Positions 1 to 52,713 of a DNA stretch of 52,713 bases are shown here, piece by piece. The stretch is taken from positions 1 through 52,713 of the IMG/VR virus record IMGVR_UViG_3300045971_000144, one strand, 5' to 3'. Origin of the DNA: a virus. The position numbers were made by a program, and so were the translations under genes. The notes beneath the pieces were generated by a model. That model was not told the origin of the DNA. It searched no databases and worked only from the letters and a program-made list of their open reading frames with translations. Numbering within the stretch: the stretch's first letter is position 1; each line of letters begins with the position of its first letter.

Positions 1-228
1 ACAACCGGTAGCAAAGTTTCCAAGCTTAAAAACGGTAACGTCATGGTGCGTCGCGGTTACTTTTACCGCAATGGCATGGACGATGTCGCGTTCAACAACC
101 TAGTCGTTAACGCACTGCAAAAGGCAGGCGTTCCAGTTAACGTGGTTGACTTTGGTGACCACTGGGCTGCATTTAGCGGCGGCGCAAGCCTTGCCCGCTC
201 GTCTCACTTCTACGTTGAACTCGCTTAA
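1..228 (+). CDS. Phage protein of unknown function, 5' end outside window
   Basis: The reading frame is open from the first base of the window and stops with TAA at 226-228, so only the last 75 residues are visible. The visible part is compact and mixed, ending in a hydrophobic, glycine-containing stretch (GDHWAAFSGGASLARSSHFY). An internal Met at base 43 is probably not the start because the frame continues upstream. No family was recognised. It sits 18 bases before the next + strand gene and may be co-transcribed with it. Confidence 0.6.
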   Translation, partial: TTGSKVSKLKNGNVMVRRGYFYRNGMDDVAFNNLVVNALQKAGVPVNVVDFGDHWAAFSGGASLARSSHFYVELA

Positions 229-246
229 ATACAGAAAGCACACATC

Positions 247-939
247 ATGGTAGTCAAAACAGCACAACCAGTTTTCTCAACTTTGGACGTCGTCGTGGCA
301 GTAACCATGGCGTATAAAGCAAATGGTAACAAGATTGAAAAATACAATGTATCCGCTGTACAAGCTGACGATTATCGGCCTGGATCTGCTGCGATTACAA
401 GCAATAAGGATCTCGCTATTGGGTATCTGGATTTTGCTACGAACTTTTCGGAGCAAGACCGAGAAGACGCGAAGTCGCTGGTAAGCTACTTACAGCAAAA
501 AAACATGCTTGACATGTTGACTGGCAAGAAGGTTAGCTCGTTTACACGTGACTTGGTTGCTGCACTTGAAAAAGAAGAAACGCTGAAAAGCGGCATTGGC
601 TTGCTCGTGTATGCGCCAAGTTTGCATGCGACTGGTCAAGCTCGTGATGCAGTGGCTGAGAAAACCGCAGAGTGCTCGTTTGAAAGCAAAGCGTTAGGCC
701 ATGTTGGCGAAAAGATTACTGTAAACTTTACACTGCTTGAAGATCGTTACATTGTGCAACTTGATTGCTATGCCGCATACGGCACTGACGATAACCACAA
801 CCTGGTGTCGTTTTTAACCAAACATAAACACTTGGTGCGGTCAGGTAAATTTACTGCTAAGGTTAAAAGTGCTGCCAACGATAAGTGGCATGGTAACGCG
901 ATGGTTACTTCACTGAACTTTGTGAAGGCTGCGGCTTGA
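247..939 (+). CDS. Unknown phage protein, 230 aa
   Basis: A full-length frame of 230 codons starting at ATG 247. The sequence is soluble, with no signal peptide or membrane segment. The C-terminal half (CSFESKALGHVGEKITVN onward) has the alternating pattern of a beta-rich domain that binds or coats something, and ends in a lysine-rich stretch. The family is not recognised; single-stranded nucleic-acid binding is one possibility but nothing in the sequence proves it. Its last 35 bases overlap the convergent gene on the minus strand, which marks the end of this + strand unit. Confidence 0.6.
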   Translation: MVVKTAQPVFSTLDVVVAVTMAYKANGNKIEKYNVSAVQADDYRPGSAAITSNKDLAIGYLDFATNFSEQDREDAKSLVSYLQQKNMLDMLTGKKVSSFTRDLVAALEKEETLKSGIGLLVYAPSLHATGQARDAVAEKTAECSFESKALGHVGEKITVNFTLLEDRYIVQLDCYAAYGTDDNHNLVSFLTKHKHLVRSGKFTAKVKSAANDKWHGNAMVTSLNFVKAAA

Positions 940-1255
940 ACAATGTCTCGCCTGGGTGATTTTCACGCTCATGCTGCTCAATGAGTGTTAATCGTTGTTC
1001 AAGTTTAATACTTTCTTCTTCATTGTGCACTAAATGCTTATAAAACACAGTAGTTAATCCAAATACTATTGTAATTAAACAAACTAAAAGACTAATTATA
1101 ATGTCTTGAACCCTTGTTTGTCTTCTGTCAGGTGCAACTCTCCGCAATTTAATTGCACGAGAATCCATAGATGATGCTAATCTTGCGGCGGCGTTATCTA
1201 AATCTTTTGTGCCCAAATCGTGTTGAGCTTTATCAGTTGCGGGTGATTTACCCAT
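905..1255 (-). CDS. Small single-pass membrane protein with C-terminal coiled coil
   Basis: 116 residues on the minus strand, start ATG at 1255 with a strong ribosome binding site (GGAGGAG about 7 bases upstream). A polar, basic N-terminal half is followed by one clear membrane helix (IIISLLVCLITIVFGLTTVF, about residues 52-71) and then a charged heptad-like tail (EEESIKLEQRLTLIEQHE). A cytoplasmic N terminus and periplasmic coiled-coil tail would resemble an inner-membrane spanin, but the cytoplasmic part is unusually long. It overlaps the upstream membrane gene by 8 bases and converges on the + strand gene before it. Its function is not established. Confidence 0.6.
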   Translation of the reverse strand: MGKSPATDKAQHDLGTKDLDNAAARLASSMDSRAIKLRRVAPDRRQTRVQDIIISLLVCLITIVFGLTTVFYKHLVHNEEESIKLEQRLTLIEQHERENHPGETLFKPQPSQSSVK

Positions 1256-1691
1256 AATTAACTCCTCCCGTCAAGTGGTTCACTTGAGAACCAAGTCTCG
1301 CATTATCAACTGCTAACTTGTTCATTTCAGTTTTTGCAGTGTCTAAACTTAATGCTAACTTTTCCACAAGTGCTTTCAACTCTATAACTTGCACTGATAA
1401 AAATTCAACCTGGGCAGTTAGTTTGCCAACTTTAGCAATTGCCTCGTTTCGTTCTGCTTCGATTACACCTAACCGCTCCATAAGCTTGTCGCGGTCTTTT
1501 TTAATTTCATCCCGCTCAGTTTTAAACGAGTTAATAAGATCAATGTGTGATTTATCATCACCGAGAGTTTTAGAGTCAGCAGACATACGACGGCGTATCA
1601 TTGATACGCCATACGCTATCACTACAGTAATTGACGGGACGCCAACTGCCCAGGATAAAATATCGTTAGCTAACTGTGGTTCATTTGCCAT
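1248..1691 (-). CDS. Membrane-anchored coiled-coil protein (spanin-like architecture)
   Basis: 147 residues, ATG at 1691. A short N terminus is followed by one membrane helix (about residues 11-31, AVGVPSITVVIAYGVSMIRR), then a long, highly charged coiled coil from about residue 50 to 135 with regular leucine and valine spacing. This is the layout of inner-membrane spanins and of some holin-associated proteins, but no sequence motif fixes the assignment. It overlaps both minus-strand neighbours (11 bases upstream, 8 downstream), so the three genes form one translationally coupled membrane-protein unit. The phage's recognisable lysis genes (endolysin, holin) lie about 7 kb away on the other strand. 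Confidence 0.6.
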   Translation of the reverse strand: MANEPQLANDILSWAVGVPSITVVIAYGVSMIRRRMSADSKTLGDDKSHIDLINSFKTERDEIKKDRDKLMERLGVIEAERNEAIAKVGKLTAQVEFLSVQVIELKALVEKLALSLDTAKTEMNKLAVDNARLGSQVNHLTGGVNYG

Positions 1692-2118
1692 AATTATTCC
1701 GAAACAAAGACCACACCGAGAATATAGTCATTGTAATTTGTGCAGACCAAATTGGTGGCCAATTGTGGTCTAATAAAAAATACGCAACCATAATAATAGA
1801 CGTTGTGGTTGTCCATAACAACGCGGCAAGCAATGAGTCAAATACCACGAACCATTTGTTTTTCGTAGCAGTTACGAGCCCAACGAATCCAAAAACACCC
1901 TGTATTAAAAACAAAAGCAACCACATGTGCGAAGGCATTACAGATGCTAACAAATCTTGCGCTGGAGATATTAAATGAAAATTGTCATTAGGAATAAGTG
2001 CTATCCCTATTAGGGCTGCCCATATCAATGAGGCTATGCACAGCATCACGCGAAACATAAAGAATTCATCTACTTTACGCAGATTATTTTTTATATTTGA
2101 TTTTGTTAATATGCTCAC
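1681..2118 (-). CDS. Polytopic membrane protein, about four helices
   Basis: 145 residues starting at a GTG (2118) that is placed by an AAGGAG ribosome binding site six bases upstream. It has hydrophobic helices at about 20-42, 60-82, 88-112 and 118-138, with short charged loops and positive ends. Size and topology would suit a holin, antiholin or superinfection protein, but no family motif was recognised. It is the first gene of an overlapping run of three membrane-protein genes and lies downstream of the large inverted repeat at 2198-2286. Confidence 0.6.
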   Translation of the reverse strand: MSILTKSNIKNNLRKVDEFFMFRVMLCIASLIWAALIGIALIPNDNFHLISPAQDLLASVMPSHMWLLLFLIQGVFGFVGLVTATKNKWFVVFDSLLAALLWTTTTSIIMVAYFLLDHNWPPIWSAQITMTIFSVWSLFRNNYGK

Positions 2119-2197
2119 TTATTGCTCCTTGCCATGTATTTACCAAATAGTAAGGTGTAAGTAAAGTGTAATGTTATTGTGTGCTACCGCACATTGA

Positions 2198-2286
2198 AAT
2201 AATACCGTCGTGGCGCCTAAATGCTTATACTAGCAGCCTGCGTATATGTGTGGGCTTGTTTGAAGGGCTGCCACGACGTTATTATT
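2198..2286. repeat. 17-bp inverted repeat with structured 55-base centre
   Basis: The left arm AATAATACCGTCGTGGC (2198-2214) and right arm GCCACGACGTTATTATT (2270-2286) pair over 17 bases with one mismatch. The 55 bases between them can form small hairpins, for instance TGCT/AGCA around TATACT and GCC/GGC further right, giving a branched RNA in either direction. The element starts four bases beyond the phoH stop codon on the minus strand, between two leftward genes. There is no U-tract after the stem, so it is not a standard intrinsic terminator; it could protect the phoH mRNA 3' end or be a structured leader. Confidence 0.55.
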
Positions 2287-2290
2287 AAAC

Positions 2291-3088
2291 TTATTCGTCT
2301 CCGTAAATCTTCAGGATCTCTCCAACCGCTGCATGTCGTTGTATGTCCCTCCTAGTAAACTCAACGCCAAATATGTATTCATGCCCGCGGAAATTCTGCG
2401 ACCTAATTTGGAAGTCCATTAACCCGTTTGAGTTAGCTTGCCTGTCAGTTTGCTGTATGTCTCCAGTTACAACCAACCTGCAATTCTCCCCAATCCGTGT
2501 CAGCAACATCTTCATCTGCGATGGTGTTGCGTTTTGCATTTCATCTGCAATGATCCATGCATTCTTAAATGATCTTCCTCTCATAAAAGCTAATGGTGAT
2601 ATTTCGATAGTCTCCTCCTCTAACATCATCGTAATCTCTCTTGGTGAGTAATACTCTTTCATCACATCAAAAATTGGTCGTGTCCACGGTTCCATTTTCT
2701 CATTGAGTGTACCTGGAAGGAAGCCATGCTTCTCATCGTCTACACCAACTGCTGGACGGGTGATAATGATTTTCTGGATCACCCCCTCTTTTAATGCCTT
2801 GATCGCTGCGAGAACAGCTAACATGGTCTTACCCGTACCTGCAGGGCCTGTCGCAAACACTATCAATTTTGCTGGATTCTCTAGTAAATCTATATACTCC
2901 TCTTGGGCTATGCTCTTTGGTATCAATGCAACAGTCTTACGCTTACTTACAAATGAATTAAAATTTACGATGTTCTCGTTTGTAAACGGCTTCTTCATTC
3001 CTTTGTGTGGTGTTGTATGACGTGGTCTCTCCATTTCAATCTCTACTTGTCTAGCACTCGATTGCTGCACATACTTACGTTTAGCCAA
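2291..3088 (-). CDS. phoH: PhoH-like ATPase
   Basis: 265 residues of the PhoH family, P-loop NTPases found in bacteria and very often in marine and freshwater phages; the cellular role is unsettled (RNA metabolism or phosphate-stress response have been proposed). Walker A is GPAGTGKT at 81-88, the Walker B region is IIADEMQNATPSQMK near 180, and the family blocks RPAVG, LPGTLNEKM and TRIGENCRLVVTGD are all present. The start is TTG at 3088, chosen because AAAGGAG lies eight bases upstream and no better start exists. The first 45 residues are a basic, disordered extension. It is transcribed leftward and followed at once by the inverted repeat at 2198-2286. Confidence 0.93.
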   Translation of the reverse strand: MAKRKYVQQSSARQVEIEMERPRHTTPHKGMKKPFTNENIVNFNSFVSKRKTVALIPKSIAQEEYIDLLENPAKLIVFATGPAGTGKTMLAVLAAIKALKEGVIQKIIITRPAVGVDDEKHGFLPGTLNEKMEPWTRPIFDVMKEYYSPREITMMLEEETIEISPLAFMRGRSFKNAWIIADEMQNATPSQMKMLLTRIGENCRLVVTGDIQQTDRQANSNGLMDFQIRSQNFRGHEYIFGVEFTRRDIQRHAAVGEILKIYGDE

Positions 3089-3212
3089 AATGTTGTCTCC
3101 TTTAAAGTTGCAAACCCTATGCTTGCAAAAATATTTAAGTCACACAGAAAAAAGCAAAACTAACACTTTAAAAATTTTGTTATTGGTGTAAATAGATTCT
3201 AAGAGTAACTTT

Positions 3213-3746
3213 TTATCGAGACCACTCTGCGTATATACGCCTGCCACTGTCCCAGCGACACTCTTTCAAGTTAAACCCAAACTTAATCGCTAGCCTAATC
3301 TGTTCTTCTATCGACCAAGGGTAAAACGGTATCTCTCCACACTTGTCATTGTTGTGGTCCGCCCTGCCAGGATTACAGCGCCAATAAATCCTTGCTGTTG
3401 GATTTAACCACGAAACAACTTTAGTGATTTGCGCTTCGATATCGTCAACTGATCCAAAATTTATGCTACCCAAGCAAAACGCGACATCAAATTTTGTATC
3501 AGGCATAAAATCCTCTATTGATATTCTAATGTCAGCAGCATCGTTAGCTGGGTCAATTCCAATCAAGTTTGGGATTTTTCCCTTAAACGGGTTGTATCCG
3601 CAGCCAACGTCAATGACATTTTCGCTAGGCTTTACTTTGTGTGTCAATGCCCAGCCAGAGAACTCGTACTGATCTATGTTTGACTTCCATGTGTGTTCGA
3701 AATAAGTGTTTAATAAGGTTTGGTTTTTCATCAAGATATTTAGCAT
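3213..3746 (-). CDS. SAM-dependent methyltransferase-like protein
   Basis: About 177 residues with a class I Rossmann methyltransferase core: motif I VIDVGCGYNPFKGKIPN, an acidic strand end LIGIDPAND for the adenosyl ribose, and a post-II block FDVAFCLGSINFGS. The substrate is unknown; glycan or small-molecule methylation is as likely as nucleic acid. The start is uncertain: TTG 3749, ATG 3746 and ATG 3731 are in frame and none has a clear Shine-Dalgarno. The divergent + strand gene begins only about 15 bases away, so the two starts share one very short control region containing AATAAATAC. Confidence 0.65.
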   Translation of the reverse strand: MLNILMKNQTLLNTYFEHTWKSNIDQYEFSGWALTHKVKPSENVIDVGCGYNPFKGKIPNLIGIDPANDAADIRISIEDFMPDTKFDVAFCLGSINFGSVDDIEAQITKVVSWLNPTARIYWRCNPGRADHNNDKCGEIPFYPWSIEEQIRLAIKFGFNLKECRWDSGRRIYAEWSR

Positions 3747-3763
3747 CAATAAATACTACTATA

Positions 3764-4342
3764 ATGAATACTCTACCCACCCACATATTTTTTACAGGTG
3801 TTCCTGGATCACGTTGGTCAGGCATTGCACAGACACTAGAATTGTTAGCAGGAATAAACACCAGTGACCACAATGATTCCAGACGATACTCGCATGCTGG
3901 GTTTGGTGGACACTCTGGTGTTTACTACGGAGAGGGAATGGAGTTTCCTGCTACATTGACTGCGTTAGATACATCAGCATGGCAAACTCGCGGTGGCTGT
4001 AAGATTGTAAAAAGCCACGATTGGGCGTATAATCTAAATAGCATTAAGCAAATGTATTCTAATGTGTGGATCATGCTTGTTTACCGTCCAGACAAGGCAA
4101 GCTTTGACTGGTGGAAGGAAGCGGGTGGTTTTGACATTAAGTACCCAAGTTATGTTTGGTACGAGAATGATGAGAAAATGATGGCAGAGATTAAAAAGCA
4201 AAACGAATGTATTTTAGAATTTGCTGAAAAACATAAGGCCAATTGGTCGCAATTTGATAGTTTATGGATACGAGAAAACTTTGATCAATTTGTATCAGTT
4301 GATAAAGTTTGGCCAGACATTATGGTTGCATTGATAAAATGA
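3764..4342 (+). CDS. Sulfotransferase/P-loop-like phage protein
   Basis: 192 residues. The N terminus HIFFTGVPGSRWSGIAQTLE looks like a P-loop of the sulfotransferase kind (strand, glycine-rich turn with GxPGSRWS, helix), and LVYRPDKASFDWWKEAGGF resembles the later phosphosulfate-binding region (R/D followed by an aromatic-rich helix). Acceptor and donor cannot be named. Start ATG 3764 is preferred because the frame upstream of it is antisense to the methyltransferase gene. A late-type box (AATAAATAC, 3748-3756) sits so close that the mRNA would be almost leaderless. It couples to the next gene through an ATGA overlap. Confidence 0.6.
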   Translation: MNTLPTHIFFTGVPGSRWSGIAQTLELLAGINTSDHNDSRRYSHAGFGGHSGVYYGEGMEFPATLTALDTSAWQTRGGCKIVKSHDWAYNLNSIKQMYSNVWIMLVYRPDKASFDWWKEAGGFDIKYPSYVWYENDEKMMAEIKKQNECILEFAEKHKANWSQFDSLWIRENFDQFVSVDKVWPDIMVALIK

Positions 4343-4872
4343 TTTTAATACTGTATACTGGAGGTGCTGCTGGGAATTTGGTAGCAGCAATAATAGATAG
4401 CAGTCAATTTGTATTTAACAAATGGCATTTTGAATTCATTGACAATTCACCGCTTGCTAAATGGAAGTTTGGCTGCCCCACTTGGCAAACGACTGCTGAT
4501 AAATGTCAAGATCTTGACATAATGGATTTGGATTTTAACAGCGTAAGTAAAAATTATAAATCATTGGCAAGTCATCAACATAATTTTCATATAACGCGGA
4601 AACATGAATTTATTCTAATAGATTCATCCTCTTTACAATCCGCCCAATGGTGTGTGGATAGATTCCGCAAAAATACAAATTTACCATCATCACATGCGGT
4701 ATTTGAACTTGAAAGAAAAATAAAAATCAGTAAAAATCTTGCATTACACACTAACAAAATAATTAAACTTGAAGACATCATAAATGGGAAACTGATTGAA
4801 ATAATGAAGCAATGGACTGATCTTCCATTAAATGATGAGCTTTACAAAATGTGGTTGGATGCTAATGTTTAA
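4339..4872 (+). CDS. Unknown phage protein with glycine-rich N-terminal loop
   Basis: 177 residues starting at ATG 4339, which overlaps the preceding stop as ATGA. The N terminus MILILYTGGAAGNLVAAIID is a hydrophobic strand followed by a glycine-rich turn and helix, similar in layout to P-loop or sulfotransferase-like phage proteins and to the gene at 25867-26769. The rest is polar and includes the helix-rich end IIKLEDIINGKLIEIMKQW. It sits between the sulfotransferase-like gene and tctA (3-base gap), so it may be co-expressed with the transporter. Function unknown. Confidence 0.55.
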   Translation: MILILYTGGAAGNLVAAIIDSSQFVFNKWHFEFIDNSPLAKWKFGCPTWQTTADKCQDLDIMDLDFNSVSKNYKSLASHQHNFHITRKHEFILIDSSSLQSAQWCVDRFRKNTNLPSSHAVFELERKIKISKNLALHTNKIIKLEDIINGKLIEIMKQWTDLPLNDELYKMWLDANV

Positions 4873-4875
4873 ATC

Positions 4876-6333
4876 ATGAACTTATTCATCACATACCTTC
4901 CATTTTTACTTGCAGGCACATTGTACGGGTTCGTCTTTGGACTTATTCCTGTTGCAGGAGCAATGACTGGGCTGCTGACAGTTTACAGCTTTATTGGAGT
5001 GTTTGGGCACGACCCATACGCAATGGTTGTTTTTACAACGGCGTTGGTGGTAGCATGTAGTATAGGTGATTTATTCTCAAGCATCGTCATGAACATACCT
5101 GGTGCTGCTGGTAGCGCAGCGACGATGGTAGACGGTTTCCCAATGAGCAAAAAGGGGCAGGCGGCACGAGCGTTAAGCGCAGGTATTTTTAGCAGTGTTG
5201 GGCAGGGGTTAGTGTGGGGCACGTTAGTATTTTTGTTCTTGCCGTATTACGCTCCCGTGGTGTTGAGCTTTGGTATACCTGAAATGCTAATGTTCTTAGT
5301 TTTCTCTATGGCAAGTGTCACCTTTATCAATAGCCACCATTGGGGCAGAGGGTTGATTGCGTTAGGTGCTGGTGTATTTTTAGGGTTAGTGGGTCTTGAC
5401 CCAACAACTGGTGCGGCGAGGTTTACGGGTGGGTGGTACTACTTAGCGGACGGCATACAGTTGATACCAGTGATTGCTGGCTTCTTGGCTGTGCCTGAAA
5501 TCGTGGAAGCATTGTACTTTAAGATTAAACATGTTCCACCACCTAAAAACAATCTCGAGCAAATACGGCAAGGCATGAAGGATTCGTGGCGATATAAATG
5601 GGACTCGTTCCGCGGTGGGCTCATTGGTGGTGCAATTGGCTTACTGCCTGGCATTGGCGGGGCAATATGCGATTGGATGGCGTACGGGCAAACTGTTGCG
5701 CTGGCTAAGAATGACAAGATTCCGTTTGGTGAAGGCAATGTGCGTGGCGTGGTTGGTCCAGAGGGATCTGCGTTAGCACAAAAAGCGACCTCGTATGTGC
5801 CTACAGTGTTGTTTGGTGTTCCTGGGGCGCCGTTTGAGGTTATCGTGATGTCGCTGTTCATGATGATGGGACTGGAGATGGGCACAGTAGAAACGCTAAC
5901 AGACGCGAAGTTTTTTAGCTCGCTAAGTTACGGGTACATGGGCAGCTTATTGCTAACATTTGGTATTGCACTGGTGTTTATCAAGTACGCAAGCGGCATA
6001 ACTAAAATTCCTATGAAGTTTTACTTCATCCCTATTCTAGGTGTGATTGTGTGGAGTAGCGTACAATACACTGGTGGGTGGGAAGATTACGCGATGGTGT
6101 TTTTGTGTAGTGTTGCTGGCTTGCTGTGCAAACATTACAAATTTAGTAGGATCAGTTTGCTCATTGGGTTTATACTGGCAGGCAGATTAGAGAAAAACTT
6201 GATACAATACACCTCGCTGTATGACTGGGCTGATGTTTTCACTCGCCCCATTAGCTTAGTTATCATTGCGATGACATTAGTGGCAATCGTGTACGGCATC
6301 TTCTTTAACAAAGCAAAGATTAACTACGTATAA
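4876..6333 (+). CDS. tctA: TctA-type large membrane subunit of tripartite tricarboxylate transporter
   Basis: 485 residues, close to the usual size of about 500 for TctA, the 12-helix permease of the tripartite tricarboxylate transporter (TTT) family, which imports citrate and other carboxylates with a periplasmic binding protein and ion gradient. The family's two homologous halves are visible: FGLIPVAGAMTGLL at about 21-34 and IGLLPGIGGAICDW at about 254-267. Other family blocks are SIVMNIPGAAGSAATMVDGFPM, SFGIPEMLMFLVFSMASV and GVPGAPFEVIVMSLFMMMGLEMG. The reading frame is intact over its whole length with many membrane helices, so it looks functional. It is followed by tctC; no small TctB subunit gene lies here. 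It is a host-type metabolic gene in a phage context. Confidence 0.93.
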   Translation: MNLFITYLPFLLAGTLYGFVFGLIPVAGAMTGLLTVYSFIGVFGHDPYAMVVFTTALVVACSIGDLFSSIVMNIPGAAGSAATMVDGFPMSKKGQAARALSAGIFSSVGQGLVWGTLVFLFLPYYAPVVLSFGIPEMLMFLVFSMASVTFINSHHWGRGLIALGAGVFLGLVGLDPTTGAARFTGGWYYLADGIQLIPVIAGFLAVPEIVEALYFKIKHVPPPKNNLEQIRQGMKDSWRYKWDSFRGGLIGGAIGLLPGIGGAICDWMAYGQTVALAKNDKIPFGEGNVRGVVGPEGSALAQKATSYVPTVLFGVPGAPFEVIVMSLFMMMGLEMGTVETLTDAKFFSSLSYGYMGSLLLTFGIALVFIKYASGITKIPMKFYFIPILGVIVWSSVQYTGGWEDYAMVFLCSVAGLLCKHYKFSRISLLIGFILAGRLEKNLIQYTSLYDWADVFTRPISLVIIAMTLVAIVYGIFFNKAKINYV

Positions 6334-6336
6334 ATA
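6329..6336 (+). promoter_or_regulatory. T4-late-type promoter box upstream of tctC
   Basis: TATAAATA, an exact match to the T4 late promoter -10 element, overlaps the tctA stop codon and lies 92 bases before the tctC start. It would let the binding protein be made separately from, and more abundantly than, the permease at late times. The assignment is by sequence match only. Confidence 0.55.
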
Positions 6337-6356
6337 AAAGTGCTTACTTAGAAAGA

Positions 6357-6388
6357 GTACAATGTTCACCAAGGTGAAAACATCGTAC
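6357..6388 (+). promoter_or_regulatory. Stem-loop in the tctC leader
   Basis: GTACAATGTTCACC pairs with GGTGAAAACATCGTAC (6357-6370 against 6373-6388), about 12 pairs with a two-base bulge and a small CAAG-type loop. It lies between the late-type box and the tctC ribosome binding site (TAGGAG at 6415-6420), so it would sit in the 5' untranslated region of tctC mRNA; it could stabilise the transcript or partly stop read-through from tctA. Confidence 0.5.
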
Positions 6389-6427
6389 AGTCATACAACG
6401 TAAGTGACATTTTATAGGAGAAATCAC

Positions 6428-7492
6428 ATGTCAAAATTGAAGAGCATTCTCATGGCCGTTGCTTTGGGAATTTGTAGCATTGCACAAGCTGAATACCAAT
6501 TCATTGTGCCGCAAGAGCCTGGTAACGGGACGGATATTTGGGCTCGTATTGTAGCCCGTGAGATGAGTAAGAAGTTAGGCGAGGAAATTACAGTAGTTAA
6601 TATTCCTGGTGCTAACGACATTCCTGGGTTCAACAAGTTCCACAACTCATTGCGTAAAGACAACAAGGTAGTGATGGTTGCGCACGGTGGCAACGCAGAA
6701 AGTTATCTGTATCAGCAAGTAGACTACGATTATAAATTGTACGATCCCGTTGGACTACAAAACATTACAGTGATGATTGGCCGCAGATCTGATATGGATG
6801 TGTACAAGGATGTTATTAAATTTCCATCAGCGTCAGGTACTAATCCAGACATTATCGCAATGACATTGTTGGTGTGTGGCCCAGGCAAGACGATGAAAGA
6901 GTACGCAGCTTGTTACAAAGAGCACTTTAGGTATGTGAACGGGATGACGGGCAACGAGCGTAGACTTGCTTATTTCCGTGGCGAGTTAAACTCAATTCGT
7001 GAAACACCGTCAGCGTATATAAAGAACGTTACTAAGTTTGAGAAAAACGTGGACTGGTTTAATCCTGGTGTATTAGACTTAGCGTCAGGCAAAGTAGTAA
7101 CTGATGTAAACTTTCCTAAGGTAACGTTTGCTGATGTGTACAAAGCTAAATGGGGTGTGGCGCCGTCTGGTGACTTGTACGATGCGTGGTTGTTAGTTAA
7201 AAACTATCGTGACGTGCTACAGAAAGCACTGTATGTAAACAAGGGCAACCCAAATCGCGCAAAACTCATCCAAGCCCTACAAGCTACGCTAGCTGATCCA
7301 ATCAGCCTAGCAGCAATTGAGAAAGAAACGGGTAAATATCAGTGGATTATTGGCGATGATGTTAATAAAGCCCAAGCTACGTTAGAAAAGCTTACTACCA
7401 AGAAAGCACTTAAAGATTTAGTTTGGTTCACTGGTACAGTGCTCGGCAAAGAAGCTATTTACAAAGACAACATAGCAGCAAAAGCACATTAA
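6428..7492 (+). CDS. tctC: TctC-type periplasmic solute-binding protein of the TTT transporter
   Basis: 354 residues beginning at ATG 6428, eight bases after TAGGAG. A type I signal peptide is clear: basic SKLKS, hydrophobic ILMAVALGICSI, cleavage after AQA at residue 21. The mature start EYQFIVPQEPGNGTDIWARIVAREM matches the family's ligand-loop block (usually PGGGTD), and GEEITVVNIPGANDIPG matches the second (usually NxPGAGG), so the fold is recognisable but both loops differ from the usual form. It is about 30 residues longer than typical TctC. It would capture a carboxylate in the periplasm and deliver it to TctA. The ligand cannot be predicted. Pairing with tctA in the same order as in some bacterial operons supports a functional transporter, but tctB is missing. 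Confidence 0.85.
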   Translation: MSKLKSILMAVALGICSIAQAEYQFIVPQEPGNGTDIWARIVAREMSKKLGEEITVVNIPGANDIPGFNKFHNSLRKDNKVVMVAHGGNAESYLYQQVDYDYKLYDPVGLQNITVMIGRRSDMDVYKDVIKFPSASGTNPDIIAMTLLVCGPGKTMKEYAACYKEHFRYVNGMTGNERRLAYFRGELNSIRETPSAYIKNVTKFEKNVDWFNPGVLDLASGKVVTDVNFPKVTFADVYKAKWGVAPSGDLYDAWLLVKNYRDVLQKALYVNKGNPNRAKLIQALQATLADPISLAAIEKETGKYQWIIGDDVNKAQATLEKLTTKKALKDLVWFTGTVLGKEAIYKDNIAAKAH

Positions 7493-7523
7493 TCGTGATT
7501 GTATGCTAGTTGATCGCAAAACA

Positions 7524-7531
7524 GATAAATA
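7524..7531 (+). promoter_or_regulatory. T4-late-type promoter box
   Basis: GATAAATA lies 24 bases before the ATG at 7555 and within a 62-base gap that contains nothing else recognisable. It fits the T4 late -10 consensus (TATAAATA) at seven of eight bases and would start a unit of possible structural and lysis genes. Confidence 0.45.
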
Positions 7532-7554
7532 ACTTAAACACTATTTAGGTTTAC

Positions 7555-8136
7555 ATGACAACTAGCATACATACAGCACTTGAGAACGTTAAAGAAATCT
7601 ACATGTCGGATTCGGCATTAGCAACGCTTCTCGATTTTGAACGGGTCATTGACGAGTTAGACGTATATGCGTTTGCTAACTGGAAAATGGGTGAATTAGT
7701 AGCAGGTCCAGAGTATGAAAAATACTTTGTTACATGTACTTTTATGTGGCCACACAAGAAAATGCCTGATCCACGTGGTGGTGAGCAATTGCTTAATTAT
7801 AACTGTGAAGTCTTGTACAAGAAAGACGAGTTGGAATACCCAGTGAAGCCAAAATCTCCAGAAGATTTTAGACCTGGTACGAAAATGGCAAAGACTAAAC
7901 GTGTGCCAATATGGTTAGTTACGGTCACAATGCCTAAACAGTTGATGGCTGACATTCACAGAGGTTCAATTGAGTTAGAAAATGACAAACTTGATTTAGA
8001 GGATGTTGAACAAGCATACGAAACTGGCCAAGACGAGGCTGATGTACAGAACGACCAAGGTCAAGACCCAATGGGCGGTGAAGCACCAAATGCTCCTGAC
8101 CAAATGCAAGGAGGCATGCCAAATGTCCCACAATAA
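7555..8136 (+). CDS. Conserved-looking phage protein, possibly structural
   Basis: 193 residues. The N-terminal 150 residues form a soluble domain with patterned beta strands (YFVTCTFMWPHKKMP, RVPIWLVTVTMPKQL). The C terminus is acidic and then a disordered Gly/Pro/Gln/Met tail (MGGEAPNAPDQMQGGMPNVPQ region). No catalytic motif is seen. Position behind a late-type box and directly before the endolysin and holin suggests a late gene, perhaps a virion or assembly protein. It overlaps the next gene by 14 bases. Confidence 0.55.
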   Translation: MTTSIHTALENVKEIYMSDSALATLLDFERVIDELDVYAFANWKMGELVAGPEYEKYFVTCTFMWPHKKMPDPRGGEQLLNYNCEVLYKKDELEYPVKPKSPEDFRPGTKMAKTKRVPIWLVTVTMPKQLMADIHRGSIELENDKLDLEDVEQAYETGQDEADVQNDQGQDPMGGEAPNAPDQMQGGMPNVPQ

Positions 8137-8689
8137 TATATTTGAAGGTATTGAGATGGGCGACTTAGCCCGCCTCATTAATCCTGTAATGTCAGTGGAC
8201 GAGTTCCGCAGCAAGATGGGAGAGGACAAAGACATTATCGTAGTTGGATTTGTGGTGATGAGCAAGTTACCAGCGTTAGACTTAGTTAACTTCTTAGAGA
8301 AGAGCTACGATTGGGTGCTAGACGCAGACGTTAGCTCTGGTGAAACTGCGAATGGCAACTACTATGTGTTCGTTGAAATGCAACGTAACGCAAATGCTAT
8401 TAAGAACATTATGCAAATGCTTGAGGATATGATGAACCTCACAGAGCAAAAGCTAGAAGACTGGACTTTTACTTACATCAACGACCCAAAGGAAGTTCCA
8501 GTTACGTTAGAAAACTTGCAAGCTAAGATTATTACTGACCCGTCAATGTACGAGGCCAAGACGAGCGATGCAGTGACTGAAGCAGCATTGTTTAACAATT
8601 TACGTGCACTAGCTGGTGTGCAAACTAAACCGCTAGGTATTGTTAACCCACAGATTTTAAGCATTCAACGTGCAGCAGGGATAAAATAA
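8123..8689 (+). CDS. Unknown late phage protein
   Basis: 188 residues from ATG 8123, preceded by AAGGAGG in the 3' end of the gene before it (about 8 bases upstream), which settles this start over the longer open frame. The sequence is mixed alpha/beta with no signal peptide; a central block DWVLDADVSSGETANGNYYVFVEMQRN looks like part of a compact domain, followed by a helix rich in Met and Leu. The overlap with the previous gene implies coupled translation and perhaps a shared structure. Function unknown. Confidence 0.6.
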   Translation: MSHNNIFEGIEMGDLARLINPVMSVDEFRSKMGEDKDIIVVGFVVMSKLPALDLVNFLEKSYDWVLDADVSSGETANGNYYVFVEMQRNANAIKNIMQMLEDMMNLTEQKLEDWTFTYINDPKEVPVTLENLQAKIITDPSMYEAKTSDAVTEAALFNNLRALAGVQTKPLGIVNPQILSIQRAAGIK

Positions 8690-8690
8690 A

Positions 8691-9341
8691 ATGGCAACAC
8701 CTTTTGACTTTGACTTTACATTAGAGCAAGCAACAGAAATTTTAGCAAACAACCCAGAGGTTGACCAGTGGTATGCTGCATTAGTTATGGTGCTGCCTGA
8801 GTTTGACATTTACACTCGTAAACGTGTAGCTGCGTTTTTAGCGCAAACAGCACACGAGTCTAATAACTATACTGCGTTACACGAAAACTTAAACTATCGT
8901 GCAGCATCACTAATTAAAACATGGCCTAAGCGTTTTGACGAAGCGTCAGCAGCGATTTATGAGCATCACCCAATACTGATTGCTAACAAAGTGTATGCAA
9001 ACAGGATGGGTAATGGCGATGAAGCAAGCGGCGATGGTTGGACTTATAGAGGTCGCGGCATTGTGCAAATTACTGGTAAAGACAATTACAGCGCATGCAG
9101 CATGGCTTTATACGGCGACTTACGTTTAATTGATAATCCAGAATTACTGGAACAAGATAAGACGGTGGCAGTACAGTCAGCATGCTGGTTTTGGAACTCA
9201 AAGGGCCTTAACGAATTAGCTGATGAAGATAAGATGAGCGATATCACGTACCGTATTAACGGTGGCTATAACGGTGCAGACGATAGAAACAATCGTTACG
9301 CTGCCGCAATGACATTCTTCCAAGACGACAGCGTAGCTTAA
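8691..9341 (+). CDS. GH19 (chitinase-class) endolysin
   Basis: 216 residues of glycoside hydrolase family 19, the lysozyme-like fold used by many phages to cut the peptidoglycan glycan chain. The catalytic glutamate region is AFLAQTAHESNNY with Glu56 as likely acid, followed by the family blocks YANRMGNGDEASGDGWTYRGRGIVQITGKDNY and TYRINGGYNGADDRNN. There is no signal peptide, so release depends on a holin, and a holin gene follows 43 bases downstream. The start ATG is one base after the preceding stop. No cell-wall-binding domain is attached. Confidence 0.9.
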   Translation: MATPFDFDFTLEQATEILANNPEVDQWYAALVMVLPEFDIYTRKRVAAFLAQTAHESNNYTALHENLNYRAASLIKTWPKRFDEASAAIYEHHPILIANKVYANRMGNGDEASGDGWTYRGRGIVQITGKDNYSACSMALYGDLRLIDNPELLEQDKTVAVQSACWFWNSKGLNELADEDKMSDITYRINGGYNGADDRNNRYAAAMTFFQDDSVA

Positions 9342-9355
9342 ATTTCAGCTTTTGA

Positions 9356-9386
9356 AATAAATATCAATATAGGAGAATATTGATAT
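9356..9386 (+). promoter_or_regulatory. Late-type box and RBS-in-loop hairpin at holin start
   Basis: AATAAATA (9356-9363) resembles a late promoter. It runs into a perfect 10-base inverted repeat, ATATCAATAT (9361-9370) and ATATTGATAT (9377-9386), whose six-base loop is AGGAGA. The right arm contains the first two bases of the holin ATG. In the mRNA the Shine-Dalgarno would be displayed in the loop while the start codon is held in the stem. Confidence 0.6.
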
Positions 9387-9720
9387 GGCAATGATACACA
9401 ATCACGACGAGAATTGGCTACAAAAAAACTGGCGATCAATGATGGGGTGGCAGTATTTACTGGTATGCTTGTTTGATTTTATGCTTGCACCTATTTTTAT
9501 GGGCGTGTATGCATATATTACCAAAACTCCTTATGTCCAATGGGTTCCACTAACTATCCAAGGCGGCGGATTGTACCATTTATCGATGGGTGCAGTAACC
9601 GGCATTACAAGTTTTGCAAAATCACAGGAAAAGACTGCTCTTATTAAGAGCCCGTATGCTCCGGCACCAGGGCAAATAGTTACAGCAGCACCAGCACCAC
9701 AAGCTGATCCAGAAAAATAG
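9385..9720 (+). CDS. Holin (three-helix phage holin family)
   Basis: 111 residues. The conserved look is WRSMMGWQYLLVCLFDFMLAPIFMGVYAY, then WVPLTIQGGGLYHLSMGAVTGITSF, which matches the widespread holin family that sits beside muramidase genes in tailed phages. Hydrophobic helices lie at about 23-45 and 52-75, with a proline/alanine-rich soluble tail. It forms the inner-membrane hole that lets the endolysin out. ATG 9385 and ATG 9391 are both in frame; the AGGAGA at 9371-9376 favours 9385. Both lie against the hairpin at 9361-9386, which may set expression level and therefore lysis timing. Confidence 0.8.
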   Translation: MAMIHNHDENWLQKNWRSMMGWQYLLVCLFDFMLAPIFMGVYAYITKTPYVQWVPLTIQGGGLYHLSMGAVTGITSFAKSQEKTALIKSPYAPAPGQIVTAAPAPQADPEK

Positions 9721-9729
9721 CCATTCTGT

Positions 9730-9758
9730 TTGCTTAACTTGTTATTTTAATGTAAAAT
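9730..9758 (+). promoter_or_regulatory. Sigma70-type promoter of dnaJ, apparently leaderless
   Basis: TTGCTT (9730-9735), 17-base spacer, TAAAAT (9753-9758). Only six bases separate the -10 hexamer from the dnaJ ATG at 9765, so transcription would begin at or next to the start codon; no Shine-Dalgarno is present. Confidence 0.55.
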
Positions 9759-9764
9759 AGCAAG

Positions 9765-10652
9765 ATGAATCATTATGAAACTTTGGGCGTAGCTAAGACT
9801 GCAACCCAAGATGAAATCAAACAAGCATTTCGAAAACTTTCGAGTCTTCACCATCCAGACAAAGGTGGTGATGCTGAAAAGTTCAAAGCGGTATCTACCG
9901 CTAACGATGTCTTACGAGACCCGCAAAGACGTGCACAGTATGATGAAGAAATAGCAGGTGGCGGAAATAGACAATTTCGGTTCTCTGCTCACCGAAATCC
10001 ACCTGGCATGGACCCAGACATGGGCAATATAGAAGATATTTTGTCGCACTTGCGTAGGCAGTTTGGCAACAACCATTCAGGGTTTGATCCATTTGCACAG
10101 TTTACACAAGCACAGCAACGTAGATCTCCAAGCAACCCAGATGTTCGAATTTCCATACAGTTAGATGTAGTATCAACTTTTGAAGAACAAGAAAAAGAGT
10201 TGAATATCAACATTCCGAATTTCAAAACGGAAACAATCAAAATTAAAATTCCACGTGGTGTTCGGACTGGCAATACTATACGGTATCCAGGGTTAGGATC
10301 AAACCAGATACCCAATGCTCCAAAATCAGACTTGTATGTTCAGTTCCAAGTAAGGACTCCGCCTGACTTTGAACAACGAGACATTGACTTGTTTACCACA
10401 CTTAATATAAACTGCTTAGAAGCAATAGCCGGTTGTGAAAAGGAAGTAGCTGGTGTTGACGGCAAGGTGTTTTCCATTAAGATACCACCGGGCGTTCAAT
10501 ACGGCGCAAAATTCGGAATCCCCGAGCAAGGTGCCTATACCACAGATCACCCAGGTAGAGGAAAGTTAATAGTCGTATTGCAAATTTATATTCCAAAAGA
10601 ATTAACTGCCGAGCAATTAACTATTATTAGTGACATAGCCAAGACGATATAA
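9765..10652 (+). CDS. dnaJ: DnaJ/CbpA-type Hsp40 co-chaperone
   Basis: 295 residues. The J domain occupies residues 1-60 (YETLGVAKTATQDEIKQAFR, then HHPDKGGDAEKF) with the HPD tripeptide that stimulates DnaK ATPase. A Gly/Phe/Arg-rich linker follows, and then two beta-barrel client-binding domains (FKTETIKIKIPRGVRTGNTI and KVFSIKIPPGVQYGAKFG). There is no CxxCxGxG zinc domain, so it is the CbpA-like class B type. It probably redirects host DnaK during assembly or replication. It lies directly before a ClpA-like unfoldase gene. Translation appears to start without a leader. Confidence 0.92.
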   Translation: MNHYETLGVAKTATQDEIKQAFRKLSSLHHPDKGGDAEKFKAVSTANDVLRDPQRRAQYDEEIAGGGNRQFRFSAHRNPPGMDPDMGNIEDILSHLRRQFGNNHSGFDPFAQFTQAQQRRSPSNPDVRISIQLDVVSTFEEQEKELNINIPNFKTETIKIKIPRGVRTGNTIRYPGLGSNQIPNAPKSDLYVQFQVRTPPDFEQRDIDLFTTLNINCLEAIAGCEKEVAGVDGKVFSIKIPPGVQYGAKFGIPEQGAYTTDHPGRGKLIVVLQIYIPKELTAEQLTIISDIAKTI

Positions 10653-10655
10653 ATA
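10648..10655 (+). promoter_or_regulatory. T4-late-type promoter box before the Clp gene
   Basis: TATAAATA, an exact late-promoter match, spans the dnaJ stop codon and lies 20 bases before ATG 10676, which has its own CGGAG ribosome binding site. The Clp gene may therefore be expressed late and independently of dnaJ. Confidence 0.55.
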
Positions 10656-10675
10656 TTTTAAACACACGGAGTTAC

Positions 10676-13600
10676 ATGATTAATTCAAGCCCAGAAGTAG
10701 AACTTATTGTCAGCAACGCAAGCAACTATGCTAAAGAGCAAAAGCACGAATATGTGACTTTAGAGCATTTAGCATTAGCGTTAGTGCAGCATCAAGAGTT
10801 CAACGATCTTTTAGTTAAACTCCACATTGATGTCAACGGCATCGAGAATGATTTAAAAGAGCATATCAATGCACAGGCTTACTTAGTAAGCGTTGACCCA
10901 GCGTATGAGTCCCCTAAGCGAACTCATGCTTTAGAGCGTGTGTTTAACCGTGCGTTTACACAGGTGCTATTCAGTGGCCGCACTAACATGCTGGTGGCTG
11001 ACATTTACATTAGTTTGACTAGTGAGAATCACAGTCAAGCGCAGTTTATATTTTCACGCTATGGTATCAACCCACAAGACTTGGTTAAGTTTTACAAGAA
11101 GAACTATAACGAGGCTAAAGGTAGTAAACTCGCAACTTCGCATAAAGCAGATTCTATACTGGACGAGTTTTGTACTAACCTAAACGAAAAAGCAATCGCA
11201 GGTAAGATTGATCCGGTGATTGGGCGTGACGATGAACTGGCAGAGATTACTGAAGTATTAGCAAAGCGTAACAAAAGCAACGTGCTCATGGTTGGTGACC
11301 CAGGCGTTGGTAAAGCCCAGCCATTATATTCTAAGGTCAAAACCCCGTCAGGGTGGACTACTATTGACGAAATTAAGGTTGGCACAACAATTACTGCTCA
11401 TGATGGCAAAGATACCACGGTGATAGGCGTGTTTCCCCAAGGAAAAAAAGAGATATACGAAATTGTGTTTGCTGACGGTCGTACTGCTAGATCGTCCATA
11501 GACCATCTATGGACGATCTATGGGAAATTTGGTGAAGCATATACTACACCCGGAGGATGGAAGAGTAAACGTGTAGGCCCCACGACAATGGAATTGTCTG
11601 CAATTATTGAGAAAAGCAAAACTAATAAATCTTATATTAAAGGATTGCATATCCCGTTAATTTCACACCAGTACGATAAACAAAATATCGAGGTTCCAAT
11701 TGCTCCATACCTATTAGGAGCGTTAATTGGTGATGGGTGTTACGCTCCAACCAAAATGGGGTTTACTAGTGCCGATCAATTTATGGTTGATAAAGTTGCT
11801 ACTCTTCTGCCAGACAATTGTTTTATAAGCCAATCCGGAAAGGTAATTGATTTTAAAATTAATGGGAGAAATTTATCTGAAAAGTTCATTCCTGGTGGCA
11901 GTAGGTATAGAGGGCAGACACCAAATCCCTTAAAGGAAAAATTAATCGACCTTGGAATTTATGGACAGAGAAGTCATGAGAAATATATACCAGAACAATA
12001 TTTTAATTGCTCGAATCAGCAAAAGATTGAACTGATACAAGGATTGATGGACACAGATGGCTATGTAGGCAAAAATGGGACATTACAATATACTTCAACC
12101 TCATTCACTCTTGCTAATCAAGTAGTCGAATTAGTTCGCAGCATCGGAGGTATCGCAACCATACGTGCAAAAATTAATAACACATACTTATATAAGGGTG
12201 AACGGGTTTCATGTAAAGATGCATATACTGTTAACATTAGATACTACCAGCCTAATTCTTTAGTTACATTGCCAAGGAAACTTGAAAGAATTAGCAAAAA
12301 TTATCAATACAGCAATCTAAGACTTGGCATTTCTGACATTAAATATGTGGGTGAAGAAGAATGTAAATGCATAATGATCGACCATCCAGATCATTTATAC
12401 ATCACTGACAATTATGTCGTGACCCATAACACTGCGGTGGCAGAAGGGCTTGCGCTACACATTACACAAGGTGTAGTGCCAGAGTATCTTAAAGAGTTTA
12501 CTGTTTACAATCTTGACATTGGCTCGCTGCTCGCAGGTAGCAAATACAGGGGAGAGTTTGAAGAGAAGTTGAAAGATGTTTTACGTGCGTTAGAGACTAA
12601 GGGCAATACTATATTGTTTATTGACGAAGCGCATCAAATGCGTGGTGCTGGCGCAGGTGGTGGCGGCAGTAGCGTAGACTTTGCTAACATGATTAAACCA
12701 GCGTTAAGTAAAGGTAACATCAAAGTTATTGCGTCAACAACATGGGAAGAATACACGTCATCGTTTGAAAAGGATCGTGCGTTGATGCGGCGTTTTTACC
12801 GCATGAACATTACTGAGCCAACATCTGAAGTGGCAGTAAACATTCTCAACGGATTAAAATCGCATTTTGAGAAATTCCACAAAGGTAAGATTACAGACGA
12901 AGCGATTGACGCAGCAGTTAGTTTGAGCGTTAGATATCAGACTGACAAACGATTGCCAGACAAGGCTATTGACTTGATTGATACTGCGTGTGCTAAGAAG
13001 CGCATACTTGGTAAGCAGTTTACTATTGGCCGCGGTGAGATCGTGGAAGTGTTAAGCAAGATTACTAAAATTCCAACGGACCAAATTGGTGTTGACCAAT
13101 CAACTTCTTCAGCATCGTTAGTTAACTTAGAAGCTGATCTCAAGACTAAGTTATACGGGCAGGATCAAGCAATCGACGAAGTATTAGACAAGATTTATGT
13201 TGCTAAGTCAGGCTTGAAAGCATTGGATAAGCCAATGGGCAGTTTCTTGTTTATTGGCCCAAGTGGAGTAGGTAAGACAGAGCTTGCTAAACTGTTGGCT
13301 GCAAACTTGCAAATGAAACTAATCCGCTTTGACATGTCAGAGTATCAGGAAAAACATACAGTAGCAAAACTTATTGGTGCGCCTCCTGGCTACGTTGGCT
13401 ACGAGGATGGCAACTTGGGTGGCGGCTTACTTGTTAGCGAGATTGAGAAGAATCCTAACTCTATTGTGCTGTTTGATGAAATAGAAAAAGCACACCCAGA
13501 TGTGTCTAACGTTTTGCTGGCACTTATGGATGAAGGTGCAGTTACATCAAGTAATGGTAAGAAAGCAGATGCTCGTAATACTATTGTTATTATGACGTCT

Positions 13601-14092
13601 AACTTGGGTGCTGCTGAAAGCGAGAGGAATAGCATCGGGTTTGGTAATATTAAAGATCGTTCCGGTGAAGATGACAAAGCAATTAAAGAGTTCTTTAAAC
13701 CAGAGTTCCGCAATAGACTCGATGGCATTTGTAAGTTTAAGAAACTTGATGAACTTAGTATTAAGCGTGTTGTGCACAAGTTTATGGCTGAAGTTGAAGA
13801 GTTGTTGTCAGAGAAGAAGATTAAAATCAAGCTCACTGAAGCGGCTGTTGACTTCTTGGCTAAAGAAGGCTTTGACCCGGCGATGGGTGCACGGCCAATG
13901 GCACGTAAAATACACACGTTGATTAAAGTGCCGTTGAGTAAGAAGATTTTGTTTGAGGGTGTGTCGGCAAAAGCGTTAGTAATGGTTGATGTGGTTGATG
14001 ACAAAATAGTGCTTAAAGTTATAAACGCCACAGTGTCTCCAGAACAAGCAGTAATTGACGAAAATGGTTTCATCCAAATACCAATGGCGTAA
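10676..14092 (+). CDS. clpA: ClpA-like AAA+ unfoldase interrupted by an intein
   Basis: 1138 codons in total; removal of the 372-residue intein leaves 766 residues, the size of ClpA (758 in E. coli) and too short for ClpB, whose long middle domain is absent. Order: Clp N domain (HEYVTLEHLALALV), first AAA module with Walker A GDPGVGK at 207-213 cut by the intein before Thr586, Walker B TILFIDEAHQMRGAG, second module with GPSGVGKTELAKLLA near 861, IVLFDEIEKAHPDV, and arginine finger FKPEFRNRLD. An IGF tripeptide at 987-989, just before that finger, is where ClpA and ClpX carry the loop that docks ClpP, so the product may feed host ClpP. Until splicing, the first ATP site is non-functional. Confidence 0.93.
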   Translation: MINSSPEVELIVSNASNYAKEQKHEYVTLEHLALALVQHQEFNDLLVKLHIDVNGIENDLKEHINAQAYLVSVDPAYESPKRTHALERVFNRAFTQVLFSGRTNMLVADIYISLTSENHSQAQFIFSRYGINPQDLVKFYKKNYNEAKGSKLATSHKADSILDEFCTNLNEKAIAGKIDPVIGRDDELAEITEVLAKRNKSNVLMVGDPGVGKAQPLYSKVKTPSGWTTIDEIKVGTTITAHDGKDTTVIGVFPQGKKEIYEIVFADGRTARSSIDHLWTIYGKFGEAYTTPGGWKSKRVGPTTMELSAIIEKSKTNKSYIKGLHIPLISHQYDKQNIEVPIAPYLLGALIGDGCYAPTKMGFTSADQFMVDKVATLLPDNCFISQSGKVIDFKINGRNLSEKFIPGGSRYRGQTPNPLKEKLIDLGIYGQRSHEKYIPEQYFNCSNQQKIELIQGLMDTDGYVGKNGTLQYTSTSFTLANQVVELVRSIGGIATIRAKINNTYLYKGERVSCKDAYTVNIRYYQPNSLVTLPRKLERISKNYQYSNLRLGISDIKYVGEEECKCIMIDHPDHLYITDNYVVTHNTAVAEGLALHITQGVVPEYLKEFTVYNLDIGSLLAGSKYRGEFEEKLKDVLRALETKGNTILFIDEAHQMRGAGAGGGGSSVDFANMIKPALSKGNIKVIASTTWEEYTSSFEKDRALMRRFYRMNITEPTSEVAVNILNGLKSHFEKFHKGKITDEAIDAAVSLSVRYQTDKRLPDKAIDLIDTACAKKRILGKQFTIGRGEIVEVLSKITKIPTDQIGVDQSTSSASLVNLEADLKTKLYGQDQAIDEVLDKIYVAKSGLKALDKPMGSFLFIGPSGVGKTELAKLLAANLQMKLIRFDMSEYQEKHTVAKLIGAPPGYVGYEDGNLGGGLLVSEIEKNPNSIVLFDEIEKAHPDVSNVLLALMDEGAVTSSNGKKADARNTIVIMTSNLGAAESERNSIGFGNIKDRSGEDDKAIKEFFKPEFRNRLDGICKFKKLDELSIKRVVHKFMAEVEELLSEKKIKIKLTEAAVDFLAKEGFDPAMGARPMARKIHTLIKVPLSKKILFEGVSAKALVMVDVVDDKIVLKVINATVSPEQAVIDENGFIQIPMA
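11315..12430 (+). mobile_element. Intein with LAGLIDADG homing endonuclease inside the Clp Walker A motif
   Basis: The 372-residue intein starts at Ala (AQPLYSKVKTPSGWTTIDEI) and ends with YVVTHN, followed by Thr as the +1 residue. The splicing blocks are visible: block A as above, block B SIDHLWTIYG (usually with a TxxH; here SxxH), block F ECKCIMIDHPDHLYITDNY and block G VVTHN. In the middle are two LAGLIDADG helices, YLLGALIGDG at about 131-140 and LIQGLMDTDG at about 239-248 of the intein, so the endonuclease is probably intact. Insertion between Lys and Thr of the P-loop is a typical choice because the site is invariant in targets. Ala instead of Cys or Ser at position 1 implies the alternative splicing route known for Ala1 inteins. 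Confidence 0.9.
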
Positions 14093-14789
14093 GTTTTTAC
14101 CTGCTAAGGATATAGAATACGCAAATAAACTATATCACGAAAAATACCTGTATTCTGCCACCATTTCATTTAGACTTGCGTTTTATGTAAGGTGGGCAGA
14201 AAAGAAAACGTTTGAAGAGTTATGTAAGGCGTTAGATGATCGTTTTACTGCACGTAGCCGATGGCAGGGGTTTGACACCACCACTACTACTATGCTTCCC
14301 ACTCTCGTCGAGAAAACACAGATATACGTATTGTCTCAGTTCATTAAGAAAAACAAAAAAGTATTCAGAACTCGAATTGAAAATAATGCTGTGATGTTTT
14401 ATACAGTAACTGATGCTACTATGCATCAAATATTTCATTTTATAAAGCAAAATACAGATTACAAAATCAAGAAATTGTATCTTCCACAGGATGTTAATAT
14501 CCCACGGGCAACAATAATCGTTAAACGGAAACCAGAGTTTCAATACAAAGTATACATCAAATATTCTAAGTATCCTGAGGAAACAAAGAAGCAATTTTTA
14601 GCTTATATTCAAGCTAACTCCTCATCAATTAACGCTCCAGATGGCCTTATTTCCAGATTGTCAAACTTGAAATCAAGACACATTGCTGGATTTTACTATA
14701 TAAATGACCAATCACTATTGCTGTTTATTCAGTTGATTTCCCCAGATTTGGTTAAGAAAATATATACACTACAGCAGCAGACACCATAA
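14064..14789 (+). CDS. Unknown phage protein, 241 aa
   Basis: The frame overlaps the end of the Clp gene by 29 bases; ATG 14064 (MVSSKYQWRKFLP) is taken rather than an in-frame TTG at 14055. The product is basic, soluble and rich in aromatic residues. It has an N-terminal helical part (YANKLYHEKYLYSATISFR) and a C-terminal half with repeated strand-helix pattern and many lysines, as in some nucleic-acid-binding proteins. No family was recognised. The coupling to the unfoldase gene suggests co-expression. Confidence 0.6.
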   Translation: MVSSKYQWRKFLPAKDIEYANKLYHEKYLYSATISFRLAFYVRWAEKKTFEELCKALDDRFTARSRWQGFDTTTTTMLPTLVEKTQIYVLSQFIKKNKKVFRTRIENNAVMFYTVTDATMHQIFHFIKQNTDYKIKKLYLPQDVNIPRATIIVKRKPEFQYKVYIKYSKYPEETKKQFLAYIQANSSSINAPDGLISRLSNLKSRHIAGFYYINDQSLLLFIQLISPDLVKKIYTLQQQTP

Positions 14790-14792
14790 ATA
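14785..14792 (+). promoter_or_regulatory. T4-late-type promoter box
   Basis: CATAAATA spans the stop codon of the gene before and lies 18 bases upstream of ATG 14811. It differs from the T4 late consensus only at the first base. Confidence 0.45.
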
Positions 14793-14810
14793 ATACAAAG
14801 GACCTAAATC

Positions 14811-14978
14811 ATGGCAAAAATCGTAGAAGAAGTTATCGTTATCAAATTGAGCCGTATTCTCAAAGACAACGAAAAAGACCCATCAACAATGGGCAACCAA
14901 GAAATGCTTGCTACACTTGAATCAGTAGTTCAAGAGTTAGTGGGCGATGGTGTGGTAGTTGAGGCAACTGCGGCGTAA
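14811..14978 (+). CDS. Small acidic phage protein, 55 aa
   Basis: ATG 14811 to TAA 14978, preceded by AAAGGACC about 7 bases upstream and a late-type box. The product begins MAKIVEEVIVIKLSRILKDN and is helical and acidic with a hydrophobic C-terminal face (LESVVQELVGDGVVVEATAA). Its stop overlaps the next start as TAATG, so the two are translated together. Function unknown; a small structural or accessory protein is plausible. Confidence 0.6.
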   Translation: MAKIVEEVIVIKLSRILKDNEKDPSTMGNQEMLATLESVVQELVGDGVVVEATAA

Positions 14979-15337
14979 TGGCAAACTTATCAGTCACATT
15001 ATTTCCATCATTACTTATTGATGGCAACACTGTGTTTCCTATCAAAAGTGTTAAAGCTAAAGGTAGGGGATATCTTGACACGGGTGGGTTACACACTATA
15101 CAATACACTACAGTGAATAACTTTGTAGGTGTTATCAAAATACGAGCAACATTAGCAACTGAACCTGCTGAGACTGATTGGTTTGATGTTCACGGTGTTT
15201 ACTTAGGCGACAACATTACTCCAGTGCCAGATGGCGCAGTGACACAGAATTTCACAGGTAACTTTGTGTGGGTTAGGGCAGTAGTCATTAGCCATACAAC
15301 GGGCAACATTAATCGCGTTTTATTTAATCACTCTTAA
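14978..15337 (+). CDS. Unknown beta-rich phage protein, possibly virion-associated
   Basis: 119 residues, start ATG overlapping the previous stop by one base. The sequence is almost entirely beta-strand-like (LDTGGLHTIQYTTVNNFVGV, GNFVWVRAVVISHTTGNI) with a jelly-roll or Ig-like rhythm, as in small phage head, tail or fibre decorations. No catalytic residues stand out. It lies behind a late-type promoter with the 55-residue gene and before a glycosyltransferase, consistent with a late surface component, but this is inference. Confidence 0.55.
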   Translation: MANLSVTLFPSLLIDGNTVFPIKSVKAKGRGYLDTGGLHTIQYTTVNNFVGVIKIRATLATEPAETDWFDVHGVYLGDNITPVPDGAVTQNFTGNFVWVRAVVISHTTGNINRVLFNHS

Positions 15338-15343
15338 AAATTC

Positions 15344-16195
15344 ATGAAGAAAAAACAAAACTTTGCTAAAAAAGCAACTGCTCCAGCGAGCGTGTCAGAC
15401 GCACCAAACGTAACATTGGCGGGCAATACGCACACCAGTATTATTTCCCAAATCAAAGACATTCAAGCACAGCAAGCAATTAGTAATCCGTCACCTCAGG
15501 GTGTAGCATTTGATTTCTCCAAGTGCCACTTACACATTGGCTTACCTTGCTATGGTGGTTTAGTGTTAGAGTCAACAATGACGAGTTTCATTAAGTTTAT
15601 CCTTATGTGTTCTAAAGTTGGCTTGTCGTGGTCAATGGACACAATGGTAAACGAGTCCCTTATTACTCGTGGACGCAATAACTTGATGGCTAAGTTGATG
15701 ACAAACAAGACAGCAACCCACTTTATGTTTGTTGATGCTGATATCAAATTTGAGCCAGAGTCGATTTTCCAGATGATGGCCGCTGACGTTGACATTGTGT
15801 CCGGGGCATACCCAAAGAAGGCCTACCCCATCGCACTAAACATCAATTTGAAGCAGCAAACAAAAATTAAAGGCCCATTATTTACTGTAGATACTGCGGC
15901 GACAGGATTCCTAATGTTTAAACGTAAGGTATATGAGGACTTGATTGCTGCCCACCCCCAAACAAAATATGTTGATGACGTGGGATTAGGAAAGCAATAT
16001 GAGCCGTTTATGTATGCCATCTTTGATTGCATCATTGATGAAAAGGGCCATTACTTGAGTGAAGATTGGACCTTCTGCCGTAGGGCATCAGCTCTTGGGT
16101 ATGATATATGGTGTGATGGCCGTGTTTTGCTTGACCATACTGGCACCCATACCTTTAAGGGCGATTTGTCGCTGATCACTGGACCTAAACCGTAA
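15344..16195 (+). CDS. Glycosyltransferase, GT-A fold (family 2-like)
   Basis: 283 residues. After a basic, disordered N terminus the GT-A core begins at about residue 62 (CHLHIGLPCYGGLVLEST). The metal-binding DXD is FVDADIKF (Asp131, Asp133), preceded by ITRGRNNLMAKLM, the usual start-of-catalysis helix. Later blocks DIVSGAYPKKAYP, AATGFLMFKRKVYEDL and LSEDWTFCRRASALGYDIW match phage and bacterial family 2-like enzymes; ED in LSEDW is the likely catalytic base. It transfers a sugar, possibly to a virion protein or host glycan. Its last 11 bases overlap the antisense GIY-YIG gene. Confidence 0.82.
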   Translation: MKKKQNFAKKATAPASVSDAPNVTLAGNTHTSIISQIKDIQAQQAISNPSPQGVAFDFSKCHLHIGLPCYGGLVLESTMTSFIKFILMCSKVGLSWSMDTMVNESLITRGRNNLMAKLMTNKTATHFMFVDADIKFEPESIFQMMAADVDIVSGAYPKKAYPIALNINLKQQTKIKGPLFTVDTAATGFLMFKRKVYEDLIAAHPQTKYVDDVGLGKQYEPFMYAIFDCIIDEKGHYLSEDWTFCRRASALGYDIWCDGRVLLDHTGTHTFKGDLSLITGPKP

Positions 16196-16802
16196 CAAGT
16201 TTATTGCGACAATTATCACCATGCCATCTTACCAATGCACCGCGTTGGTAAGATTTTTCACAATGAATACATTTAAATTTCGGTTGATTTTTATTTGATT
16301 CGGAATTTTTACGTTTTGATTCAGGGGAATGGGTTTTGTTATACATAGGATGATTAGTTCCCACCCTGTTTTCTCTGCTTACTAACCACCCTTTAGTGAT
16401 TCCATCACTATATCGTTTGCTCATTGCAGCAGTCAACTCACGTGGAGATGGTTTTCCTGCCAATGACTTCGAAATTTTTTGCTTAATTTCCTCAGATAAG
16501 TGTCTACCTGGTGCCCCGCCATCCATACCATTTTCAGGTATGCAATTTGCCCATTCGCTAGATTCAACAATGCGATTTTCAGTAGAAAACGACATTGCAA
16601 ACTTTGATAATTCCTCTTGATCCGTAAATAATTTATACCATATAGTGTCAACATGTTTGCCATGCTTAAATAAATGGCGCTTCCAATATTTCCCTGATCC
16701 ATAATACGTTAACGGATTTTTACGTGTAGTCTTACCAAAATATTTTAAACCAGTGATTTTATGTTGTTTAACGTATAGCCACGTCGGACGATAAATACCC
16801 AT
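16185..16802 (-). CDS. GIY-YIG homing endonuclease A (antisense, free-standing)
   Basis: 205 residues. The N terminus WLYVKQHKITGLKYFGKTT fits the GIY-YIG pattern (first tripeptide as LYV, second as YFG), followed by YYGSGKYWKRHLFKHG, the usual arginine region. NUMOD3-like basic blocks lie in the middle (LSEEIKQKISKSLAGK, THSPESKRKNSESNKN) and a C-terminal zinc finger CIHCEKSYQRGALVRWHGDNC is likely the DNA reader. It lies on the minus strand against the end of the glycosyltransferase gene with an 11-base overlap. Its leader is nearly identical to that of the gene at 46217-46726. Confidence 0.85.
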   Translation of the reverse strand: MGIYRPTWLYVKQHKITGLKYFGKTTRKNPLTYYGSGKYWKRHLFKHGKHVDTIWYKLFTDQEELSKFAMSFSTENRIVESSEWANCIPENGMDGGAPGRHLSEEIKQKISKSLAGKPSPRELTAAMSKRYSDGITKGWLVSRENRVGTNHPMYNKTHSPESKRKNSESNKNQPKFKCIHCEKSYQRGALVRWHGDNCRNKLVTV

Positions 16803-16863
16803 GCTGATTGCTCCTTTTAAGCGTTAGAGTAGTTGGAACCGCCAAGTTCGCGAACTACATTTA
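16803..16863 (-). promoter_or_regulatory. Structured leader of homing endonuclease A
   Basis: Read on the minus strand, the RNA would fold as GUAGUU/AACUAC enclosing an asymmetric CGC/C internal loop, then GAAC/GUUC with a six-base loop. A shared TCTAACGCTT block, the AAAGGAG ribosome binding site and ATG follow. The same leader precedes the endonucleases at 46217 (identical over about 60 bases) and 47805 (diverged, with compensating inner-stem changes). Confidence 0.65.
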
Positions 16864-16879
16864 TATTTATGCATAAATA
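16864..16879. promoter_or_regulatory. Palindromic double late-type promoter
   Basis: TATTTATGCATAAATA is a perfect 16-bp palindrome. Each half is a CATAAATA box: leftward for endonuclease A (leader of 61 bases) and rightward for the large gene at 16900 (20 bases to its ATG). It is the only control signal visible in the 97-base gap. Confidence 0.5.
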
Positions 16880-16899
16880 CTATACTATTTGGAATATAC

Positions 16900-19800
16900 A
16901 TGTTCACCACTGAGTTATTTGAAGACCAAGCCAAAAATGTTAAGGTAATTTACCCCGGCAGGTTCCAGCCTTGGCATTCTGGCCACGCCGCTGTCTATAA
17001 CCACTTAGTCTCTAAATATGGGCTGAATAACGTATTCATCGTGACAAGCGACAAGCAGGACGGTGATAAATCCCCATTCTCTTTTGAAGAGAAGAAACGC
17101 ATGATGATGCTAACTGGCATTGATCCAAGCCACATCGTTATGTCTACACAGCCATACAGGGCAATGGAAGTAGTATCAACGTTTACCCCTGATACAGTAT
17201 TATTGTTTGCCGTTAGCGCAAAGGATATGGCAGAAGATCCTAGGTTCCAGTTTGCCCCAAAGAAAGATGGTTCGGCATCGTATTTTCAACCCTTTACCGA
17301 CATAAAGAAATGTGTCCCATTTGCTAAACATGCGTATATGGTCACAGTTCCAACATTTACTTTTACAGTGTTAGGTAAGCCAGCAAATAGCGCATCGCAA
17401 ATTCGTGCCCAGTTTGGTGCTGCTGACGATGAAACACAGAAGAAAATCGTAGCCGATTTATTTGGCAAATTTGACCACAGAATATATACTATCATGCGTT
17501 CCAAGTTAGTTCATAATCCTGCTCCAGTCACTGAAAGTAAAAATGCTAAATCGGAATTTACTGTTGCTGATTTTAAAATAGCACGGTTTGAATCATGGAC
17601 TGACTATACAAGATTCTTATCTGGACACAAGACATCTAAGCGAGATACCGTATGGAATTGGCCAACCGGAGTTGCGAAATTATTATCACCAAGTAAAAGT
17701 TGCTTACTGTCGGAATCCGCAGACACGAAGAACGATCGTTTATTAGCAAGGCAATTTTCTACTAGATTTAAGGCATTAGATCAAAGAGATTCTGTTATTA
17801 TTAAAAAAGGTAACTCAATAAGTGTTTTATCGTCAGTATTAGATCTAGACAAAAAGTCAATTGAATTACGCGGTTTTGTTAAATCGAAGAAAATTGTAGC
17901 TATCAACACAAATGCCGACGGATCTATAGATGTAATTGAATTTGACGACGGGTCTCAGTTTCCAGAACGTAACGAACTAACTTATGTGTTTAACCAAGAT
18001 ATTACTAACACAATATTTTTTGCTGATGAGTCGTCATCTAGTAGGGCGTATACTGAAATTTGGATGATGATGTCGTCAATGGAAGGTAGCGGATGGAATA
18101 TATCCAATCAATTGTCAGAATCGTCAATCAATGAAAGTTACACCTATTCAACTACTGACCCAGTAGCAAATGCTGATGAAGCGCAACGTATAGCAGATTT
18201 AAAAAGATTACGTGGCATGTTTAACGGCAACGAAAAACGTGCTCGCTACTTGGATAGCAAAGGATTGTTAAAAGCAACAAAAGCAGAAAAAGAATTCTTA
18301 TATAAAATGACAGATGCGTTAGGCAATCTCCGCCCGCGTATTGGAAATATGGAACAACCACAAACAGAGGCAGTAGTCAATGATGAATCTAAGATATTGG
18401 CTCACCTTGAAGAACAATTTGGCGAGATATACCCCCTTGGTACTACTATTAACGGAAAACGAATAAACTCGTTGACTGCTAACAAAAAATTATATTTGCA
18501 TTTGGCTGAAACAGAAGGTGGGCGCGGTATTGATTTTTATAATAGGCTTATTGCAGTTAAATTGCATTTGGCAAGCGGTATTCCTCTAACCGAGTCAGTT
18601 AAAGTCAACGAGGTAAATCCTTTATTTAGATTATTGGATACTTTTAACAACCCACACCAGGTGCAAGTTGGTGACAAATTATCAATCATTGAAGTATCGG
18701 CTTGGGTAAATGCCATCTACCTGGATGGATTTATTAAACAAAAAGAAGTAGTCGAAATTCATGCTGGAGCATTCGTTTTCAGTGACGGGTCATCGTGGCC
18801 CCAAAATACTTCGATAGTTCGTCAAACAAGCACAACAAAGCAATGCCTTTATTTTCATTCAAAATCTGATGCCGAGAAATGTCTAACTGCTATTTTAATG
18901 TTTGGAAATAAAATCGGTGACTGGGCAATACATAACGAGATAACAGAGGAAACTATGACAATCACAACTAACGAATCAGCAAACGACGCAGAATACTTTG
19001 ACAACTGGCACAAATGGGATCAAGCAGTGCGCCGCGCTGGTGGAACCACTGAACACTCAGGTGGCGGTAGATACAATGCTATTTGGATGGACGGAGAAAG
19101 TTTCGGTCTTTGGGATGAAAATACTGGTGAAGGCTACATTGACTATGAACAAGAGCAGCCATATTTAGGAAACAACGACTCGTTGGGTGAAGATACTCAA
19201 GTTGATGAAGCACGTGGTGACACTATTGAGGCACACGGCATACGTGGTATGAAACGTCAGCCGTGGAGACGCTCTTTTAAAGACTACGCAGCGATGGAAG
19301 CATGGTGCGAAAAGTATGATGCTGAAGTTTATGGCACTCGTGACACAGATGCTGCTAAACAAGGTAAGTTGGCCCCTGCTATGGGCAGTGATGAACAAGT
19401 AAACGAACTTAGCACAGGCACATTGAACAGGTATGTTGGCAAAGCAAAAAATGCTGTGCCAGCAAACTTACACCAAGCAAGCAACAGGATACATGGCATT
19501 ATGAAAGCAAAAGAAAAAGAGCATGGACGCAAAGTGGATAGCGACTTAGCACGGAAGGGCGACCCGCGCATGCAAGCTGAAGGTTACTGGCAAGACTCAG
19601 TAAAAGCAGTAGAGAAAAAGCGTGAAGCAGAAAAAGGCAAAACGTTTGAAAAGAACCCAGCAAGCCACGACAGAAACGGTGTATACAAAGGCGACAAAGA
19701 TTTGGCAGGTAATCCAGTTCCTAAGAAAGTTGATGAGGCTGGCAAAAAAGGCACGTCTGCTCATGCTAAGGAAGTTGCAGCTAAAAGTAAGAAGTATTAT

Positions 19801-20697
19801 GACGACCAAGCATTGAAAAACGAAAAAGCCGGTGAAACTTATAACTATGGTAACGCTAAAGTTACTAAGCTAACAGTTCCAGAAAGTAAACTTGGTGGTG
19901 TGCCATGGGGACCTATTGCTAACGAAGGTAGATTTGTCAAAGGCCCAGGTGGTGTGCCATTGGATCGCCAAGGCAATCCTATCCCGCCTAAAGTTAAAGA
20001 GCCACGTGCGCCAGCTGGTCCACGTCGTGACAGCAACGGCTTGACTAAAGAAGATTACAGCAAAGTATGGCGCAAGATTGAAGATGTAGTAAGCAACATT
20101 TTCCCAGACGGTGATCCTATTGACTGGCTTGCTCCTTGGTTAAACAGGTCAGGCATTAGAGACCATCATGTAGGTGAAGTGTTAGACAAAGCATCTAGGA
20201 TGAATGGATATAAAGACATCTATGCTTACTATGACTCGTTCAAGTCAGAAGATTACGGGTATAATCAAGGTGTGAAAGAAGGTGTTGTTGATTCCGTCAG
20301 AGCAATGAACTATAATCGGTTAGCAAAACGATCAGGTAACAAAGTAGATAATGCATTCGATAAAATGCACGATTACGATTTTACAGATCCAGATAGATTC
20401 CCACATGAAAAGGAATTTGCTGATCAGATGGATAAAAAAACACAACGACTCAATAAAGCCAAGCAGTTGGGCGCGGCAGATAAAGAGCAAGGTGTGAAAG
20501 AAGAGCAAGTCAATGAACTTAGCATTGATACATTAGAAAAATATGCTACCGCAGCTAACAGGAATCGCTCAGCAGTATCAGCTACACACATGGCACAGCA
20601 TAAATGGGACCCAAAAGTAGTTGACAAGATGGATCGCAGAGCTGATCATAGTATGAACGCATTGCACAAAGCAGATAACAAGAGAGCAGCAAAATAA
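16900..20697 (+). CDS. Large probable capsid-internal protein with N-terminal nucleotidyltransferase domain
   Basis: 1265 residues. Residues 1-8 (MFTTELFE) resemble T4 capsid targeting peptides, with LFE|D as a possible prohead-protease cut. Residues 14-200 form a cytidylyltransferase-like nucleotidyltransferase: YPGRFQPWHSGHAAVYNHL carries the HxGH motif and SASQIRAQF the C-terminal SxxxIR motif; NadM/NadR-type enzymes are the nearest match in layout, but the substrate is unknown. The remaining 1000 residues are polar, low in cysteine and broken by many short (I/L/V)xE sites (LTES, VNEV, ITEE, VDEA, VNEL twice), as if cleaved after assembly. EQVNELSTGTLNRYVGKA near 830 and EQVNELSIDTLEKYATAA near the end are internal repeats. 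Role: inferred head core protein, possibly injected. Confidence 0.75.
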   Translation: MFTTELFEDQAKNVKVIYPGRFQPWHSGHAAVYNHLVSKYGLNNVFIVTSDKQDGDKSPFSFEEKKRMMMLTGIDPSHIVMSTQPYRAMEVVSTFTPDTVLLFAVSAKDMAEDPRFQFAPKKDGSASYFQPFTDIKKCVPFAKHAYMVTVPTFTFTVLGKPANSASQIRAQFGAADDETQKKIVADLFGKFDHRIYTIMRSKLVHNPAPVTESKNAKSEFTVADFKIARFESWTDYTRFLSGHKTSKRDTVWNWPTGVAKLLSPSKSCLLSESADTKNDRLLARQFSTRFKALDQRDSVIIKKGNSISVLSSVLDLDKKSIELRGFVKSKKIVAINTNADGSIDVIEFDDGSQFPERNELTYVFNQDITNTIFFADESSSSRAYTEIWMMMSSMEGSGWNISNQLSESSINESYTYSTTDPVANADEAQRIADLKRLRGMFNGNEKRARYLDSKGLLKATKAEKEFLYKMTDALGNLRPRIGNMEQPQTEAVVNDESKILAHLEEQFGEIYPLGTTINGKRINSLTANKKLYLHLAETEGGRGIDFYNRLIAVKLHLASGIPLTESVKVNEVNPLFRLLDTFNNPHQVQVGDKLSIIEVSAWVNAIYLDGFIKQKEVVEIHAGAFVFSDGSSWPQNTSIVRQTSTTKQCLYFHSKSDAEKCLTAILMFGNKIGDWAIHNEITEETMTITTNESANDAEYFDNWHKWDQAVRRAGGTTEHSGGGRYNAIWMDGESFGLWDENTGEGYIDYEQEQPYLGNNDSLGEDTQVDEARGDTIEAHGIRGMKRQPWRRSFKDYAAMEAWCEKYDAEVYGTRDTDAAKQGKLAPAMGSDEQVNELSTGTLNRYVGKAKNAVPANLHQASNRIHGIMKAKEKEHGRKVDSDLARKGDPRMQAEGYWQDSVKAVEKKREAEKGKTFEKNPASHDRNGVYKGDKDLAGNPVPKKVDEAGKKGTSAHAKEVAAKSKKYYDDQALKNEKAGETYNYGNAKVTKLTVPESKLGGVPWGPIANEGRFVKGPGGVPLDRQGNPIPPKVKEPRAPAGPRRDSNGLTKEDYSKVWRKIEDVVSNIFPDGDPIDWLAPWLNRSGIRDHHVGEVLDKASRMNGYKDIYAYYDSFKSEDYGYNQGVKEGVVDSVRAMNYNRLAKRSGNKVDNAFDKMHDYDFTDPDRFPHEKEFADQMDKKTQRLNKAKQLGAADKEQGVKEEQVNELSIDTLEKYATAANRNRSAVSATHMAQHKWDPKVVDKMDRRADHSMNALHKADNKRAAK

Positions 20698-20698
20698 T

Positions 20699-20965
20699 AT
20701 GAATACTAAAGTAGTAAAAATAGTAGCTAGTGTTTACGCTACACAAAAATCTGGTGAAAACTATCGTGTGTATGTAAACGACACACTAATGACGGAACGC
20801 ACCTTTGTTTGGCCAAAAGATAAAAACTACATTGACGAGAACATAGTCATCGATGTTCCCCCAGGTAAATATTCCGTGTATGTGACCCCAGTAAGTGAGT
20901 TTGAAATACGAAAAATAGTAGTAGACGGTGTTGAACATAATAACGATACTATAGTAATAAAATAA
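20699..20965 (+). CDS. Unknown small beta-rich phage protein
   Basis: 88 residues, ATG 20699 one base past the preceding stop (TAATATG). Alternating strands (ENIVIDVPPGKYSVYVTPVS, FEIRKIVVDGVEHNNDTIVI) suggest a single Ig-like or carbohydrate-binding-like beta sandwich. It carries none of the (I/L/V)xE motifs of its neighbours, so it may be a different kind of particle protein or an assembly factor. Function unknown. Confidence 0.55.
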   Translation: MNTKVVKIVASVYATQKSGENYRVYVNDTLMTERTFVWPKDKNYIDENIVIDVPPGKYSVYVTPVSEFEIRKIVVDGVEHNNDTIVIK

Positions 20966-20996
20966 GCTAAATATACACAATACCTGGAATATTGCC

Positions 20997-21905
20997 ATGA
21001 AACCAACAGAATTTATCAAAGAAGCCGCACCGCCAGCTATTGGCACCAAGTTTCCTGACTCAAAAGCAGGTGTTCTTGCGTTGTTAAACAGCCCTAAACA
21101 AATACAACAATCATTTGTCAAAACTCTCAACTTACCAAAATGTGTAATATTTCCAGACCCAAGTGTTGAAGGTGTATGGGCAGTTGATAGCCCAAGCACT
21201 GGAATACGTTTAGTTATTTACCTTGGCGGATATAGAGACCCAATGGGCAATATCCGTCCGTTTAACGACTTTGAAGAAGGTAGCATTCCAAAATCAGCAA
21301 TGGCTCGTTACAAGAGGAACGACCAAGCGGCAGACGATATGGATGATTATCGCAATGAAAGTTTAGGTGAAGGTAGTAATTATATGGATGCGGCATCTGG
21401 GTATTATGTTAAGAGCAAAGTAACTGGTAAATATGTTGGTGGTCCATATTACGCAAAAAGTGAAATACCTGAATATTTCCAACATGAAAAATATGAAATA
21501 TCTTATACTCCATTCAGTGATGAAAAAGTGGAGGAAGGGGTAACTGAAGGACAAAAAGAAGAGCGCGATAGCTTTGTAAATAAAAGTGGCAAGGTTACAG
21601 AAGACGCATCAGGTGGCGCAAGCTGCGCTGGCGCAATAGCAGCAGGCCCAGCAGGCAACTTATTCTCAAGCACAGTAAAACGTTCAGCACCAAAGAAGAA
21701 GAAAAGCGCCGTGGGTGAAGGCATTGACTTAGTTAAAGAAATGTGGGGTGCGAGTGATCACGCTCCAGACCAGATGAGCAAGCGTGAAGAAGCAAAATAC
21801 TTGGCTAGAATGAAAGCTGGGCAAAAAGCTCGTGATGCTAAACGTAAAGCTGACACACAAACTGCTAATAGAGCTGCTAAGTCAAGCACACCACAATCAA
21901 AGTAA
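20997..21905 (+). CDS. Probable capsid-internal protein
   Basis: 302 residues. The N terminus MKPTEFIKEAA closely resembles the T4 internal-protein targeting peptide (MKTYQEFIAEA of IPIII, as I recall it), with IKE|A as predicted cut. A compact domain follows (to about 100), then acidic and basic low-complexity sequence with further cut-like sites (SLGEG, GVTEG, KVTED, AVGEG). The block GGASCAGAIAAGPAGNLFSS is a small-residue stretch. The C terminus is very basic (RMKAGQKARDAKRKADTQT), as for DNA-binding internal proteins. Role inferred. Confidence 0.65.
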   Translation: MKPTEFIKEAAPPAIGTKFPDSKAGVLALLNSPKQIQQSFVKTLNLPKCVIFPDPSVEGVWAVDSPSTGIRLVIYLGGYRDPMGNIRPFNDFEEGSIPKSAMARYKRNDQAADDMDDYRNESLGEGSNYMDAASGYYVKSKVTGKYVGGPYYAKSEIPEYFQHEKYEISYTPFSDEKVEEGVTEGQKEERDSFVNKSGKVTEDASGGASCAGAIAAGPAGNLFSSTVKRSAPKKKKSAVGEGIDLVKEMWGASDHAPDQMSKREEAKYLARMKAGQKARDAKRKADTQTANRAAKSSTPQSK

Positions 21906-21911
21906 AACAAT

Positions 21912-23915
21912 ATGTCACAAATACGCAAACTCATAGAAAGCTTAGACAGCATCATTGACGGTAAAGAGTCAAATGCTGACTTGCCGCAAGTTAAAAAACC
22001 TAAAACTAAAAACAAGTTCTTGGGTAAGCCTTTCAAGCCTAAAGAAGGTGGCATTGTAGAAGCGTTGACTGCGCAATATGAAGACTTTGTTAAAAATAAA
22101 GCAGTGCCAGACAGCAAAGAAAAGTTGACAATGTCGCAACGTGACGATGGCGCTTGGCAAGTTAAAAACGAGAAGGGTGATGTAGTTAGCAAAGGCACTA
22201 AAGCAGATTGTAACGACTATATCTCCAAGAAAAACTCTGCGTTAAACGATGCTAAGTTAGATGAAGGGTCTACTTCCAAGGAAAAGCAAAAGCGTCCATA
22301 CAAGACTATGGCACAGCATAAGGAAGCAGGCAAAGCATACGGCGCAAAGGTAGATGCTGACAAAAAAGCAAAAGAAGCAGAGAAGATTGGTAGAAAGAAA
22401 ACTAACGAAGCTGATGAAGTGCCGGGTTATGGTAAATGGTTTAACGCTGAACAAAAAAAGAAAGATACTAAAGCAGCAAATCGTAAAAATACAAAAGACG
22501 CACAAAAATCTAAGATTGAGTTAAACAAAAAATCGCCAATGAAAGAATCCGCTGACGGCAAGTGGATTGTATACCGCAGTGCTGACGATTTTAAAACCTT
22601 TCCAACTTACAGAGCCGCAACTGCGTTTCACAATAAGTTTGGTGAGCGTGGCTATAAGGTAGCAAGTGCAGCATGGTTTTACGACAAGATGAAACCACAG
22701 GGCGCAGTTACTGAAAGCCCAATAGCAAAACCAGACAACGCACATTGGGCTGGCGCAGTGGCAAGGGCTAAGGGCGCAAAGGATGCTAGCTCGTTATGGA
22801 ACACACATCAAAATGTTCGCAACCGTCACATGGCACAACTTGCTCGTGATGCTGGGCATACTCCAACGCCAGACATGACTAAACATGAACCAGTTGGCGA
22901 AGCTTTTGGTGAAACCAGTGGGCCAGATACAGACAGTATTTTAGAATATTTAACAAGCGCATATCGCATGCTGGCAGGCTCAGGTTTGTTTAGCAGTGAT
23001 GGAGAAAGCGAGTTAAAAGCAATATATGAAATGTTGCGCTCACCTTTGATGGAAGGTGATTTTAGCAAGTTTGACGAAATGTATGACTACATGAGCGGCA
23101 GATATCCAGACATATTTGACGAGTTAGTTGGACAAATGTATTTAGAGGCAGGATTAGGCGATCACGGCACATACGAACAGTTTATGGCTAAGGTAGGTGG
23201 CGGTGCTGGATTAGGGGAAGGCATTGGCGATACAATCAAGCGCGGCGTAAAGAACATTAAGCGTGGTATGCAAGGTTGGGGACAGCTTAACGACGTTCCA
23301 GATGATGATCCAAGATTGTTACCTGGCGCAAAAGACACTCCACACCAAATGGTAGCACGAAATAAAGGATATGACGACGAAACAGTAAGGCGTCTAGCTC
23401 GTCCTACTAAATCAAGTTTCCCGTTTGGCGGAGATGATACCACAAGCCCGCACAGTCCACGTGGGTTGCAGAAGCGTGTTCTCGATCGTGAAATGAAAAA
23501 ACGTGGGTTGGGTGAAGAAGTTGTGCCTACAAAAACAGGCAAGCTCGCTAAAATGCGTAGTATGTTAGACAAGTTATCCGCAACATTGGCAAAAACAAAA
23601 CAGTCGCTGGGTGGTAAGCAAGGTGTAGTTGATGAAGAAATGCCAGTTGCTCCAACAGGTGTTAAAACTGCAATGCCACCACAACCCGCTCAACCAGCGC
23701 AGCCAGCACAAAATGCTCAACCGGCACCAGCGCCAGGTGCAGCGCCAGCAAATGCTCCAGCAGCACCTGCCCCAGGCACACCAGTGCCACCGCAAGGCAG
23801 CGCAACTAACGCGGCTACTACTCCAGGTGAGCAAGTGAAGGCGCTAGTCCAAACTTTAGCAACTAACCCAGCCGCAGCCAAGCAGTTAGGAACAAAACTC
23901 AACACCATAAGGTAA
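21912..23915 (+). CDS. Large low-complexity, probable capsid-internal protein
   Basis: 667 residues. It begins MSQIRKLIESLDS, again a short helix ending in a prohead-type cut (LIE|S). Three parts follow: a lysine-rich disordered region to about 215, a set of small domains (WIVYRSADDFKTFPTYRAAT; an acidic helical part near 340-420), and a C-terminal tail with a Pro-Ala-Gln repeat (about 577-630) ending in an alanine-rich helix. Cut-like sites include LDEG, VTES, LMEGD, LGEG, LGEE and VDEE. It is very rich in Lys, Ala and Gln and has no membrane segment. It matches a scaffold or internal head protein by composition and position, not by a known family. Confidence 0.6.
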   Translation: MSQIRKLIESLDSIIDGKESNADLPQVKKPKTKNKFLGKPFKPKEGGIVEALTAQYEDFVKNKAVPDSKEKLTMSQRDDGAWQVKNEKGDVVSKGTKADCNDYISKKNSALNDAKLDEGSTSKEKQKRPYKTMAQHKEAGKAYGAKVDADKKAKEAEKIGRKKTNEADEVPGYGKWFNAEQKKKDTKAANRKNTKDAQKSKIELNKKSPMKESADGKWIVYRSADDFKTFPTYRAATAFHNKFGERGYKVASAAWFYDKMKPQGAVTESPIAKPDNAHWAGAVARAKGAKDASSLWNTHQNVRNRHMAQLARDAGHTPTPDMTKHEPVGEAFGETSGPDTDSILEYLTSAYRMLAGSGLFSSDGESELKAIYEMLRSPLMEGDFSKFDEMYDYMSGRYPDIFDELVGQMYLEAGLGDHGTYEQFMAKVGGGAGLGEGIGDTIKRGVKNIKRGMQGWGQLNDVPDDDPRLLPGAKDTPHQMVARNKGYDDETVRRLARPTKSSFPFGGDDTTSPHSPRGLQKRVLDREMKKRGLGEEVVPTKTGKLAKMRSMLDKLSATLAKTKQSLGGKQGVVDEEMPVAPTGVKTAMPPQPAQPAQPAQNAQPAPAPGAAPANAPAAPAPGTPVPPQGSATNAATTPGEQVKALVQTLATNPAAAKQLGTKLNTIR

Positions 23916-23918
23916 TAT

Positions 23919-24965
23919 ATGTTCCTAACTGAAATGTTTAACGAAACTTCTTTAAAACCACAACAAATTGTTAAAGAATTTGTCTGGACGGATTATGAAG
24001 ACATGCCAATGGCAGCTCGAATATCATTGGCTGAAACATGGATTAGTAGCAAAACTACATTGCTTGAATCAAATGATCCAAATGCCAATGAGTATTTCAT
24101 AAATATGCCATCAGACACCCCAGTGGTTGGCAAAAAATATATAGTAACATTACTAGCATTAGTAAATGATAAAATAGTTGACCTGTCGTCACCAAAAGTA
24201 GGATTGCTTATTGACAAAATGTCAGATTCGTATGTTGTAGAATTCAATGATACCACAACAAAGTTCCCATTTGATTCAATCAAAGATAAAACAACAGTCA
24301 AAACATTCTTTTTCAAGAACCAAGATTCTTACACTAATTTTAGGTCAACATTAAAAATTAAATTTGGAACGGAACTGTCAAATGTATCCATTCCATCTAT
24401 CAACGAAGCAACTCATGTATCTGCCAAAGAGCGTATACTGAATCCTGGCATCAATGTAGGCGATATGGTTTATGTCAAAGCCCCTGGGTATGACTACATG
24501 CTACGCACAGCAAAGTTATTGCGCATTGGTCCATCAGGGTTAGCTACTATTGAACTCACTGCGCCGCTTGAGTCTAATGCAAAAGTTCCAGACTATTTCA
24601 AAGGTGCTACCACATTAGCAGTGCCCCCGAGCTGGTTACATGCTGACGAAAAATCGGCATGGCCAGTGCCCGAGTGGATGAAGAAGAAACAACAGCAAGC
24701 TGAAAGCGTAGTAGACGAAGCAAAAGGCTTGAAGAAGCGTGTAAGGATTGTTACGGGATCAGAAAAAGGTAGGACTGGGACCATTGGTGAAGTGCGCCAT
24801 GGGTTATACAAAGGTGCCCCAAAGATGTTTACCATTGATATGGACGGTGGCGGCAATATCATGCTACCAGGATCTGCGTTACGTTTGATTAAAAGTGAAC
24901 CAGAATCTGGTGCTATGTCTACTGACAGCTTCAACATGCAAAGTTTAATATCGCAAGGAAGATAA
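23919..24965 (+). CDS. Probable capsid-internal protein with KOW-like C-terminal domain
   Basis: 348 residues beginning MFLTEMFNE, very like the start of the 1265-residue protein (MFTTELFE), so both probably use the same targeting peptide. Two middle domains are beta-rich. The region from about 275 reads KKRVRIVTGSEKGRTGTIGE followed by beta strands, the pattern of a KOW motif (a small nucleic-acid-binding barrel seen in NusG and ribosomal proteins). Cut-like sites include SINEA and VVDEA just before the KOW-like part. It starts four bases after the previous stop and completes the internal-protein run. Confidence 0.6.
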   Translation: MFLTEMFNETSLKPQQIVKEFVWTDYEDMPMAARISLAETWISSKTTLLESNDPNANEYFINMPSDTPVVGKKYIVTLLALVNDKIVDLSSPKVGLLIDKMSDSYVVEFNDTTTKFPFDSIKDKTTVKTFFFKNQDSYTNFRSTLKIKFGTELSNVSIPSINEATHVSAKERILNPGINVGDMVYVKAPGYDYMLRTAKLLRIGPSGLATIELTAPLESNAKVPDYFKGATTLAVPPSWLHADEKSAWPVPEWMKKKQQQAESVVDEAKGLKKRVRIVTGSEKGRTGTIGEVRHGLYKGAPKMFTIDMDGGGNIMLPGSALRLIKSEPESGAMSTDSFNMQSLISQGR

Positions 24966-25008
24966 AAAGAACACACTACCTTAGGAACCTTTATGGTTAC
25001 TCTCGTGT

Positions 25009-25048
25009 GCGCCGGCTGCTGGCGCGGGACGGCTGGCCGGGAATCCAG
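25009..25048. other. GC-rich structured intergenic element
   Basis: In an AT-rich genome this stretch is markedly GC-rich. GCGCC (25009-25013) pairs with GGCGC (25021-25025) around a seven-base loop, and CTGG (25033-25036) pairs with CCAG (25045-25048). GAATCC is repeated directly. An upstream AACC/GGTT hairpin (near 24984-24997) adds a third stem. It lies in the 110-base gap after the internal-protein genes, with no U-tract, so it may be a structured RNA, a 5' leader for the SGNH-like gene, or a processing signal. Confidence 0.4.
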
Positions 25049-25075
25049 AATCCTGAAAGTGAGCAATAATTTATA

Positions 25076-25820
25076 ATGAATATTCAAGAGTTGTGGACTA
25101 AAAAAATTCAACCCAGTGTAATGGTGCTTAATGGAACCATTACACCACCATGCACGCTACAATGGGCGGGAACTGACACTGAAGAATGTTTTGACAAACA
25201 TGCTTGGAATGAAAAAGTAGGCAATTATGATAAAAATTCAATCACATACTGTATAAACGAGCTAGGGGTATCGGTCTGATTCGTTTGATGTTGACAATAA
25301 TGGCAAAATAAAAATTTTAACATGCGGCTGCTCTTTTACTTTTGGTATTGGCCTGCAATTGCACGAAATATGGCCAGTTAAATTTGCAAATAAGATAGAT
25401 AACGCAATGTTATATAATTTGTCAATGGGAGCCGGAAGTCCTGATTATGTAGCTCGTACTATTTTTAATGCCATCGAAGTTATTAAGCCTAGCATTGTGG
25501 CTATATTATGGCCACCAAAATCAAGAGCCGAAATAATCAAGGGAACTGATATTTCCGTTATGGGTGCATGGATGCAAAATTATCCCCGTGTATTATCTGA
25601 TGATAATTACCAGCAGTATCTATTAATAAAAAATATTGAAATTGTTAACTTATTATGTGCGGCACATGGGTCAATATTAGTATCGAACCTGGTTGAAGAT
25701 ATTTATAATAATAATTATGTTAAAGATCACGCACGAGACTCTCAACATTTTGGCCCTCTCACACATACCATTATTTCTAACATGATGTTTGATCAATATA
25801 CTCAAAAAATTAAGTTATGA
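25076..25820 (+). pseudogene. SGNH-hydrolase-like gene with a +1 frameshift
   Basis: The frame from ATG 25076 runs 67 codons to TGA 25279. At the GGGG run near 25265 the coding sense passes to the +1 frame, which continues without a stop as YRSDSFDVDNNGKIKILTCG to TGA 25820. The joined protein (about 247 residues) has the SGNH/GDSL pattern: block I ILTCGCSFTFGIGL with the putative Ser, LSMGAGSPDYVARTIFNAI, and a C-terminal DSQHFGPLTH with the catalytic His. One extra G explains the break. It could be a sequencing or assembly error, a true pseudogene, or rarely programmed +1 frameshifting. An intact enzyme might act on acylated surface glycans. Confidence 0.7.
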
Positions 25821-25866
25821 CACCCACTATGCTGTAAAATGTATTAGTAATTTACACCCAGCAATC

Positions 25867-26769
25867 ATGCATTATCCCATAACTACAAACCTTCTGCAAC
25901 ACCCATTTACTATAATTGTCTATCCGGTCGGATCGGGAGGGGCGTTCATGACAACACTAATTTCGTTTGTGCAGGCAAACATAACAGAATTAATTCATAT
26001 ATCTGATGTCGGCGACGCCCATTTAATTCTTGAAAGTTTAATAGACAACGGCAAATTTGGATTCAAGGAGACCTCGCGGTATCCGTTTTTTAACCCATCA
26101 CAACTAGAAAACATACCAACGTCAGCTGCTGAATTTATTGATAGTATGAAATCGCAGATTCCGCAAGACAAAGTAGATCATGAGTTAACCTTAATTTTGG
26201 TATCACATTATTTAGAAAATATACCTGTTTATGAGTCTGTGTTCTCTAACTCATCGATTTTTGCGATAACATGCAATACAGTTGAGGAAAATCTTATTTC
26301 GCAAATTAATGTGTACGTTAAACATAGATTTAAATATAGCGATATTCAACGTATATGGTGGCTCACTGATCGTGCATTATTAGAAATACGCCAATTAGTA
26401 GAGTGTTATTTTTCTAAAGAAAGCAGCAATAAGATAGTTCAACACATAATTGACAACAAGATTAATAAAAGTTGTATGAATAGTTTAATATGGATGAAAT
26501 TCAAAGATAAACCACTCGCAGCAATACATAACTCTACAAGTAACGCAGTATCAATTCCATACTCATATATTTTATCAAACAATATAGCGGGCGTCGCCAA
26601 TGCCATAGAAAAATTAATTAATAATAAACTAACTAAAACACAATATAAAATAATTTCAGACAATATGAATAATTACTATATGCATGCAAATCATGTCATG
26701 AATGCCAATGTGTATGAGTATATCGATTCCTTAGAGGTAGACTTTAAGTCCCTGTCGAAAATTGCATAG
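25867..26769 (+). CDS. Unknown phage protein with glycine-rich loop
   Basis: About 300 residues from ATG 25867 (MHYPITTNLLQHP); an in-frame ATG at 25789 overlaps the previous gene and is less likely. FTIIVYPVGSGGAFMTTLIS near the start is a strand, glycine-rich loop and helix, like a degenerate P-loop and like the gene at 4339-4872. The rest is helical with a polar C terminus (NAIEKLINNKLTKTQYKI). AT-rich codon choice is stronger than in the neighbouring structural genes. A sulfotransferase-like or kinase-like fold is possible but not shown. Confidence 0.55.
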   Translation: MHYPITTNLLQHPFTIIVYPVGSGGAFMTTLISFVQANITELIHISDVGDAHLILESLIDNGKFGFKETSRYPFFNPSQLENIPTSAAEFIDSMKSQIPQDKVDHELTLILVSHYLENIPVYESVFSNSSIFAITCNTVEENLISQINVYVKHRFKYSDIQRIWWLTDRALLEIRQLVECYFSKESSNKIVQHIIDNKINKSCMNSLIWMKFKDKPLAAIHNSTSNAVSIPYSYILSNNIAGVANAIEKLINNKLTKTQYKIISDNMNNYYMHANHVMNANVYEYIDSLEVDFKSLSKIA

Positions 26770-26856
26770 TATGCCTAAAATTATTATGTTCAGTGGTGGT
26801 CAACGCGGTGATAGTTCATTGCGAGCAAAGCCACGTTACTAGAAATAAACCCAACC

Positions 26857-26881
26857 AACGCAGGCCCAGTGTCACTGCGTT
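26857..26881. terminator. Hairpin, possible terminator
   Basis: AACGCAG (26857-26863) pairs perfectly with CTGCGTT (26875-26881) over an 11-base loop and can extend by CCA/TGG with one bulged base. The sequence after it is AT-rich but has no clean T-run (ATGGAAAATTATTTT). It lies between the unknown gene ending at 26769 and the sigma70-type promoter at 26920, where a terminator would make sense. The rest of this 205-base gap shows only a 23-codon open frame. Confidence 0.4.
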
Positions 26882-26919
26882 ATGGAAAATTATTTTGGCA
26901 TACATAAAATTCTAAGGTG

Positions 26920-26948
26920 TTGCGTTTCTAAGATAACTAATATATAAT
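26920..26948 (+). promoter_or_regulatory. Sigma70-type promoter of the replication block
   Basis: TTGCGT (26920-26925), 17-base spacer, perfect TATAAT (26943-26948). A 26-base leader follows with an AAAGGAAC ribosome binding site before ATG 26975. Confidence 0.6.
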
Positions 26949-26974
26949 AGTTAAACTTATAAAGGAACAACACT

Positions 26975-27235
26975 ATGGCAAGTCGAATGTTTTCGGGTGA
27001 ACAAAAGAACAAACTCACACAACTGTTCAACGAAGGAATCGCAGTGATGCAGGAAGTAGAAGATTTGAGTGCTGGACTATCTGACACTATTAAAGCAGTA
27101 GCAGAAGAACTCGAAATCAAACCAGGTGTTTTGAAGAAAGCACTCAAGACAGCACAAAAAACACGTTTTGGCGAGCAAGATGCTGATCACGAAACTTTGC
27201 GCGACATTTTGGAAACGGTTGGAAGAACTCTCTAA
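26975..27235 (+). CDS. dsbA: DsbA-like double-stranded DNA-binding regulator
   Basis: 86 residues, all helical, with the features of T4 DsbA (89 residues), a small protein that binds double-stranded DNA near late promoters and is reported to aid late transcription: an N-terminal helix (EQKNKLTQLFNEGIAVMQEV), a central AVAEELEIKPGVLKKALKTAQK that looks like helix-turn-helix, and an acidic C-terminal DADHETLRDILETVGRTL. The match is by size, helix order and motif shape, not by recalled alignment, so the symbol is tentative. It has its own early-type promoter and RBS and precedes a homing endonuclease and the polymerase. Confidence 0.55.
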   Translation: MASRMFSGEQKNKLTQLFNEGIAVMQEVEDLSAGLSDTIKAVAEELEIKPGVLKKALKTAQKTRFGEQDADHETLRDILETVGRTL

Positions 27236-27241
27236 TATTTG

Positions 27242-27814
27242 ATGCAGCCATCAACTAAAGTAAGACCATATGTTTATAATGGCATCAATCCAATAACTGG
27301 CGAATTTTATATTGGTTACCGAGAAATAAACACAAAACCATCTCATATAGATATACTTGAGTATAGAACTTCATCAAAAGTAGTAGAGCCGATATTTGAT
27401 ATGATGACCTGGCAAGTGTTGGCAGAATTTGAAACAGGAAAAGATGCATATGATTTTGAGCAACTTTCAATATACGAGAATTGGGACAATCCATTGTTGT
27501 TAAATGAAAGATGTTATTTTCAGAAAGAAAGATTTAAAAGCAAAAAAGGTTCTGTTCCGTGGAATAAAGGAAAACCCGGGCTACAGTCTCATTCTGAAAC
27601 TACTAAAGAAGTTATTCGTAAAAAACGAGCAACACAAGTATTTTCTTCTGAGACTTGCATCAAAATTAGTAAATCATTAGTTGGGAATAGTAGAAGTAAA
27701 AAGCCTCGGTCGATAGAACAAAATTTGGCAAAATCTTCAAGACAGACTGGACAAAAAAGAGGTCCATATAAAAAGAAGTCAGTAAATAGCATACAATCAC
27801 AGTTACGCAGCTAA
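27242..27814 (+). CDS. GIY-YIG homing endonuclease (same strand as polymerase)
   Basis: 190 residues from ATG 27242, seven bases after the DsbA-like stop. The N-terminal module reads YVYNGINPITGEFYIGYREI, a good GIY-YIG pattern with YVY and YIG. EYRTSSKVVEP may carry the catalytic Arg, and FETGKDAYDFEQLSIYENW the metal-binding Glu. A NUMOD3-type block WNKGKPGLQSH and a basic, disordered C terminus (RQTGQKRGPYKKKS) would bind DNA. It is inserted just upstream of the DNA polymerase gene, a typical site for genes that exploit linked homing. It lacks the leader found on the antisense copies. Confidence 0.8.
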   Translation: MQPSTKVRPYVYNGINPITGEFYIGYREINTKPSHIDILEYRTSSKVVEPIFDMMTWQVLAEFETGKDAYDFEQLSIYENWDNPLLLNERCYFQKERFKSKKGSVPWNKGKPGLQSHSETTKEVIRKKRATQVFSSETCIKISKSLVGNSRSKKPRSIEQNLAKSSRQTGQKRGPYKKKSVNSIQSQLRS

Positions 27815-27834
27815 AAGTGCGATAAGGAAATAAT

Positions 27835-30045
27835 TTGAGTTACATTGACGCAATTCTCGATAAACAGCGAGATAAAATTCACGTTGTAGAACGTGACGAA
27901 ACGGGTAAGCGTGTTTACACTGAGTTCCCAACCGAATATGTCCTTTATTATGAGGATTCAAAAGGTAAACACCAAACCATTTACAGAACACCTGTATCTA
28001 AGTTTACAACACAATCCAATACTCAGTTTAGAAAAGAGTTAAAAATACATAGTAGTAAAAAACTATGGGAAAGCGATGTAAATCCAATCTTCCGTTGCTT
28101 AGAGAAAAACTATCTCGGCGCAAAATCCCCAAAACTCCATACATGCTTTTTCGACATTGAGTCCGACTTTGACTTAGCACAGGGCGGTTATGCGCCAGTG
28201 GATGATCCGTTTAATATGATCACGGCTATTACTGTTTACTTAGACTGGTTGGACAAACTCATCACCTTAGCAGTGCCGCCTAAGACTTTAACTTGGGATC
28301 AGGCAACTGAGATCGCAAGTTTCTTTGACGACACATACCTGTTTCATACCGAAGCAGAAATGCTTGACACGTTTTTAAACTTGATTGACGATGCGGATGT
28401 GATTAGCGGATGGAACAGTGAGGGCTATGACGTTCCTTACACTGTTGGACGCATTATGCGGGTGCTGGCTAAGGACGACCTACGCAGGCTTTGCTTGTGG
28501 GATCAAATGCCAAAGAAGCGAGAGTTTGAACGCTACGGTGCGAAAAGCATGACGTATGATTTATGCGGCCGTGTGCACCTGGACTATATGCAACTGTATC
28601 GCAAGTATACATATGAAGAACGCCACAGCTATTCCCTTGATGCAATCGGCGAGTATGAACTTAACGAGCGCAAGTTGGCGTACGAAGGATCATTGGATCA
28701 GTTATACAATCAAGACTTTAAAAAGTTCATCGACTATAACAGGCAAGATACTCGCTTGCTTGCTCGTTTAGACGAAAAACTACGCTTCTTAGACTTGGCA
28801 AATGAGTTGGCACATGATAATACAGTGTTGTTGGCGACAACAATGGGCGCGGTTGCAGTGACTGACCAAGCTATTATTAACGCAGCGCACAAACAGGGAT
28901 TGGTTGTTCCATCCAAACCGCCGTATGTTGAAGAGACTGATGACGATATTGACGACGATGACAGCGACGGTCGAGCCGCTGGAGCGTATGTAGCACAGCC
29001 TAAGGTAGGTATGCATCAGTATATAGGTGCTATCGACATTAACTCACTATACCCATCCACAATTCGTGCCCTTAACATGGGACCAGAAACTATCGTGGGG
29101 CAATTACGGCCAGTAATGAGCGAACAATATATTGCGTCTAAAATGGCAGACAAGATTGTTAACCACCAAAAGCGTAAAGGTATGTCATTTGCCGCAGCAT
29201 GGGACGGATTGTTTGGGAGTCTTGAATACATTGCAGTAATGGCCCAAGAGAAAGACACAGAGATTATCATTGACTGGGAAGGTGGTGAGGCCACTGCCCA
29301 TAGTGCTGCTGATGTGTGGTCGCTTATCTTTGAAGGTGGACAGAAGTGGATGCTAAGTGGCAACGGCACTATTTTCCGCTACGACATTGAAGGCATTATC
29401 CCCACATTGCTTGCTACTTGGTATAAAGAGCGTAAAGAGCTACAGGCTAAGAAGAAGGAAGCAACCACTAAGGAAGATATTGCGTTCTGGGATAAGCGAC
29501 AGTTAGTGAAGAAGATTAACTTGAACTCACTGTATGGTGCGTTGTTGAATCCAGGCTGTAGATTCCACGATTTTAGGATTGGGCAGTCCACTACACTGAC
29601 TGGGCGTGTTATTGCCAAGCACATGGATGCGTTTACAAACGAGTGTATTACAGGCAAGTATGAACACGATGGTAAAGCAATTGTTTACGGTGATAGCGTA
29701 ACTGGTGACAGCCTCGTTAAAACTGATTCGGGCGAAATCACTATTGCGGAGATGTTTGTGCAGTGTGCTGGGCACGATGTTTACGGCGAAAAGGAATATG
29801 GCTTTGATACTTCCGCTAAAGTAGTAGGGTTTGATATATGTAAAGATCAACCAATTATGAGTGAAGTATCGTTTGTGATTCGGCATAAGACTAAGAAGAA
29901 GTTATATAGAATAACAACAGAAAGCGGTGAGTCTGTTACAGTAACAGAAGATCATAGTATCATGGTAGACCGCGATGGATTCACAATAGAAGTTAAACCA
30001 ACACAACTTACATTAGATGACTTAATAATCAAGCTTGTGGCATAA
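27835..30045 (+). CDS. 43: DNA polymerase gp43-like, N-terminal part fused to split-intein N half
   Basis: 736 residues. Residues 1-620 are the N-extein of a family B polymerase: exonuclease motifs FFDIESDFD (Asp107, Glu109), GWNSEGYDVPY and YNRQDTRLL; polymerase motif A IDINSLYPSTIRAL near 401; motif B KKINLNSLYGALLN near 560; and the first half of motif C, YGD, at 618-620. At Ser621 the frame turns into an intein N half of 116 residues and stops. The start is TTG 27835 (TTGAGTTAC), supported by AAGGA 6-7 bases upstream and an in-frame stop just before. Alone it lacks the second catalytic Asp and the thumb, so it must be joined to the product at 31007-32026. Confidence 0.93.
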   Translation: MSYIDAILDKQRDKIHVVERDETGKRVYTEFPTEYVLYYEDSKGKHQTIYRTPVSKFTTQSNTQFRKELKIHSSKKLWESDVNPIFRCLEKNYLGAKSPKLHTCFFDIESDFDLAQGGYAPVDDPFNMITAITVYLDWLDKLITLAVPPKTLTWDQATEIASFFDDTYLFHTEAEMLDTFLNLIDDADVISGWNSEGYDVPYTVGRIMRVLAKDDLRRLCLWDQMPKKREFERYGAKSMTYDLCGRVHLDYMQLYRKYTYEERHSYSLDAIGEYELNERKLAYEGSLDQLYNQDFKKFIDYNRQDTRLLARLDEKLRFLDLANELAHDNTVLLATTMGAVAVTDQAIINAAHKQGLVVPSKPPYVEETDDDIDDDDSDGRAAGAYVAQPKVGMHQYIGAIDINSLYPSTIRALNMGPETIVGQLRPVMSEQYIASKMADKIVNHQKRKGMSFAAAWDGLFGSLEYIAVMAQEKDTEIIIDWEGGEATAHSAADVWSLIFEGGQKWMLSGNGTIFRYDIEGIIPTLLATWYKERKELQAKKKEATTKEDIAFWDKRQLVKKINLNSLYGALLNPGCRFHDFRIGQSTTLTGRVIAKHMDAFTNECITGKYEHDGKAIVYGDSVTGDSLVKTDSGEITIAEMFVQCAGHDVYGEKEYGFDTSAKVVGFDICKDQPIMSEVSFVIRHKTKKKLYRITTESGESVTVTEDHSIMVDRDGFTIEVKPTQLTLDDLIIKLVA
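29695..30042 (+). mobile_element. Split intein, N-terminal half (IntN)
   Basis: 116 residues starting SVTGDSLVKTDSGEITIAEM (Ser1). Block B is visible as ESVTVTEDHSIMV with the TxxH motif, which activates the N-terminal bond. The half ends KPTQLTLDDLIIKLVA and then stops. The insertion point is between Asp and Thr of the polymerase YGDTDS motif. The partner half is at 31007-31132. Confidence 0.9.
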
Positions 30046-30048
30046 ATA
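30041..30048 (+). promoter_or_regulatory. T4-late-type box before the split-intein endonuclease
   Basis: CATAAATA overlaps the stop of the IntN frame and lies 26 bases before ATG 30075. An ATAGGAG ribosome binding site (about 30059-30065) follows. It may give the endonuclease and the C-terminal polymerase half their own late transcript. Confidence 0.45.
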
Positions 30049-30074
30049 CTATATGGAGATAGGAGTATTAGCAT

Positions 30075-31031
30075 ATGATTAAATGTCTAGAATGTGGTTT
30101 TGAATCTGAGAGGTTACAATGGACGCACTTCAAATATAAGTGCACTGGTAAATTTAAGAACGGTGTCGAATATATGGCAGCGTACCCAGGGGCAAAAGTT
30201 GTAAGTAGTACGCTCGCAAAGTGTACCGCAGTTACACTAAATAACCTTGTCAAGAAATATGGGCAAGAAGAAGGCAAAACACGATGGGAGAGGTACTGTG
30301 GCAGGCAATCCAATTCTAACACGTACGAGTATAAGAAGGAAAAATACGGTTGGTCCAAGGAAGAGTTTGACGAGTATAATTCATCCAGGGCGCAAACATT
30401 ACAAAAAATGATTGCTCGCCACGGTGAAGAAGTAGGTGCTGCTAAGTGGGAAAATTACTGTCTCCGCCAGGCGTACACAAATACTAAAACATATTTCATC
30501 GAAAAATACGGGCAAGATGTAGGGACATTTCTATATCTAGCAGTCAACAAGAAAAAGAGTCTTGCTAGTAATCCGGCGCTGTTGGCAGAGCATTTACATA
30601 TTACTGAGGAAGAAGCTACTCAGATCATAATGAGTAGAAAATCCACTCAACATTGCAGCAACTTAGAAAACGAGTTTGTTGTAATGCTAGAAGACGCGAT
30701 CGGTTTCAAATTAGACCATACAAGCGTTAACTCTCCGTTCGGGAAATGGTCTACTCTTCTGAACTCATATGTGATTTATGATGTAGTCCACAAGAATTGC
30801 ATTATAGAATTTAACGGCGACTACTGGCATGCTAACCCAGATATCTATGTCGAATCTGCACTAATCCGTGGCCGCAGTGCGGTTGACATATGGCACAAAG
30901 ACATGCTAAAGTTGAAGACTGCCGAAGACTTAGGATTTAAGGTGATAACGGTATGGGAACAAGAATTTAAAAGCAGCAAAGCACTAACTATTGAAAGGGT
31001 AATCAAATGGATGTTATCAGAACTAAAGTAA
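30075..31031 (+). CDS. Vsr-like homing endonuclease between split polymerase halves
   Basis: 318 residues. The N terminus CLECGFESERLQWTHFKYKC is a zinc finger. Two similar middle segments follow (YGQEEGKTRWERYCGRQ and GEEVGAAKWENYCLRQA), each preceding a Tyr/Lys-rich YxxEKYG block, probably DNA-reading repeats. The C-terminal nuclease resembles very-short-patch-repair endonucleases: YDVVHKNCIIEFNGDYWHAN, DIWHKDMLKLKTAEDLGFKV and ITVWEQEF carry the expected acidic, His and Lys residues. A nuclease of this kind lying between halves of a split intein is the 'fractured gene' arrangement described from metagenomes by Dassa and colleagues (2009). The last 25 bases overlap the IntC frame. Confidence 0.85.
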   Translation: MIKCLECGFESERLQWTHFKYKCTGKFKNGVEYMAAYPGAKVVSSTLAKCTAVTLNNLVKKYGQEEGKTRWERYCGRQSNSNTYEYKKEKYGWSKEEFDEYNSSRAQTLQKMIARHGEEVGAAKWENYCLRQAYTNTKTYFIEKYGQDVGTFLYLAVNKKKSLASNPALLAEHLHITEEEATQIIMSRKSTQHCSNLENEFVVMLEDAIGFKLDHTSVNSPFGKWSTLLNSYVIYDVVHKNCIIEFNGDYWHANPDIYVESALIRGRSAVDIWHKDMLKLKTAEDLGFKVITVWEQEFKSSKALTIERVIKWMLSELK

Positions 31032-31132
31032 AGTCAGTCGAATGTCTAGGAGAAGTGGATGACTACGTTTATGATATAAGCGTTACTGGTCAAGACCCAG
31101 TATTCTTCGCAAACGACTTGCTCGTTAAAAAT
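31007..31132 (+). mobile_element. Split intein, C-terminal half (IntC)
   Basis: 42 residues. Block F is DDYVYDISVTGQDPVFFAND and block G is LLVKN before Thr+1. The penultimate residue is Lys, not the usual His that assists asparagine cyclisation; such replacements occur in some active inteins but merit a splicing test. Confidence 0.88.
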
Positions 31133-32026
31133 ACCGATTCCGTTTATTTCAGTGCATGGCCTATTATCAAGAAAGAAGTTGACGCTGGAACATTGGAATG
31201 GAACAAGGACATTTGCTTGCAGATGTATGATGCTATCGCTGACAAGGTTAACGAGAGTTTCCCCGCTATGATGGCTGCGGCTTGCAACTGTCCAACTGAG
31301 CGTGGTGCGTTGATTAAAGGCGGACGAGAATTAATTGCCACCTCTGGTTTGTTTATTAAAAAGAAGCGTTATGCTGTATTGATTTACGACATGGAAGGCA
31401 CACGTTTGGATCAATACGATCACGAAACTTCCAAGAAGAAAGGTGTGCACTTTGGACATGGCAAAGTAAAAGCAATGGGCTTAGACTTGAAGCGTTCAGA
31501 TACACCTCGCGTAGTACAGGACTTTTTGAGTGACTTACTTTACGATACGCTAATTAACGTAGACAAAGAAAAGATCATTACTAAAATCCGCGACTTTAAA
31601 CTGAAGTTTGCTGAAATCCCTGCATGGGAAAAAGGCACACCTAAGCGTGTGAACAATTTGACCAAATACACCAAAGAGTTTGAACTTACTGGTGGCTGTA
31701 GGGTTGGACACGTGATGGCAGCGATTAACTGGAACAGACTGAAAAAGATGCATGGTGATAACTACAGCCCAAGCATCGTAGACGGTATGAAGGTTATCGT
31801 GTGCAAACTTAAAAACAATCCGCTTGAGTATACCTCTGTTGCTTACCCAACAGACATTATGCACATACCGGACTGGTTTAAAGAGCTACCGTTTGACAAC
31901 GACCTTATGGAGACAACTATTGTTAACCAAAAGGTGGAGAACTTATTAGGCGTGCTAAACTGGGACATAACTAACAATACTGAAGTTAAGACCACATTTA
32001 GCTCGTTATTTACATTTGGAGAATAA
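31007..32026 (+). CDS. 43: Split-intein C half fused to DNA polymerase C-terminal part
   Basis: 339 residues. The first 42 (ATG 31007, to ANDLLVKN) are the intein C half; Thr43 is the +1 residue and opens the rest of polymerase motif C, TDSVYFSAW. The 297-residue C-extein carries the palm end and thumb: KKKRYAVLIYDMEG (the KxY motif), RSDTPRVVQDFLSDLL, and a C terminus ending TTFSSLFTFGE, which could serve as the clamp-binding tail. Joined to the N part the polymerase would be 917 residues, close to T4 gp43 (898). The frame starts within the endonuclease gene by 25 bases, in another frame. Confidence 0.92.
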   Translation: MDVIRTKVKSVECLGEVDDYVYDISVTGQDPVFFANDLLVKNTDSVYFSAWPIIKKEVDAGTLEWNKDICLQMYDAIADKVNESFPAMMAAACNCPTERGALIKGGRELIATSGLFIKKKRYAVLIYDMEGTRLDQYDHETSKKKGVHFGHGKVKAMGLDLKRSDTPRVVQDFLSDLLYDTLINVDKEKIITKIRDFKLKFAEIPAWEKGTPKRVNNLTKYTKEFELTGGCRVGHVMAAINWNRLKKMHGDNYSPSIVDGMKVIVCKLKNNPLEYTSVAYPTDIMHIPDWFKELPFDNDLMETTIVNQKVENLLGVLNWDITNNTEVKTTFSSLFTFGE

Positions 32027-32028
32027 TC

Positions 32029-32961
32029 ATGAGCATAGGTAAATTGATAAAATTTAAAGAAAGAGCAAAAAATAATATAGATTTGGTTGATATAAGTATC
32101 GCTATCAACAAAAAAATGAATCGATTGTTAACTATAGTTAAAGATATTGATGATATTGAATTATCTACGTTAGTATCACCAGTGTGCTCAGATCAAATGA
32201 AATTGTTTGACGATCTTATACAAAACTCTTCTACTAAATTGGCAAAGATTCTTGACGTCGTCGAATTGAAGATTAGCGACGAGGGGAAACTGTTGTCATC
32301 GCGAACTCCGCCAGAAACAGATTATGAAAGTCTTCGCCACTCGCGGGCATTTAATTACTCAGACTATATGTTACAGTTATTACTTGGCAGAATTAGCAAA
32401 TATTCGTCGTGGCAATATCCTGCGATGGAGATAAACCCACGCCGCCCTAGTATAATTACAACAAAATTAGTCGCAAGTGATCCACTTTACTTAGTTGAAC
32501 TTGAGTTTGAAAAAGTGTTAACTGACGCTTTATCTATTTTTACACCAGAATACCAAGCACGGTTACGCCCATATTTTATTAGCGGATATGACTTTTCAAT
32601 TCTACCTAAAGAACAGTTTGGCTTTGTCATTAGTGTAAACTCTTTCGACTTTATTAACAGCAATAGCATTGAACAATATATGAAAGCAATTTATCCATTA
32701 CTGCTACCCGGGGGCACATTTTTATTTACTTACAATAATTGTGAAATTCCCGTGGGTGCAATGATGGCAGAAGAGAATGTCCGCTCATATGTCACTCAAA
32801 CTACGATATCTGAAATGGCAGTTAATATTGGGTATGAAATAGCAGAAACTTTCAACTTAGTTGACCATCAGCAGCTCAGTTGGGTCGAGATTAAGAAACC
32901 CGGCACACTCAACACAATTAAAGGCCACCAAGCTCTTGGTGCAATTAAAGATATTGAGTGA
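32029..32961 (+). CDS. Methyltransferase-like phage protein
   Basis: 310 residues, ATG 32029 two bases past the polymerase stop. The N-terminal 130 residues are helical. The C-terminal half resembles the end of a class I methyltransferase: FGFVISVNSFDFINSNSIEQ is the post-II/IV region and YPLLLPGGTFLFTYNNCEIP matches the strand that follows motif IV. The glycine-rich SAM loop is not clear (RLRPYFISGYDFSILPKEQF occupies its place), so it may be inactive or bind another ligand. The function is unknown; close spacing places it in the replication unit. Confidence 0.6.
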   Translation: MSIGKLIKFKERAKNNIDLVDISIAINKKMNRLLTIVKDIDDIELSTLVSPVCSDQMKLFDDLIQNSSTKLAKILDVVELKISDEGKLLSSRTPPETDYESLRHSRAFNYSDYMLQLLLGRISKYSSWQYPAMEINPRRPSIITTKLVASDPLYLVELEFEKVLTDALSIFTPEYQARLRPYFISGYDFSILPKEQFGFVISVNSFDFINSNSIEQYMKAIYPLLLPGGTFLFTYNNCEIPVGAMMAEENVRSYVTQTTISEMAVNIGYEIAETFNLVDHQQLSWVEIKKPGTLNTIKGHQALGAIKDIE

Positions 32962-32978
32962 ATTAGTTTTCAAAAGAC

Positions 32979-33007
32979 TTGATACGGTCTAAATAAAGTA
33001 TTACAAT
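32979..33007 (+). promoter_or_regulatory. Sigma70-type promoter of the clamp gene
   Basis: TTGATA (32979-32984), 17-base spacer, TACAAT (33002-33007); 34 bases of leader follow with ACAGGAGT as ribosome binding site before ATG 33042. It allows early expression of the clamp. Confidence 0.6.
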
Positions 33008-33041
33008 TAGTGATAACATTAACCTACAGGAGTATTTTTTA

Positions 33042-33776
33042 ATGAATTTAGATTATTTGAAAGACATTGTGCAGCATACACACGGACTTGGCATGATTGA
33101 GCTTGTCAAACTTACTGGCACAATACAAGACACGTCGATTGACGCAATGTCAGAGGATCGTAGCGTTATTGTGCAAGCAAAGACGCATAACCCAATTCCA
33201 GAGTTTGTTGGCCAATTTGGTATGCCAAACCTGTCCAAATTGAACGTTATTTTGAACATTCCTGAATACAAGGAAGATGCCAAAATTTCGGTCACGATGC
33301 AAGATCGCAATGGTGAAAAGGTACCAGTAGGGTTGCACTTTGAAAACAAAGACAAAAACTTTAAGAACGATTATCGGTTCATGTCAACTGAATTGATTAA
33401 CGAAACACTCAAGGCGATTAAGTTCAAGGGTGTTAAATGGAATGTTGAGTTTGAACCATCAGCACTTAGCATCCAGCGTTTGAAGTTCATGGCGCAAGCT
33501 AACAGTGAAGAAACAACGTTTGTTGCTAAAACTGAAAACGGCAACCTAATGTTTTACTTTGGTGATCATTCGTCCCATGCAGGCAACTTTGCGTTTGCTG
33601 ACGGTGTTACTGGCACTGTGGCAAAAGGTTTCCACTGGCCAATCAGCGTAGTGCAAGGTATTTTAAACTTGCCAGGCGACAAGACCTTCCGCTTTAGTGA
33701 TGAAGGCGCTGCACAGATCACAGTTGATAGTGGTTTAGCAGTGTATAACTACACAATGCCCGCACAACAAAAATGA
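33042..33776 (+). CDS. 45: Sliding clamp, gp45-like DNA polymerase processivity factor
   Basis: 244 residues, near the 228 of T4 gp45, which trimerises around DNA and tethers polymerase and the late transcription machinery. The clamp-like two-domain beta pattern is seen: an N-terminal domain with SIDAMSEDRSVIVQAKT and a C-terminal one with LMFYFGDHSSHAGNFAFADG and WPISVVQGILNLPGDKTF, ending in GLAVYNYTMPAQ, the strand that closes the ring. Identification rests on length, pattern and place next to the polymerase. In T4 this clamp also activates late promoters, which fits the late boxes found here. It overlaps the next gene as ATGA. Confidence 0.75.
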   Translation: MNLDYLKDIVQHTHGLGMIELVKLTGTIQDTSIDAMSEDRSVIVQAKTHNPIPEFVGQFGMPNLSKLNVILNIPEYKEDAKISVTMQDRNGEKVPVGLHFENKDKNFKNDYRFMSTELINETLKAIKFKGVKWNVEFEPSALSIQRLKFMAQANSEETTFVAKTENGNLMFYFGDHSSHAGNFAFADGVTGTVAKGFHWPISVVQGILNLPGDKTFRFSDEGAAQITVDSGLAVYNYTMPAQQK

Positions 33777-34204
33777 GTGACTTTCACTTAGACGCTGCTA
33801 TTTTTGCTGCTCAAGAGCAAAAAATGCGTACCTCAATGTTTACTGCATCGCGTAACATTTGGGTGACCTTTCAAAAGGAAGGCATCCACTGTTACCCAGC
33901 AGCATTGACTGAACCATCATTGTCTGATGTCAAGTTTTTAGGGTTCTCACATCGCCATATCTTCCACTTTCGGGTGGAGATTAGTGTGGAGCACAATGAC
34001 CGTGACATCGAGTTCATTCAGTTCAAGCGTTGGCTTGAAGCCCTTTACAGTAGCGACCGCTTAGATCTCAATTCTAAGAGTTGCGAAATGATTTCCGACG
34101 ACTTATATAGCCAGATTGCTATGCAATACCCAGGGCGATGTGTTACTATAGAAGTGTCAGAAGACGGTGAAAACGGATGCCGTATTACATATCCGTTGGT
34201 TTAA
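33773..34204 (+). CDS. Conserved-type phage protein with His-rich motif
   Basis: 143 residues, start overlapping the clamp stop. The centre reads GFSHRHIFHFRVEISVEHND then IEFIQFKRWLEALY. Clustered histidines on a beta strand followed by a helix faintly recall T-fold enzymes such as QueD, but no cysteine-containing active site is present and I would not assign it. The C terminus MQYPGRCVTIEVSEDGENGC is a tidy strand-turn unit. The tight coupling to the clamp gene points to a role in replication. Confidence 0.6.
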   Translation: MSDFHLDAAIFAAQEQKMRTSMFTASRNIWVTFQKEGIHCYPAALTEPSLSDVKFLGFSHRHIFHFRVEISVEHNDRDIEFIQFKRWLEALYSSDRLDLNSKSCEMISDDLYSQIAMQYPGRCVTIEVSEDGENGCRITYPLV

Positions 34205-34222
34205 TAAAAATAGGAAACTATC

Positions 34223-34447
34223 ATGGCAGCATCAGTAGAATCATACAACAAGAAATATTTGCGTATGAAACCAGAGGTTACACAAATTTTTGACATGTTG
34301 GATGAGTATTTGGATTTTGTGCGGCTACAATACCCGGCTGTGCCGTTTGATCCGAGCACTATGTACCACAACTCGAGCGAAACATGGAGGCGATTCACTC
34401 GTAGTCGCAATCAGCCATATCGTAATGAGCAGCAAGCACAACGATAA
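34223..34447 (+). CDS. Small helical phage protein, 74 aa
   Basis: ATG 34223 with AATAGGAAAC upstream as ribosome binding site. The sequence is helical with a conserved look (YNKKYLRMKPEVTQIFDMLDEYLDF) followed by FDPSTMYHNSSETWRRFTRS and a polar end. No motif for a known function is seen. It overlaps the phosphoesterase gene by 23 bases in another frame, so the two are probably co-translated. Confidence 0.6.
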   Translation: MAASVESYNKKYLRMKPEVTQIFDMLDEYLDFVRLQYPAVPFDPSTMYHNSSETWRRFTRSRNQPYRNEQQAQR

Positions 34448-34910
34448 GAAGCAGACAGCGGGCGGGACTTACGCAAAAGTAACACCGTCTGCTGAAACTG
34501 TTCAACGCATTCTTAGCATTGCGGGCCAATTAAATATACCAAATTTAGTTGGCCCATCGTCATTACACACCACGGTTGTTTATAGCCGTGTAGTATGTGA
34601 CGAGATCGCAAACATAAATGTACATTTTCCAATGCATGCCGCTGGCAAATCATTTAGAATATTTGAGACGGAGTCTGGTGAGCGAGCGTTAGTGTTAGAG
34701 TTAAACAGTATTCGCTTACATTCATTACATGATTATTGCCGCATTGCATATCATGCCACACATGATTATCCATCGTATACCCCACACATTACGCTAAGTT
34801 ATGACTATCCTGACATAGACTTACCGAGTAGCGATATGCTACAATACTTCAAGGACTTAGAGTTTGACCAATTTGTGGTTGAACCATTAAACTTTGAATG
34901 GACTGAATAG
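34425..34910 (+). CDS. acb1: 2H phosphoesterase, candidate anti-CBASS nuclease (Acb1-like)
   Basis: 161 residues from ATG 34425. Two HxT motifs define the 2H (LigT-like) phosphoesterase fold: SSLHTTVVYS with His48 and Thr50, and YTPHITLSYDY with His121 and Thr123. T4 Acb1 (gp57B), which cleaves the cyclic nucleotides that activate CBASS defence, is about 152 residues with the same two motifs and similar spacing, and its second motif is also of PHITLSY type. Other 2H families (RNA ligase-like, 2',5'-phosphodiesterases) remain possible. It lies directly before the DpdA-like gene. Confidence 0.65.
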   Translation: MSSKHNDKKQTAGGTYAKVTPSAETVQRILSIAGQLNIPNLVGPSSLHTTVVYSRVVCDEIANINVHFPMHAAGKSFRIFETESGERALVLELNSIRLHSLHDYCRIAYHATHDYPSYTPHITLSYDYPDIDLPSSDMLQYFKDLEFDQFVVEPLNFEWTE

Positions 34911-34919
34911 AAGAACAAT

Positions 34920-36593
34920 ATGACCGAAAAAATCAATTTAACACCAAATCAGAAAGATTACGCGGTATTTTTACCAGCAATCAGTGGTTTTTATTCAGGC
35001 TATGTAGGCAAGCAACGACACTCACAGCATATTGATGCTGCTCGTATGCCAACTCGCTTTGAGCATGGAGTCGAAGGGTTAAACTTCCTTAATCCAGACG
35101 AAGGCTACTTCCAATATAAGTGGGGTCTGTATTCAGCAGGACACGCTAACTTGGATATGACTAAGTTTGACATGAGTGAGGATATGATCCGCAATCGTGA
35201 CAAGTCAAGTTTCATCCTTGGTGACTCTGGAGGATTCCAGATCGGTAAAGGTGTATGGGAAGGTGATTGGCGTGCTGGTAGTGGTTGTGCTAAGGCCCAA
35301 AAGTATCGTCAGCAAGTTCTTGATTGGATGGAAGCCAACATGAACTACGGCATGACGCTTGATATTCCAGGTTGGGTTGGCCGTTCTCCAAAGGGTGCTG
35401 AAGCGACAAAGATCACAACTTACGACGAAGCAGTTGAAGCATCTAAATACAACTTTGAGTATTGGATGAAGAACCGCAAGGGCAACTGTAAGTTCCTTAC
35501 TGTATTGCAAGGCGACACTCATAAGCAAGCAGATCAGTGGTACGACGAAATGAAAGGTTATTGTGATCCCAAACAGTATCCAAATGATCATTTCAATGGT
35601 TGGGCAATGGGTTCTCAAAACAAATGTGATGTGCATCTTATTTTACGTCGGCTAGTGGCAATGATTTGGGATGGGTTGTTAGAATCTGGTAAACAAGATT
35701 GGATTCACTATTTGGGAACATCTAAATTAGAGTGGGCAATTATGTTCACTGATATCCAACGTGCTATCCGTAAGTATCACAACCCAACACTATCCATTAG
35801 CTTTGACTGTGCATCACCATTTCTAGCTACAGCAAACGGGCAAGTATACTGGCAAAACAATTTGGACGATGCTGGCAGGTGGTCGTATCAAATGTCAAAA
35901 TGTGTCGACGACAAGAAATATTCAAATGACCCACGCATGTTCCGCGACGTTATGGTTCAAGATCATTATTTCGAAAGTTTCATTGAAAGTCCAATTATTG
36001 ACCGTATGGAAATTAATGACGTATGTGTGTATGGGCCAACCGACTTGAACAAGATTGGCAAGATTGGCCGGACATCATGGGATAGTTTTGCGTATGCGTT
36101 GTTGATGGGTCATAATGTATATGCTCATATTAAAGCAGTGCAGGACGGCAATGATTTGTATGACCAAGGAATTGTCCCAGCTATGCTGCGAGACGAACTG
36201 CGTGACAAGTATGCGTTTAGACAATTAGTGGATGCTATTTTTAGTGCTAAAACTCGAGGTGAAGCAATGAAACTGGTTGACGATGAGAGCAAATGGTATT
36301 TGAAGATGCCAGGGTCAAGTGCTAACGGTAATTTAGGCAAAAAGGCAATGAATGCCCTTACATCAGCTGAAGACTTATTTGGTATACAGGCTCAGCCTAA
36401 GCCAAAGCCTGTACCTAAGGTAGTCGCGACAGTAGTAGAGACCCCAGTATTTGAGTTTGTTGCACCAGTAAAGAAAAAGCATCAGATTAAGAAAGATGGC
36501 AAGGCTACTACAAAGCACGTAGATATCTTTCATCGTGACGATTCGGGATTAGACGAAGACAAATTAGACAAACTCGAAGAAAGTGAAACATGA
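34920..36593 (+). CDS. dpdA: DpdA-like DNA-guanine transglycosylase
   Basis: 557 residues of the queuine tRNA-ribosyltransferase (TGT) superfamily. DSGGFQ at 102-107 matches the conserved substrate-binding/base Asp motif of TGT, LTVLQGDTHKQADQW the GxVQG region, GWAMGSQNKC the GxxxGG loop, and SISFDCASPFLATANGQVYW the FDCVxPTRxxRNG nucleophile block with Asp296. The TGT zinc ligands (CxCxxC) are missing, as expected for DNA-acting DpdA. A Pro/Lys-rich tail of about 90 residues follows. FolE, QueD-like and QueE genes nearby would make the 7-deazaguanine precursor, so the best role is swapping guanine for a deazaguanine in phage DNA, giving resistance to restriction. Archaeosine/queuine RNA modification is less likely. 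Confidence 0.8.
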   Translation: MTEKINLTPNQKDYAVFLPAISGFYSGYVGKQRHSQHIDAARMPTRFEHGVEGLNFLNPDEGYFQYKWGLYSAGHANLDMTKFDMSEDMIRNRDKSSFILGDSGGFQIGKGVWEGDWRAGSGCAKAQKYRQQVLDWMEANMNYGMTLDIPGWVGRSPKGAEATKITTYDEAVEASKYNFEYWMKNRKGNCKFLTVLQGDTHKQADQWYDEMKGYCDPKQYPNDHFNGWAMGSQNKCDVHLILRRLVAMIWDGLLESGKQDWIHYLGTSKLEWAIMFTDIQRAIRKYHNPTLSISFDCASPFLATANGQVYWQNNLDDAGRWSYQMSKCVDDKKYSNDPRMFRDVMVQDHYFESFIESPIIDRMEINDVCVYGPTDLNKIGKIGRTSWDSFAYALLMGHNVYAHIKAVQDGNDLYDQGIVPAMLRDELRDKYAFRQLVDAIFSAKTRGEAMKLVDDESKWYLKMPGSSANGNLGKKAMNALTSAEDLFGIQAQPKPKPVPKVVATVVETPVFEFVAPVKKKHQIKKDGKATTKHVDIFHRDDSGLDEDKLDKLEESET

Positions 36594-36673
36594 AATGCTT
36601 TATAATCTTCGTATAATTGTTCTTTAGTTTTGTGACATTTAGTATTTTTATATATTTAGCATGGAGGTTAAAA

Positions 36674-37741
36674 ATGGGTAAGAAAATTTGGATTTTTTGT
36701 ATCGAACCACTTGATGGCAGATACTCGCTTCAGTGGTATCATAATGTGCCGAAAATTTTAAACGAAAAGATACAAGAAAGACAACTTGATTTTCAAGTTG
36801 TCACAGTTGACGGAATTCAACGAAGCAAGACGGCCACACCGGGAGCGTTTTTGGATTTTACCGACACTAATTATTACAAAAGCACACAGTTATGCAAATT
36901 CATTGAGCACTTTGAATCTGGCGATGTTGGAATAAACGACAAAATACTGTTCACTGATGCTTGGAACCCTTGCATCACGCAAGTAGCATATATGAGAGAT
37001 TTAATGGAGCAGCAATGGGAATTATCAAGTGTTTGGCACGCCGGAGCCTACGATCCGACTGATATCTTGGGTTATAAGATGAAGAAACCGTGGCCTTGGC
37101 ATGCGGAGCGTAGTTGGTACTATAGTTGCGATTACAACTACTACGCAACTGACTTTCACAAGAAAATGTTCTTAAAGAACCTCACTATTGATAGCGGCGA
37201 ATTTGGTCGTGCTGTGCGTAGTGGGCAACCACATACTCCAATCATCGAGCAATGTAGCCAATTTTGGGATACGCCAAAGAACGGCAAGATGATTTGGCCG
37301 CATCGATATAACGCTGACAAGCAGCCAGAGATCGCTGAAGAAATCGCGTTGACTGTGCCAACTATTATTACACAAAAAATGAACTTGAGTAAAGCAGATT
37401 ACTACAAGACACTTGGCGAGTCGTCAGTGATGTTTAGTTGCTCGCTACACGAGAATCTTGGTATCTCTATCATGGAAGGTGCGTTGGCTGGTGTTATTCC
37501 ACTCTTGCCAGACCGCTGTAGCTACAGTGAAATGTATTTGCCAGAGTTTATATATCCAAGTGAGTGGACTAAGGATTACAAATCATTCCTAATATACAAA
37601 CCTGATCTATTAGAGTTTATAAACGACAGGATTGAGCGTAGAGGGCTGTATCTCACTGCATTGCAGCGTCAATGTGAAATACTTATTGAAAAATACTTGA
37701 CTCCCACTGTGATGGTCAATAAATTGTTGGGGGTTAAATGA
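36674..37741 (+). CDS. Glycosyltransferase, GT-B fold
   Basis: 355 residues from ATG 36674, with TGGAGG nine bases upstream. The C-terminal region carries the GT-B donor-binding pattern: VMFSCSLHENLGISIMEGALAGVIPLLPDRCSY, in which HEN and the ExG helix are the sugar-nucleotide contacts of the GT4-like type. The N-terminal half has several tryptophan-rich blocks (WHAGAYDPTDILG, KKPWPWHAERSWYYSCD). The acceptor could be a surface glycan, a virion protein or, given the dpdA neighbour, a modified base in DNA. It overlaps the dehydrogenase gene by ATGA. Confidence 0.75.
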   Translation: MGKKIWIFCIEPLDGRYSLQWYHNVPKILNEKIQERQLDFQVVTVDGIQRSKTATPGAFLDFTDTNYYKSTQLCKFIEHFESGDVGINDKILFTDAWNPCITQVAYMRDLMEQQWELSSVWHAGAYDPTDILGYKMKKPWPWHAERSWYYSCDYNYYATDFHKKMFLKNLTIDSGEFGRAVRSGQPHTPIIEQCSQFWDTPKNGKMIWPHRYNADKQPEIAEEIALTVPTIITQKMNLSKADYYKTLGESSVMFSCSLHENLGISIMEGALAGVIPLLPDRCSYSEMYLPEFIYPSEWTKDYKSFLIYKPDLLEFINDRIERRGLYLTALQRQCEILIEKYLTPTVMVNKLLGVK

Positions 37742-38541
37742 CATTTAACTTTGGACCTAAAATAGGGATTGTCGGCCTTGGTGTAGTGGGCATGGCTATT
37801 CGTCGCTCATGCAAGTTTGACACACCCGTAATGGTTGATCCTAACCCTGATCTCAACTGTACTGGCACATACTCTGATCTATTTACATGTCACGGCATTT
37901 TTGTTTGTGTACCAAGTCCGTCCAGCAAAGATGGCACTTGCGATACAAGCATATTAGAATCAGTATTAGCCAAGTTAGAAGGGTTTAAGGGCGTTATCAT
38001 TAGTAAAGTAACAGCACCACCGTCTGTGTATTCAAGACTGTCTAAACTGTATCCTAACTTGGTGTATTGCCCAGAGTTCCTGACAGAGCGTAATGCTACT
38101 AACGATTACTTGACCAGTAGATTTGTAGTCATTGGTGGTACAGTAGCGGCATACATGAATGAGACAAAACGAATCATAAGCGAAAACTTACCTGATGTTA
38201 ACCATTATCTCATGTGTACGCCAGAGGAAGCATCGCTAATGAAGTACACTGTAAACTCATTCCTTGCCACCAAGGTAATATTTATGAATGAGTTGAAACA
38301 GTTGGCTGATGCTACTGAAAATGTTGATTTTAAGAATGTCACTAACTTACTTAAACATGATCTCAGAATTGGCGAGACTCACATGCACGTACCAGGCCCA
38401 GATGAAAAGCTTGGATTCGGTGGAATGTGTTTTCCAAAGGACACAGAAGCATTGCTAAAGTTTGCTGAAGATGCTAAAATAGAACTCAGTGTGTTAGAAA
38501 CAGCGGTTAGAAAGAATACATTATTACGGCTTAAAGAATGA
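37738..38541 (+). CDS. ugd: Short UDP-glucose/GDP-mannose dehydrogenase
   Basis: 267 residues. The NAD-binding domain starts IGIVGLGVVGMA, the middle has CPEFLTERNATNDY (the family's PEFLREG block) and the substrate helix MKYTVNSFLATKVIFMNEL with Lys and Asn. The catalytic cysteine is Cys231 in GFGGMCFPKDT. Cellular enzymes run to about 390-450 residues; here the third, UDP-binding domain is absent, which leaves donor binding in doubt unless another protein supplies it. The usual reaction oxidises UDP-glucose to UDP-glucuronate. Coupled to the glycosyltransferase, so the two probably act on the same sugar route. Confidence 0.85.
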   Translation: MTFNFGPKIGIVGLGVVGMAIRRSCKFDTPVMVDPNPDLNCTGTYSDLFTCHGIFVCVPSPSSKDGTCDTSILESVLAKLEGFKGVIISKVTAPPSVYSRLSKLYPNLVYCPEFLTERNATNDYLTSRFVVIGGTVAAYMNETKRIISENLPDVNHYLMCTPEEASLMKYTVNSFLATKVIFMNELKQLADATENVDFKNVTNLLKHDLRIGETHMHVPGPDEKLGFGGMCFPKDTEALLKFAEDAKIELSVLETAVRKNTLLRLKE

Positions 38542-38732
38542 AGGATCAGCATGAAATTTGGTTGCTGCTGGCTAAAGAAAAGTTTCCAGCACTAACAGAA
38601 GCCCAGTTAGTTAATGTTAAACTCAATGCTTCTATGGATTGGGGATGCGGAATGGAGACTGAATTGGCTAAATTATTTGATTCTTACATTATGATGCGAA
38701 ATTTATACGGGATTAAGCAAAAGGATAAATAA
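38538..38732 (+). CDS. Small phage protein, 64 aa
   Basis: ATG 38538 overlaps the dehydrogenase stop as ATGA. The sequence is helical with MKDQHEIWLLLAKEKFPALT at the start and ELAKLFDSYIMMRNLYG at the end. No family recognised. The DNA coding its C terminus contains the late-type box GATAAATA that would serve folE. Confidence 0.55.
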   Translation: MKDQHEIWLLLAKEKFPALTEAQLVNVKLNASMDWGCGMETELAKLFDSYIMMRNLYGIKQKDK

Positions 38733-38753
38733 CTATGTAGCACAAAGGCTACA
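38724..38753 (+). promoter_or_regulatory. Late-type box and 5' hairpin before folE
   Basis: GATAAATA (38724-38731) is followed within five bases by TGTAGC (38736-38741) and GCTACA (38748-38753), a perfect six-base stem with a six-base loop. Transcription from the box would put the hairpin at the very 5' end of the folE mRNA. AAAGGAAGG about 10 bases before ATG 38792 is the ribosome binding site. Confidence 0.45.
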
Positions 38754-38791
38754 AAATATCAAAAACAAACCATCACAAAGGAAGGTTATCT

Positions 38792-39469
38792 ATGTCGTTT
38801 AACAAACAAAAATGTGATCCAGAATTGGGCAGAAAAGTACACGAGCACTTAGTTAAATGCGGTGTAGAAACACCGCAAAAACAAAACAGTATCAGCCGTA
38901 GTGATAAGATTGACCTTATTGAAAAACATTTTGCTGTCATTATGGAAACACTTGGATTAGATCTAACTGACGACAGTTTAGAGGAAACGCCAAAACGTGT
39001 GGCCAAAATGTTCGTAAATGAAATATTTTTTGGGCTTGATTATGAGGCATTCCCCAAATGTACTACAGTTGACAACAAAATGTTATACGACGAAATGGTC
39101 GTTGAAAGAAACGTAAATGTACAATCTAACTGCGAACATCACTTTGTTGTCATTGATGGTGTTGCAACGGTCGCTTATATTCCTAACAAACGTGTATTGG
39201 GCCTTAGTAAGATCAATCGCATCGTTGAGTACTTTAGCAAACGCCCGCAAATCCAAGAACGATTGACCGAGCAAATCTTCCACGCATTACAGTTCATCCT
39301 TGATACTGAAAATGTTGCTGTGGTAGTTGACGCTAAACATTTCTGTGTTCGTGCTCGTGGCGTTGAAGACACTGGCTCAAGCACAGTAACAAGCAAACTC
39401 GGCGGTGGATTTAAAACAGATCCATCAGTGAGATCAGAGTTTATGCGTTTAGTTTCTGTTAGGAGTTAA
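38792..39469 (+). CDS. folE: GTP cyclohydrolase I
   Basis: 225 residues, the length of bacterial FolE (222). It opens the guanine ring of GTP to make dihydroneopterin triphosphate, the first step to folate and to 7-deazaguanines. Zinc ligands are visible as NCEHHF (Cys and His) and KHFCVRARGVED (Cys); substrate blocks YIPNKRVLGLSKINRIVEYFSKRPQIQERLT and TGSSTVTSKLGG match the family closely. The N-terminal 35 residues are a charged extension. Late-type box and hairpin upstream. Together with the QueD-like protein, QueE and DpdA it implies deazaguanine synthesis rather than folate supply. Confidence 0.95.
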   Translation: MSFNKQKCDPELGRKVHEHLVKCGVETPQKQNSISRSDKIDLIEKHFAVIMETLGLDLTDDSLEETPKRVAKMFVNEIFFGLDYEAFPKCTTVDNKMLYDEMVVERNVNVQSNCEHHFVVIDGVATVAYIPNKRVLGLSKINRIVEYFSKRPQIQERLTEQIFHALQFILDTENVAVVVDAKHFCVRARGVEDTGSSTVTSKLGGGFKTDPSVRSEFMRLVSVRS

Positions 39470-39470
39470 G

Positions 39471-39788
39471 ATGTTAGTAAAATTTAGACGAAAAATGTTT
39501 CGCTGGTTACAAAATGCTGCCATTGAAGAGTGCGAGCCCGCTCCATACTATAACAGCACTAGCACAATTGGCAGTAATGCAAAAGTTAGTGCAGGTCCAA
39601 GCAAAGACTTAGACAGTGCTGGTATCCACTTTAAAGTTATACCAGGGCAAGGCGGCACGGTTATTGAAACATTTCACTACAATAAGAAAACTGACAACCG
39701 CGACACCACGCTATATGTTGTGCCTGACACAGACGATTTGTCACAAGCAATAACACACATTATCACATTACAATCAATGAGAGGGTAA
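39471..39788 (+). CDS. Unknown phage protein, 105 aa
   Basis: Starts one base after folE. The N terminus is basic (MLVKFRRKMFRWLQN), the centre polar, and the C-terminal half is beta-patterned (GIHFKVIPGQGGTVIETFHY, TTLYVVPDTDDL). No motif recognised. Its position between folE and mazG within a closely packed operon suggests a role in the nucleotide or modification pathway, but nothing in the sequence shows it. Confidence 0.55.
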   Translation: MLVKFRRKMFRWLQNAAIEECEPAPYYNSTSTIGSNAKVSAGPSKDLDSAGIHFKVIPGQGGTVIETFHYNKKTDNRDTTLYVVPDTDDLSQAITHIITLQSMRG

Positions 39789-39789
39789 G

Positions 39790-40077
39790 ATGGAAAATAA
39801 AATGTTGTCTGAACATAAAGTGCCCCCAACATGGGTTGCGCAAGCAGGCGGTGATTTTCACGTAGCAATATACAAAGACGACGTGCCAGAGTCGTTGATT
39901 TTTGCTCCTATGTACAATACACTAGATTTGATAGATGATTGCGTCTACACTGCGACACACGTTGGCAATAAGATGATTGCTGACGGGATTTGTGCTAGTG
40001 TGTTTGTTGATTACAACCTTGAGTCACCCACTAACTTGTGGCCGTACATTCGTTTACGTTGGGGGCAAGATGTCTAA
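39790..40077 (+). CDS. Unknown phage protein, 95 aa
   Basis: ATG 39790 one base after the previous stop. The sequence (WVAQAGGDFHVAIYKDDVPE, then LWPYIRLRWGQDV at the end) is a compact, hydrophobic-cored domain without a signal peptide. Function not recognised. It overlaps the mazG start by eight bases. Confidence 0.55.
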   Translation: MENKMLSEHKVPPTWVAQAGGDFHVAIYKDDVPESLIFAPMYNTLDLIDDCVYTATHVGNKMIADGICASVFVDYNLESPTNLWPYIRLRWGQDV

Positions 40078-40369
40078 ATCAGGCCTTACCCCATACCAAG
40101 ACGAGTGCTTGGAAATTCTCGTAGAAGAATGTGCTGAAGTAATTCAAGAGAAAAGTAAAATTTTCCGCTTTGGAATCAATGAAGCAAGTTGGCATCACCC
40201 AGCATTTACACACGCTGAATGTTTAGAAATTGAGCTAGGTGATTTACTTGCGATGATAGAACTAGTACAATCGAGTGGTGTTGGTGTTACTGCCGCAGGC
40301 ATGGAAGCAGCAAAGCAAAAGAAATTAGCTAAAGTCCTTAAATGGATGACGCATAAGAAAGAAGATTAA
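40070..40369 (+). CDS. mazG: MazG-like nucleotide pyrophosphohydrolase
   Basis: 99 residues from ATG 40070, inside the end of the gene before it. The all-helical MazG fold is shown by ILVEECAEVIQEKSKIFRFG (the EExxE metal-binding helix) and CLEIELGDLLAMIELV (the ExxD partner). These enzymes hydrolyse nucleoside triphosphates or alarmone-like nucleotides; phage copies are thought to adjust host nucleotide pools or ppGpp. The specificity cannot be read. Neighbourhood with folE and the QueD-like gene could also mean removal of a non-standard nucleotide. Confidence 0.75.
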   Translation: MSKSGLTPYQDECLEILVEECAEVIQEKSKIFRFGINEASWHHPAFTHAECLEIELGDLLAMIELVQSSGVGVTAAGMEAAKQKKLAKVLKWMTHKKED

Positions 40370-40371
40370 CT

Positions 40372-40995
40372 ATGAAAACGAGTAGATCAGATTTCAATGA
40401 AACTTGGCTAGCAGAAATGCCAGCCAAATTGGGGAACTTTGGGGACACGTTTAGTATTGTTAATACCTCAATCACTGAATGGGTGGCCGCAGGTAAAGTA
40501 CCTGAACAATTGTCACCAGCATTATTTAGGCTTAGTGGGCAAAATATTTCTTATTACTGGTATCAAACTCTAGATGAAATAACTCTTGCAGTTGAATTAG
40601 AAAAACGACCGCAGGGATTAGCAGTTTCAATTATAGGAAAAAATCCCAAATGCATGAATCAATCTCCATATGCCACTGAATTATATAGTGACATATTGAA
40701 GCATAACCCATACTCTTTGCTGCTAAGTGATAACCAGATTAGTGACAGCGGCATTAAATTATGGAAAAGATTACTCACTGATCCAGCTAATATAGTATCA
40801 GTGTATAATCACAGAAACCCAGCGCGAACATTTAAAACAATAACATCAGTAGCAGAAATGGATGCTGTGTTAGGTCCAGATCATTATTATGACAGGTTTG
40901 TGCTATCACACAAAGGAACATCGTTGGCTGAGACTCGTAGCTATTTTAATACCAGGCGATATCGAGAATTAGCTGGTATTTCGTTAGAAGACTAA
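40372..40995 (+). CDS. Unknown phage protein, 207 aa
   Basis: ATG 40372 two bases after mazG. The N terminus RSDFNETWLAEMPAKLGNFG resembles openings of several T4-type phage proteins of unknown role. The C-terminal half is charged and aromatic (DSGIKLWKRLLTDPANIVSV, DHYYDRFVLSHKGTSLAETR). No catalytic motif was found. The gap of 76 bases behind it contains a weak ACCGG/CCGGT hairpin and the qued-like leader with a good RBS. Confidence 0.55.
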   Translation: MKTSRSDFNETWLAEMPAKLGNFGDTFSIVNTSITEWVAAGKVPEQLSPALFRLSGQNISYYWYQTLDEITLAVELEKRPQGLAVSIIGKNPKCMNQSPYATELYSDILKHNPYSLLLSDNQISDSGIKLWKRLLTDPANIVSVYNHRNPARTFKTITSVAEMDAVLGPDHYYDRFVLSHKGTSLAETRSYFNTRRYRELAGISLED

Positions 40996-41071
40996 TAATC
41001 CAACCGGCCTTTTGGCTTCATTCCCGGTATATAAATTCTGCAGCCTATGCTAAAATTTAACATAGGAGATA

Positions 41072-41551
41072 ATGATGGCAAAATATTTCAGTACAAAAAC
41101 ATACAATCAAATCGGGCCAGTTGCTTATAGGCAATGGCGCTCAGATTCGCATTGCAATCTAATTCATGGGTATGCTATGTCGTTTCATTTCGAATTTGAA
41201 GCCGACACGTTAGATGCTCGTAATTGGGTAACCGATTTTGGTGGGTTGAGACCACTTAAAGATAAATTAGAAGAATGGTTTGATCATACATTGCTGGTCG
41301 CACAAGATGACCCACAGCGAGAAGCATTGATTCATCTTGGTAAAATTGGTGTTGCAAAAATCACAGAAGTAGAAAAGACAGGGTGTGAAGGTATCGCTGA
41401 CTTTCTTTATGAGTATGTGAATACTATTTTCTTACCAAACTGCGGCACTGAAGAAGCCAAGCGAGTCTGGTGTACTCGCGTTGAAGTTCGTGAAACTGCA
41501 AACAATATGGCTGGTCGGCAAGGCCGTAGGGAAGATAACGAGTTTATTTAA
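41072..41551 (+). CDS. queD: QueD-like 6-carboxytetrahydropterin synthase homologue
   Basis: 159 residues; ATG 41072 and 41075 are in tandem behind ATAGGAG. It has the T-fold pattern of QueD/PTPS: SHCNLIHGYAMSFHFEFEA (catalytic Cys and the HGH block, here HGY), WVTDFGGLRPLKDKLEEWFDHTLL (the DF and DH motifs) and VRVEVRET near the end (substrate-binding Glu). Two zinc histidines of the usual set appear as Tyr: the one in AYRQ where AAHRL is common, and the second His of HGH. That form is also familiar from other phage QueD-like proteins, as I recall. The reaction would turn dihydroneopterin triphosphate into carboxytetrahydropterin, between FolE and QueE. Confidence 0.8.
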   Translation: MMAKYFSTKTYNQIGPVAYRQWRSDSHCNLIHGYAMSFHFEFEADTLDARNWVTDFGGLRPLKDKLEEWFDHTLLVAQDDPQREALIHLGKIGVAKITEVEKTGCEGIADFLYEYVNTIFLPNCGTEEAKRVWCTRVEVRETANNMAGRQGRREDNEFI

Positions 41552-41804
41552 CTTGTTTTGATTTTGGTGTGCGTGGAGCAGTTTTGGCAATCACTGCTGG
41601 TTTCTTTTGCGGTAATGCTTTTGGCGCAGGTGCTGGAGATGGCTTCTTAGCTGGCGCTTTTGAAGGTACTGGCTGCTTTTTAACAGCAGGCGCTTTTGGT
41701 GCTGATGACGGGGGAGTCACCGTAATTTTGATTTCTGGCTCAGCAGCCTTTTCTGGAACACCTGAAACCCAGCAAACGATTTTGTTATACAACTTTTTAA
41801 ACAT
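41544..41804 (-). CDS. Small Lys/Pro/Ala-rich protein on minus strand
   Basis: 86 residues, ATG 41804 with ACGGAG about 10 bases upstream. The first 16 residues (MFKKLYNKIVCWVSGV) are amphipathic and may anchor it to a membrane; the rest is repeated Pro-Ala-Lys (VKKQPVPSKAPAKKPSP). The start is similar in style to that of the gene at 45802 (MFSKLKKFF, then a Pro/Lys stretch). A minus-strand late-type box (GATAAATA, about 41848-41855) sits upstream. It converges on the QueD-like gene with an 8-base overlap. Its function is unknown. Confidence 0.6.
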   Translation of the reverse strand: MFKKLYNKIVCWVSGVPEKAAEPEIKITVTPPSSAPKAPAVKKQPVPSKAPAKKPSPAPAPKALPQKKPAVIAKTAPRTPKSKQVK

Positions 41805-41871
41805 GAAAAATCTCCGTAAAATAAGGCATTTTGGTGCCCAGAATAATATTTATCATTTTGACCACCAGTGC

Positions 41872-41900
41872 TTGACTTTTACTGGAAACCATGTTACAAT
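41872..41900 (+). promoter_or_regulatory. Sigma70-type promoter, apparently leaderless
   Basis: TTGACT (41872-41877), 17-base spacer, TACAAT (41895-41900). Six bases separate it from ATG 41907, with no ribosome binding site, so the mRNA would start at the start codon. Confidence 0.6.
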
Positions 41901-41906
41901 AGCAGT

Positions 41907-42143
41907 ATGAATCATATTACGTGGGATATTGTAGACCCAGATGCAATGCGTGTTGTTATTATGCGTAACGGTGACCCTGTCATGCAAATTTCTGTGCACG
42001 AAATCATCGAAAGTTGCTCACGGAACAAAGTATTGCAGCATGTAGCAGAATGTGACAGAACACCCTGGCTAACGCGGTGGCAAAATGAAAAGCACCAAGA
42101 GATAACAGATTTGTTGAAAAAGGATTACAGCAATGATGTCTGA
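41907..42143 (+). CDS. Unknown small phage protein, 78 aa
   Basis: ATG 41907 (MNHITWDIVDPDAMRVVIMR). The product is a mixed small domain ending in charged helices (WLTRWQNEKHQEITDLLKKD). Translation probably begins without a leader, because the -10 box of the promoter at 41872-41900 is only six bases away. It overlaps the next gene by 11 bases. Function unknown. Confidence 0.6.
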   Translation: MNHITWDIVDPDAMRVVIMRNGDPVMQISVHEIIESCSRNKVLQHVAECDRTPWLTRWQNEKHQEITDLLKKDYSNDV

Positions 42144-42516
42144 CGAATTACGCAAATATATAGACATGATTATCTTGGAAGATAAAAATGATGAACTATA
42201 CGAGATGGCAAATCTCGGCAGTGATGATCATGGAATTGCACACGTCGTTATTTGGGTAGGCAAAGCTAACAAACAACATGGATTACGAGTTAAGGTATCT
42301 AATTTAAAAGATCGATGGAGCAATGACGATAATTTTGTGATTCAAATGCCATCACTGGATTACGACCACGAACAAGTGGCACCATGGATTCGAGGATCAG
42401 TTATGAAGTTGATTTTAGCTTGGATAGTATTAAATTCAAAAGTATTGCATGATTTTGAAAATGATGCTATAGTCTATACAAGAGATTTTTTAAATCAAAT
42501 AGCAAAAGTAAAATAA
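42133..42516 (+). CDS. Unknown phage protein, 127 aa
   Basis: Tandem ATG at 42133/42136. The N-terminal 25 residues form an acidic helix (YIDMIILEDKNDELYEMANL); the centre GIAHVVIWVGKANKQHGLRV and later WIRGSVMKLILAWIVLNSKV give a small beta/alpha domain with a hydrophobic helix. No family recognised. It overlaps the genes before and after it, so it is part of a coupled run of small genes started by the promoter at 41872. Confidence 0.55.
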   Translation: MMSDELRKYIDMIILEDKNDELYEMANLGSDDHGIAHVVIWVGKANKQHGLRVKVSNLKDRWSNDDNFVIQMPSLDYDHEQVAPWIRGSVMKLILAWIVLNSKVLHDFENDAIVYTRDFLNQIAKVK

Positions 42517-42692
42517 TGTTTAACCCGTATAACGTTTACGTAGCAATGCGGTTCAGTGGCAGATCTATTCCGTATTCTTTGTTTTGCACAGCATTGTGTG
42601 TTATACTGCTACCGTATTCAAAGTACAAAGAGTGGGAATACGACAGGAAGCAGAAAGATGATGGATTTGGTAAATTTAAGGATCGAGAATAA
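42516..42692 (+). CDS. Small membrane protein, 58 aa
   Basis: ATG 42516 overlaps the previous stop by one base (TAATG). The sequence begins MFNPYNVYVAMRFSGRSIPY, has one hydrophobic segment (LFCTALCVILLPY) and ends in a charged tail (EYDRKQKDDGFGKFKDRE). Start and stop both overlap neighbours in the TAATG manner, which supports a real gene despite the size. Function unknown. Confidence 0.5.
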   Translation: MFNPYNVYVAMRFSGRSIPYSLFCTALCVILLPYSKYKEWEYDRKQKDDGFGKFKDRE

Positions 42693-42859
42693 TGCCGCCA
42701 ATAACGTACGAAGAATTGAAGGCCGTGTACGACTCGTTGAAAGAGTGTAGGCCTAACGTTGATGACTTTTCATGGGGGCCTACATTAGGCATGGCGGAAA
42801 AGCGTAAAAAGGAAGCACTGAAAATTTTACGCAGGGCAATGAAGAAATATTTAGAATAA
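42692..42859 (+). CDS. Small basic phage protein, 55 aa
   Basis: ATG 42692 overlaps the previous stop (TAATG). The product starts MPPITYEELKAVYDSLKECR, has a short central turn (DDFSWGPTLG) and ends in a strongly basic helix (KRKKEALKILRRAMKKYLE). It could bind nucleic acid. It is co-translated with the small membrane protein before it. Function unknown. Confidence 0.5.
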   Translation: MPPITYEELKAVYDSLKECRPNVDDFSWGPTLGMAEKRKKEALKILRRAMKKYLE

Positions 42860-42870
42860 GGAAACGAATA

Positions 42871-43143
42871 ATGTCATCTAAAGAACTATGGCTTACTGCT
42901 CCTGATGGACAGTTTGCAGATGATCTAAAGTGGATCATTAAAGAATGGAGCGATGAACCCACATCTGCGCAACTGTTAAAGGCGTTGGACTGGGCTGCGT
43001 ACTGCGGTGGTGCATCGACATTTGCAATGCAATGTTTAAACATAGAGCTCGTCATGGCATTGAAGAATGAAGGTACCACTAGGGAACAACTCGAACTAGC
43101 GGGACTGTTAGCATGGCGCAACGAGTCTCCATTTACAGATTAA
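42871..43143 (+). CDS. Unknown small phage protein, 90 aa
   Basis: ATG 42871 with AAGGAAAC upstream. The sequence is helical and acidic (SKELWLTAPDGQFADDLKWI, LNIELVMALKNEGTTREQLE), with no signal or motif. It is the last of the small-gene run before the inserted GIY-YIG gene and queE. Confidence 0.55.
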   Translation: MSSKELWLTAPDGQFADDLKWIIKEWSDEPTSAQLLKALDWAAYCGGASTFAMQCLNIELVMALKNEGTTREQLELAGLLAWRNESPFTD

Positions 43144-43148
43144 GGAAT

Positions 43149-43181
43149 AACAATGTTTGGAACTAACACCGTAACATTGTT
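43149..43181 (+). repeat. 9-bp perfect inverted repeat before GIY-YIG gene
   Basis: AACAATGTT (43149-43157) and AACATTGTT (43173-43181) pair perfectly over a 15-base loop. The hairpin covers a well-placed ribosome binding site context (AAGGAATAACAATG) and an 11-codon frame, MFGTNTVTLLK, that stops at the endonuclease ATG (43185). It probably controls translation of one or both. Confidence 0.5.
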
Positions 43182-43184
43182 AAA

Positions 43185-43778
43185 ATGATTTTCTATACAT
43201 ACGCCTACATACGAAATAAAGATTCTGTTGCCGGAAAAGCAGGATCTCCGTATTATATTGGCAAAGGCAAAGAAGATAGAGCTTATGAAAATCACGGAAA
43301 AATTCGTGTACCTAAGAATAAAAACTATATTGTAATTTTGGAAACTAACTTAACCGAAGTTGGTGCATTTGCATTAGAACGACGATATATAGAATGGTAT
43401 GGTCGAAGAGATTTAGGCACCGGTATATTACACAATAGAACCAATGGCGGGGATGGTAGTTCGGGGAGAATTTTTAAGTATAGCGAAGAGTCCAAGTTGA
43501 AAATGTCTCTTGCCAAAAAGGGCAAGGCACCGCCAAATAAAGGTAAAAAGTGGAATAAAGAGACAATACAAAAAATGTCTGACGTAAAGAAAGGTAGTAA
43601 AAATCCACGCTTTAATGCTATAATTAAAGATGAAACAAGATTAAAAATATCTGCATGGCAGAAAGGTGTACCTAAATCTAAGGTAAAATGTAGTCATTGC
43701 GGAATAGAAACATCGTTAATGAATATTGCAAGATGGCATGAAAATAATTGTAAGGCTGTAAAAAATGAAAAAATATAA
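43185..43778 (+). CDS. GIY-YIG homing endonuclease upstream of queE
   Basis: 197 residues. The GIY-YIG module is FYTYAYIRNKDSVAGKAGSP then YYIGKGKEDRAYENHG; ALERRYIEWYGRRDLG carries the catalytic Arg/Glu helix, and NRTNGGDGSSG is the typical end of the module. NUMOD3 repeats (KGKAPPNKGKKWNKETIQKM, SAWQKGVPKSK) and a zinc finger CSHCGIETSLMNIARWHENNC complete it; the zinc finger is very like that of the antisense copy at 16185. It overlaps queE by 14 bases. No ribosome binding site is seen; the hairpin at 43149 lies in its place. It appears intact. Confidence 0.85.
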   Translation: MIFYTYAYIRNKDSVAGKAGSPYYIGKGKEDRAYENHGKIRVPKNKNYIVILETNLTEVGAFALERRYIEWYGRRDLGTGILHNRTNGGDGSSGRIFKYSEESKLKMSLAKKGKAPPNKGKKWNKETIQKMSDVKKGSKNPRFNAIIKDETRLKISAWQKGVPKSKVKCSHCGIETSLMNIARWHENNCKAVKNEKI

Positions 43779-44709
43779 ATATTCGGAAATTTTTGGAAAA
43801 ACAATCCAGGGCGAAGGTCGTTACACTGGTTATCCAACAGTATGGATTAGATTTTGGGGTTGTAATTTTGAGTGCAACGGTTTTGGTCAAGATACACCGG
43901 AAGATCCTACTACATATAACCTAGATTATCAAACTATAGATGTGTCGTCTATTAAACACATGAACGATCTCCCAGTGTTTAGTAAAGGATGTGACAGTTC
44001 GTACAGCTGGTCGAAGAAATTTGCACATCTTGCAAATACAAGTTCGGTATCAGATATATGTGATAAATTAGAATATTATCTAATTTCAGAGAGTAATCCG
44101 GGGGGAAAATTTTTACATCCAGAAAGTAAACAATGGACACATCTTGCATTTACGGGTGGTGAGCCAATGATGAATCAATCTGCTATTGTAGACATTATGC
44201 AAGAATTTGATAGGCGTGAGAACTCACCAAAATATGTAACCATAGAGACAAACGGTACGCAAATGATACGGGAAAATTTTCAGGCGTATTTCGGTAGTAA
44301 AGTGATTACTGAATTTCTAAAGGGCTTTACTCTTGCTGGGCCGTTATTTAATGACATAGAAGGAAGAGAATTGTTCTGGAGTGTCAGCCCGAAGTTATAC
44401 CTCAGTGGGGAGAAATGGGAAGATGCTATTAGGTCTGAAATAGTAGCAGGATATAAACTTGTTTCAAATGTAGGACAATTAAAGTATGTGTCGAATGGTA
44501 GTGCACGATCGTGGGACGAAGTTAAACAGGCTACAAAAGAATATGCTGCTAGATCAATTGATTGGCCTGTATGGATTATGCCTGTAGGGGCAGATATCGA
44601 AGGGCAGAATAAAGTCGCAGCAAGAATTACAGAGGGTGCTGTTGAAAGAGGATACAATGTTGCTGCAAGAGTTCACACATATATTTTCGGAAATGTTGTT
44701 GGTAAATGA
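43765..44709 (+). CDS. queE: QueE, 7-carboxy-7-deazaguanine synthase (radical SAM)
   Basis: 314 residues, longer than the usual 210-250. N-terminal SEIFGKTIQGEGRYTGYPTV is the QueE signature, GGEPMMNQ the SAM-binding GGEP motif, and YVTIETNGTQ a family block. The iron-sulfur ligands are Cys33, Cys37 and, instead of the usual CxxxCxxC, Cys76 in KGCDSSYSW, which resembles the CDTxYxW that normally follows the third cysteine; a 38-residue spacer has been inserted. QueE rearranges carboxytetrahydropterin to 7-carboxy-7-deazaguanine, the precursor for DpdA chemistry. The start ATG 43765 lies in the end of the endonuclease gene; a relic of an older start may be at 43152. Confidence 0.9.
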   Translation: MKKYKYSEIFGKTIQGEGRYTGYPTVWIRFWGCNFECNGFGQDTPEDPTTYNLDYQTIDVSSIKHMNDLPVFSKGCDSSYSWSKKFAHLANTSSVSDICDKLEYYLISESNPGGKFLHPESKQWTHLAFTGGEPMMNQSAIVDIMQEFDRRENSPKYVTIETNGTQMIRENFQAYFGSKVITEFLKGFTLAGPLFNDIEGRELFWSVSPKLYLSGEKWEDAIRSEIVAGYKLVSNVGQLKYVSNGSARSWDEVKQATKEYAARSIDWPVWIMPVGADIEGQNKVAARITEGAVERGYNVAARVHTYIFGNVVGK

Positions 44710-44730
44710 TTTTTGGTTTGGGAACTTTAT

Positions 44731-44850
44731 ATGAAGCAATTTTTTAGTAGGTTATGGTGCGCCCTAAATGGCCATGGTGGTATTCATGGTGGATATGTAT
44801 TGGGATCTACTGGTATGTGCAAACGATGTGGAGCAAAGGTTAAACTATGA
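44731..44850 (+). CDS. Tiny zinc-ribbon-like protein, 39 aa
   Basis: ATG 44731 to TGA 44850. The product starts MKQFFSRLWCALNGHGG and ends STGMCKRCGAKVKL: Cys and His in WCALNGH with CxxC at the end could hold one zinc ion. The stop overlaps the next ATG (ATGA). Small proteins of this kind are common in phage accessory runs. Function unknown. Confidence 0.5.
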   Translation: MKQFFSRLWCALNGHGGIHGGYVLGSTGMCKRCGAKVKL

Positions 44851-45068
44851 GCAAACATTTTACTGATACTGAACGCCTTGATTTCCAGCAAAATAACCTT
44901 GCTTACGAATTCTCTGCGGAGGATGACGATGGCGATCTTATTTGGATTGCTTATAAAGTTACTGGCAGCAGAAATGATCGCGAATGGCATAAAGTTGCCG
45001 ATGGCTACAATTTACGCGAAGCAATTGATGCTGCAATGTCACTGAAATATTTTGGAGTAGAAAAATGA
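44847..45068 (+). CDS. Unknown small phage protein, 73 aa
   Basis: ATG 44847 overlaps the previous stop. The sequence is acidic, with a strand pair LAYEFSAEDDDGDLIWIAYK and a C-terminal helix (LREAIDAAMSLKYFG). Not recognised. The stop overlaps the following start by four bases, so the genes of this stretch are chained for translation. Confidence 0.55.
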   Translation: MSKHFTDTERLDFQQNNLAYEFSAEDDDGDLIWIAYKVTGSRNDREWHKVADGYNLREAIDAAMSLKYFGVEK

Positions 45069-45292
45069 ACGAACATATTAAAACAATACTTAACAGAGTT
45101 ACTTCAGAGCGAGATCAAGCTGGTGAAGGTATAGGTCGGGCAGGCAAAGGTAAAATATACTTTTTGAATGGTGATGATGTTGAAAAGTATGCGGAGTTGA
45201 TTATCGCTGAATGTGCACGAGTTGCCAATAACGCCGGTGCTGTTTATTTCACCGGGGATAAAATCCTAAAACATTTTGGAAAAGAGAAATGA
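45065..45292 (+). CDS. Unknown small phage protein, 75 aa
   Basis: ATG 45065. The end of the protein, YAELIIAECARVANNAGAVY then GDKILKHFGKEK, is a pattern seen in many small phage proteins of unknown role. The N-terminal helix is charged. Coupled to both neighbours by ATGA overlaps. Confidence 0.6.
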   Translation: MNEHIKTILNRVTSERDQAGEGIGRAGKGKIYFLNGDDVEKYAELIIAECARVANNAGAVYFTGDKILKHFGKEK

Positions 45293-45387
45293 GTAATCAA
45301 GCGAACCACGAATACACTGGTCGCTATTGTTTAGAGCACGGGTTTAAGCTCAACTTACAGCAGCATTTATATGTGGGTATGGCATGA
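45289..45387 (+). CDS. Very small phage protein, 32 aa
   Basis: ATG 45289 to TGA 45387, overlapping the stop of the previous gene and the start of the next as ATGA. It starts MSNQANHEYTGRYCLEHGFK and ends LQQHLYVGMA. The only support is its perfect fit into the chain of overlapping frames. Confidence 0.4.
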   Translation: MSNQANHEYTGRYCLEHGFKLNLQQHLYVGMA

Positions 45388-45581
45388 ACGATATTGACGA
45401 TCCAAAAGACGAGAAAATATTTGAACTACAGCAAGAAATTAAACACTTGCGTGGGCAAATAACCTATCTCCAAGAACAACTTTCTAGCGTAGAAGATGAG
45501 ATGGATAAAAAGGTTTCTCGCTTAGAGGATGAGATTGAAGGACTTGAAGACCAACTCAGTAATGCTGCTTACAGGGACTAA
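45384..45581 (+). CDS. Small coiled-coil protein, 65 aa
   Basis: ATG 45384. Almost the whole length is a regular heptad coiled coil (KIFELQQEIKHLRGQITYLQ through KVSRLEDEIEGLEDQ), highly charged and acidic. It probably dimerises or binds a partner protein. No signal peptide. Starts inside the end of the previous tiny gene. Confidence 0.6.
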   Translation: MNDIDDPKDEKIFELQQEIKHLRGQITYLQEQLSSVEDEMDKKVSRLEDEIEGLEDQLSNAAYRD

Positions 45582-45586
45582 TATAA

Positions 45587-45802
45587 ATGAAAAAGTATAG
45601 CATCGTACAAACTATTATGCTGAGTTTCCTAACTCACAATGACTCGTATGATGCTCTGCTTGGTCCCGCGAATGGTTACTTAAAGTTTGACGGCAAGGAT
45701 ATTATCTTTGTAACATACAACGGTAAAGAAGTTGTATCGCACACAACTAATAATGCCATTGCCCTTTGGTTAGAACAAGGTAAGATTGAGGAGTTAAAAT
45801 AA
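45587..45802 (+). CDS. Unknown small phage protein, 71 aa
   Basis: ATG 45587, five bases after the coiled-coil gene. The sequence YDALLGPANGYLKFDGKDII then FVTYNGKEVVSHTTNNAIAL is beta-rich and soluble. No motif. It overlaps the next ATG by one base (TAATG). Confidence 0.55.
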   Translation: MKKYSIVQTIMLSFLTHNDSYDALLGPANGYLKFDGKDIIFVTYNGKEVVSHTTNNAIALWLEQGKIEELK

Positions 45803-46227
45803 TGTTTAGCAAGTTAAAAAAGTTTTTCACAAGTAGCAATGTACCTGACGAAGTTTTTGTGCCGCCACCAGTTGCGGAGAAGAAACCACGATCACCACGC
45901 AAGAAAAAAGTTGAGGTGCCAGTCTTAACTGACGCAGTTAACATTGAAAAAGTAAAAGCAACCGCCGCTGGCGAGCCGTGGGTTAATGTCACTGGTGTTG
46001 AGATTGATCTTGACAATGTTGGTGCTGGCAGTTTTAATTTAGATTTCAATGACATATTTGTGGCACGGTTAGTCAAAGCAGGCTACCGTGGTAATACTGA
46101 CATTCAAATCGTGGACCAATGGTTTACTGAAATTTGTAGAAACATTGCTCTAGAAACATTTGCCCAAGACATGGCCGATCCCGATAAACGCACTGAATGG
46201 ACTAATAAGTCAACCCCTACTTCTTGA
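45802..46227 (+). CDS. Unknown phage protein, 141 aa
   Basis: A basic N-terminal part (MFSKLKKFFTSSNVPDEVFV followed by Pro/Lys/Arg-rich sequence) precedes a compact domain from about residue 60: EPWVNVTGVEIDLDNVGAGS, NLDFNDIFVARLVKAGYRGN and VDQWFTEICRNIALE. This domain looks like one I associate with T4-type cyanophages, without known function. The last 11 bases overlap antisense endonuclease B, and the C-terminal codons include the left copy of a 13-base direct repeat, so the original end of the gene may have been changed by the insertion. Confidence 0.6.
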   Translation: MFSKLKKFFTSSNVPDEVFVPPPVAEKKPRSPRKKKVEVPVLTDAVNIEKVKATAAGEPWVNVTGVEIDLDNVGAGSFNLDFNDIFVARLVKAGYRGNTDIQIVDQWFTEICRNIALETFAQDMADPDKRTEWTNKSTPTS

Positions 46228-46246
46228 TTTTAGAATAAGTCAACCC
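46204..46246. repeat. 13-bp direct repeat at the end of endonuclease B
   Basis: AATAAGTCAACCC occurs at 46204-46216 and again at 46234-46246, 30 bases apart. The first lies in the last codons of the + strand gene and the second in the coding end of endonuclease B. It may be a scar of insertion or slipped repair. Confidence 0.55.
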
Positions 46247-46726
46247 TTCATGTCCATTAGACCTTCCTTTCTTGGCCATTGATATAGCCAGTCGTCTTTC
46301 AGCAGGCATTGGCCCATTAACACGCCCAGTTAGTATGTTTGATATTTTCTGGCCAGTCGACGGGTTTCTTTTTGTCCCCAATCGTGCGGCAGATATTTTC
46401 TGTTTGGTGTCAGATCGAACAATTCTTCCAATAACACCGCCACCGTCAACCCCCGTTTCAGGTTTAAGGTTTGCCCAGTTCGGTGATTCAACTATGTCAT
46501 GCGATGCCGAAAATGCTAATGCTTCTTCTTTAAGTAATTCTTCATTATCATACTGATGACACCAAATAGTCGAAACGTCTTTGCCATGGACTGCCAAATG
46601 CCTCTTCCAATATTTTCCAGAACCTAAATATTTGATTGGGTCTTTTCTAGTTGTTTTACAGAAATATTTTAATCCAGTTTGATTATGTTGTTTTATCATT
46701 AGCCATGTAGGCTGATAAATATTCAT
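46217..46726 (-). CDS. GIY-YIG homing endonuclease B (antisense)
   Basis: 169 residues. It is a close paralogue of endonuclease A in its N-terminal module: PTWLMIKQHNQTGLKYFCKT, YLGSGKYWKRHLAVHG, and IVESPNWANLKPETGVDGGG are shared with small changes. The second GIY-YIG tripeptide is YFC instead of YFG, which may weaken the active site. NUMOD3-type repeats (SDTKQKISAARLGTK, STGQKISNILTGR) follow, but the C-terminal zinc finger of A is missing, so it looks shortened by about 40 residues. Its 61-base leader is the same as that of A. Confidence 0.8.
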   Translation of the reverse strand: MNIYQPTWLMIKQHNQTGLKYFCKTTRKDPIKYLGSGKYWKRHLAVHGKDVSTIWCHQYDNEELLKEEALAFSASHDIVESPNWANLKPETGVDGGGVIGRIVRSDTKQKISAARLGTKRNPSTGQKISNILTGRVNGPMPAERRLAISMAKKGRSNGHEGLTYSKIKK

Positions 46727-46795
46727 GCTGATTGCTCCTTTTAAGCGTTAGAGTAGTTGGAACCGCCAAGTTCGCGAACTACATTTTTATTTATG
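46727..46795 (-). promoter_or_regulatory. Structured leader and late-type box of endonuclease B
   Basis: The minus-strand CATAAATA box (46788-46795) is followed by the same GUAGUU/AACUAC stem, CGC/C internal loop and GAAC/GUUC inner stem, then TCTAACGCTT and AAAGGAG, as upstream of endonuclease A. About 60 bases are identical between the two, which is higher than in the coding parts. Confidence 0.65.
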
Positions 46796-46804
46796 CCAGA
46801 ATGC

Positions 46805-46833
46805 TTGCGATGAAACTATTTTAATGCTACACT
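46805..46833 (+). promoter_or_regulatory. Extended -10 promoter of RNase H gene, apparently leaderless
   Basis: TTGCGA (46805-46810), 17-base spacer, TACACT (46828-46833) preceded by TGC, an extended -10. Five bases separate it from ATG 46839, and no ribosome binding site is seen. Confidence 0.55.
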
Positions 46834-46838
46834 ACAGC

Positions 46839-47828
46839 ATGAAATACTTACTTATTGACTTGGCAAATTGTTTTTTTAGGGCAATACATGCGAGTGCACG
46901 TGGCTCTGATCTTGAAGAGCGTGTGTCCTTTGCTGTGCACTGTGCGCTTCAAAGTATCGCGTCTGCTTGGCGTGATCAGAATGCCACACACGTTGTGGTA
47001 ATGTTGGAGGGTCACTCGTGGCGTAAGGATTTTTATAAGCCATATAAAGCGAACAGAGAAGTCGCACGTATGGCACAGACTGAGAAAGAGAAGAAAGACG
47101 GTGAAGCGTTTTTTGCTGCGCTAATTGACTTGACTGACTTTCTGATCAACAAAACTAACGTAACCGTTATACAGCATCCAAACTTGGAAGCAGACGATTT
47201 AATCGCAGGCTGGATACAAAATCATCCACTGGATGAGCATGTTATTGTTAGCACTGACACAGACTTCTACCAGTTACTTGCTGAAAACGTCACCCAGTAT
47301 AGCGGTGTATTGCGTCAACTACACACAATAAACGGTGTGTTTGATGCCAAGGGCAAAGCAGTCATTGACAAAAAGACGGGCTTTCCAATCGCAGTGCCAG
47401 ACCCAAAATACATCTTGTTTGAAAAATGTGTTCGTGGTGACCCCACTGACAATGTGTTTAGTGCTTACCCTGGTGCGAGATCAAAAGGCAGCAAAAACAA
47501 GATTGGTATACAGGAGGCATTCGCGGACCGAAATAACAAAGGGTTCAATTGGAATAATTTTCAATTACAACGATGGGTCGATCATAATGAAGTAGAGCAT
47601 AGAGTTTTGGATGATTTTCTCCGAAATGAGATTCTCATTGATTTATCAAAACAGCCACCAGAAATAAGAAAAATTATTGACGACACAGTGTTAGCGTCAG
47701 CCACCGCAAAAAATAAATTAATGATTGGTGCTCAATTTCTTAAGTTCTGTGGAGTTCATAATTTAGTAAAGTTATCTGAACAGTGTGACACTTATGCTAA
47801 GATATTATCTGCCGTTTATGCCACCTAG
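46839..47828 (+). CDS. rnh: T4 RNase H-like 5'-3' exonuclease (FEN family)
   Basis: 329 residues, near T4 RNase H (305). This nuclease removes RNA primers and flaps during lagging-strand synthesis. The acidic metal-binding residues of the PIN/FEN fold are seen in LLIDLANCFF (Asp), NLEADDLIAGW (Glu and Asp pair) and IVSTDTDFYQLL (Asp pair); KCVRGDPTDNV is the conserved helix-hairpin entry. A basic bridge SWRKDFYKPYKANR is the arch region. ATG 46839 is chosen over an ATG 15 bases upstream because the latter lies in the promoter -10. The last 24 bases overlap antisense endonuclease C. Confidence 0.88.
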   Translation: MKYLLIDLANCFFRAIHASARGSDLEERVSFAVHCALQSIASAWRDQNATHVVVMLEGHSWRKDFYKPYKANREVARMAQTEKEKKDGEAFFAALIDLTDFLINKTNVTVIQHPNLEADDLIAGWIQNHPLDEHVIVSTDTDFYQLLAENVTQYSGVLRQLHTINGVFDAKGKAVIDKKTGFPIAVPDPKYILFEKCVRGDPTDNVFSAYPGARSKGSKNKIGIQEAFADRNNKGFNWNNFQLQRWVDHNEVEHRVLDDFLRNEILIDLSKQPPEIRKIIDDTVLASATAKNKLMIGAQFLKFCGVHNLVKLSEQCDTYAKILSAVYAT

Positions 47829-48449
47829 TATCCAATTTTTATGTTGCTTGTATTTTCCGCTTACGACTCTACTTATACTGCTTTGATCTAAGTTAAATGT
47901 GCGCTGAAAATCATACATAGTCATCGTCACAGTGTTATTGGTAATTGTATTATGAAAAATATATTTATTATGATTATACATATATGAATTTCTTCCTGAA
48001 ATACGTGCTCTCACTTCTGGTCGATTCATGGCATGAACATGTGTGGCATGTTCAGGAAGTTTAGTCCAATGATTATTCCCTGTTTGTTTTTTAATTGTTT
48101 CAGGAGATCGTTTGGTCCCGACCATTCGATCACTCATACGTTTTCGTTCTTCAGCAGACATACAAAGTCGCCCGCCGCCTCCTCCAGTTTCTGGTATTTT
48201 ATTTGCCCATTCAGAACTTTGGACAATGTTCCATAAATTACTGTAATACCGCCCCAGATCGTTTACCTCAATTTTATTACACGATTCATGTAAAATAACC
48301 GTGTCTATATCTTTATTACCATAAGTATTTAAATGCTTAAGCCAATCAACACCAGACCCTTTATATTTGAATGGATTCTGAGTTGTTTGCCCTAAATATT
48401 TAAACCCAGTTTTTCTATGAGTCTTAATGTAAAGATAATAAATATTCAT
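47805..48449 (-). CDS. GIY-YIG homing endonuclease C (antisense)
   Basis: 214 residues. The module begins YYLYIKTHRKTGFKYLGQTT (LYI and YLG), with YKGSGVDWLKHLNTYG and VQSSEWANKIPETGGGGGRL aligned to copies A and B. NUMOD3-like MSAEERKRMSDRMVGTKRSP follows, and the C terminus MYDFQRTFNLDQSSISRVVS with GKYKQHKNWIL is a NUMOD1-type helix-turn-helix DNA reader instead of the zinc finger of A. It is the most diverged of the three. It lies antisense at the 3' end of the RNase H gene with a 24-base overlap. Confidence 0.85.
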   Translation of the reverse strand: MNIYYLYIKTHRKTGFKYLGQTTQNPFKYKGSGVDWLKHLNTYGNKDIDTVILHESCNKIEVNDLGRYYSNLWNIVQSSEWANKIPETGGGGGRLCMSAEERKRMSDRMVGTKRSPETIKKQTGNNHWTKLPEHATHVHAMNRPEVRARISGRNSYMYNHNKYIFHNTITNNTVTMTMYDFQRTFNLDQSSISRVVSGKYKQHKNWILGGINGR

Positions 48450-48516
48450 TGCTGATGCTACTTAAAAGCGTTAGAGTAGGTGGGCTTGCCGGCCGCGATC
48501 TACACAATTATTTATC
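48450..48516 (-). promoter_or_regulatory. Structured leader and late-type box of endonuclease C
   Basis: A minus-strand GATAAATA box (48509-48516) precedes a leader of 59 bases with the same plan as copies A and B: GUAGAU/ACCUAC outer stem, CGC/C internal loop, inner stem GGC/GCC with a six-base loop, then TCTAACGCTT. The inner pairs differ from A and B on both sides, so pairing is kept while sequence changes. The ribosome binding site is weaker (AAGTAG). Confidence 0.6.
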
Positions 48517-48523
48517 AAATCCG

Positions 48524-48552
48524 TTGACTTAACTAATTTTTTATTGTATTAT
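48524..48552 (+). promoter_or_regulatory. Sigma70-type promoter of the right-hand gene run
   Basis: TTGACT (48524-48529), 17-base spacer, TATTAT (48547-48552). The leader carries TTAAGGATT about 10 bases before ATG 48581. It probably drives the chained genes from 48581 to at least 51344. Confidence 0.6.
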
Positions 48553-48580
48553 ACATATATCACATACATTAAGGATTAAT

Positions 48581-49297
48581 ATGAAACTCGTTAAATTTCT
48601 CGCAGCCGCAAACTGTAACGTATCAGGCGGATCTCTGTATGGATGGGACTGTTATGGCCCAAATGCGCAATATCTCGACATTTGTGACAAAGACAACAAC
48701 GAGATCGGTGGCTGTATATTTGATAGGCAAACGCAGGAAGTGTATGAAGTTGAGGTGGAGGATGTAGAAACTTCAAAAATGTACTGCTGGCGTGATTTGA
48801 AATTTGCTGAAGAGTATGAAGAAGAAGCAAAAAGACGTCAGGTTGATTTGGATCAAGACATCAACATGGTTTATGTTGAAGAAATTATTCTTGACGTTGT
48901 TAAAGGATTGTGCGGTGTAGAGGATAGTGTAATGTTTGATGCCGCTGAACCTGATGAGTTTACTACCGAGCACATGGATGAAGACGAGCCGCCGCATATT
49001 GAAGATGATGAGTTTGCTGCTAGTGCAGCAGCGGCTGAGGCAGAGTTTGATCGCATTTTAGAAGCAGAGCGTGAAGCTCAGCGTAACAACAAAACTTACA
49101 TGGTCACTATTGAAATGACACATGAGATTGAAGTCACTGCGGCTACTATGGAAGATGCCGCAAGCAAGGCTACAGAGTTTGTTAAGGCAATGAAGCCGCA
49201 TGGTGCAAACTTTGACAACACCGTAGGCTGGATAGATACTTACGTATCTAAGGAAACTGTTAGCCGCAAACTCGCGGTGCTTAACGTGGAGATGTAA
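48581..49297 (+). CDS. Unknown acidic phage protein, 238 aa
   Basis: ATG 48581 with AAGGAT upstream. Residues 1-65 form a beta-rich domain (GWDCYGPNAQYLDICDKDNN, then GGCIFDRQTQEVYEVEVED), residues 85-160 a long, very acidic helical part with an alanine stretch (AASAAAAEAEFDRILEAERE), and residues 170-238 a small alpha/beta domain (TYMVTIEMTHEIEVTAATME). The middle acidity might mimic DNA, but there is no proof. First gene of an early-type transcription unit, so a host-takeover function is possible. Confidence 0.6.
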   Translation: MKLVKFLAAANCNVSGGSLYGWDCYGPNAQYLDICDKDNNEIGGCIFDRQTQEVYEVEVEDVETSKMYCWRDLKFAEEYEEEAKRRQVDLDQDINMVYVEEIILDVVKGLCGVEDSVMFDAAEPDEFTTEHMDEDEPPHIEDDEFAASAAAAEAEFDRILEAEREAQRNNKTYMVTIEMTHEIEVTAATMEDAASKATEFVKAMKPHGANFDNTVGWIDTYVSKETVSRKLAVLNVEM

Positions 49298-49301
49298 AGA
49301 T

Positions 49302-49886
49302 ATGGATAGTATTCTTCAAGAAAAATTGTTTGCTAAATATCCCAAAATATTCGGTGAAAAAGATTTGCCAATGACGCAGACTTGCATGTGTTGGGGCATA
49401 GAGACAGATAATGGTTGGTACAACATTTTAGACAGGTTGTGTAGCAACATTCAGTGGTACATTGATAGCAGTGTCAAGAGCGTCGAGTATAATACCAAAC
49501 ACAACGCCATGGTAACTGCCGCAAAGGCGGGTGACTGGACTTTGTTTGACGAGCAGTTTGTTGGTGGTACTTACACTCCGGCATATTTACAAATGCGTAA
49601 GAAAGAAATACTTACAGAACCATTGCGTAATGCCACTATTGTTACACAAGTGGTGGCTTCACAAGTGAAGGAAAAGTTTGGCGCACTGCGGTTTTACTAC
49701 AATGGTGGCGACGATGTTATTGACGGCATGGTAGGTATGGCAGAGGCAATGAGTGGCTGTACTTGCGAGGCATGCGGCAATATTGGCAGAGTGCGTAGCG
49801 GTGGATGGATGCGTACACTATGCGACGAGCATGCTGAAAAAGCAGGATATAACAAAATTGAAACTGAAGAAGAGGACACACTATGA
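49302..49886 (+). CDS. Phage protein with C-terminal zinc ribbon
   Basis: 194 residues. The N-terminal part CMCWGIETDNGWYNILDRLC and VKEKFGALRFYYNGGDDVID, followed by CTCEACGNIGRVRSGGWMRTLC and EH, form a pattern found in many phage and prophage proteins of unknown function. The zinc site is CxxC plus CxxH. It probably binds nucleic acid or a protein partner. It overlaps the next gene as ATGA and follows the preceding one by four bases. Confidence 0.65.
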   Translation: MDSILQEKLFAKYPKIFGEKDLPMTQTCMCWGIETDNGWYNILDRLCSNIQWYIDSSVKSVEYNTKHNAMVTAAKAGDWTLFDEQFVGGTYTPAYLQMRKKEILTEPLRNATIVTQVVASQVKEKFGALRFYYNGGDDVIDGMVGMAEAMSGCTCEACGNIGRVRSGGWMRTLCDEHAEKAGYNKIETEEEDTL

Positions 49887-50083
49887 CAATGACTTATAAA
49901 TTCATCGCTATTGACGATGAAAACGACGAATGTGGGCCAGCACGGATTATTGAGCACACTATTACAGGTGAGCAAAAATGGAATGAACTGTTAGTACATT
50001 TTGAAAACTGGCTTAGTGGCGTAGGCTTTACTTACGACGGGCATTTAGAAATGGTCGAGGACGAGCCGCGAAAGGTCACATAA
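49883..50083 (+). CDS. Unknown small phage protein, 66 aa
   Basis: ATG 49883 overlaps the previous stop. It is acidic, with FIAIDDENDECGPARIIEHT and LLVHFENWLSGVGFTYDGHL. No motif recognised. The stop shares a base with the next ATG (TAATG). Confidence 0.55.
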   Translation: MTMTYKFIAIDDENDECGPARIIEHTITGEQKWNELLVHFENWLSGVGFTYDGHLEMVEDEPRKVT

Positions 50084-50328
50084 TGAACAACATGAGCGAC
50101 ATGCTGGATAAGATGAAAGAGATGCTCGGCGAGGAAACTACGCAAGTAGCTACGTTGGATCATGCTCTTGAAATAGCAATTTCCGCACTGGAGGAAATCG
50201 CAGTTTATGCGGTGTACAGCCAACCAGCACAGTGCGAATACGAAGCAAAGAAGGCGTTGGACGCATTGCGCACGATTAAAGAGTTACACATTAAAAATAG
50301 TCAGAAAGACGAAAGTGCCGAACCATGA
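50083..50328 (+). CDS. Small helical phage protein, 81 aa
   Basis: ATG 50083. The sequence is all helix: an N-terminal Met-rich amphipathic segment (MSDMLDKMKEMLGEE), ALEIAISALEEIAVYAVYSQ and a C-terminal EAKKALDALRTIKELHIKN. The short form resembles regulatory or adaptor proteins but nothing specific was recognised. Overlaps the following gene by ATGA. Confidence 0.55.
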   Translation: MNNMSDMLDKMKEMLGEETTQVATLDHALEIAISALEEIAVYAVYSQPAQCEYEAKKALDALRTIKELHIKNSQKDESAEP

Positions 50329-50552
50329 GTAGTGTTAAACTAAGTGAAGGTGATGTGTTTACCATTAAGTGGGCATGTACAAATTTGCCTTACATTGATT
50401 TTGACGACGGAAAAAATGTAAGTAATCGCATTTTCCTCAACAAGCAAGACGTAGTCACGATAATCAAGGAAATGCAATCATTTGTTGATTTTTACACTGA
50501 AGATTTTTCTGCAGGCAGAGTTAACGAAATGTTTAGGTACGAAGATGTTTAA
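50325..50552 (+). CDS. Unknown small phage protein, 75 aa
   Basis: ATG 50325. It contains VKLSEGDVFTIKWACTNLPY and a central FLNKQDVVTIIKEMQSFVDF, a compact alpha/beta domain without catalytic motif. It overlaps the next gene by eight bases in another frame. Confidence 0.55.
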   Translation: MSSVKLSEGDVFTIKWACTNLPYIDFDDGKNVSNRIFLNKQDVVTIIKEMQSFVDFYTEDFSAGRVNEMFRYEDV

Positions 50553-50868
50553 TTCAATAGTAGCTGGCCCAGGCCTAACCACAGTGTCCCCAGTGCCGCC
50601 ACCCACTGTGTCAGGAATGTTAGTATGGGACGGGACAAATAGAAAAGTCAACATTGTTGATCCAAACTATCCAACAACGAGTAACAGCGTGTACCCATCT
50701 GCGCAAATGGTGTGTCTTGATCCTGAAACGTTACATATCATACAGTGGGCAAAAACGAAAATGGTCGCGGAGCAACGCATTGCAGCATTGATGGTACAGC
50801 ATCCTGGGTTAAAAGACTTACACGAAAAATACGAAGTCATGCTCGCGTTAGTACAGGAACATAAATAA
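50545..50868 (+). CDS. Unknown phage protein, 107 aa
   Basis: ATG 50545, within the last codons of the gene before. The N terminus has a Pro/Thr-rich stretch (LTTVSPVPPPTVSGMLVWDG), then a short beta part, and residues 55-107 are helical (TLHIIQWAKTKMVAEQRIAA). A position in the particle is possible because of the proline-rich start, but the gene lies in an early-type unit. Not recognised. Its stop shares a base with the next ATG. Confidence 0.55.
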   Translation: MFNSIVAGPGLTTVSPVPPPTVSGMLVWDGTNRKVNIVDPNYPTTSNSVYPSAQMVCLDPETLHIIQWAKTKMVAEQRIAALMVQHPGLKDLHEKYEVMLALVQEHK

Positions 50869-51344
50869 TGAACACTATGTTGACCGCAAAACCAATTGTG
50901 AAAAACAAATTTTGGATCGTTGAAAAAGACGGTCGTCAGTACGCTACTATACAAACATCACCCGCTGGCGTTGCGTTTGTGCAAGATGGTGAGCGCGAAC
51001 AGTTCACCAGCATTAAAGGGTTGAACGAAAAGTACAAGATCGCGTTTGGCAAAAAGCACAAAGCAGCAGAAGCAACAAGGCAATCTGTGTACGGTTTTCC
51101 ATGTGATTGCTTGCCACATAACACCTTATTTAATGTTCAAAAGAAAGTGCCAGTGTACACTAAAGAAGCAGACAGTAAGAGTTTCTTTTGCGCTGGACAT
51201 TACTTAATTGACTACGGAACAAACTCTTTCTCGTACGAATACTGCCCAAAGCTAATCACTGTAAATAGATATAAGTTTTGCGGGCCATTCCACACTAAAG
51301 CTGCCACTCTTGCGTTTCTAAAGTCCCAAAAAACTGCCCAATAA
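50868..51344 (+). CDS. Unknown phage protein, 158 aa
   Basis: ATG 50868. It begins with a beta-rich domain (FWIVEKDGRQYATIQTSPAG) and has a Cys/His-containing C-terminal half (VYGFPCDCLPHNTLF, SFFCAGHYLIDYGTNSF, YEYCPKLITVNRYKFCGPFH) in which several Cys and His could bind zinc. It resembles proteins seen in T4-like phages, without known activity. Last member of the chained run from 48581; a 56-base gap with a late-type box follows. Confidence 0.6.
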   Translation: MNTMLTAKPIVKNKFWIVEKDGRQYATIQTSPAGVAFVQDGEREQFTSIKGLNEKYKIAFGKKHKAAEATRQSVYGFPCDCLPHNTLFNVQKKVPVYTKEADSKSFFCAGHYLIDYGTNSFSYEYCPKLITVNRYKFCGPFHTKAATLAFLKSQKTAQ

Positions 51345-51365
51345 CAGAGTAGTTTATTCAGAATG

Positions 51366-51373
51366 GATAAATA
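51366..51373 (+). promoter_or_regulatory. T4-late-type promoter box
   Basis: GATAAATA, 27 bases before ATG 51401, in a 56-base gap. A second overlapping box (AATAAATA) is shifted by four bases. There is no obvious sigma70 -35 element at the right distance. Confidence 0.45.
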
Positions 51374-51400
51374 AATATACATTACTGGATAATTTACACA

Positions 51401-51688
51401 ATGAGCAGACCAAAACCGCTGATAATTTTAGAGCAAATTAACAAAACTACCTACGTGTCTGAGCAAGTTCTTGGCAGTGAAGGCATCTGGGCGGTGTTTT
51501 ACGATGGCAAACCAATCAACTTAAAAACACACAACATTTTGGTAAGCTACCCTGGCCCAAAGTACAAAAAGGTGTCGTTCTCTAACTCTGGGCATGCTAT
51601 CAATCTGTGCAAGAAACTCAATGCCTTGTTTAAGACTGACAAATTCACAGTCGTATTATTACAGCAAGGCGAAACAATCTACCCGTAA
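51401..51688 (+). CDS. Unknown small phage protein, 95 aa
   Basis: ATG 51401. The product is beta-rich (YVSEQVLGSEGIWAVFYDGK, VSYPGPKYKKVSFSNSGHAI) with a final helix and strand. It could be a small virion or host-directed protein; the late-type box favours late expression. Its stop shares a base with the next start. Confidence 0.55.
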   Translation: MSRPKPLIILEQINKTTYVSEQVLGSEGIWAVFYDGKPINLKTHNILVSYPGPKYKKVSFSNSGHAINLCKKLNALFKTDKFTVVLLQQGETIYP

Positions 51689-52062
51689 TGAACAAGCGTG
51701 AGTTAACTAAATTATTTTTAACTCAAGCTGGCAGCACAGTTACAAAAGACTTGGTGACAAAATCGATGCTCCATTGGTGGATTGCGCCTTACGCGACACG
51801 TGGATTTCAACTTACGTTTAAAGGCTATACGTTTTTAACAGACACGCTACAGCTCAAGCATTATATGTATCGCATCAAGGATGATTTTGAAGTAACGATG
51901 CCACATATTTTGTTACTAAGCAAACACATTGAGCACCCATTTTTTCTAATACGCAACGCATCAGGGACTTCACTTACACTGTTTGGCGAGTCAGATGCTG
52001 CGATGATGGGGCTATATTCAGGGGATTTAAAGCAATATCTGCTCAATTTTTCACGAATTTAG
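51688..52062 (+). CDS. Unknown phage protein, 124 aa
   Basis: ATG 51688 overlaps the previous stop by one base. The sequence is soluble, with a helical N terminus (NKRELTKLFLTQAGSTVTKD) and a beta-patterned rest (HWWIAPYATRGFQLTFKGYT, IEHPFFLIRNASGTSLTLFG). No family recognised. It forms a pair with the gene before it. Confidence 0.55.
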   Translation: MNKRELTKLFLTQAGSTVTKDLVTKSMLHWWIAPYATRGFQLTFKGYTFLTDTLQLKHYMYRIKDDFEVTMPHILLLSKHIEHPFFLIRNASGTSLTLFGESDAAMMGLYSGDLKQYLLNFSRI

Positions 52063-52088
52063 TTGTTTTCACGCAACAAATTTAATGG

Positions 52089-52117
52089 TTGACTTTACCA
52101 TGTATCTACGCTATAAT
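52089..52117 (+). promoter_or_regulatory. Strong sigma70-type promoter
   Basis: TTGACT (52089-52094), 17-base spacer, perfect TATAAT (52112-52117), then a leader GCATAGCAACACAGGACAC before ATG 52146. It is nearly the same as the promoter 311 bases downstream. Confidence 0.65.
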
Positions 52118-52145
52118 ACTCGCATAGCAACACAGGACACGTAAA

Positions 52146-52403
52146 ATGGCTAAAACATTTACCATCATCAAAACTCAGCATCGCACTGGCCAAACCTACG
52201 TGCAATCTGGTACACTTGACGAACTCGTTAAGTGCTATTCCTACACACTGGAATGCGGCGCAAGCTACTCGCACGAAAAGGGTAATTCCAAGATCAATCG
52301 CACCCCGAAAACGGTGAAAAGCCTTGTTACAAACCTCAACAATGCTGTGAATAACAGTGCAGCCAACGGCTACGGTGGCGTGACTTACGAACTTTCGGCT
52401 TGA
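52146..52403 (+). CDS. Unknown small phage protein, 85 aa
   Basis: ATG 52146 with ACAGGACAC upstream. The sequence TFTIIKTQHRTGQTYVQSGT and LVKCYSYTLECGASYSHEKG, then KTVKSLVTNLNNAVNNSAAN, recalls small phage proteins of early regions whose roles are unknown. Strong own promoter, so abundant early expression is likely. It ends just where the next promoter begins (one-gene unit). Confidence 0.6.
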   Translation: MAKTFTIIKTQHRTGQTYVQSGTLDELVKCYSYTLECGASYSHEKGNSKINRTPKTVKSLVTNLNNAVNNSAANGYGGVTYELSA

Positions 52404-52428
52404 CTTTTGGCCCGGTTGGCTGTATAAT
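52400..52428 (+). promoter_or_regulatory. Strong sigma70-type promoter, near-copy of the one at 52089
   Basis: TTGACT (52400-52405), 17-base spacer, TATAAT (52423-52428), leader GCATAGCAAAACAGGACAC before ATG 52457. The -35 overlaps the stop codon of the gene before. Confidence 0.65.
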
Positions 52429-52456
52429 AATTGCATAGCAAAACAGGACACACAAA

Positions 52457-52705
52457 ATGAACGCATACGACGAAATGATTCCAGTTAATCCCAAAACACA
52501 GATGTACGGTTGCGACATTGAAAAGTTTCGCGAATCGCTTGAAAACAGCTTTACGTTTAAGTTTAGCGGTCCTGGAATGTGCGCAATGTCGCTGATGAGC
52601 GACGCTCAGGAAGAAATGGCGTACGGCAACGTTGAGTCTGCTCGCCAAACTATCAACCGCGCCAAGTGGATCATTGGCGAATACATGATGAAGGAACGGG
52701 CATGA
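52457..52705 (+). CDS. Unknown small phage protein, 82 aa
   Basis: ATG 52457 with ACAGGACAC about 8 bases upstream. The sequence YGCDIEKFRESLENSFTFKF followed by AMSLMSDAQEEMAYGNVESA and a final helix (RQTINRAKWIIGEYMMK) suggests a helical domain. No motif recognised. Driven by its own strong early-type promoter; its stop overlaps the following start. Confidence 0.6.
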   Translation: MNAYDEMIPVNPKTQMYGCDIEKFRESLENSFTFKFSGPGMCAMSLMSDAQEEMAYGNVESARQTINRAKWIIGEYMMKERA

Positions 52706-52713
52706 ACGAACGT
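52702..52713 (+). CDS. Start of a further gene, cut by window end
   Basis: ATG 52702 overlaps the stop of the gene before it as ATGA, with AAGGAACGGG as a plausible ribosome binding site. Only four codons (MNER) are in the window, so nothing more can be said. Confidence 0.4.

Follow-up and report, generated by a model that had tools for sequence, protein, structure and literature searches.

A phage-borne TctA-TctC pair without a detectable TctB belongs to a virus-dominated lineage linked to methyltransferase-like and sulfotransferase-like genes

Results

The window examined here is the whole of a 52.7-kb virus record (IMGVR_UViG_3300045971_000144; 52,713 nt), a single metagenomic contig that holds phage DNA polymerase, PhoH, virion structural, and Clp-like protease genes. 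Near one end are adjacent genes for a TctA-type permease and a TctC-type periplasmic binding protein, preceded by genes for a SAM-methyltransferase-like protein, here termed MT, and a sulfotransferase-like P-loop protein, here termed UP1 (Table 1). The pair is flanked by PhoH and virion genes, with the DNA polymerase and Clp-like protease encoded farther along the window. Phage genes are found on both sides in the window and in its relatives, which places the pair among viral auxiliary metabolic genes and bears out the phage context proposed in the initial annotation.

Table 1. Features of the tctA-tctC locus in the window
Feature	Position	Strand	Size	Remarks
PhoH-like ATPase	2291..3088	-		phrog_170, E=1.7e-75; phage flank common to nearest relatives
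SAM-methyltransferase-like protein MT	3213..3749	-		cassette partner
Sulfotransferase-like P-loop protein UP1	3641..4342	+		cassette partner
ORF between UP1 and TctA	4309..4872	+	187 aa	motif LILYTGGAAGN
TctA-type permease	4876..6333	+	485 aa	ATG start; intact
TctC-type periplasmic binding protein	6428..7492	+	354 aa	signal peptide; ATG preceded by AGGAG
Two virion structural genes	7555-8136 and 8003-8689	+		phrog_12928, phrog_13138; opposite phage flank

PhoH homologues adjoin the cassette in five related loci (L002, L003, L004, L012, and L026), and the order of the two virion genes is kept in relatives. Two of these loci, L002 and L003, come from separate assemblies. In both, a TctA 75% identical to that of the window and a TctC-like gene are bounded by PhoH/MT and, at the opposite end, by the two virion genes seen in the window; the flanks of L004, L012, and L026 are similar. 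Since the pair has the same phage flanks in L002 and L003, the pair in the window is not a chimera, and the contamination joined in assembly that the initial annotation had allowed for is excluded.

The ORF between UP1 and TctA had no homologue in 80 related loci, and hence is not conserved in the cassette. It had no Pfam or PHROG match, and its motif suggests that it is possibly another P-loop transferase. On both sides of the cassette are ORFs that may serve in lysis (905-2118, minus strand, and 8691-9341): three encode small membrane or coiled-coil proteins, and one is endolysin-like. Farther along, the Walker A motif of the Clp-type ATP-dependent protease frame (10676-14092; phrog_4871) is split by an intein-like insert of residues ~195-590 that ends in VVTHNT and matches PHROG families of terminases, primases, and helicases, which may themselves contain inteins. 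In a 1265-aa ORF at 16900-20697, assignment is confined to the first 70 residues, which match an APS-kinase-like family and a family of phage cytidyltransferases.

The permease is full length, as originally described: Pfam PF01970 is matched over its entire length at 267 bits against a cut-off of 28.9, and a crude scan gave approximately 12 hydrophobic segments. The glycine motif of TM7, GGLIGGAIGLLPGIG, is intact in the window, and the corresponding glycine-rich pattern was matched in 159 of 174 viral TctA sequences. TM1 has P-V-A-G instead of P-G-x-G, and P-x-A-G is the form in 173 of the 174, though the strict P-G-hydrophobic-G pattern also failed in 11 of 33 cellular controls. Twenty-three positions are conserved in the viral and cellular sets alike.

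The neighboring gene encodes a secreted TctC-type protein, again as first annotated. A GTG at 6404 offers an alternative start (ORF 6404-7492). The signal peptide looks cleavable, between ...SIAQA and EYQF, and recurs across the family. The protein scored 19.3 bits with PF03401, under the cut-off of 27; a long cellular TctC scored similarly low (18.9 bits), and the low score therefore looks like a trait of the branch. The family profile matched BugD (E=6e-5). The first 17 Foldseek matches of the AlphaFold model (pLDDT 92) were all TctC-type binding proteins, and VIA-align gave Z scores of 18.4-22.1 with BugD, MatC, TphC, AdpC, and Bug27, the next fold reaching 13.6. As modeled, the product of 6428-7492 has the TctC fold. 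The loops QEPGNGTD and PGANDIPG, which had been taken as altered, are both present. The clade consensus is PQKPGGGTS and PGARDIPG, which marks QEPGNGTD as a local variant, seen in the window and the relative closest to it; the alteration is partly a trait of the whole long-TctC branch, cells included. The D of PGxxD is invariant across the viral TctC clade.

Relatives of the viral TctC were found by profile and neighborhood searches; a single-protein scan with over-strict peptide patterns gave none. Where a viral TctA is present, it nearly always adjoins TctC. The two genes were on the same strand in all 88 loci having both, and usually overlapped or nearly so, with a gap of 10 bases or fewer in 69. 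Pairwise omega values (NG86, non-identical pairs with computable dS) were 0.03-0.21 for tctA and 0.04-0.20 for tctC, indicating purifying selection that is as strong on tctA as on tctC. Only 3 of 141 distinct viral TctA frames collected, a set that includes contig edges, were shorter than 440 aa. Both frames are thus open in related phages; their disruption there had been named in the initial annotation as an outcome that would count against it.

That annotation was confined to the pair and overlooked the chief finding, namely the linked MT and UP1 genes (3213-4342) and the larger family to which the module belongs. MT carries motif I as VIDVGCGYN (VLDVGCGYN in the family) with a downstream acidic GIDP. 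It scored 17-24 bits with Methyltransf_23, under the cut-off of 27, and its profile matched PDB methyltransferases at E 1e-4; assignment as a trans-aconitate methyltransferase was dropped, as none was among these profile matches. UP1 probably begins at the ATG at 3764, which leaves 14 bases between it and the divergently oriented MT. Its family has the motifs TGAPGSKWS...KSH...VYR, with a weak Sulfotransfer_3 match in 7 of 27 members. The five best VIA-align entries for the UP1 model (pLDDT 85) were tyrosylprotein sulfotransferases, with Z scores of 9.8-10.4, and nucleotide kinases reached 8.5, yet Foldseek returned nothing significant (E 0.08 or worse); sulfotransferase-like is therefore a fair name for this predicted P-loop protein. 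Low profile scores and fold resemblance lead us to call the two proteins methyltransferase-like and sulfotransferase-like. A further family often found in related cassettes, f4, is termed dioxygenase-like solely from an HxD...H...R pattern; it had no useful Pfam or PDB match, and was not found in the window.

Linkage of these genes recurred among viral loci. In the first 81 TctA loci, a TctC-like gene was present in 78, MT in 77, UP1 in 73, and f4 in 46. The corresponding counts in a second TctA-selected set, with 3-kb flanks, were 77, 64, 48, and 46 of 79; the two sets share some contigs, and so their counts are not independent. Gene order and strand vary within the cassette, and the flanks fall into approximately 16 gene backgrounds (grouped at a 25% sharing threshold). 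A scan with UP1 gave at least 580 viral relatives. Among the best 80 of these loci, nearly all had MT within 6 kb, approximately 12 had tctA, and approximately 30 had a different TctC-family protein, c13, which scores 85 bits with PF03401. A scan with c13 gave 174 relatives, and the best 80 of these loci had MT in 75, UP1 in 71, and at least one of the two in 77; none of the 80 had tctA within 4 kb. In the TctC tree, c13 falls on the classical side as a viral clade separate from the viral TctC described above, and phages have thus brought TctC-type proteins into association with these enzymes on at least two occasions. MT and UP1 are also found without a recognized TctC-type protein, so the enzymes do not strictly need an importer: 24 of 40 records had both with no PF03401 match in the record, although two of these (L150 and L155) nonetheless hold a low-scoring viral TctC, and 38 of 80 MT loci had no PF03401-type protein within 5 kb.

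Two other families accompany these enzymes. In many phages with MT and UP1 (among L084-L160; for example, L125:8231-8779 and L141:11198-11656), there are also genes for an amidotransferase of the Peptidase_C26 type, c14, and for an APS-kinase-like protein, c38, a set that we take to resemble that for capsule phosphoramidate synthesis in Campylobacter. A small DUF6552 membrane protein of ~76 aa adjoins UP1 at L016:11225-11470, in 44 other loci, and in Marine virus AG-345-D19.

The absence of TctB from the window, claimed at the outset, extended to all 40 viral records searched: none had a PF07331 match, and some exceed 100 kb, though most are fragments. The control genomes did give matches. A crude hydropathy scan found no recurrent small multi-TM gene near tctA. 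A 145-aa membrane ORF at 1681-2118 (minus strand) was considered as TctB and rejected, as it has no homologue in other TctA loci and adjoins lysis-like ORFs. TctB is poorly conserved, of unknown role, and able to escape sequence searches (PMC5812351), so a diverged viral TctB could be missed. The same review describes TctAB fusions as rare and notes that archaea have TctA without TctB (PMC5812351). The nearest cellular TctA proteins have TctB fused rather than free. With neither a TctB match nor a recurrent small membrane gene, we file the pair as a two-component relative of the tripartite tricarboxylate transporters (TTT), not as a canonical tripartite system.

A TctA-profile scan of IMG/VR found at least 414 viral contigs with this lineage; a scan of 84,980 bacterial and archaeal species, with peptide patterns closely similar but not identical, found it at 2 loci. 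One, L083:1-7878, is a 7.9-kb contig labeled Candidatus Pelagibacter that has the viral cassette in full, with proteins 82-87% identical to the best viral match, and is therefore probably a misbinned phage contig contaminating the metagenome-assembled genome. The second locus, L082, is a contig from Omnitrophota that bears ordinary cellular genes, and on it the TctA-TctC pair lies between SAM methyltransferases and a gene for a B12-binding radical SAM protein. This region (L082:2362-7944), with its viral-clade pair, two SAM methyltransferases, and radical SAM protein, is a possible cellular relative of the module. No other close cellular relative was present in 384 Omnitrophota genomes or, beyond the Pelagibacter contig, in 299 Pseudomonadota genomes. 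The best remaining TctA in the latter scored 316 bits, whereas the Pelagibacter contig scored 793 and L082 scored 666. The best match in a plasmid search had only 34.7% identity. Of 398 Pseudomonadota genomes searched for UP1, 397 lacked it, and the remaining one owed its match to the same Pelagibacter contig. Single-protein searches of INPHARED phages returned nothing for TctC or MT and, for TctA, distant matches only (24-31% identity). UP1 matched once, in Marine virus AG-345-D19, where a profile added a weak MT match.

In the TctA tree, all viral sequences and L082 formed one group (SH-aLRT 100) set off by a long stem; its sisters were cellular TctA proteins with lengths of ~614-697 aa. A TctB-like C terminus was found in three of four of these cellular proteins tested, below the curated cut-off. 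The TctC tree had the same split, with viral TctC sister to the long TctC that partners TctA-TctB fusions. Both trees were quick builds, and the program flagged long branches. As both proteins are sisters of the branch with fused TctAB and long TctC, the pair descended together. A phylogeny had been proposed for finding the donor host; no recent donor was seen, and the genome scan, which gave no close cellular relative, led us to reject recent transfer from a bacterium. By these comparisons, the pair is not a recent bacterial pick-up; it belongs to a long-lived, virus-dominated lineage under purifying selection.

In Thalassospira marina, the cellular sister genes adjoin tcuB, a 4-oxalomesaconate tautomerase gene, and an isocitrate-dehydrogenase-type gene, and by analogy these neighbors hint at a tricarboxylate-like ligand for the viral protein. 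A carboxylate ligand is plausible from such kinship.

Discussion

The above considerations make it probable, in our judgment, that the pair is a two-component importer lacking TctB that takes up an anionic metabolite and is coupled to enzymes using or modifying that metabolite. Family membership and gene linkage point to import, to a di- or tricarboxylate-like anion as the ligand, and to coupling with the enzymes; the importer would also be independent of TctB. After export, the TctC-type protein would occupy the periplasm of the host, which given such export is presumably Gram-negative, and there would capture an acidic metabolite. Driven by an ion gradient and needing no separate TctB, the viral TctA would then move the metabolite into the cell. 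MT and UP1 made by the phage, joined elsewhere often by the dioxygenase-like protein, may act in the same pathway, and would most simply use or modify the imported compound. We extend this more tentatively, at somewhat less than even chances, to tailed phages in general: a module for acquiring and modifying a metabolite, composed of a TctC-family protein with MT and UP1 and often the dioxygenase-like protein, might take up and convert its substrate, with the form bearing a permease working without TctB. In this broader proposal, phages would have taken the TctC-family protein from different cellular branches on at least two occasions, and it may or may not be accompanied by a permease of its own. 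The initial interpretation is supported in part, as to a phage pair lacking a detectable TctB, and is not supported as to a recent bacterial donor.

Several other readings were weighed against these. The pair might only boost uptake of a common carbon source such as a citrate-like compound, with the enzymes being unrelated neighbors in a variable region; TTT transporters are mostly carboxylate importers (PMC5812351), and the cellular relative in T. marina adjoins genes of tricarboxylate catabolism. We consider this unlikely, although worth keeping in mind, because the same two enzymes accompany two separately derived TctC lineages in approximately 16 backgrounds with changing order, which is not expected of chance neighbors. 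A requirement of the viral TctA for a TctB, supplied by the host or encoded undetected by the virus, would make the system an ordinary tripartite transporter of phage and host parts. The rapid divergence of TctB leaves room for this, but the 40 records, the fused rather than free TctB of the nearest cellular proteins, and the archaeal TctA homologues reported without TctB (PMC5812351) make it a distinctly unlikely arrangement.

We likewise see only a slim chance that TctC acts mainly as a periplasmic sensor or scavenger, with TctA secondary and the enzymes altering an envelope or signaling molecule. Phages with c13 do keep MT and UP1 with no adjoining TctA, and possible sensing roles have been discussed for orphan TTT binding proteins (PMC5994714); on the other hand, selection on TctA matches that on TctC, and the viral permease is seldom found apart from its binding protein. 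Bacterial contamination or chimeric assembly might be suspected, given the abundance of TctA genes in bacteria and the fact that the window is a single metagenomic contig, but the common phage flanks of the related loci and the near absence of the clade from cells make the probability negligible.

Import coupled to use or modification of the metabolite remains our preferred reading. A lineage that is nearly virus-only and usually accompanied by the same enzyme genes suggests that many phages bring their own uptake system for an acidic nutrient. What would otherwise be labeled a phage nutrient gene becomes a testable pathway of one binding protein, one permease, and two or three enzymes. Selection maintains the lineage across hundreds of viral contigs, and two TctC lineages are tied to one enzyme pair; the lineage also offers a natural set of TctA-TctC systems for asking whether TTT transporters need TctB.

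Viral tctA has appeared in the literature as a domain match of unknown function in SUP05 viral contigs (PMC4164917), a mention repeated in a review (PMC6359870), and "tricarboxylate transport" has been annotated near viral norB and nirK (PMC8115048). The relevant passages of PMC4164917 and PMC8115048 give an isolated domain match and a neighboring annotation, respectively, and describe no clade, linked TctC, or cassette. Our search of open PMC papers likewise found no description of an MT/UP1/TctA/TctC cassette. Single viral tctA matches are thus already published.

The viral pair resembles the canonical TTT systems, TctABC of Salmonella and BctABC of Bordetella, in having a TctA-family permease, a TctC fold, adjacent genes, and a signal peptide. 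It differs in that no TctB was found with it, in the P-x-A-G of TM1, in the invariant PGxxD and RE residues of TctC, and in its placement within a phage cassette with transferase-like genes. The cellular TctA-TctB fusions with long TctC, such as those on pCSC3H3 of T. marina, are the sister branch for both proteins and have related motifs around GGGTxxW and RLAFxRGE; the viral TctA, in contrast, ends before the TctB part, and the viral proteins have ~31-35% identity to these relatives and other gene neighbors. The Omnitrophota locus L082 likewise has a viral-clade TctA and TctC without an adjoining TctB and with flanking SAM methyltransferases, but it lies on a cellular contig with neither UP1 nor the viral MT, and its methyltransferases are of another family and accompanied by the B12-binding radical SAM protein. 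The orphan Bug/TctC proteins, including AdpC and the Bordetella Bugs, are matched by the phage c13 in lacking a neighboring permease; unlike them, c13 is phage-borne and linked to MT and UP1.

What the first reader, a model, noticed from the sequence alone, without database searches (positions are those of the whole stretch)
27835..32026. Fractured DNA polymerase gene: trans-splicing split intein with a Vsr-like endonuclease in the break
The polymerase is encoded in two genes, split between Asp and Thr of the catalytic YGDTDS motif. The first ends in a 116-residue intein N half (Ser1, TxxH), the second begins with a 42-residue C half ending KN before Thr. Between them is a 318-residue zinc-finger, Vsr-like endonuclease with its own late-type box. 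The spliced polymerase would be 917 residues, near T4 gp43. Phage replication then depends on protein trans-splicing. This is the fractured-gene layout reported from metagenomic data by Dassa and colleagues.
Basis: partly seen in the sequence, partly recalled or inferred. Interest (0 to 1): 0.75.

Follow-up and report, generated by a model that had tools for sequence, protein, structure and literature searches.

The report
Phage DNA polymerase split by mobile intein
A phage's DNA polymerase gene is cut in two at its catalytic motif by a mobile cassette made of two intein halves around a Vsr-like endonuclease, so that working polymerase must be made by protein trans-splicing; this is a new, well-supported example of an arrangement already known from other phages.

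Summary
PolB is encoded in two genes split at YGD^TDS, with a 116-aa IntN, a 42-aa IntC and a 318-aa Vsr-like endonuclease between them; splicing would give 917 aa. It is not an artefact: 77 contigs carry the same three-ORF layout. The kind is already known. Aeromonas phages (Aes123 and others), Tenacibaculum PTm1 and Pseudomonas MIJ3 have the same fractured PolB, and the homologous Aes123 PolB1 split intein trans-splices in vitro and has a crystal structure (9HTH).

I add evidence that the cassette moves. PolB and cassette trees disagree, and in several pairs near-identical cassettes with sharp edges lie in strongly diverged polymerases. Empty, split, endonuclease-decayed and re-fused states all occur. 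In relatives' contigs of 259-328 kb the fractured PolB is the only one found.

Trans-splicing, DNA cleavage and dependence of replication remain untested for this phage. I rate it a new member of a known kind.

The parts
27835..29694 (+). PolB N-extein (620 aa; exonuclease motifs, SLYPS, NSLYG, ending at YGD)
   Evidence: PF03104 8.7e-15 and PF00136 1.3e-22; motif positions
29695..30042 (+). Split intein N half, 116 aa (Ser1, RH 63-64, TEDH 84-87)
   Evidence: TIGR01445 1.7e-11, PF14890 5.5e-9, PDB 9HTH 2e-11
30041..30048 (+). Late-promoter-like box CATAAATA
   Evidence: NATAAATA upstream of this gene in 37 of 48 non-redundant relatives; same box at -27 to -34 before a holin and a virion gene in the window
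30050..30077 (+). Predicted RNA hairpin; GGAG in the loop, start codon in the stem
   Evidence: z = -1.99 here, mean z -1.87 over 46 relatives versus -0.4 to +0.2 in five controls; covariation
30075..31031 (+). Vsr-like (putative homing) endonuclease, 318 aa
   Evidence: Vsr by profile and fold; invariant E245, G248, H252, D276, K279, W294, near-invariant D236
30084..30143 (+). Zinc-finger-like segment of the endonuclease (C4, C7, H18, C23)
   Evidence: invariant in 22 relatives
31007..31132 (+). Split intein C half, 42 aa (ends LLVKN); start codon lies inside the endonuclease gene (25-nt overlap)
31133..32026 (+). PolB C-extein, 297 aa (TDSVYF...) and stop codon
   Evidence: tblastn 45% to PA5oct DNA polymerase

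Best explanation
This is a mobile fractured-gene cassette in a T4-like PolB gene. Shown by sequence: a class 1, serine/threonine-type intein is split at the usual endonuclease position, and a Vsr-like endonuclease gene sits in the split in another reading frame. Inferred: the two precursors (PolN-IntN and IntC-PolC) associate; Ser1 and Thr+1 form oxyester intermediates; the terminal Asn cyclises; and the halves join across YGD-TDS to give the 917-aa polymerase. The endonuclease cuts intein-free polB alleles near the conserved YGDTDS codons of co-infecting phages, and break repair copies the whole IntN-endonuclease-IntC unit into them. Endonuclease synthesis is probably held back until late infection by a late promoter plus a start-codon hairpin.
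For: Anatomy and catalytic residues. Characterised relative: Aes123 PolB1, 9HTH, trans-splices at about 30% natively and with high efficiency once engineered (PMC11923092, PMC13014065). Same layout in 77 contigs as separate ORFs. Mobility: empty/occupied state changes at least 21 times on the PolB tree, 16 forced by starred branches. WIN groups with L086 on the PolB tree (99) but with L004 and L083 on the cassette tree (100); AU rejects WIN+L086 for the cassette (p 0.002) and WIN+L004(+L083) for PolB (p 3e-98, 1e-9). Recent transfers: cassette DNA 95-100% identical with edges at the IntN start and IntC end, exteins mostly 60-90% (L143/L147, L124/L126, L089/L099). Constraint without the endonuclease: L003/L004 keep both intein halves but have a wrecked endonuclease. 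Only PolB in long relatives. Late control.
Against: No direct assay for this phage. The penultimate His of the intein is Lys here (KN, shared with L003/L004, SCTP-2 and L157); most relatives have HN, so splicing may be slower. Tree changes could include losses as well as gains. RNAalifold finds no consensus hairpin on the same alignment, and modelled unmasking affects the AUG (p 0.005) but not the SD (p 0.80). The record is incomplete, so a second polymerase cannot be excluded for this phage itself.
Confidence: 0.9

Rival explanations
1. The two polymerase pieces work without splicing, by non-covalent assembly, as described for split NrdA of phage Aeh1.
For: Such assembly is documented for other phage genes split by homing endonucleases (PMC2988022).
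Against: Here the break lies inside the catalytic YGDTDS motif and each piece carries an intein half with conserved splicing residues. The intein halves stay intact even where the endonuclease is wrecked and show far fewer amino-acid-changing than silent differences.
Confidence: 0.05
2. The split is an assembly or sequencing artefact (two frameshifts in one gene with a contiguous intein plus endonuclease domain).
For: Metagenomic contig; three ORFs lie in different frames.
Against: The same three-ORF layout is in 77 contigs and in isolated phages such as Aes144, PTm1, VPALA and KP13-7. A start inside the endonuclease gene with a mostly 22-28 nt overlap is conserved.
Confidence: 0.01
3. The cassette is an inherited relic, no longer mobile; the endonuclease is retained for another reason.
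For: Some relatives have lost the endonuclease (L003/L004, L044, L011).
Against: Near-identical cassettes in strongly diverged polymerases, tree conflict, and an endonuclease with conserved active-site residues.
Confidence: 0.07

Closest known systems
Aes123 PolB1 split intein and fractured gp43 of Aeromonas salmonicida phages (JN377894-JN377905)
   Same: PolB gene, Ser1 intein, putative Vsr endonuclease between the halves; trans-splicing and crystal structure 9HTH published
   Different: Insertion two residues downstream (YIDTD^S instead of YGD^TDS), +1 Ser rather than Thr, HN rather than KN; about 28-29% intein identity; gp43 further split upstream into 43A/43B
Tenacibaculum phage PTm1, Klebsiella phage KP13-7, Campylobacter phages CP21/F379, Vibrio phage VPALA
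   Same: Split PolB with Vsr-like endonuclease; KP13-7 uses the same YGD^TDS site
   Different: Distant sequences; most use the D^S site
Pseudomonas jumbo phages MIJ3 and PA5oct
   Same: Split PolB intein with an endonuclease gene between the halves (PMC6892783)
   Different: Endonuclease described as HNH or Hef-like instead of Vsr; D^S site
Salicola phage SCTP-2 PolB intein
   Same: Same YGD^TDS site, KN ending
   Different: Contiguous mini-intein, one gene, no endonuclease
T4 I-TevI and Aeh1 mobE regulation
   Same: Late promoter just upstream of the endonuclease with an RNA hairpin that hides the initiation region in long transcripts (PMC2988022)
   Different: There a group I intron or free-standing gene, here a split-intein cassette; hairpin here hides the start codon more than the SD

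Membership tests
Fractured gene with split intein (arrangement named by Dassa and colleagues) | One enzyme encoded by two genes separated inside a conserved motif | tested here: met
Fractured gene with split intein (arrangement named by Dassa and colleagues) | Intein N half at the end of the first gene, C half at the start of the second | tested here: met
Fractured gene with split intein (arrangement named by Dassa and colleagues) | Free-standing endonuclease gene between the halves | tested here: met
Fractured gene with split intein (arrangement named by Dassa and colleagues) | Trans-splicing gives the full enzyme | not testable with these tools
   Shown in vitro only for the homologous Aes123 intein
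Cysteine-independent (Ser1) class 1 intein | Ser1, Ser/Thr+1, NX His preceded by Arg/Lys, N3 TxxH, terminal Asn | tested here: met
   motif definition from PMC10189870. Two non-catalytic Cys in IntN and one in IntC
Cysteine-independent (Ser1) class 1 intein | Penultimate His (common, not strictly required) | tested here: not met
   Lys instead; own knowledge: active inteins without it exist, e.g. Npu DnaE ends in Ser-Asn
Vsr-like homing endonuclease | Vsr-type nuclease fold with conserved acidic and His residues | tested here: met
Vsr-like homing endonuclease | Sequence-specific cleavage of intein-free alleles | not testable with these tools
   only indirect mobility evidence
I-TevI/mobE-like late control | Late promoter placed so that late transcripts lack the 5' arm of a hairpin hiding the RBS or start | tested here: inconclusive
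   Box and hairpin present; covariation moderate but no RNAalifold consensus; predicted unmasking significant for AUG only

The most novel reading that the evidence does not exclude
In fractured polB genes the break also carries a conserved late promoter and a start-codon hairpin that delay the endonuclease until late infection, while the essential polymerase C half is started independently from inside the endonuclease gene. The classic T4 homing-endonuclease timing switch would thus have arisen again, or been carried over, in a trans-splicing intein cassette. Among relatives the cassette passes through a full cycle: empty site, split, endonuclease decayed, and re-fused to a contiguous mini-intein.
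Probability: 0.45. Interest if true: 0.5.

Novelty: new member of a known kind. Interest (0 to 1): 0.35.

Why it matters
It adds a clear, widespread family (dozens of relatives) of naturally split Ser1 inteins, a small and technically useful group. It also gives comparative evidence that a split-intein/Vsr cassette still moves between divergent polymerases. Finally it links two known themes, fractured genes and late-timed homing endonucleases, in one testable locus.

Tried and rejected
Second PolB gene in the record: none found. Exact TATAAATA as a late-promoter signal: at chance level in the window; rescued only by the spacing-conserved NATAAATA. Single-sequence PDB search for the endonuclease gave only a spurious hit; the profile and fold were needed. 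Scan of viral contigs with the Aes144 endonuclease gave no relatives; the genome-contig scan gave two partial nuclease-domain matches only. Scan for other tandem-intein loci like L157 found only that contig. RNAalifold consensus of the leader: none. Dassa et al. 2009 not held. An AU test of WIN+L083 alone did not finish. Assembly artefact rejected. No tRNA or Rfam match in the window.

Full report
WHAT IS THERE. The window is the whole of a 52,713-bp virus record, a linear fragment. ORF 27835-30045 encodes a T4-like family B DNA polymerase up to the catalytic YGD, followed without a break by a 116-residue intein N half. ORF 31007-32026 starts with a 42-residue intein C half and continues TDSVYF with the rest of the polymerase. 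Joining the exteins gives 917 aa. Exonuclease motifs (DIE, NSEGYD, YNRQD) and polymerase motifs (SLYPS, NSLYG, YGD) are intact. Between the halves, in a different frame from both, lies a 318-aa ORF (30075-31031) whose last 25 nt overlap the start of the third ORF.

INTEIN. IntN has Ser1, the Arg-His pair at 63-64 (the NX motif of cysteine-independent inteins, PMC10189870) and TEDH at 84-87. IntC ends in Asn followed by Thr+1. The residue before that Asn is Lys, not His. Among relatives this KN ending is seen only in L003/L004, Salicola phage SCTP-2 and the first intein of L157. The best solved relative is 9HTH (E 2e-11), the Aes123 PolB1 split intein of Aeromonas phages, which trans-splices in vitro.

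ENDONUCLEASE. A 25-row profile reaches E. coli Vsr structures at E about 0.1. The AlphaFold model (pLDDT 89) has Vsr 1cw0 and 1vsr as best PDB matches (E 8.6e-3 and 1.5e-2, prob 1.00). C4, C7, H18 and C23 (zinc-finger-like) and E245, G248, H252, D276, K279, W294 and E295 are invariant in 22 relatives; D236 is nearly so.

NOT AN ARTEFACT, NOT RARE. The closest viral-contig relatives of this endonuclease lie next to an IntN inside polB, nearly all with a recognisable IntC on the other side. Seventy-seven loci have the three features as separate ORFs, 73 with an IntC frame that can start before the endonuclease stop, most often overlapping by 22-28 nt. Isolated phages show the same layout. Two insertion sites are used, YGD^TDS (this window) and YGDTD^S two residues later; the D^S inteins form one group on the cassette tree (support 93).

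MOBILITY. Of 98 non-redundant polymerases 45 are empty and 53 occupied, a sample chosen by similarity and so not a prevalence estimate. On their tree the empty/occupied label changes at least 21 times, 16 of them forced by well-supported branches. The window's polymerase is sister to L086 (84% identity, support 99), but its cassette is closest to L004 and L083 (support 96 and 100). Holding WIN+L086 together in the cassette tree is rejected (p 0.002), as is holding WIN+L004+L083 (p 1e-9) or WIN+L004 (p 3e-98) together in the PolB tree. These groups were named after seeing identities and trees, which makes the p-values optimistic. Independent of trees, several pairs show recent movement. In L143/L147, L124/L126 and L089/L099 the cassette is 95-100% identical in DNA with synonymous divergence 0.00-0.03, while the exteins have synonymous divergence from about 0.9 to saturation; identity falls within about one 60-nt bin of the IntN start and IntC end. 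L093/L088 and L112/L011 show a similar pattern. This is what homing by break repair predicts, though cleavage itself is not shown.

LIFE CYCLE OF THE CASSETTE. L003 and L004, the window's nearest intein relatives, keep both intein halves but their endonuclease is mostly deleted and full of stops. L044 is a second such case. L011 has a contiguous mini-intein lying next to split L112 in the cassette tree. Its junction matches a deletion between similar short stretches (AAAACGGTAAA and AAAAGGTAAAA) that removed the endonuclease and fused IntN to IntC in frame. Split to contiguous reversal therefore seems to have happened once here.

REGULATION. Exact TATAAATA is at chance level in the window. But NATAAATA lies upstream of the endonuclease in 37 of 48 non-redundant loci, against a density of 0.0125 per 60 nt and none in 43 regions upstream of polN. 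Spacing is mostly -30 to -37. In the window the same box at -27 to -34 precedes a holin and a virion structural gene, as expected of late promoters. The leader folds better than shuffles (mean z -1.87; five control positions -0.41 to +0.21). Seven of 12 stem pairs show changes on both sides (2 of 500 shuffles reach the number of such cells; slid versions far lower). A transcript starting about 6 nt after the box is predicted to expose the start codon more (0.31 to 0.46 unpaired, p 0.005) but not the SD (p 0.80). The layout resembles I-TevI and mobE control (PMC2988022). I found no paper in the library joining split inteins and late promoters, but the library is partial.

DEPENDENCE. No other PolB match is in the record. 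In contigs of 328, 318, 302 and 259 kb from relatives with this layout, all PolB matches lie at the fractured locus. That makes splicing likely to be needed for replication in this group, but it is inferred.

NOVELTY. Fractured PolB with split intein and Vsr-like endonuclease was already deposited for Aeromonas phages and PTm1, and a split PolB intein was described for MIJ3. The window is a new member of that kind. The comparative mobility evidence, the late-control leader and the re-fusion case are the additions.

Noticed in passing
L157 7576-9471 (IMGVR 3300009194_000009): The YGDTDS motif of this polB holds two inteins: a split intein with Vsr endonuclease at YGD^T and, after an extein of only two residues (Thr-Asp), a contiguous mini-intein at D^S. 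Only this one contig was found.
   Followed up: partly
window 11315-12430 within ORF 10676-14092: A ClpA-type ATPase gene carries a contiguous intein of about 372 aa with a LAGLIDADG_3 domain, inserted in the first Walker A motif (GVGK|AQPL...VTHN|TAV; Ala1). Phage ClpA homologues cover only about 63% of the ORF in two pieces.
   Followed up: partly
window 16185-16802(-), 46217-46726(-), 47805-48449(-): Three homing-endonuclease-like genes share a conserved leader (D1 repeat 210 nt at 80%; a shorter third copy) with a NATAAATA box 66-68 nt upstream of the start.
   Followed up: partly
window 27239-27814 and 43185-43778: Further homing-endonuclease-like genes, one directly upstream of polB and one with NUMOD3 motifs.
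   Followed up: no
window 4876-6333 and 6404-7492: A full TctA-type tricarboxylate transporter gene (PF01970 2.9e-79) and a TctC-like ORF in a phage contig.
   Followed up: no
window 38792-39469 and 43765-44709: GTP cyclohydrolase and QueE-like genes, suggesting deazaguanine DNA or tRNA modification.
   Followed up: no
L102, L103, L113, L126, L129, L142, L153, L158, near PolN residue 542-566: A second insertion of roughly 1.1-1.8 kb interrupts polB upstream of the split intein.
   Followed up: no
window 9385-9717: The holin-like gene has a NATAAATA box and an apparent 10-bp inverted repeat around AGGAGA before its start, the same design as the endonuclease leader.
   Followed up: partly
L105/L108: Polymerase N part and cassette nearly identical, C part more diverged, suggesting a recombination point near the downstream end of the cassette.
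   Followed up: no
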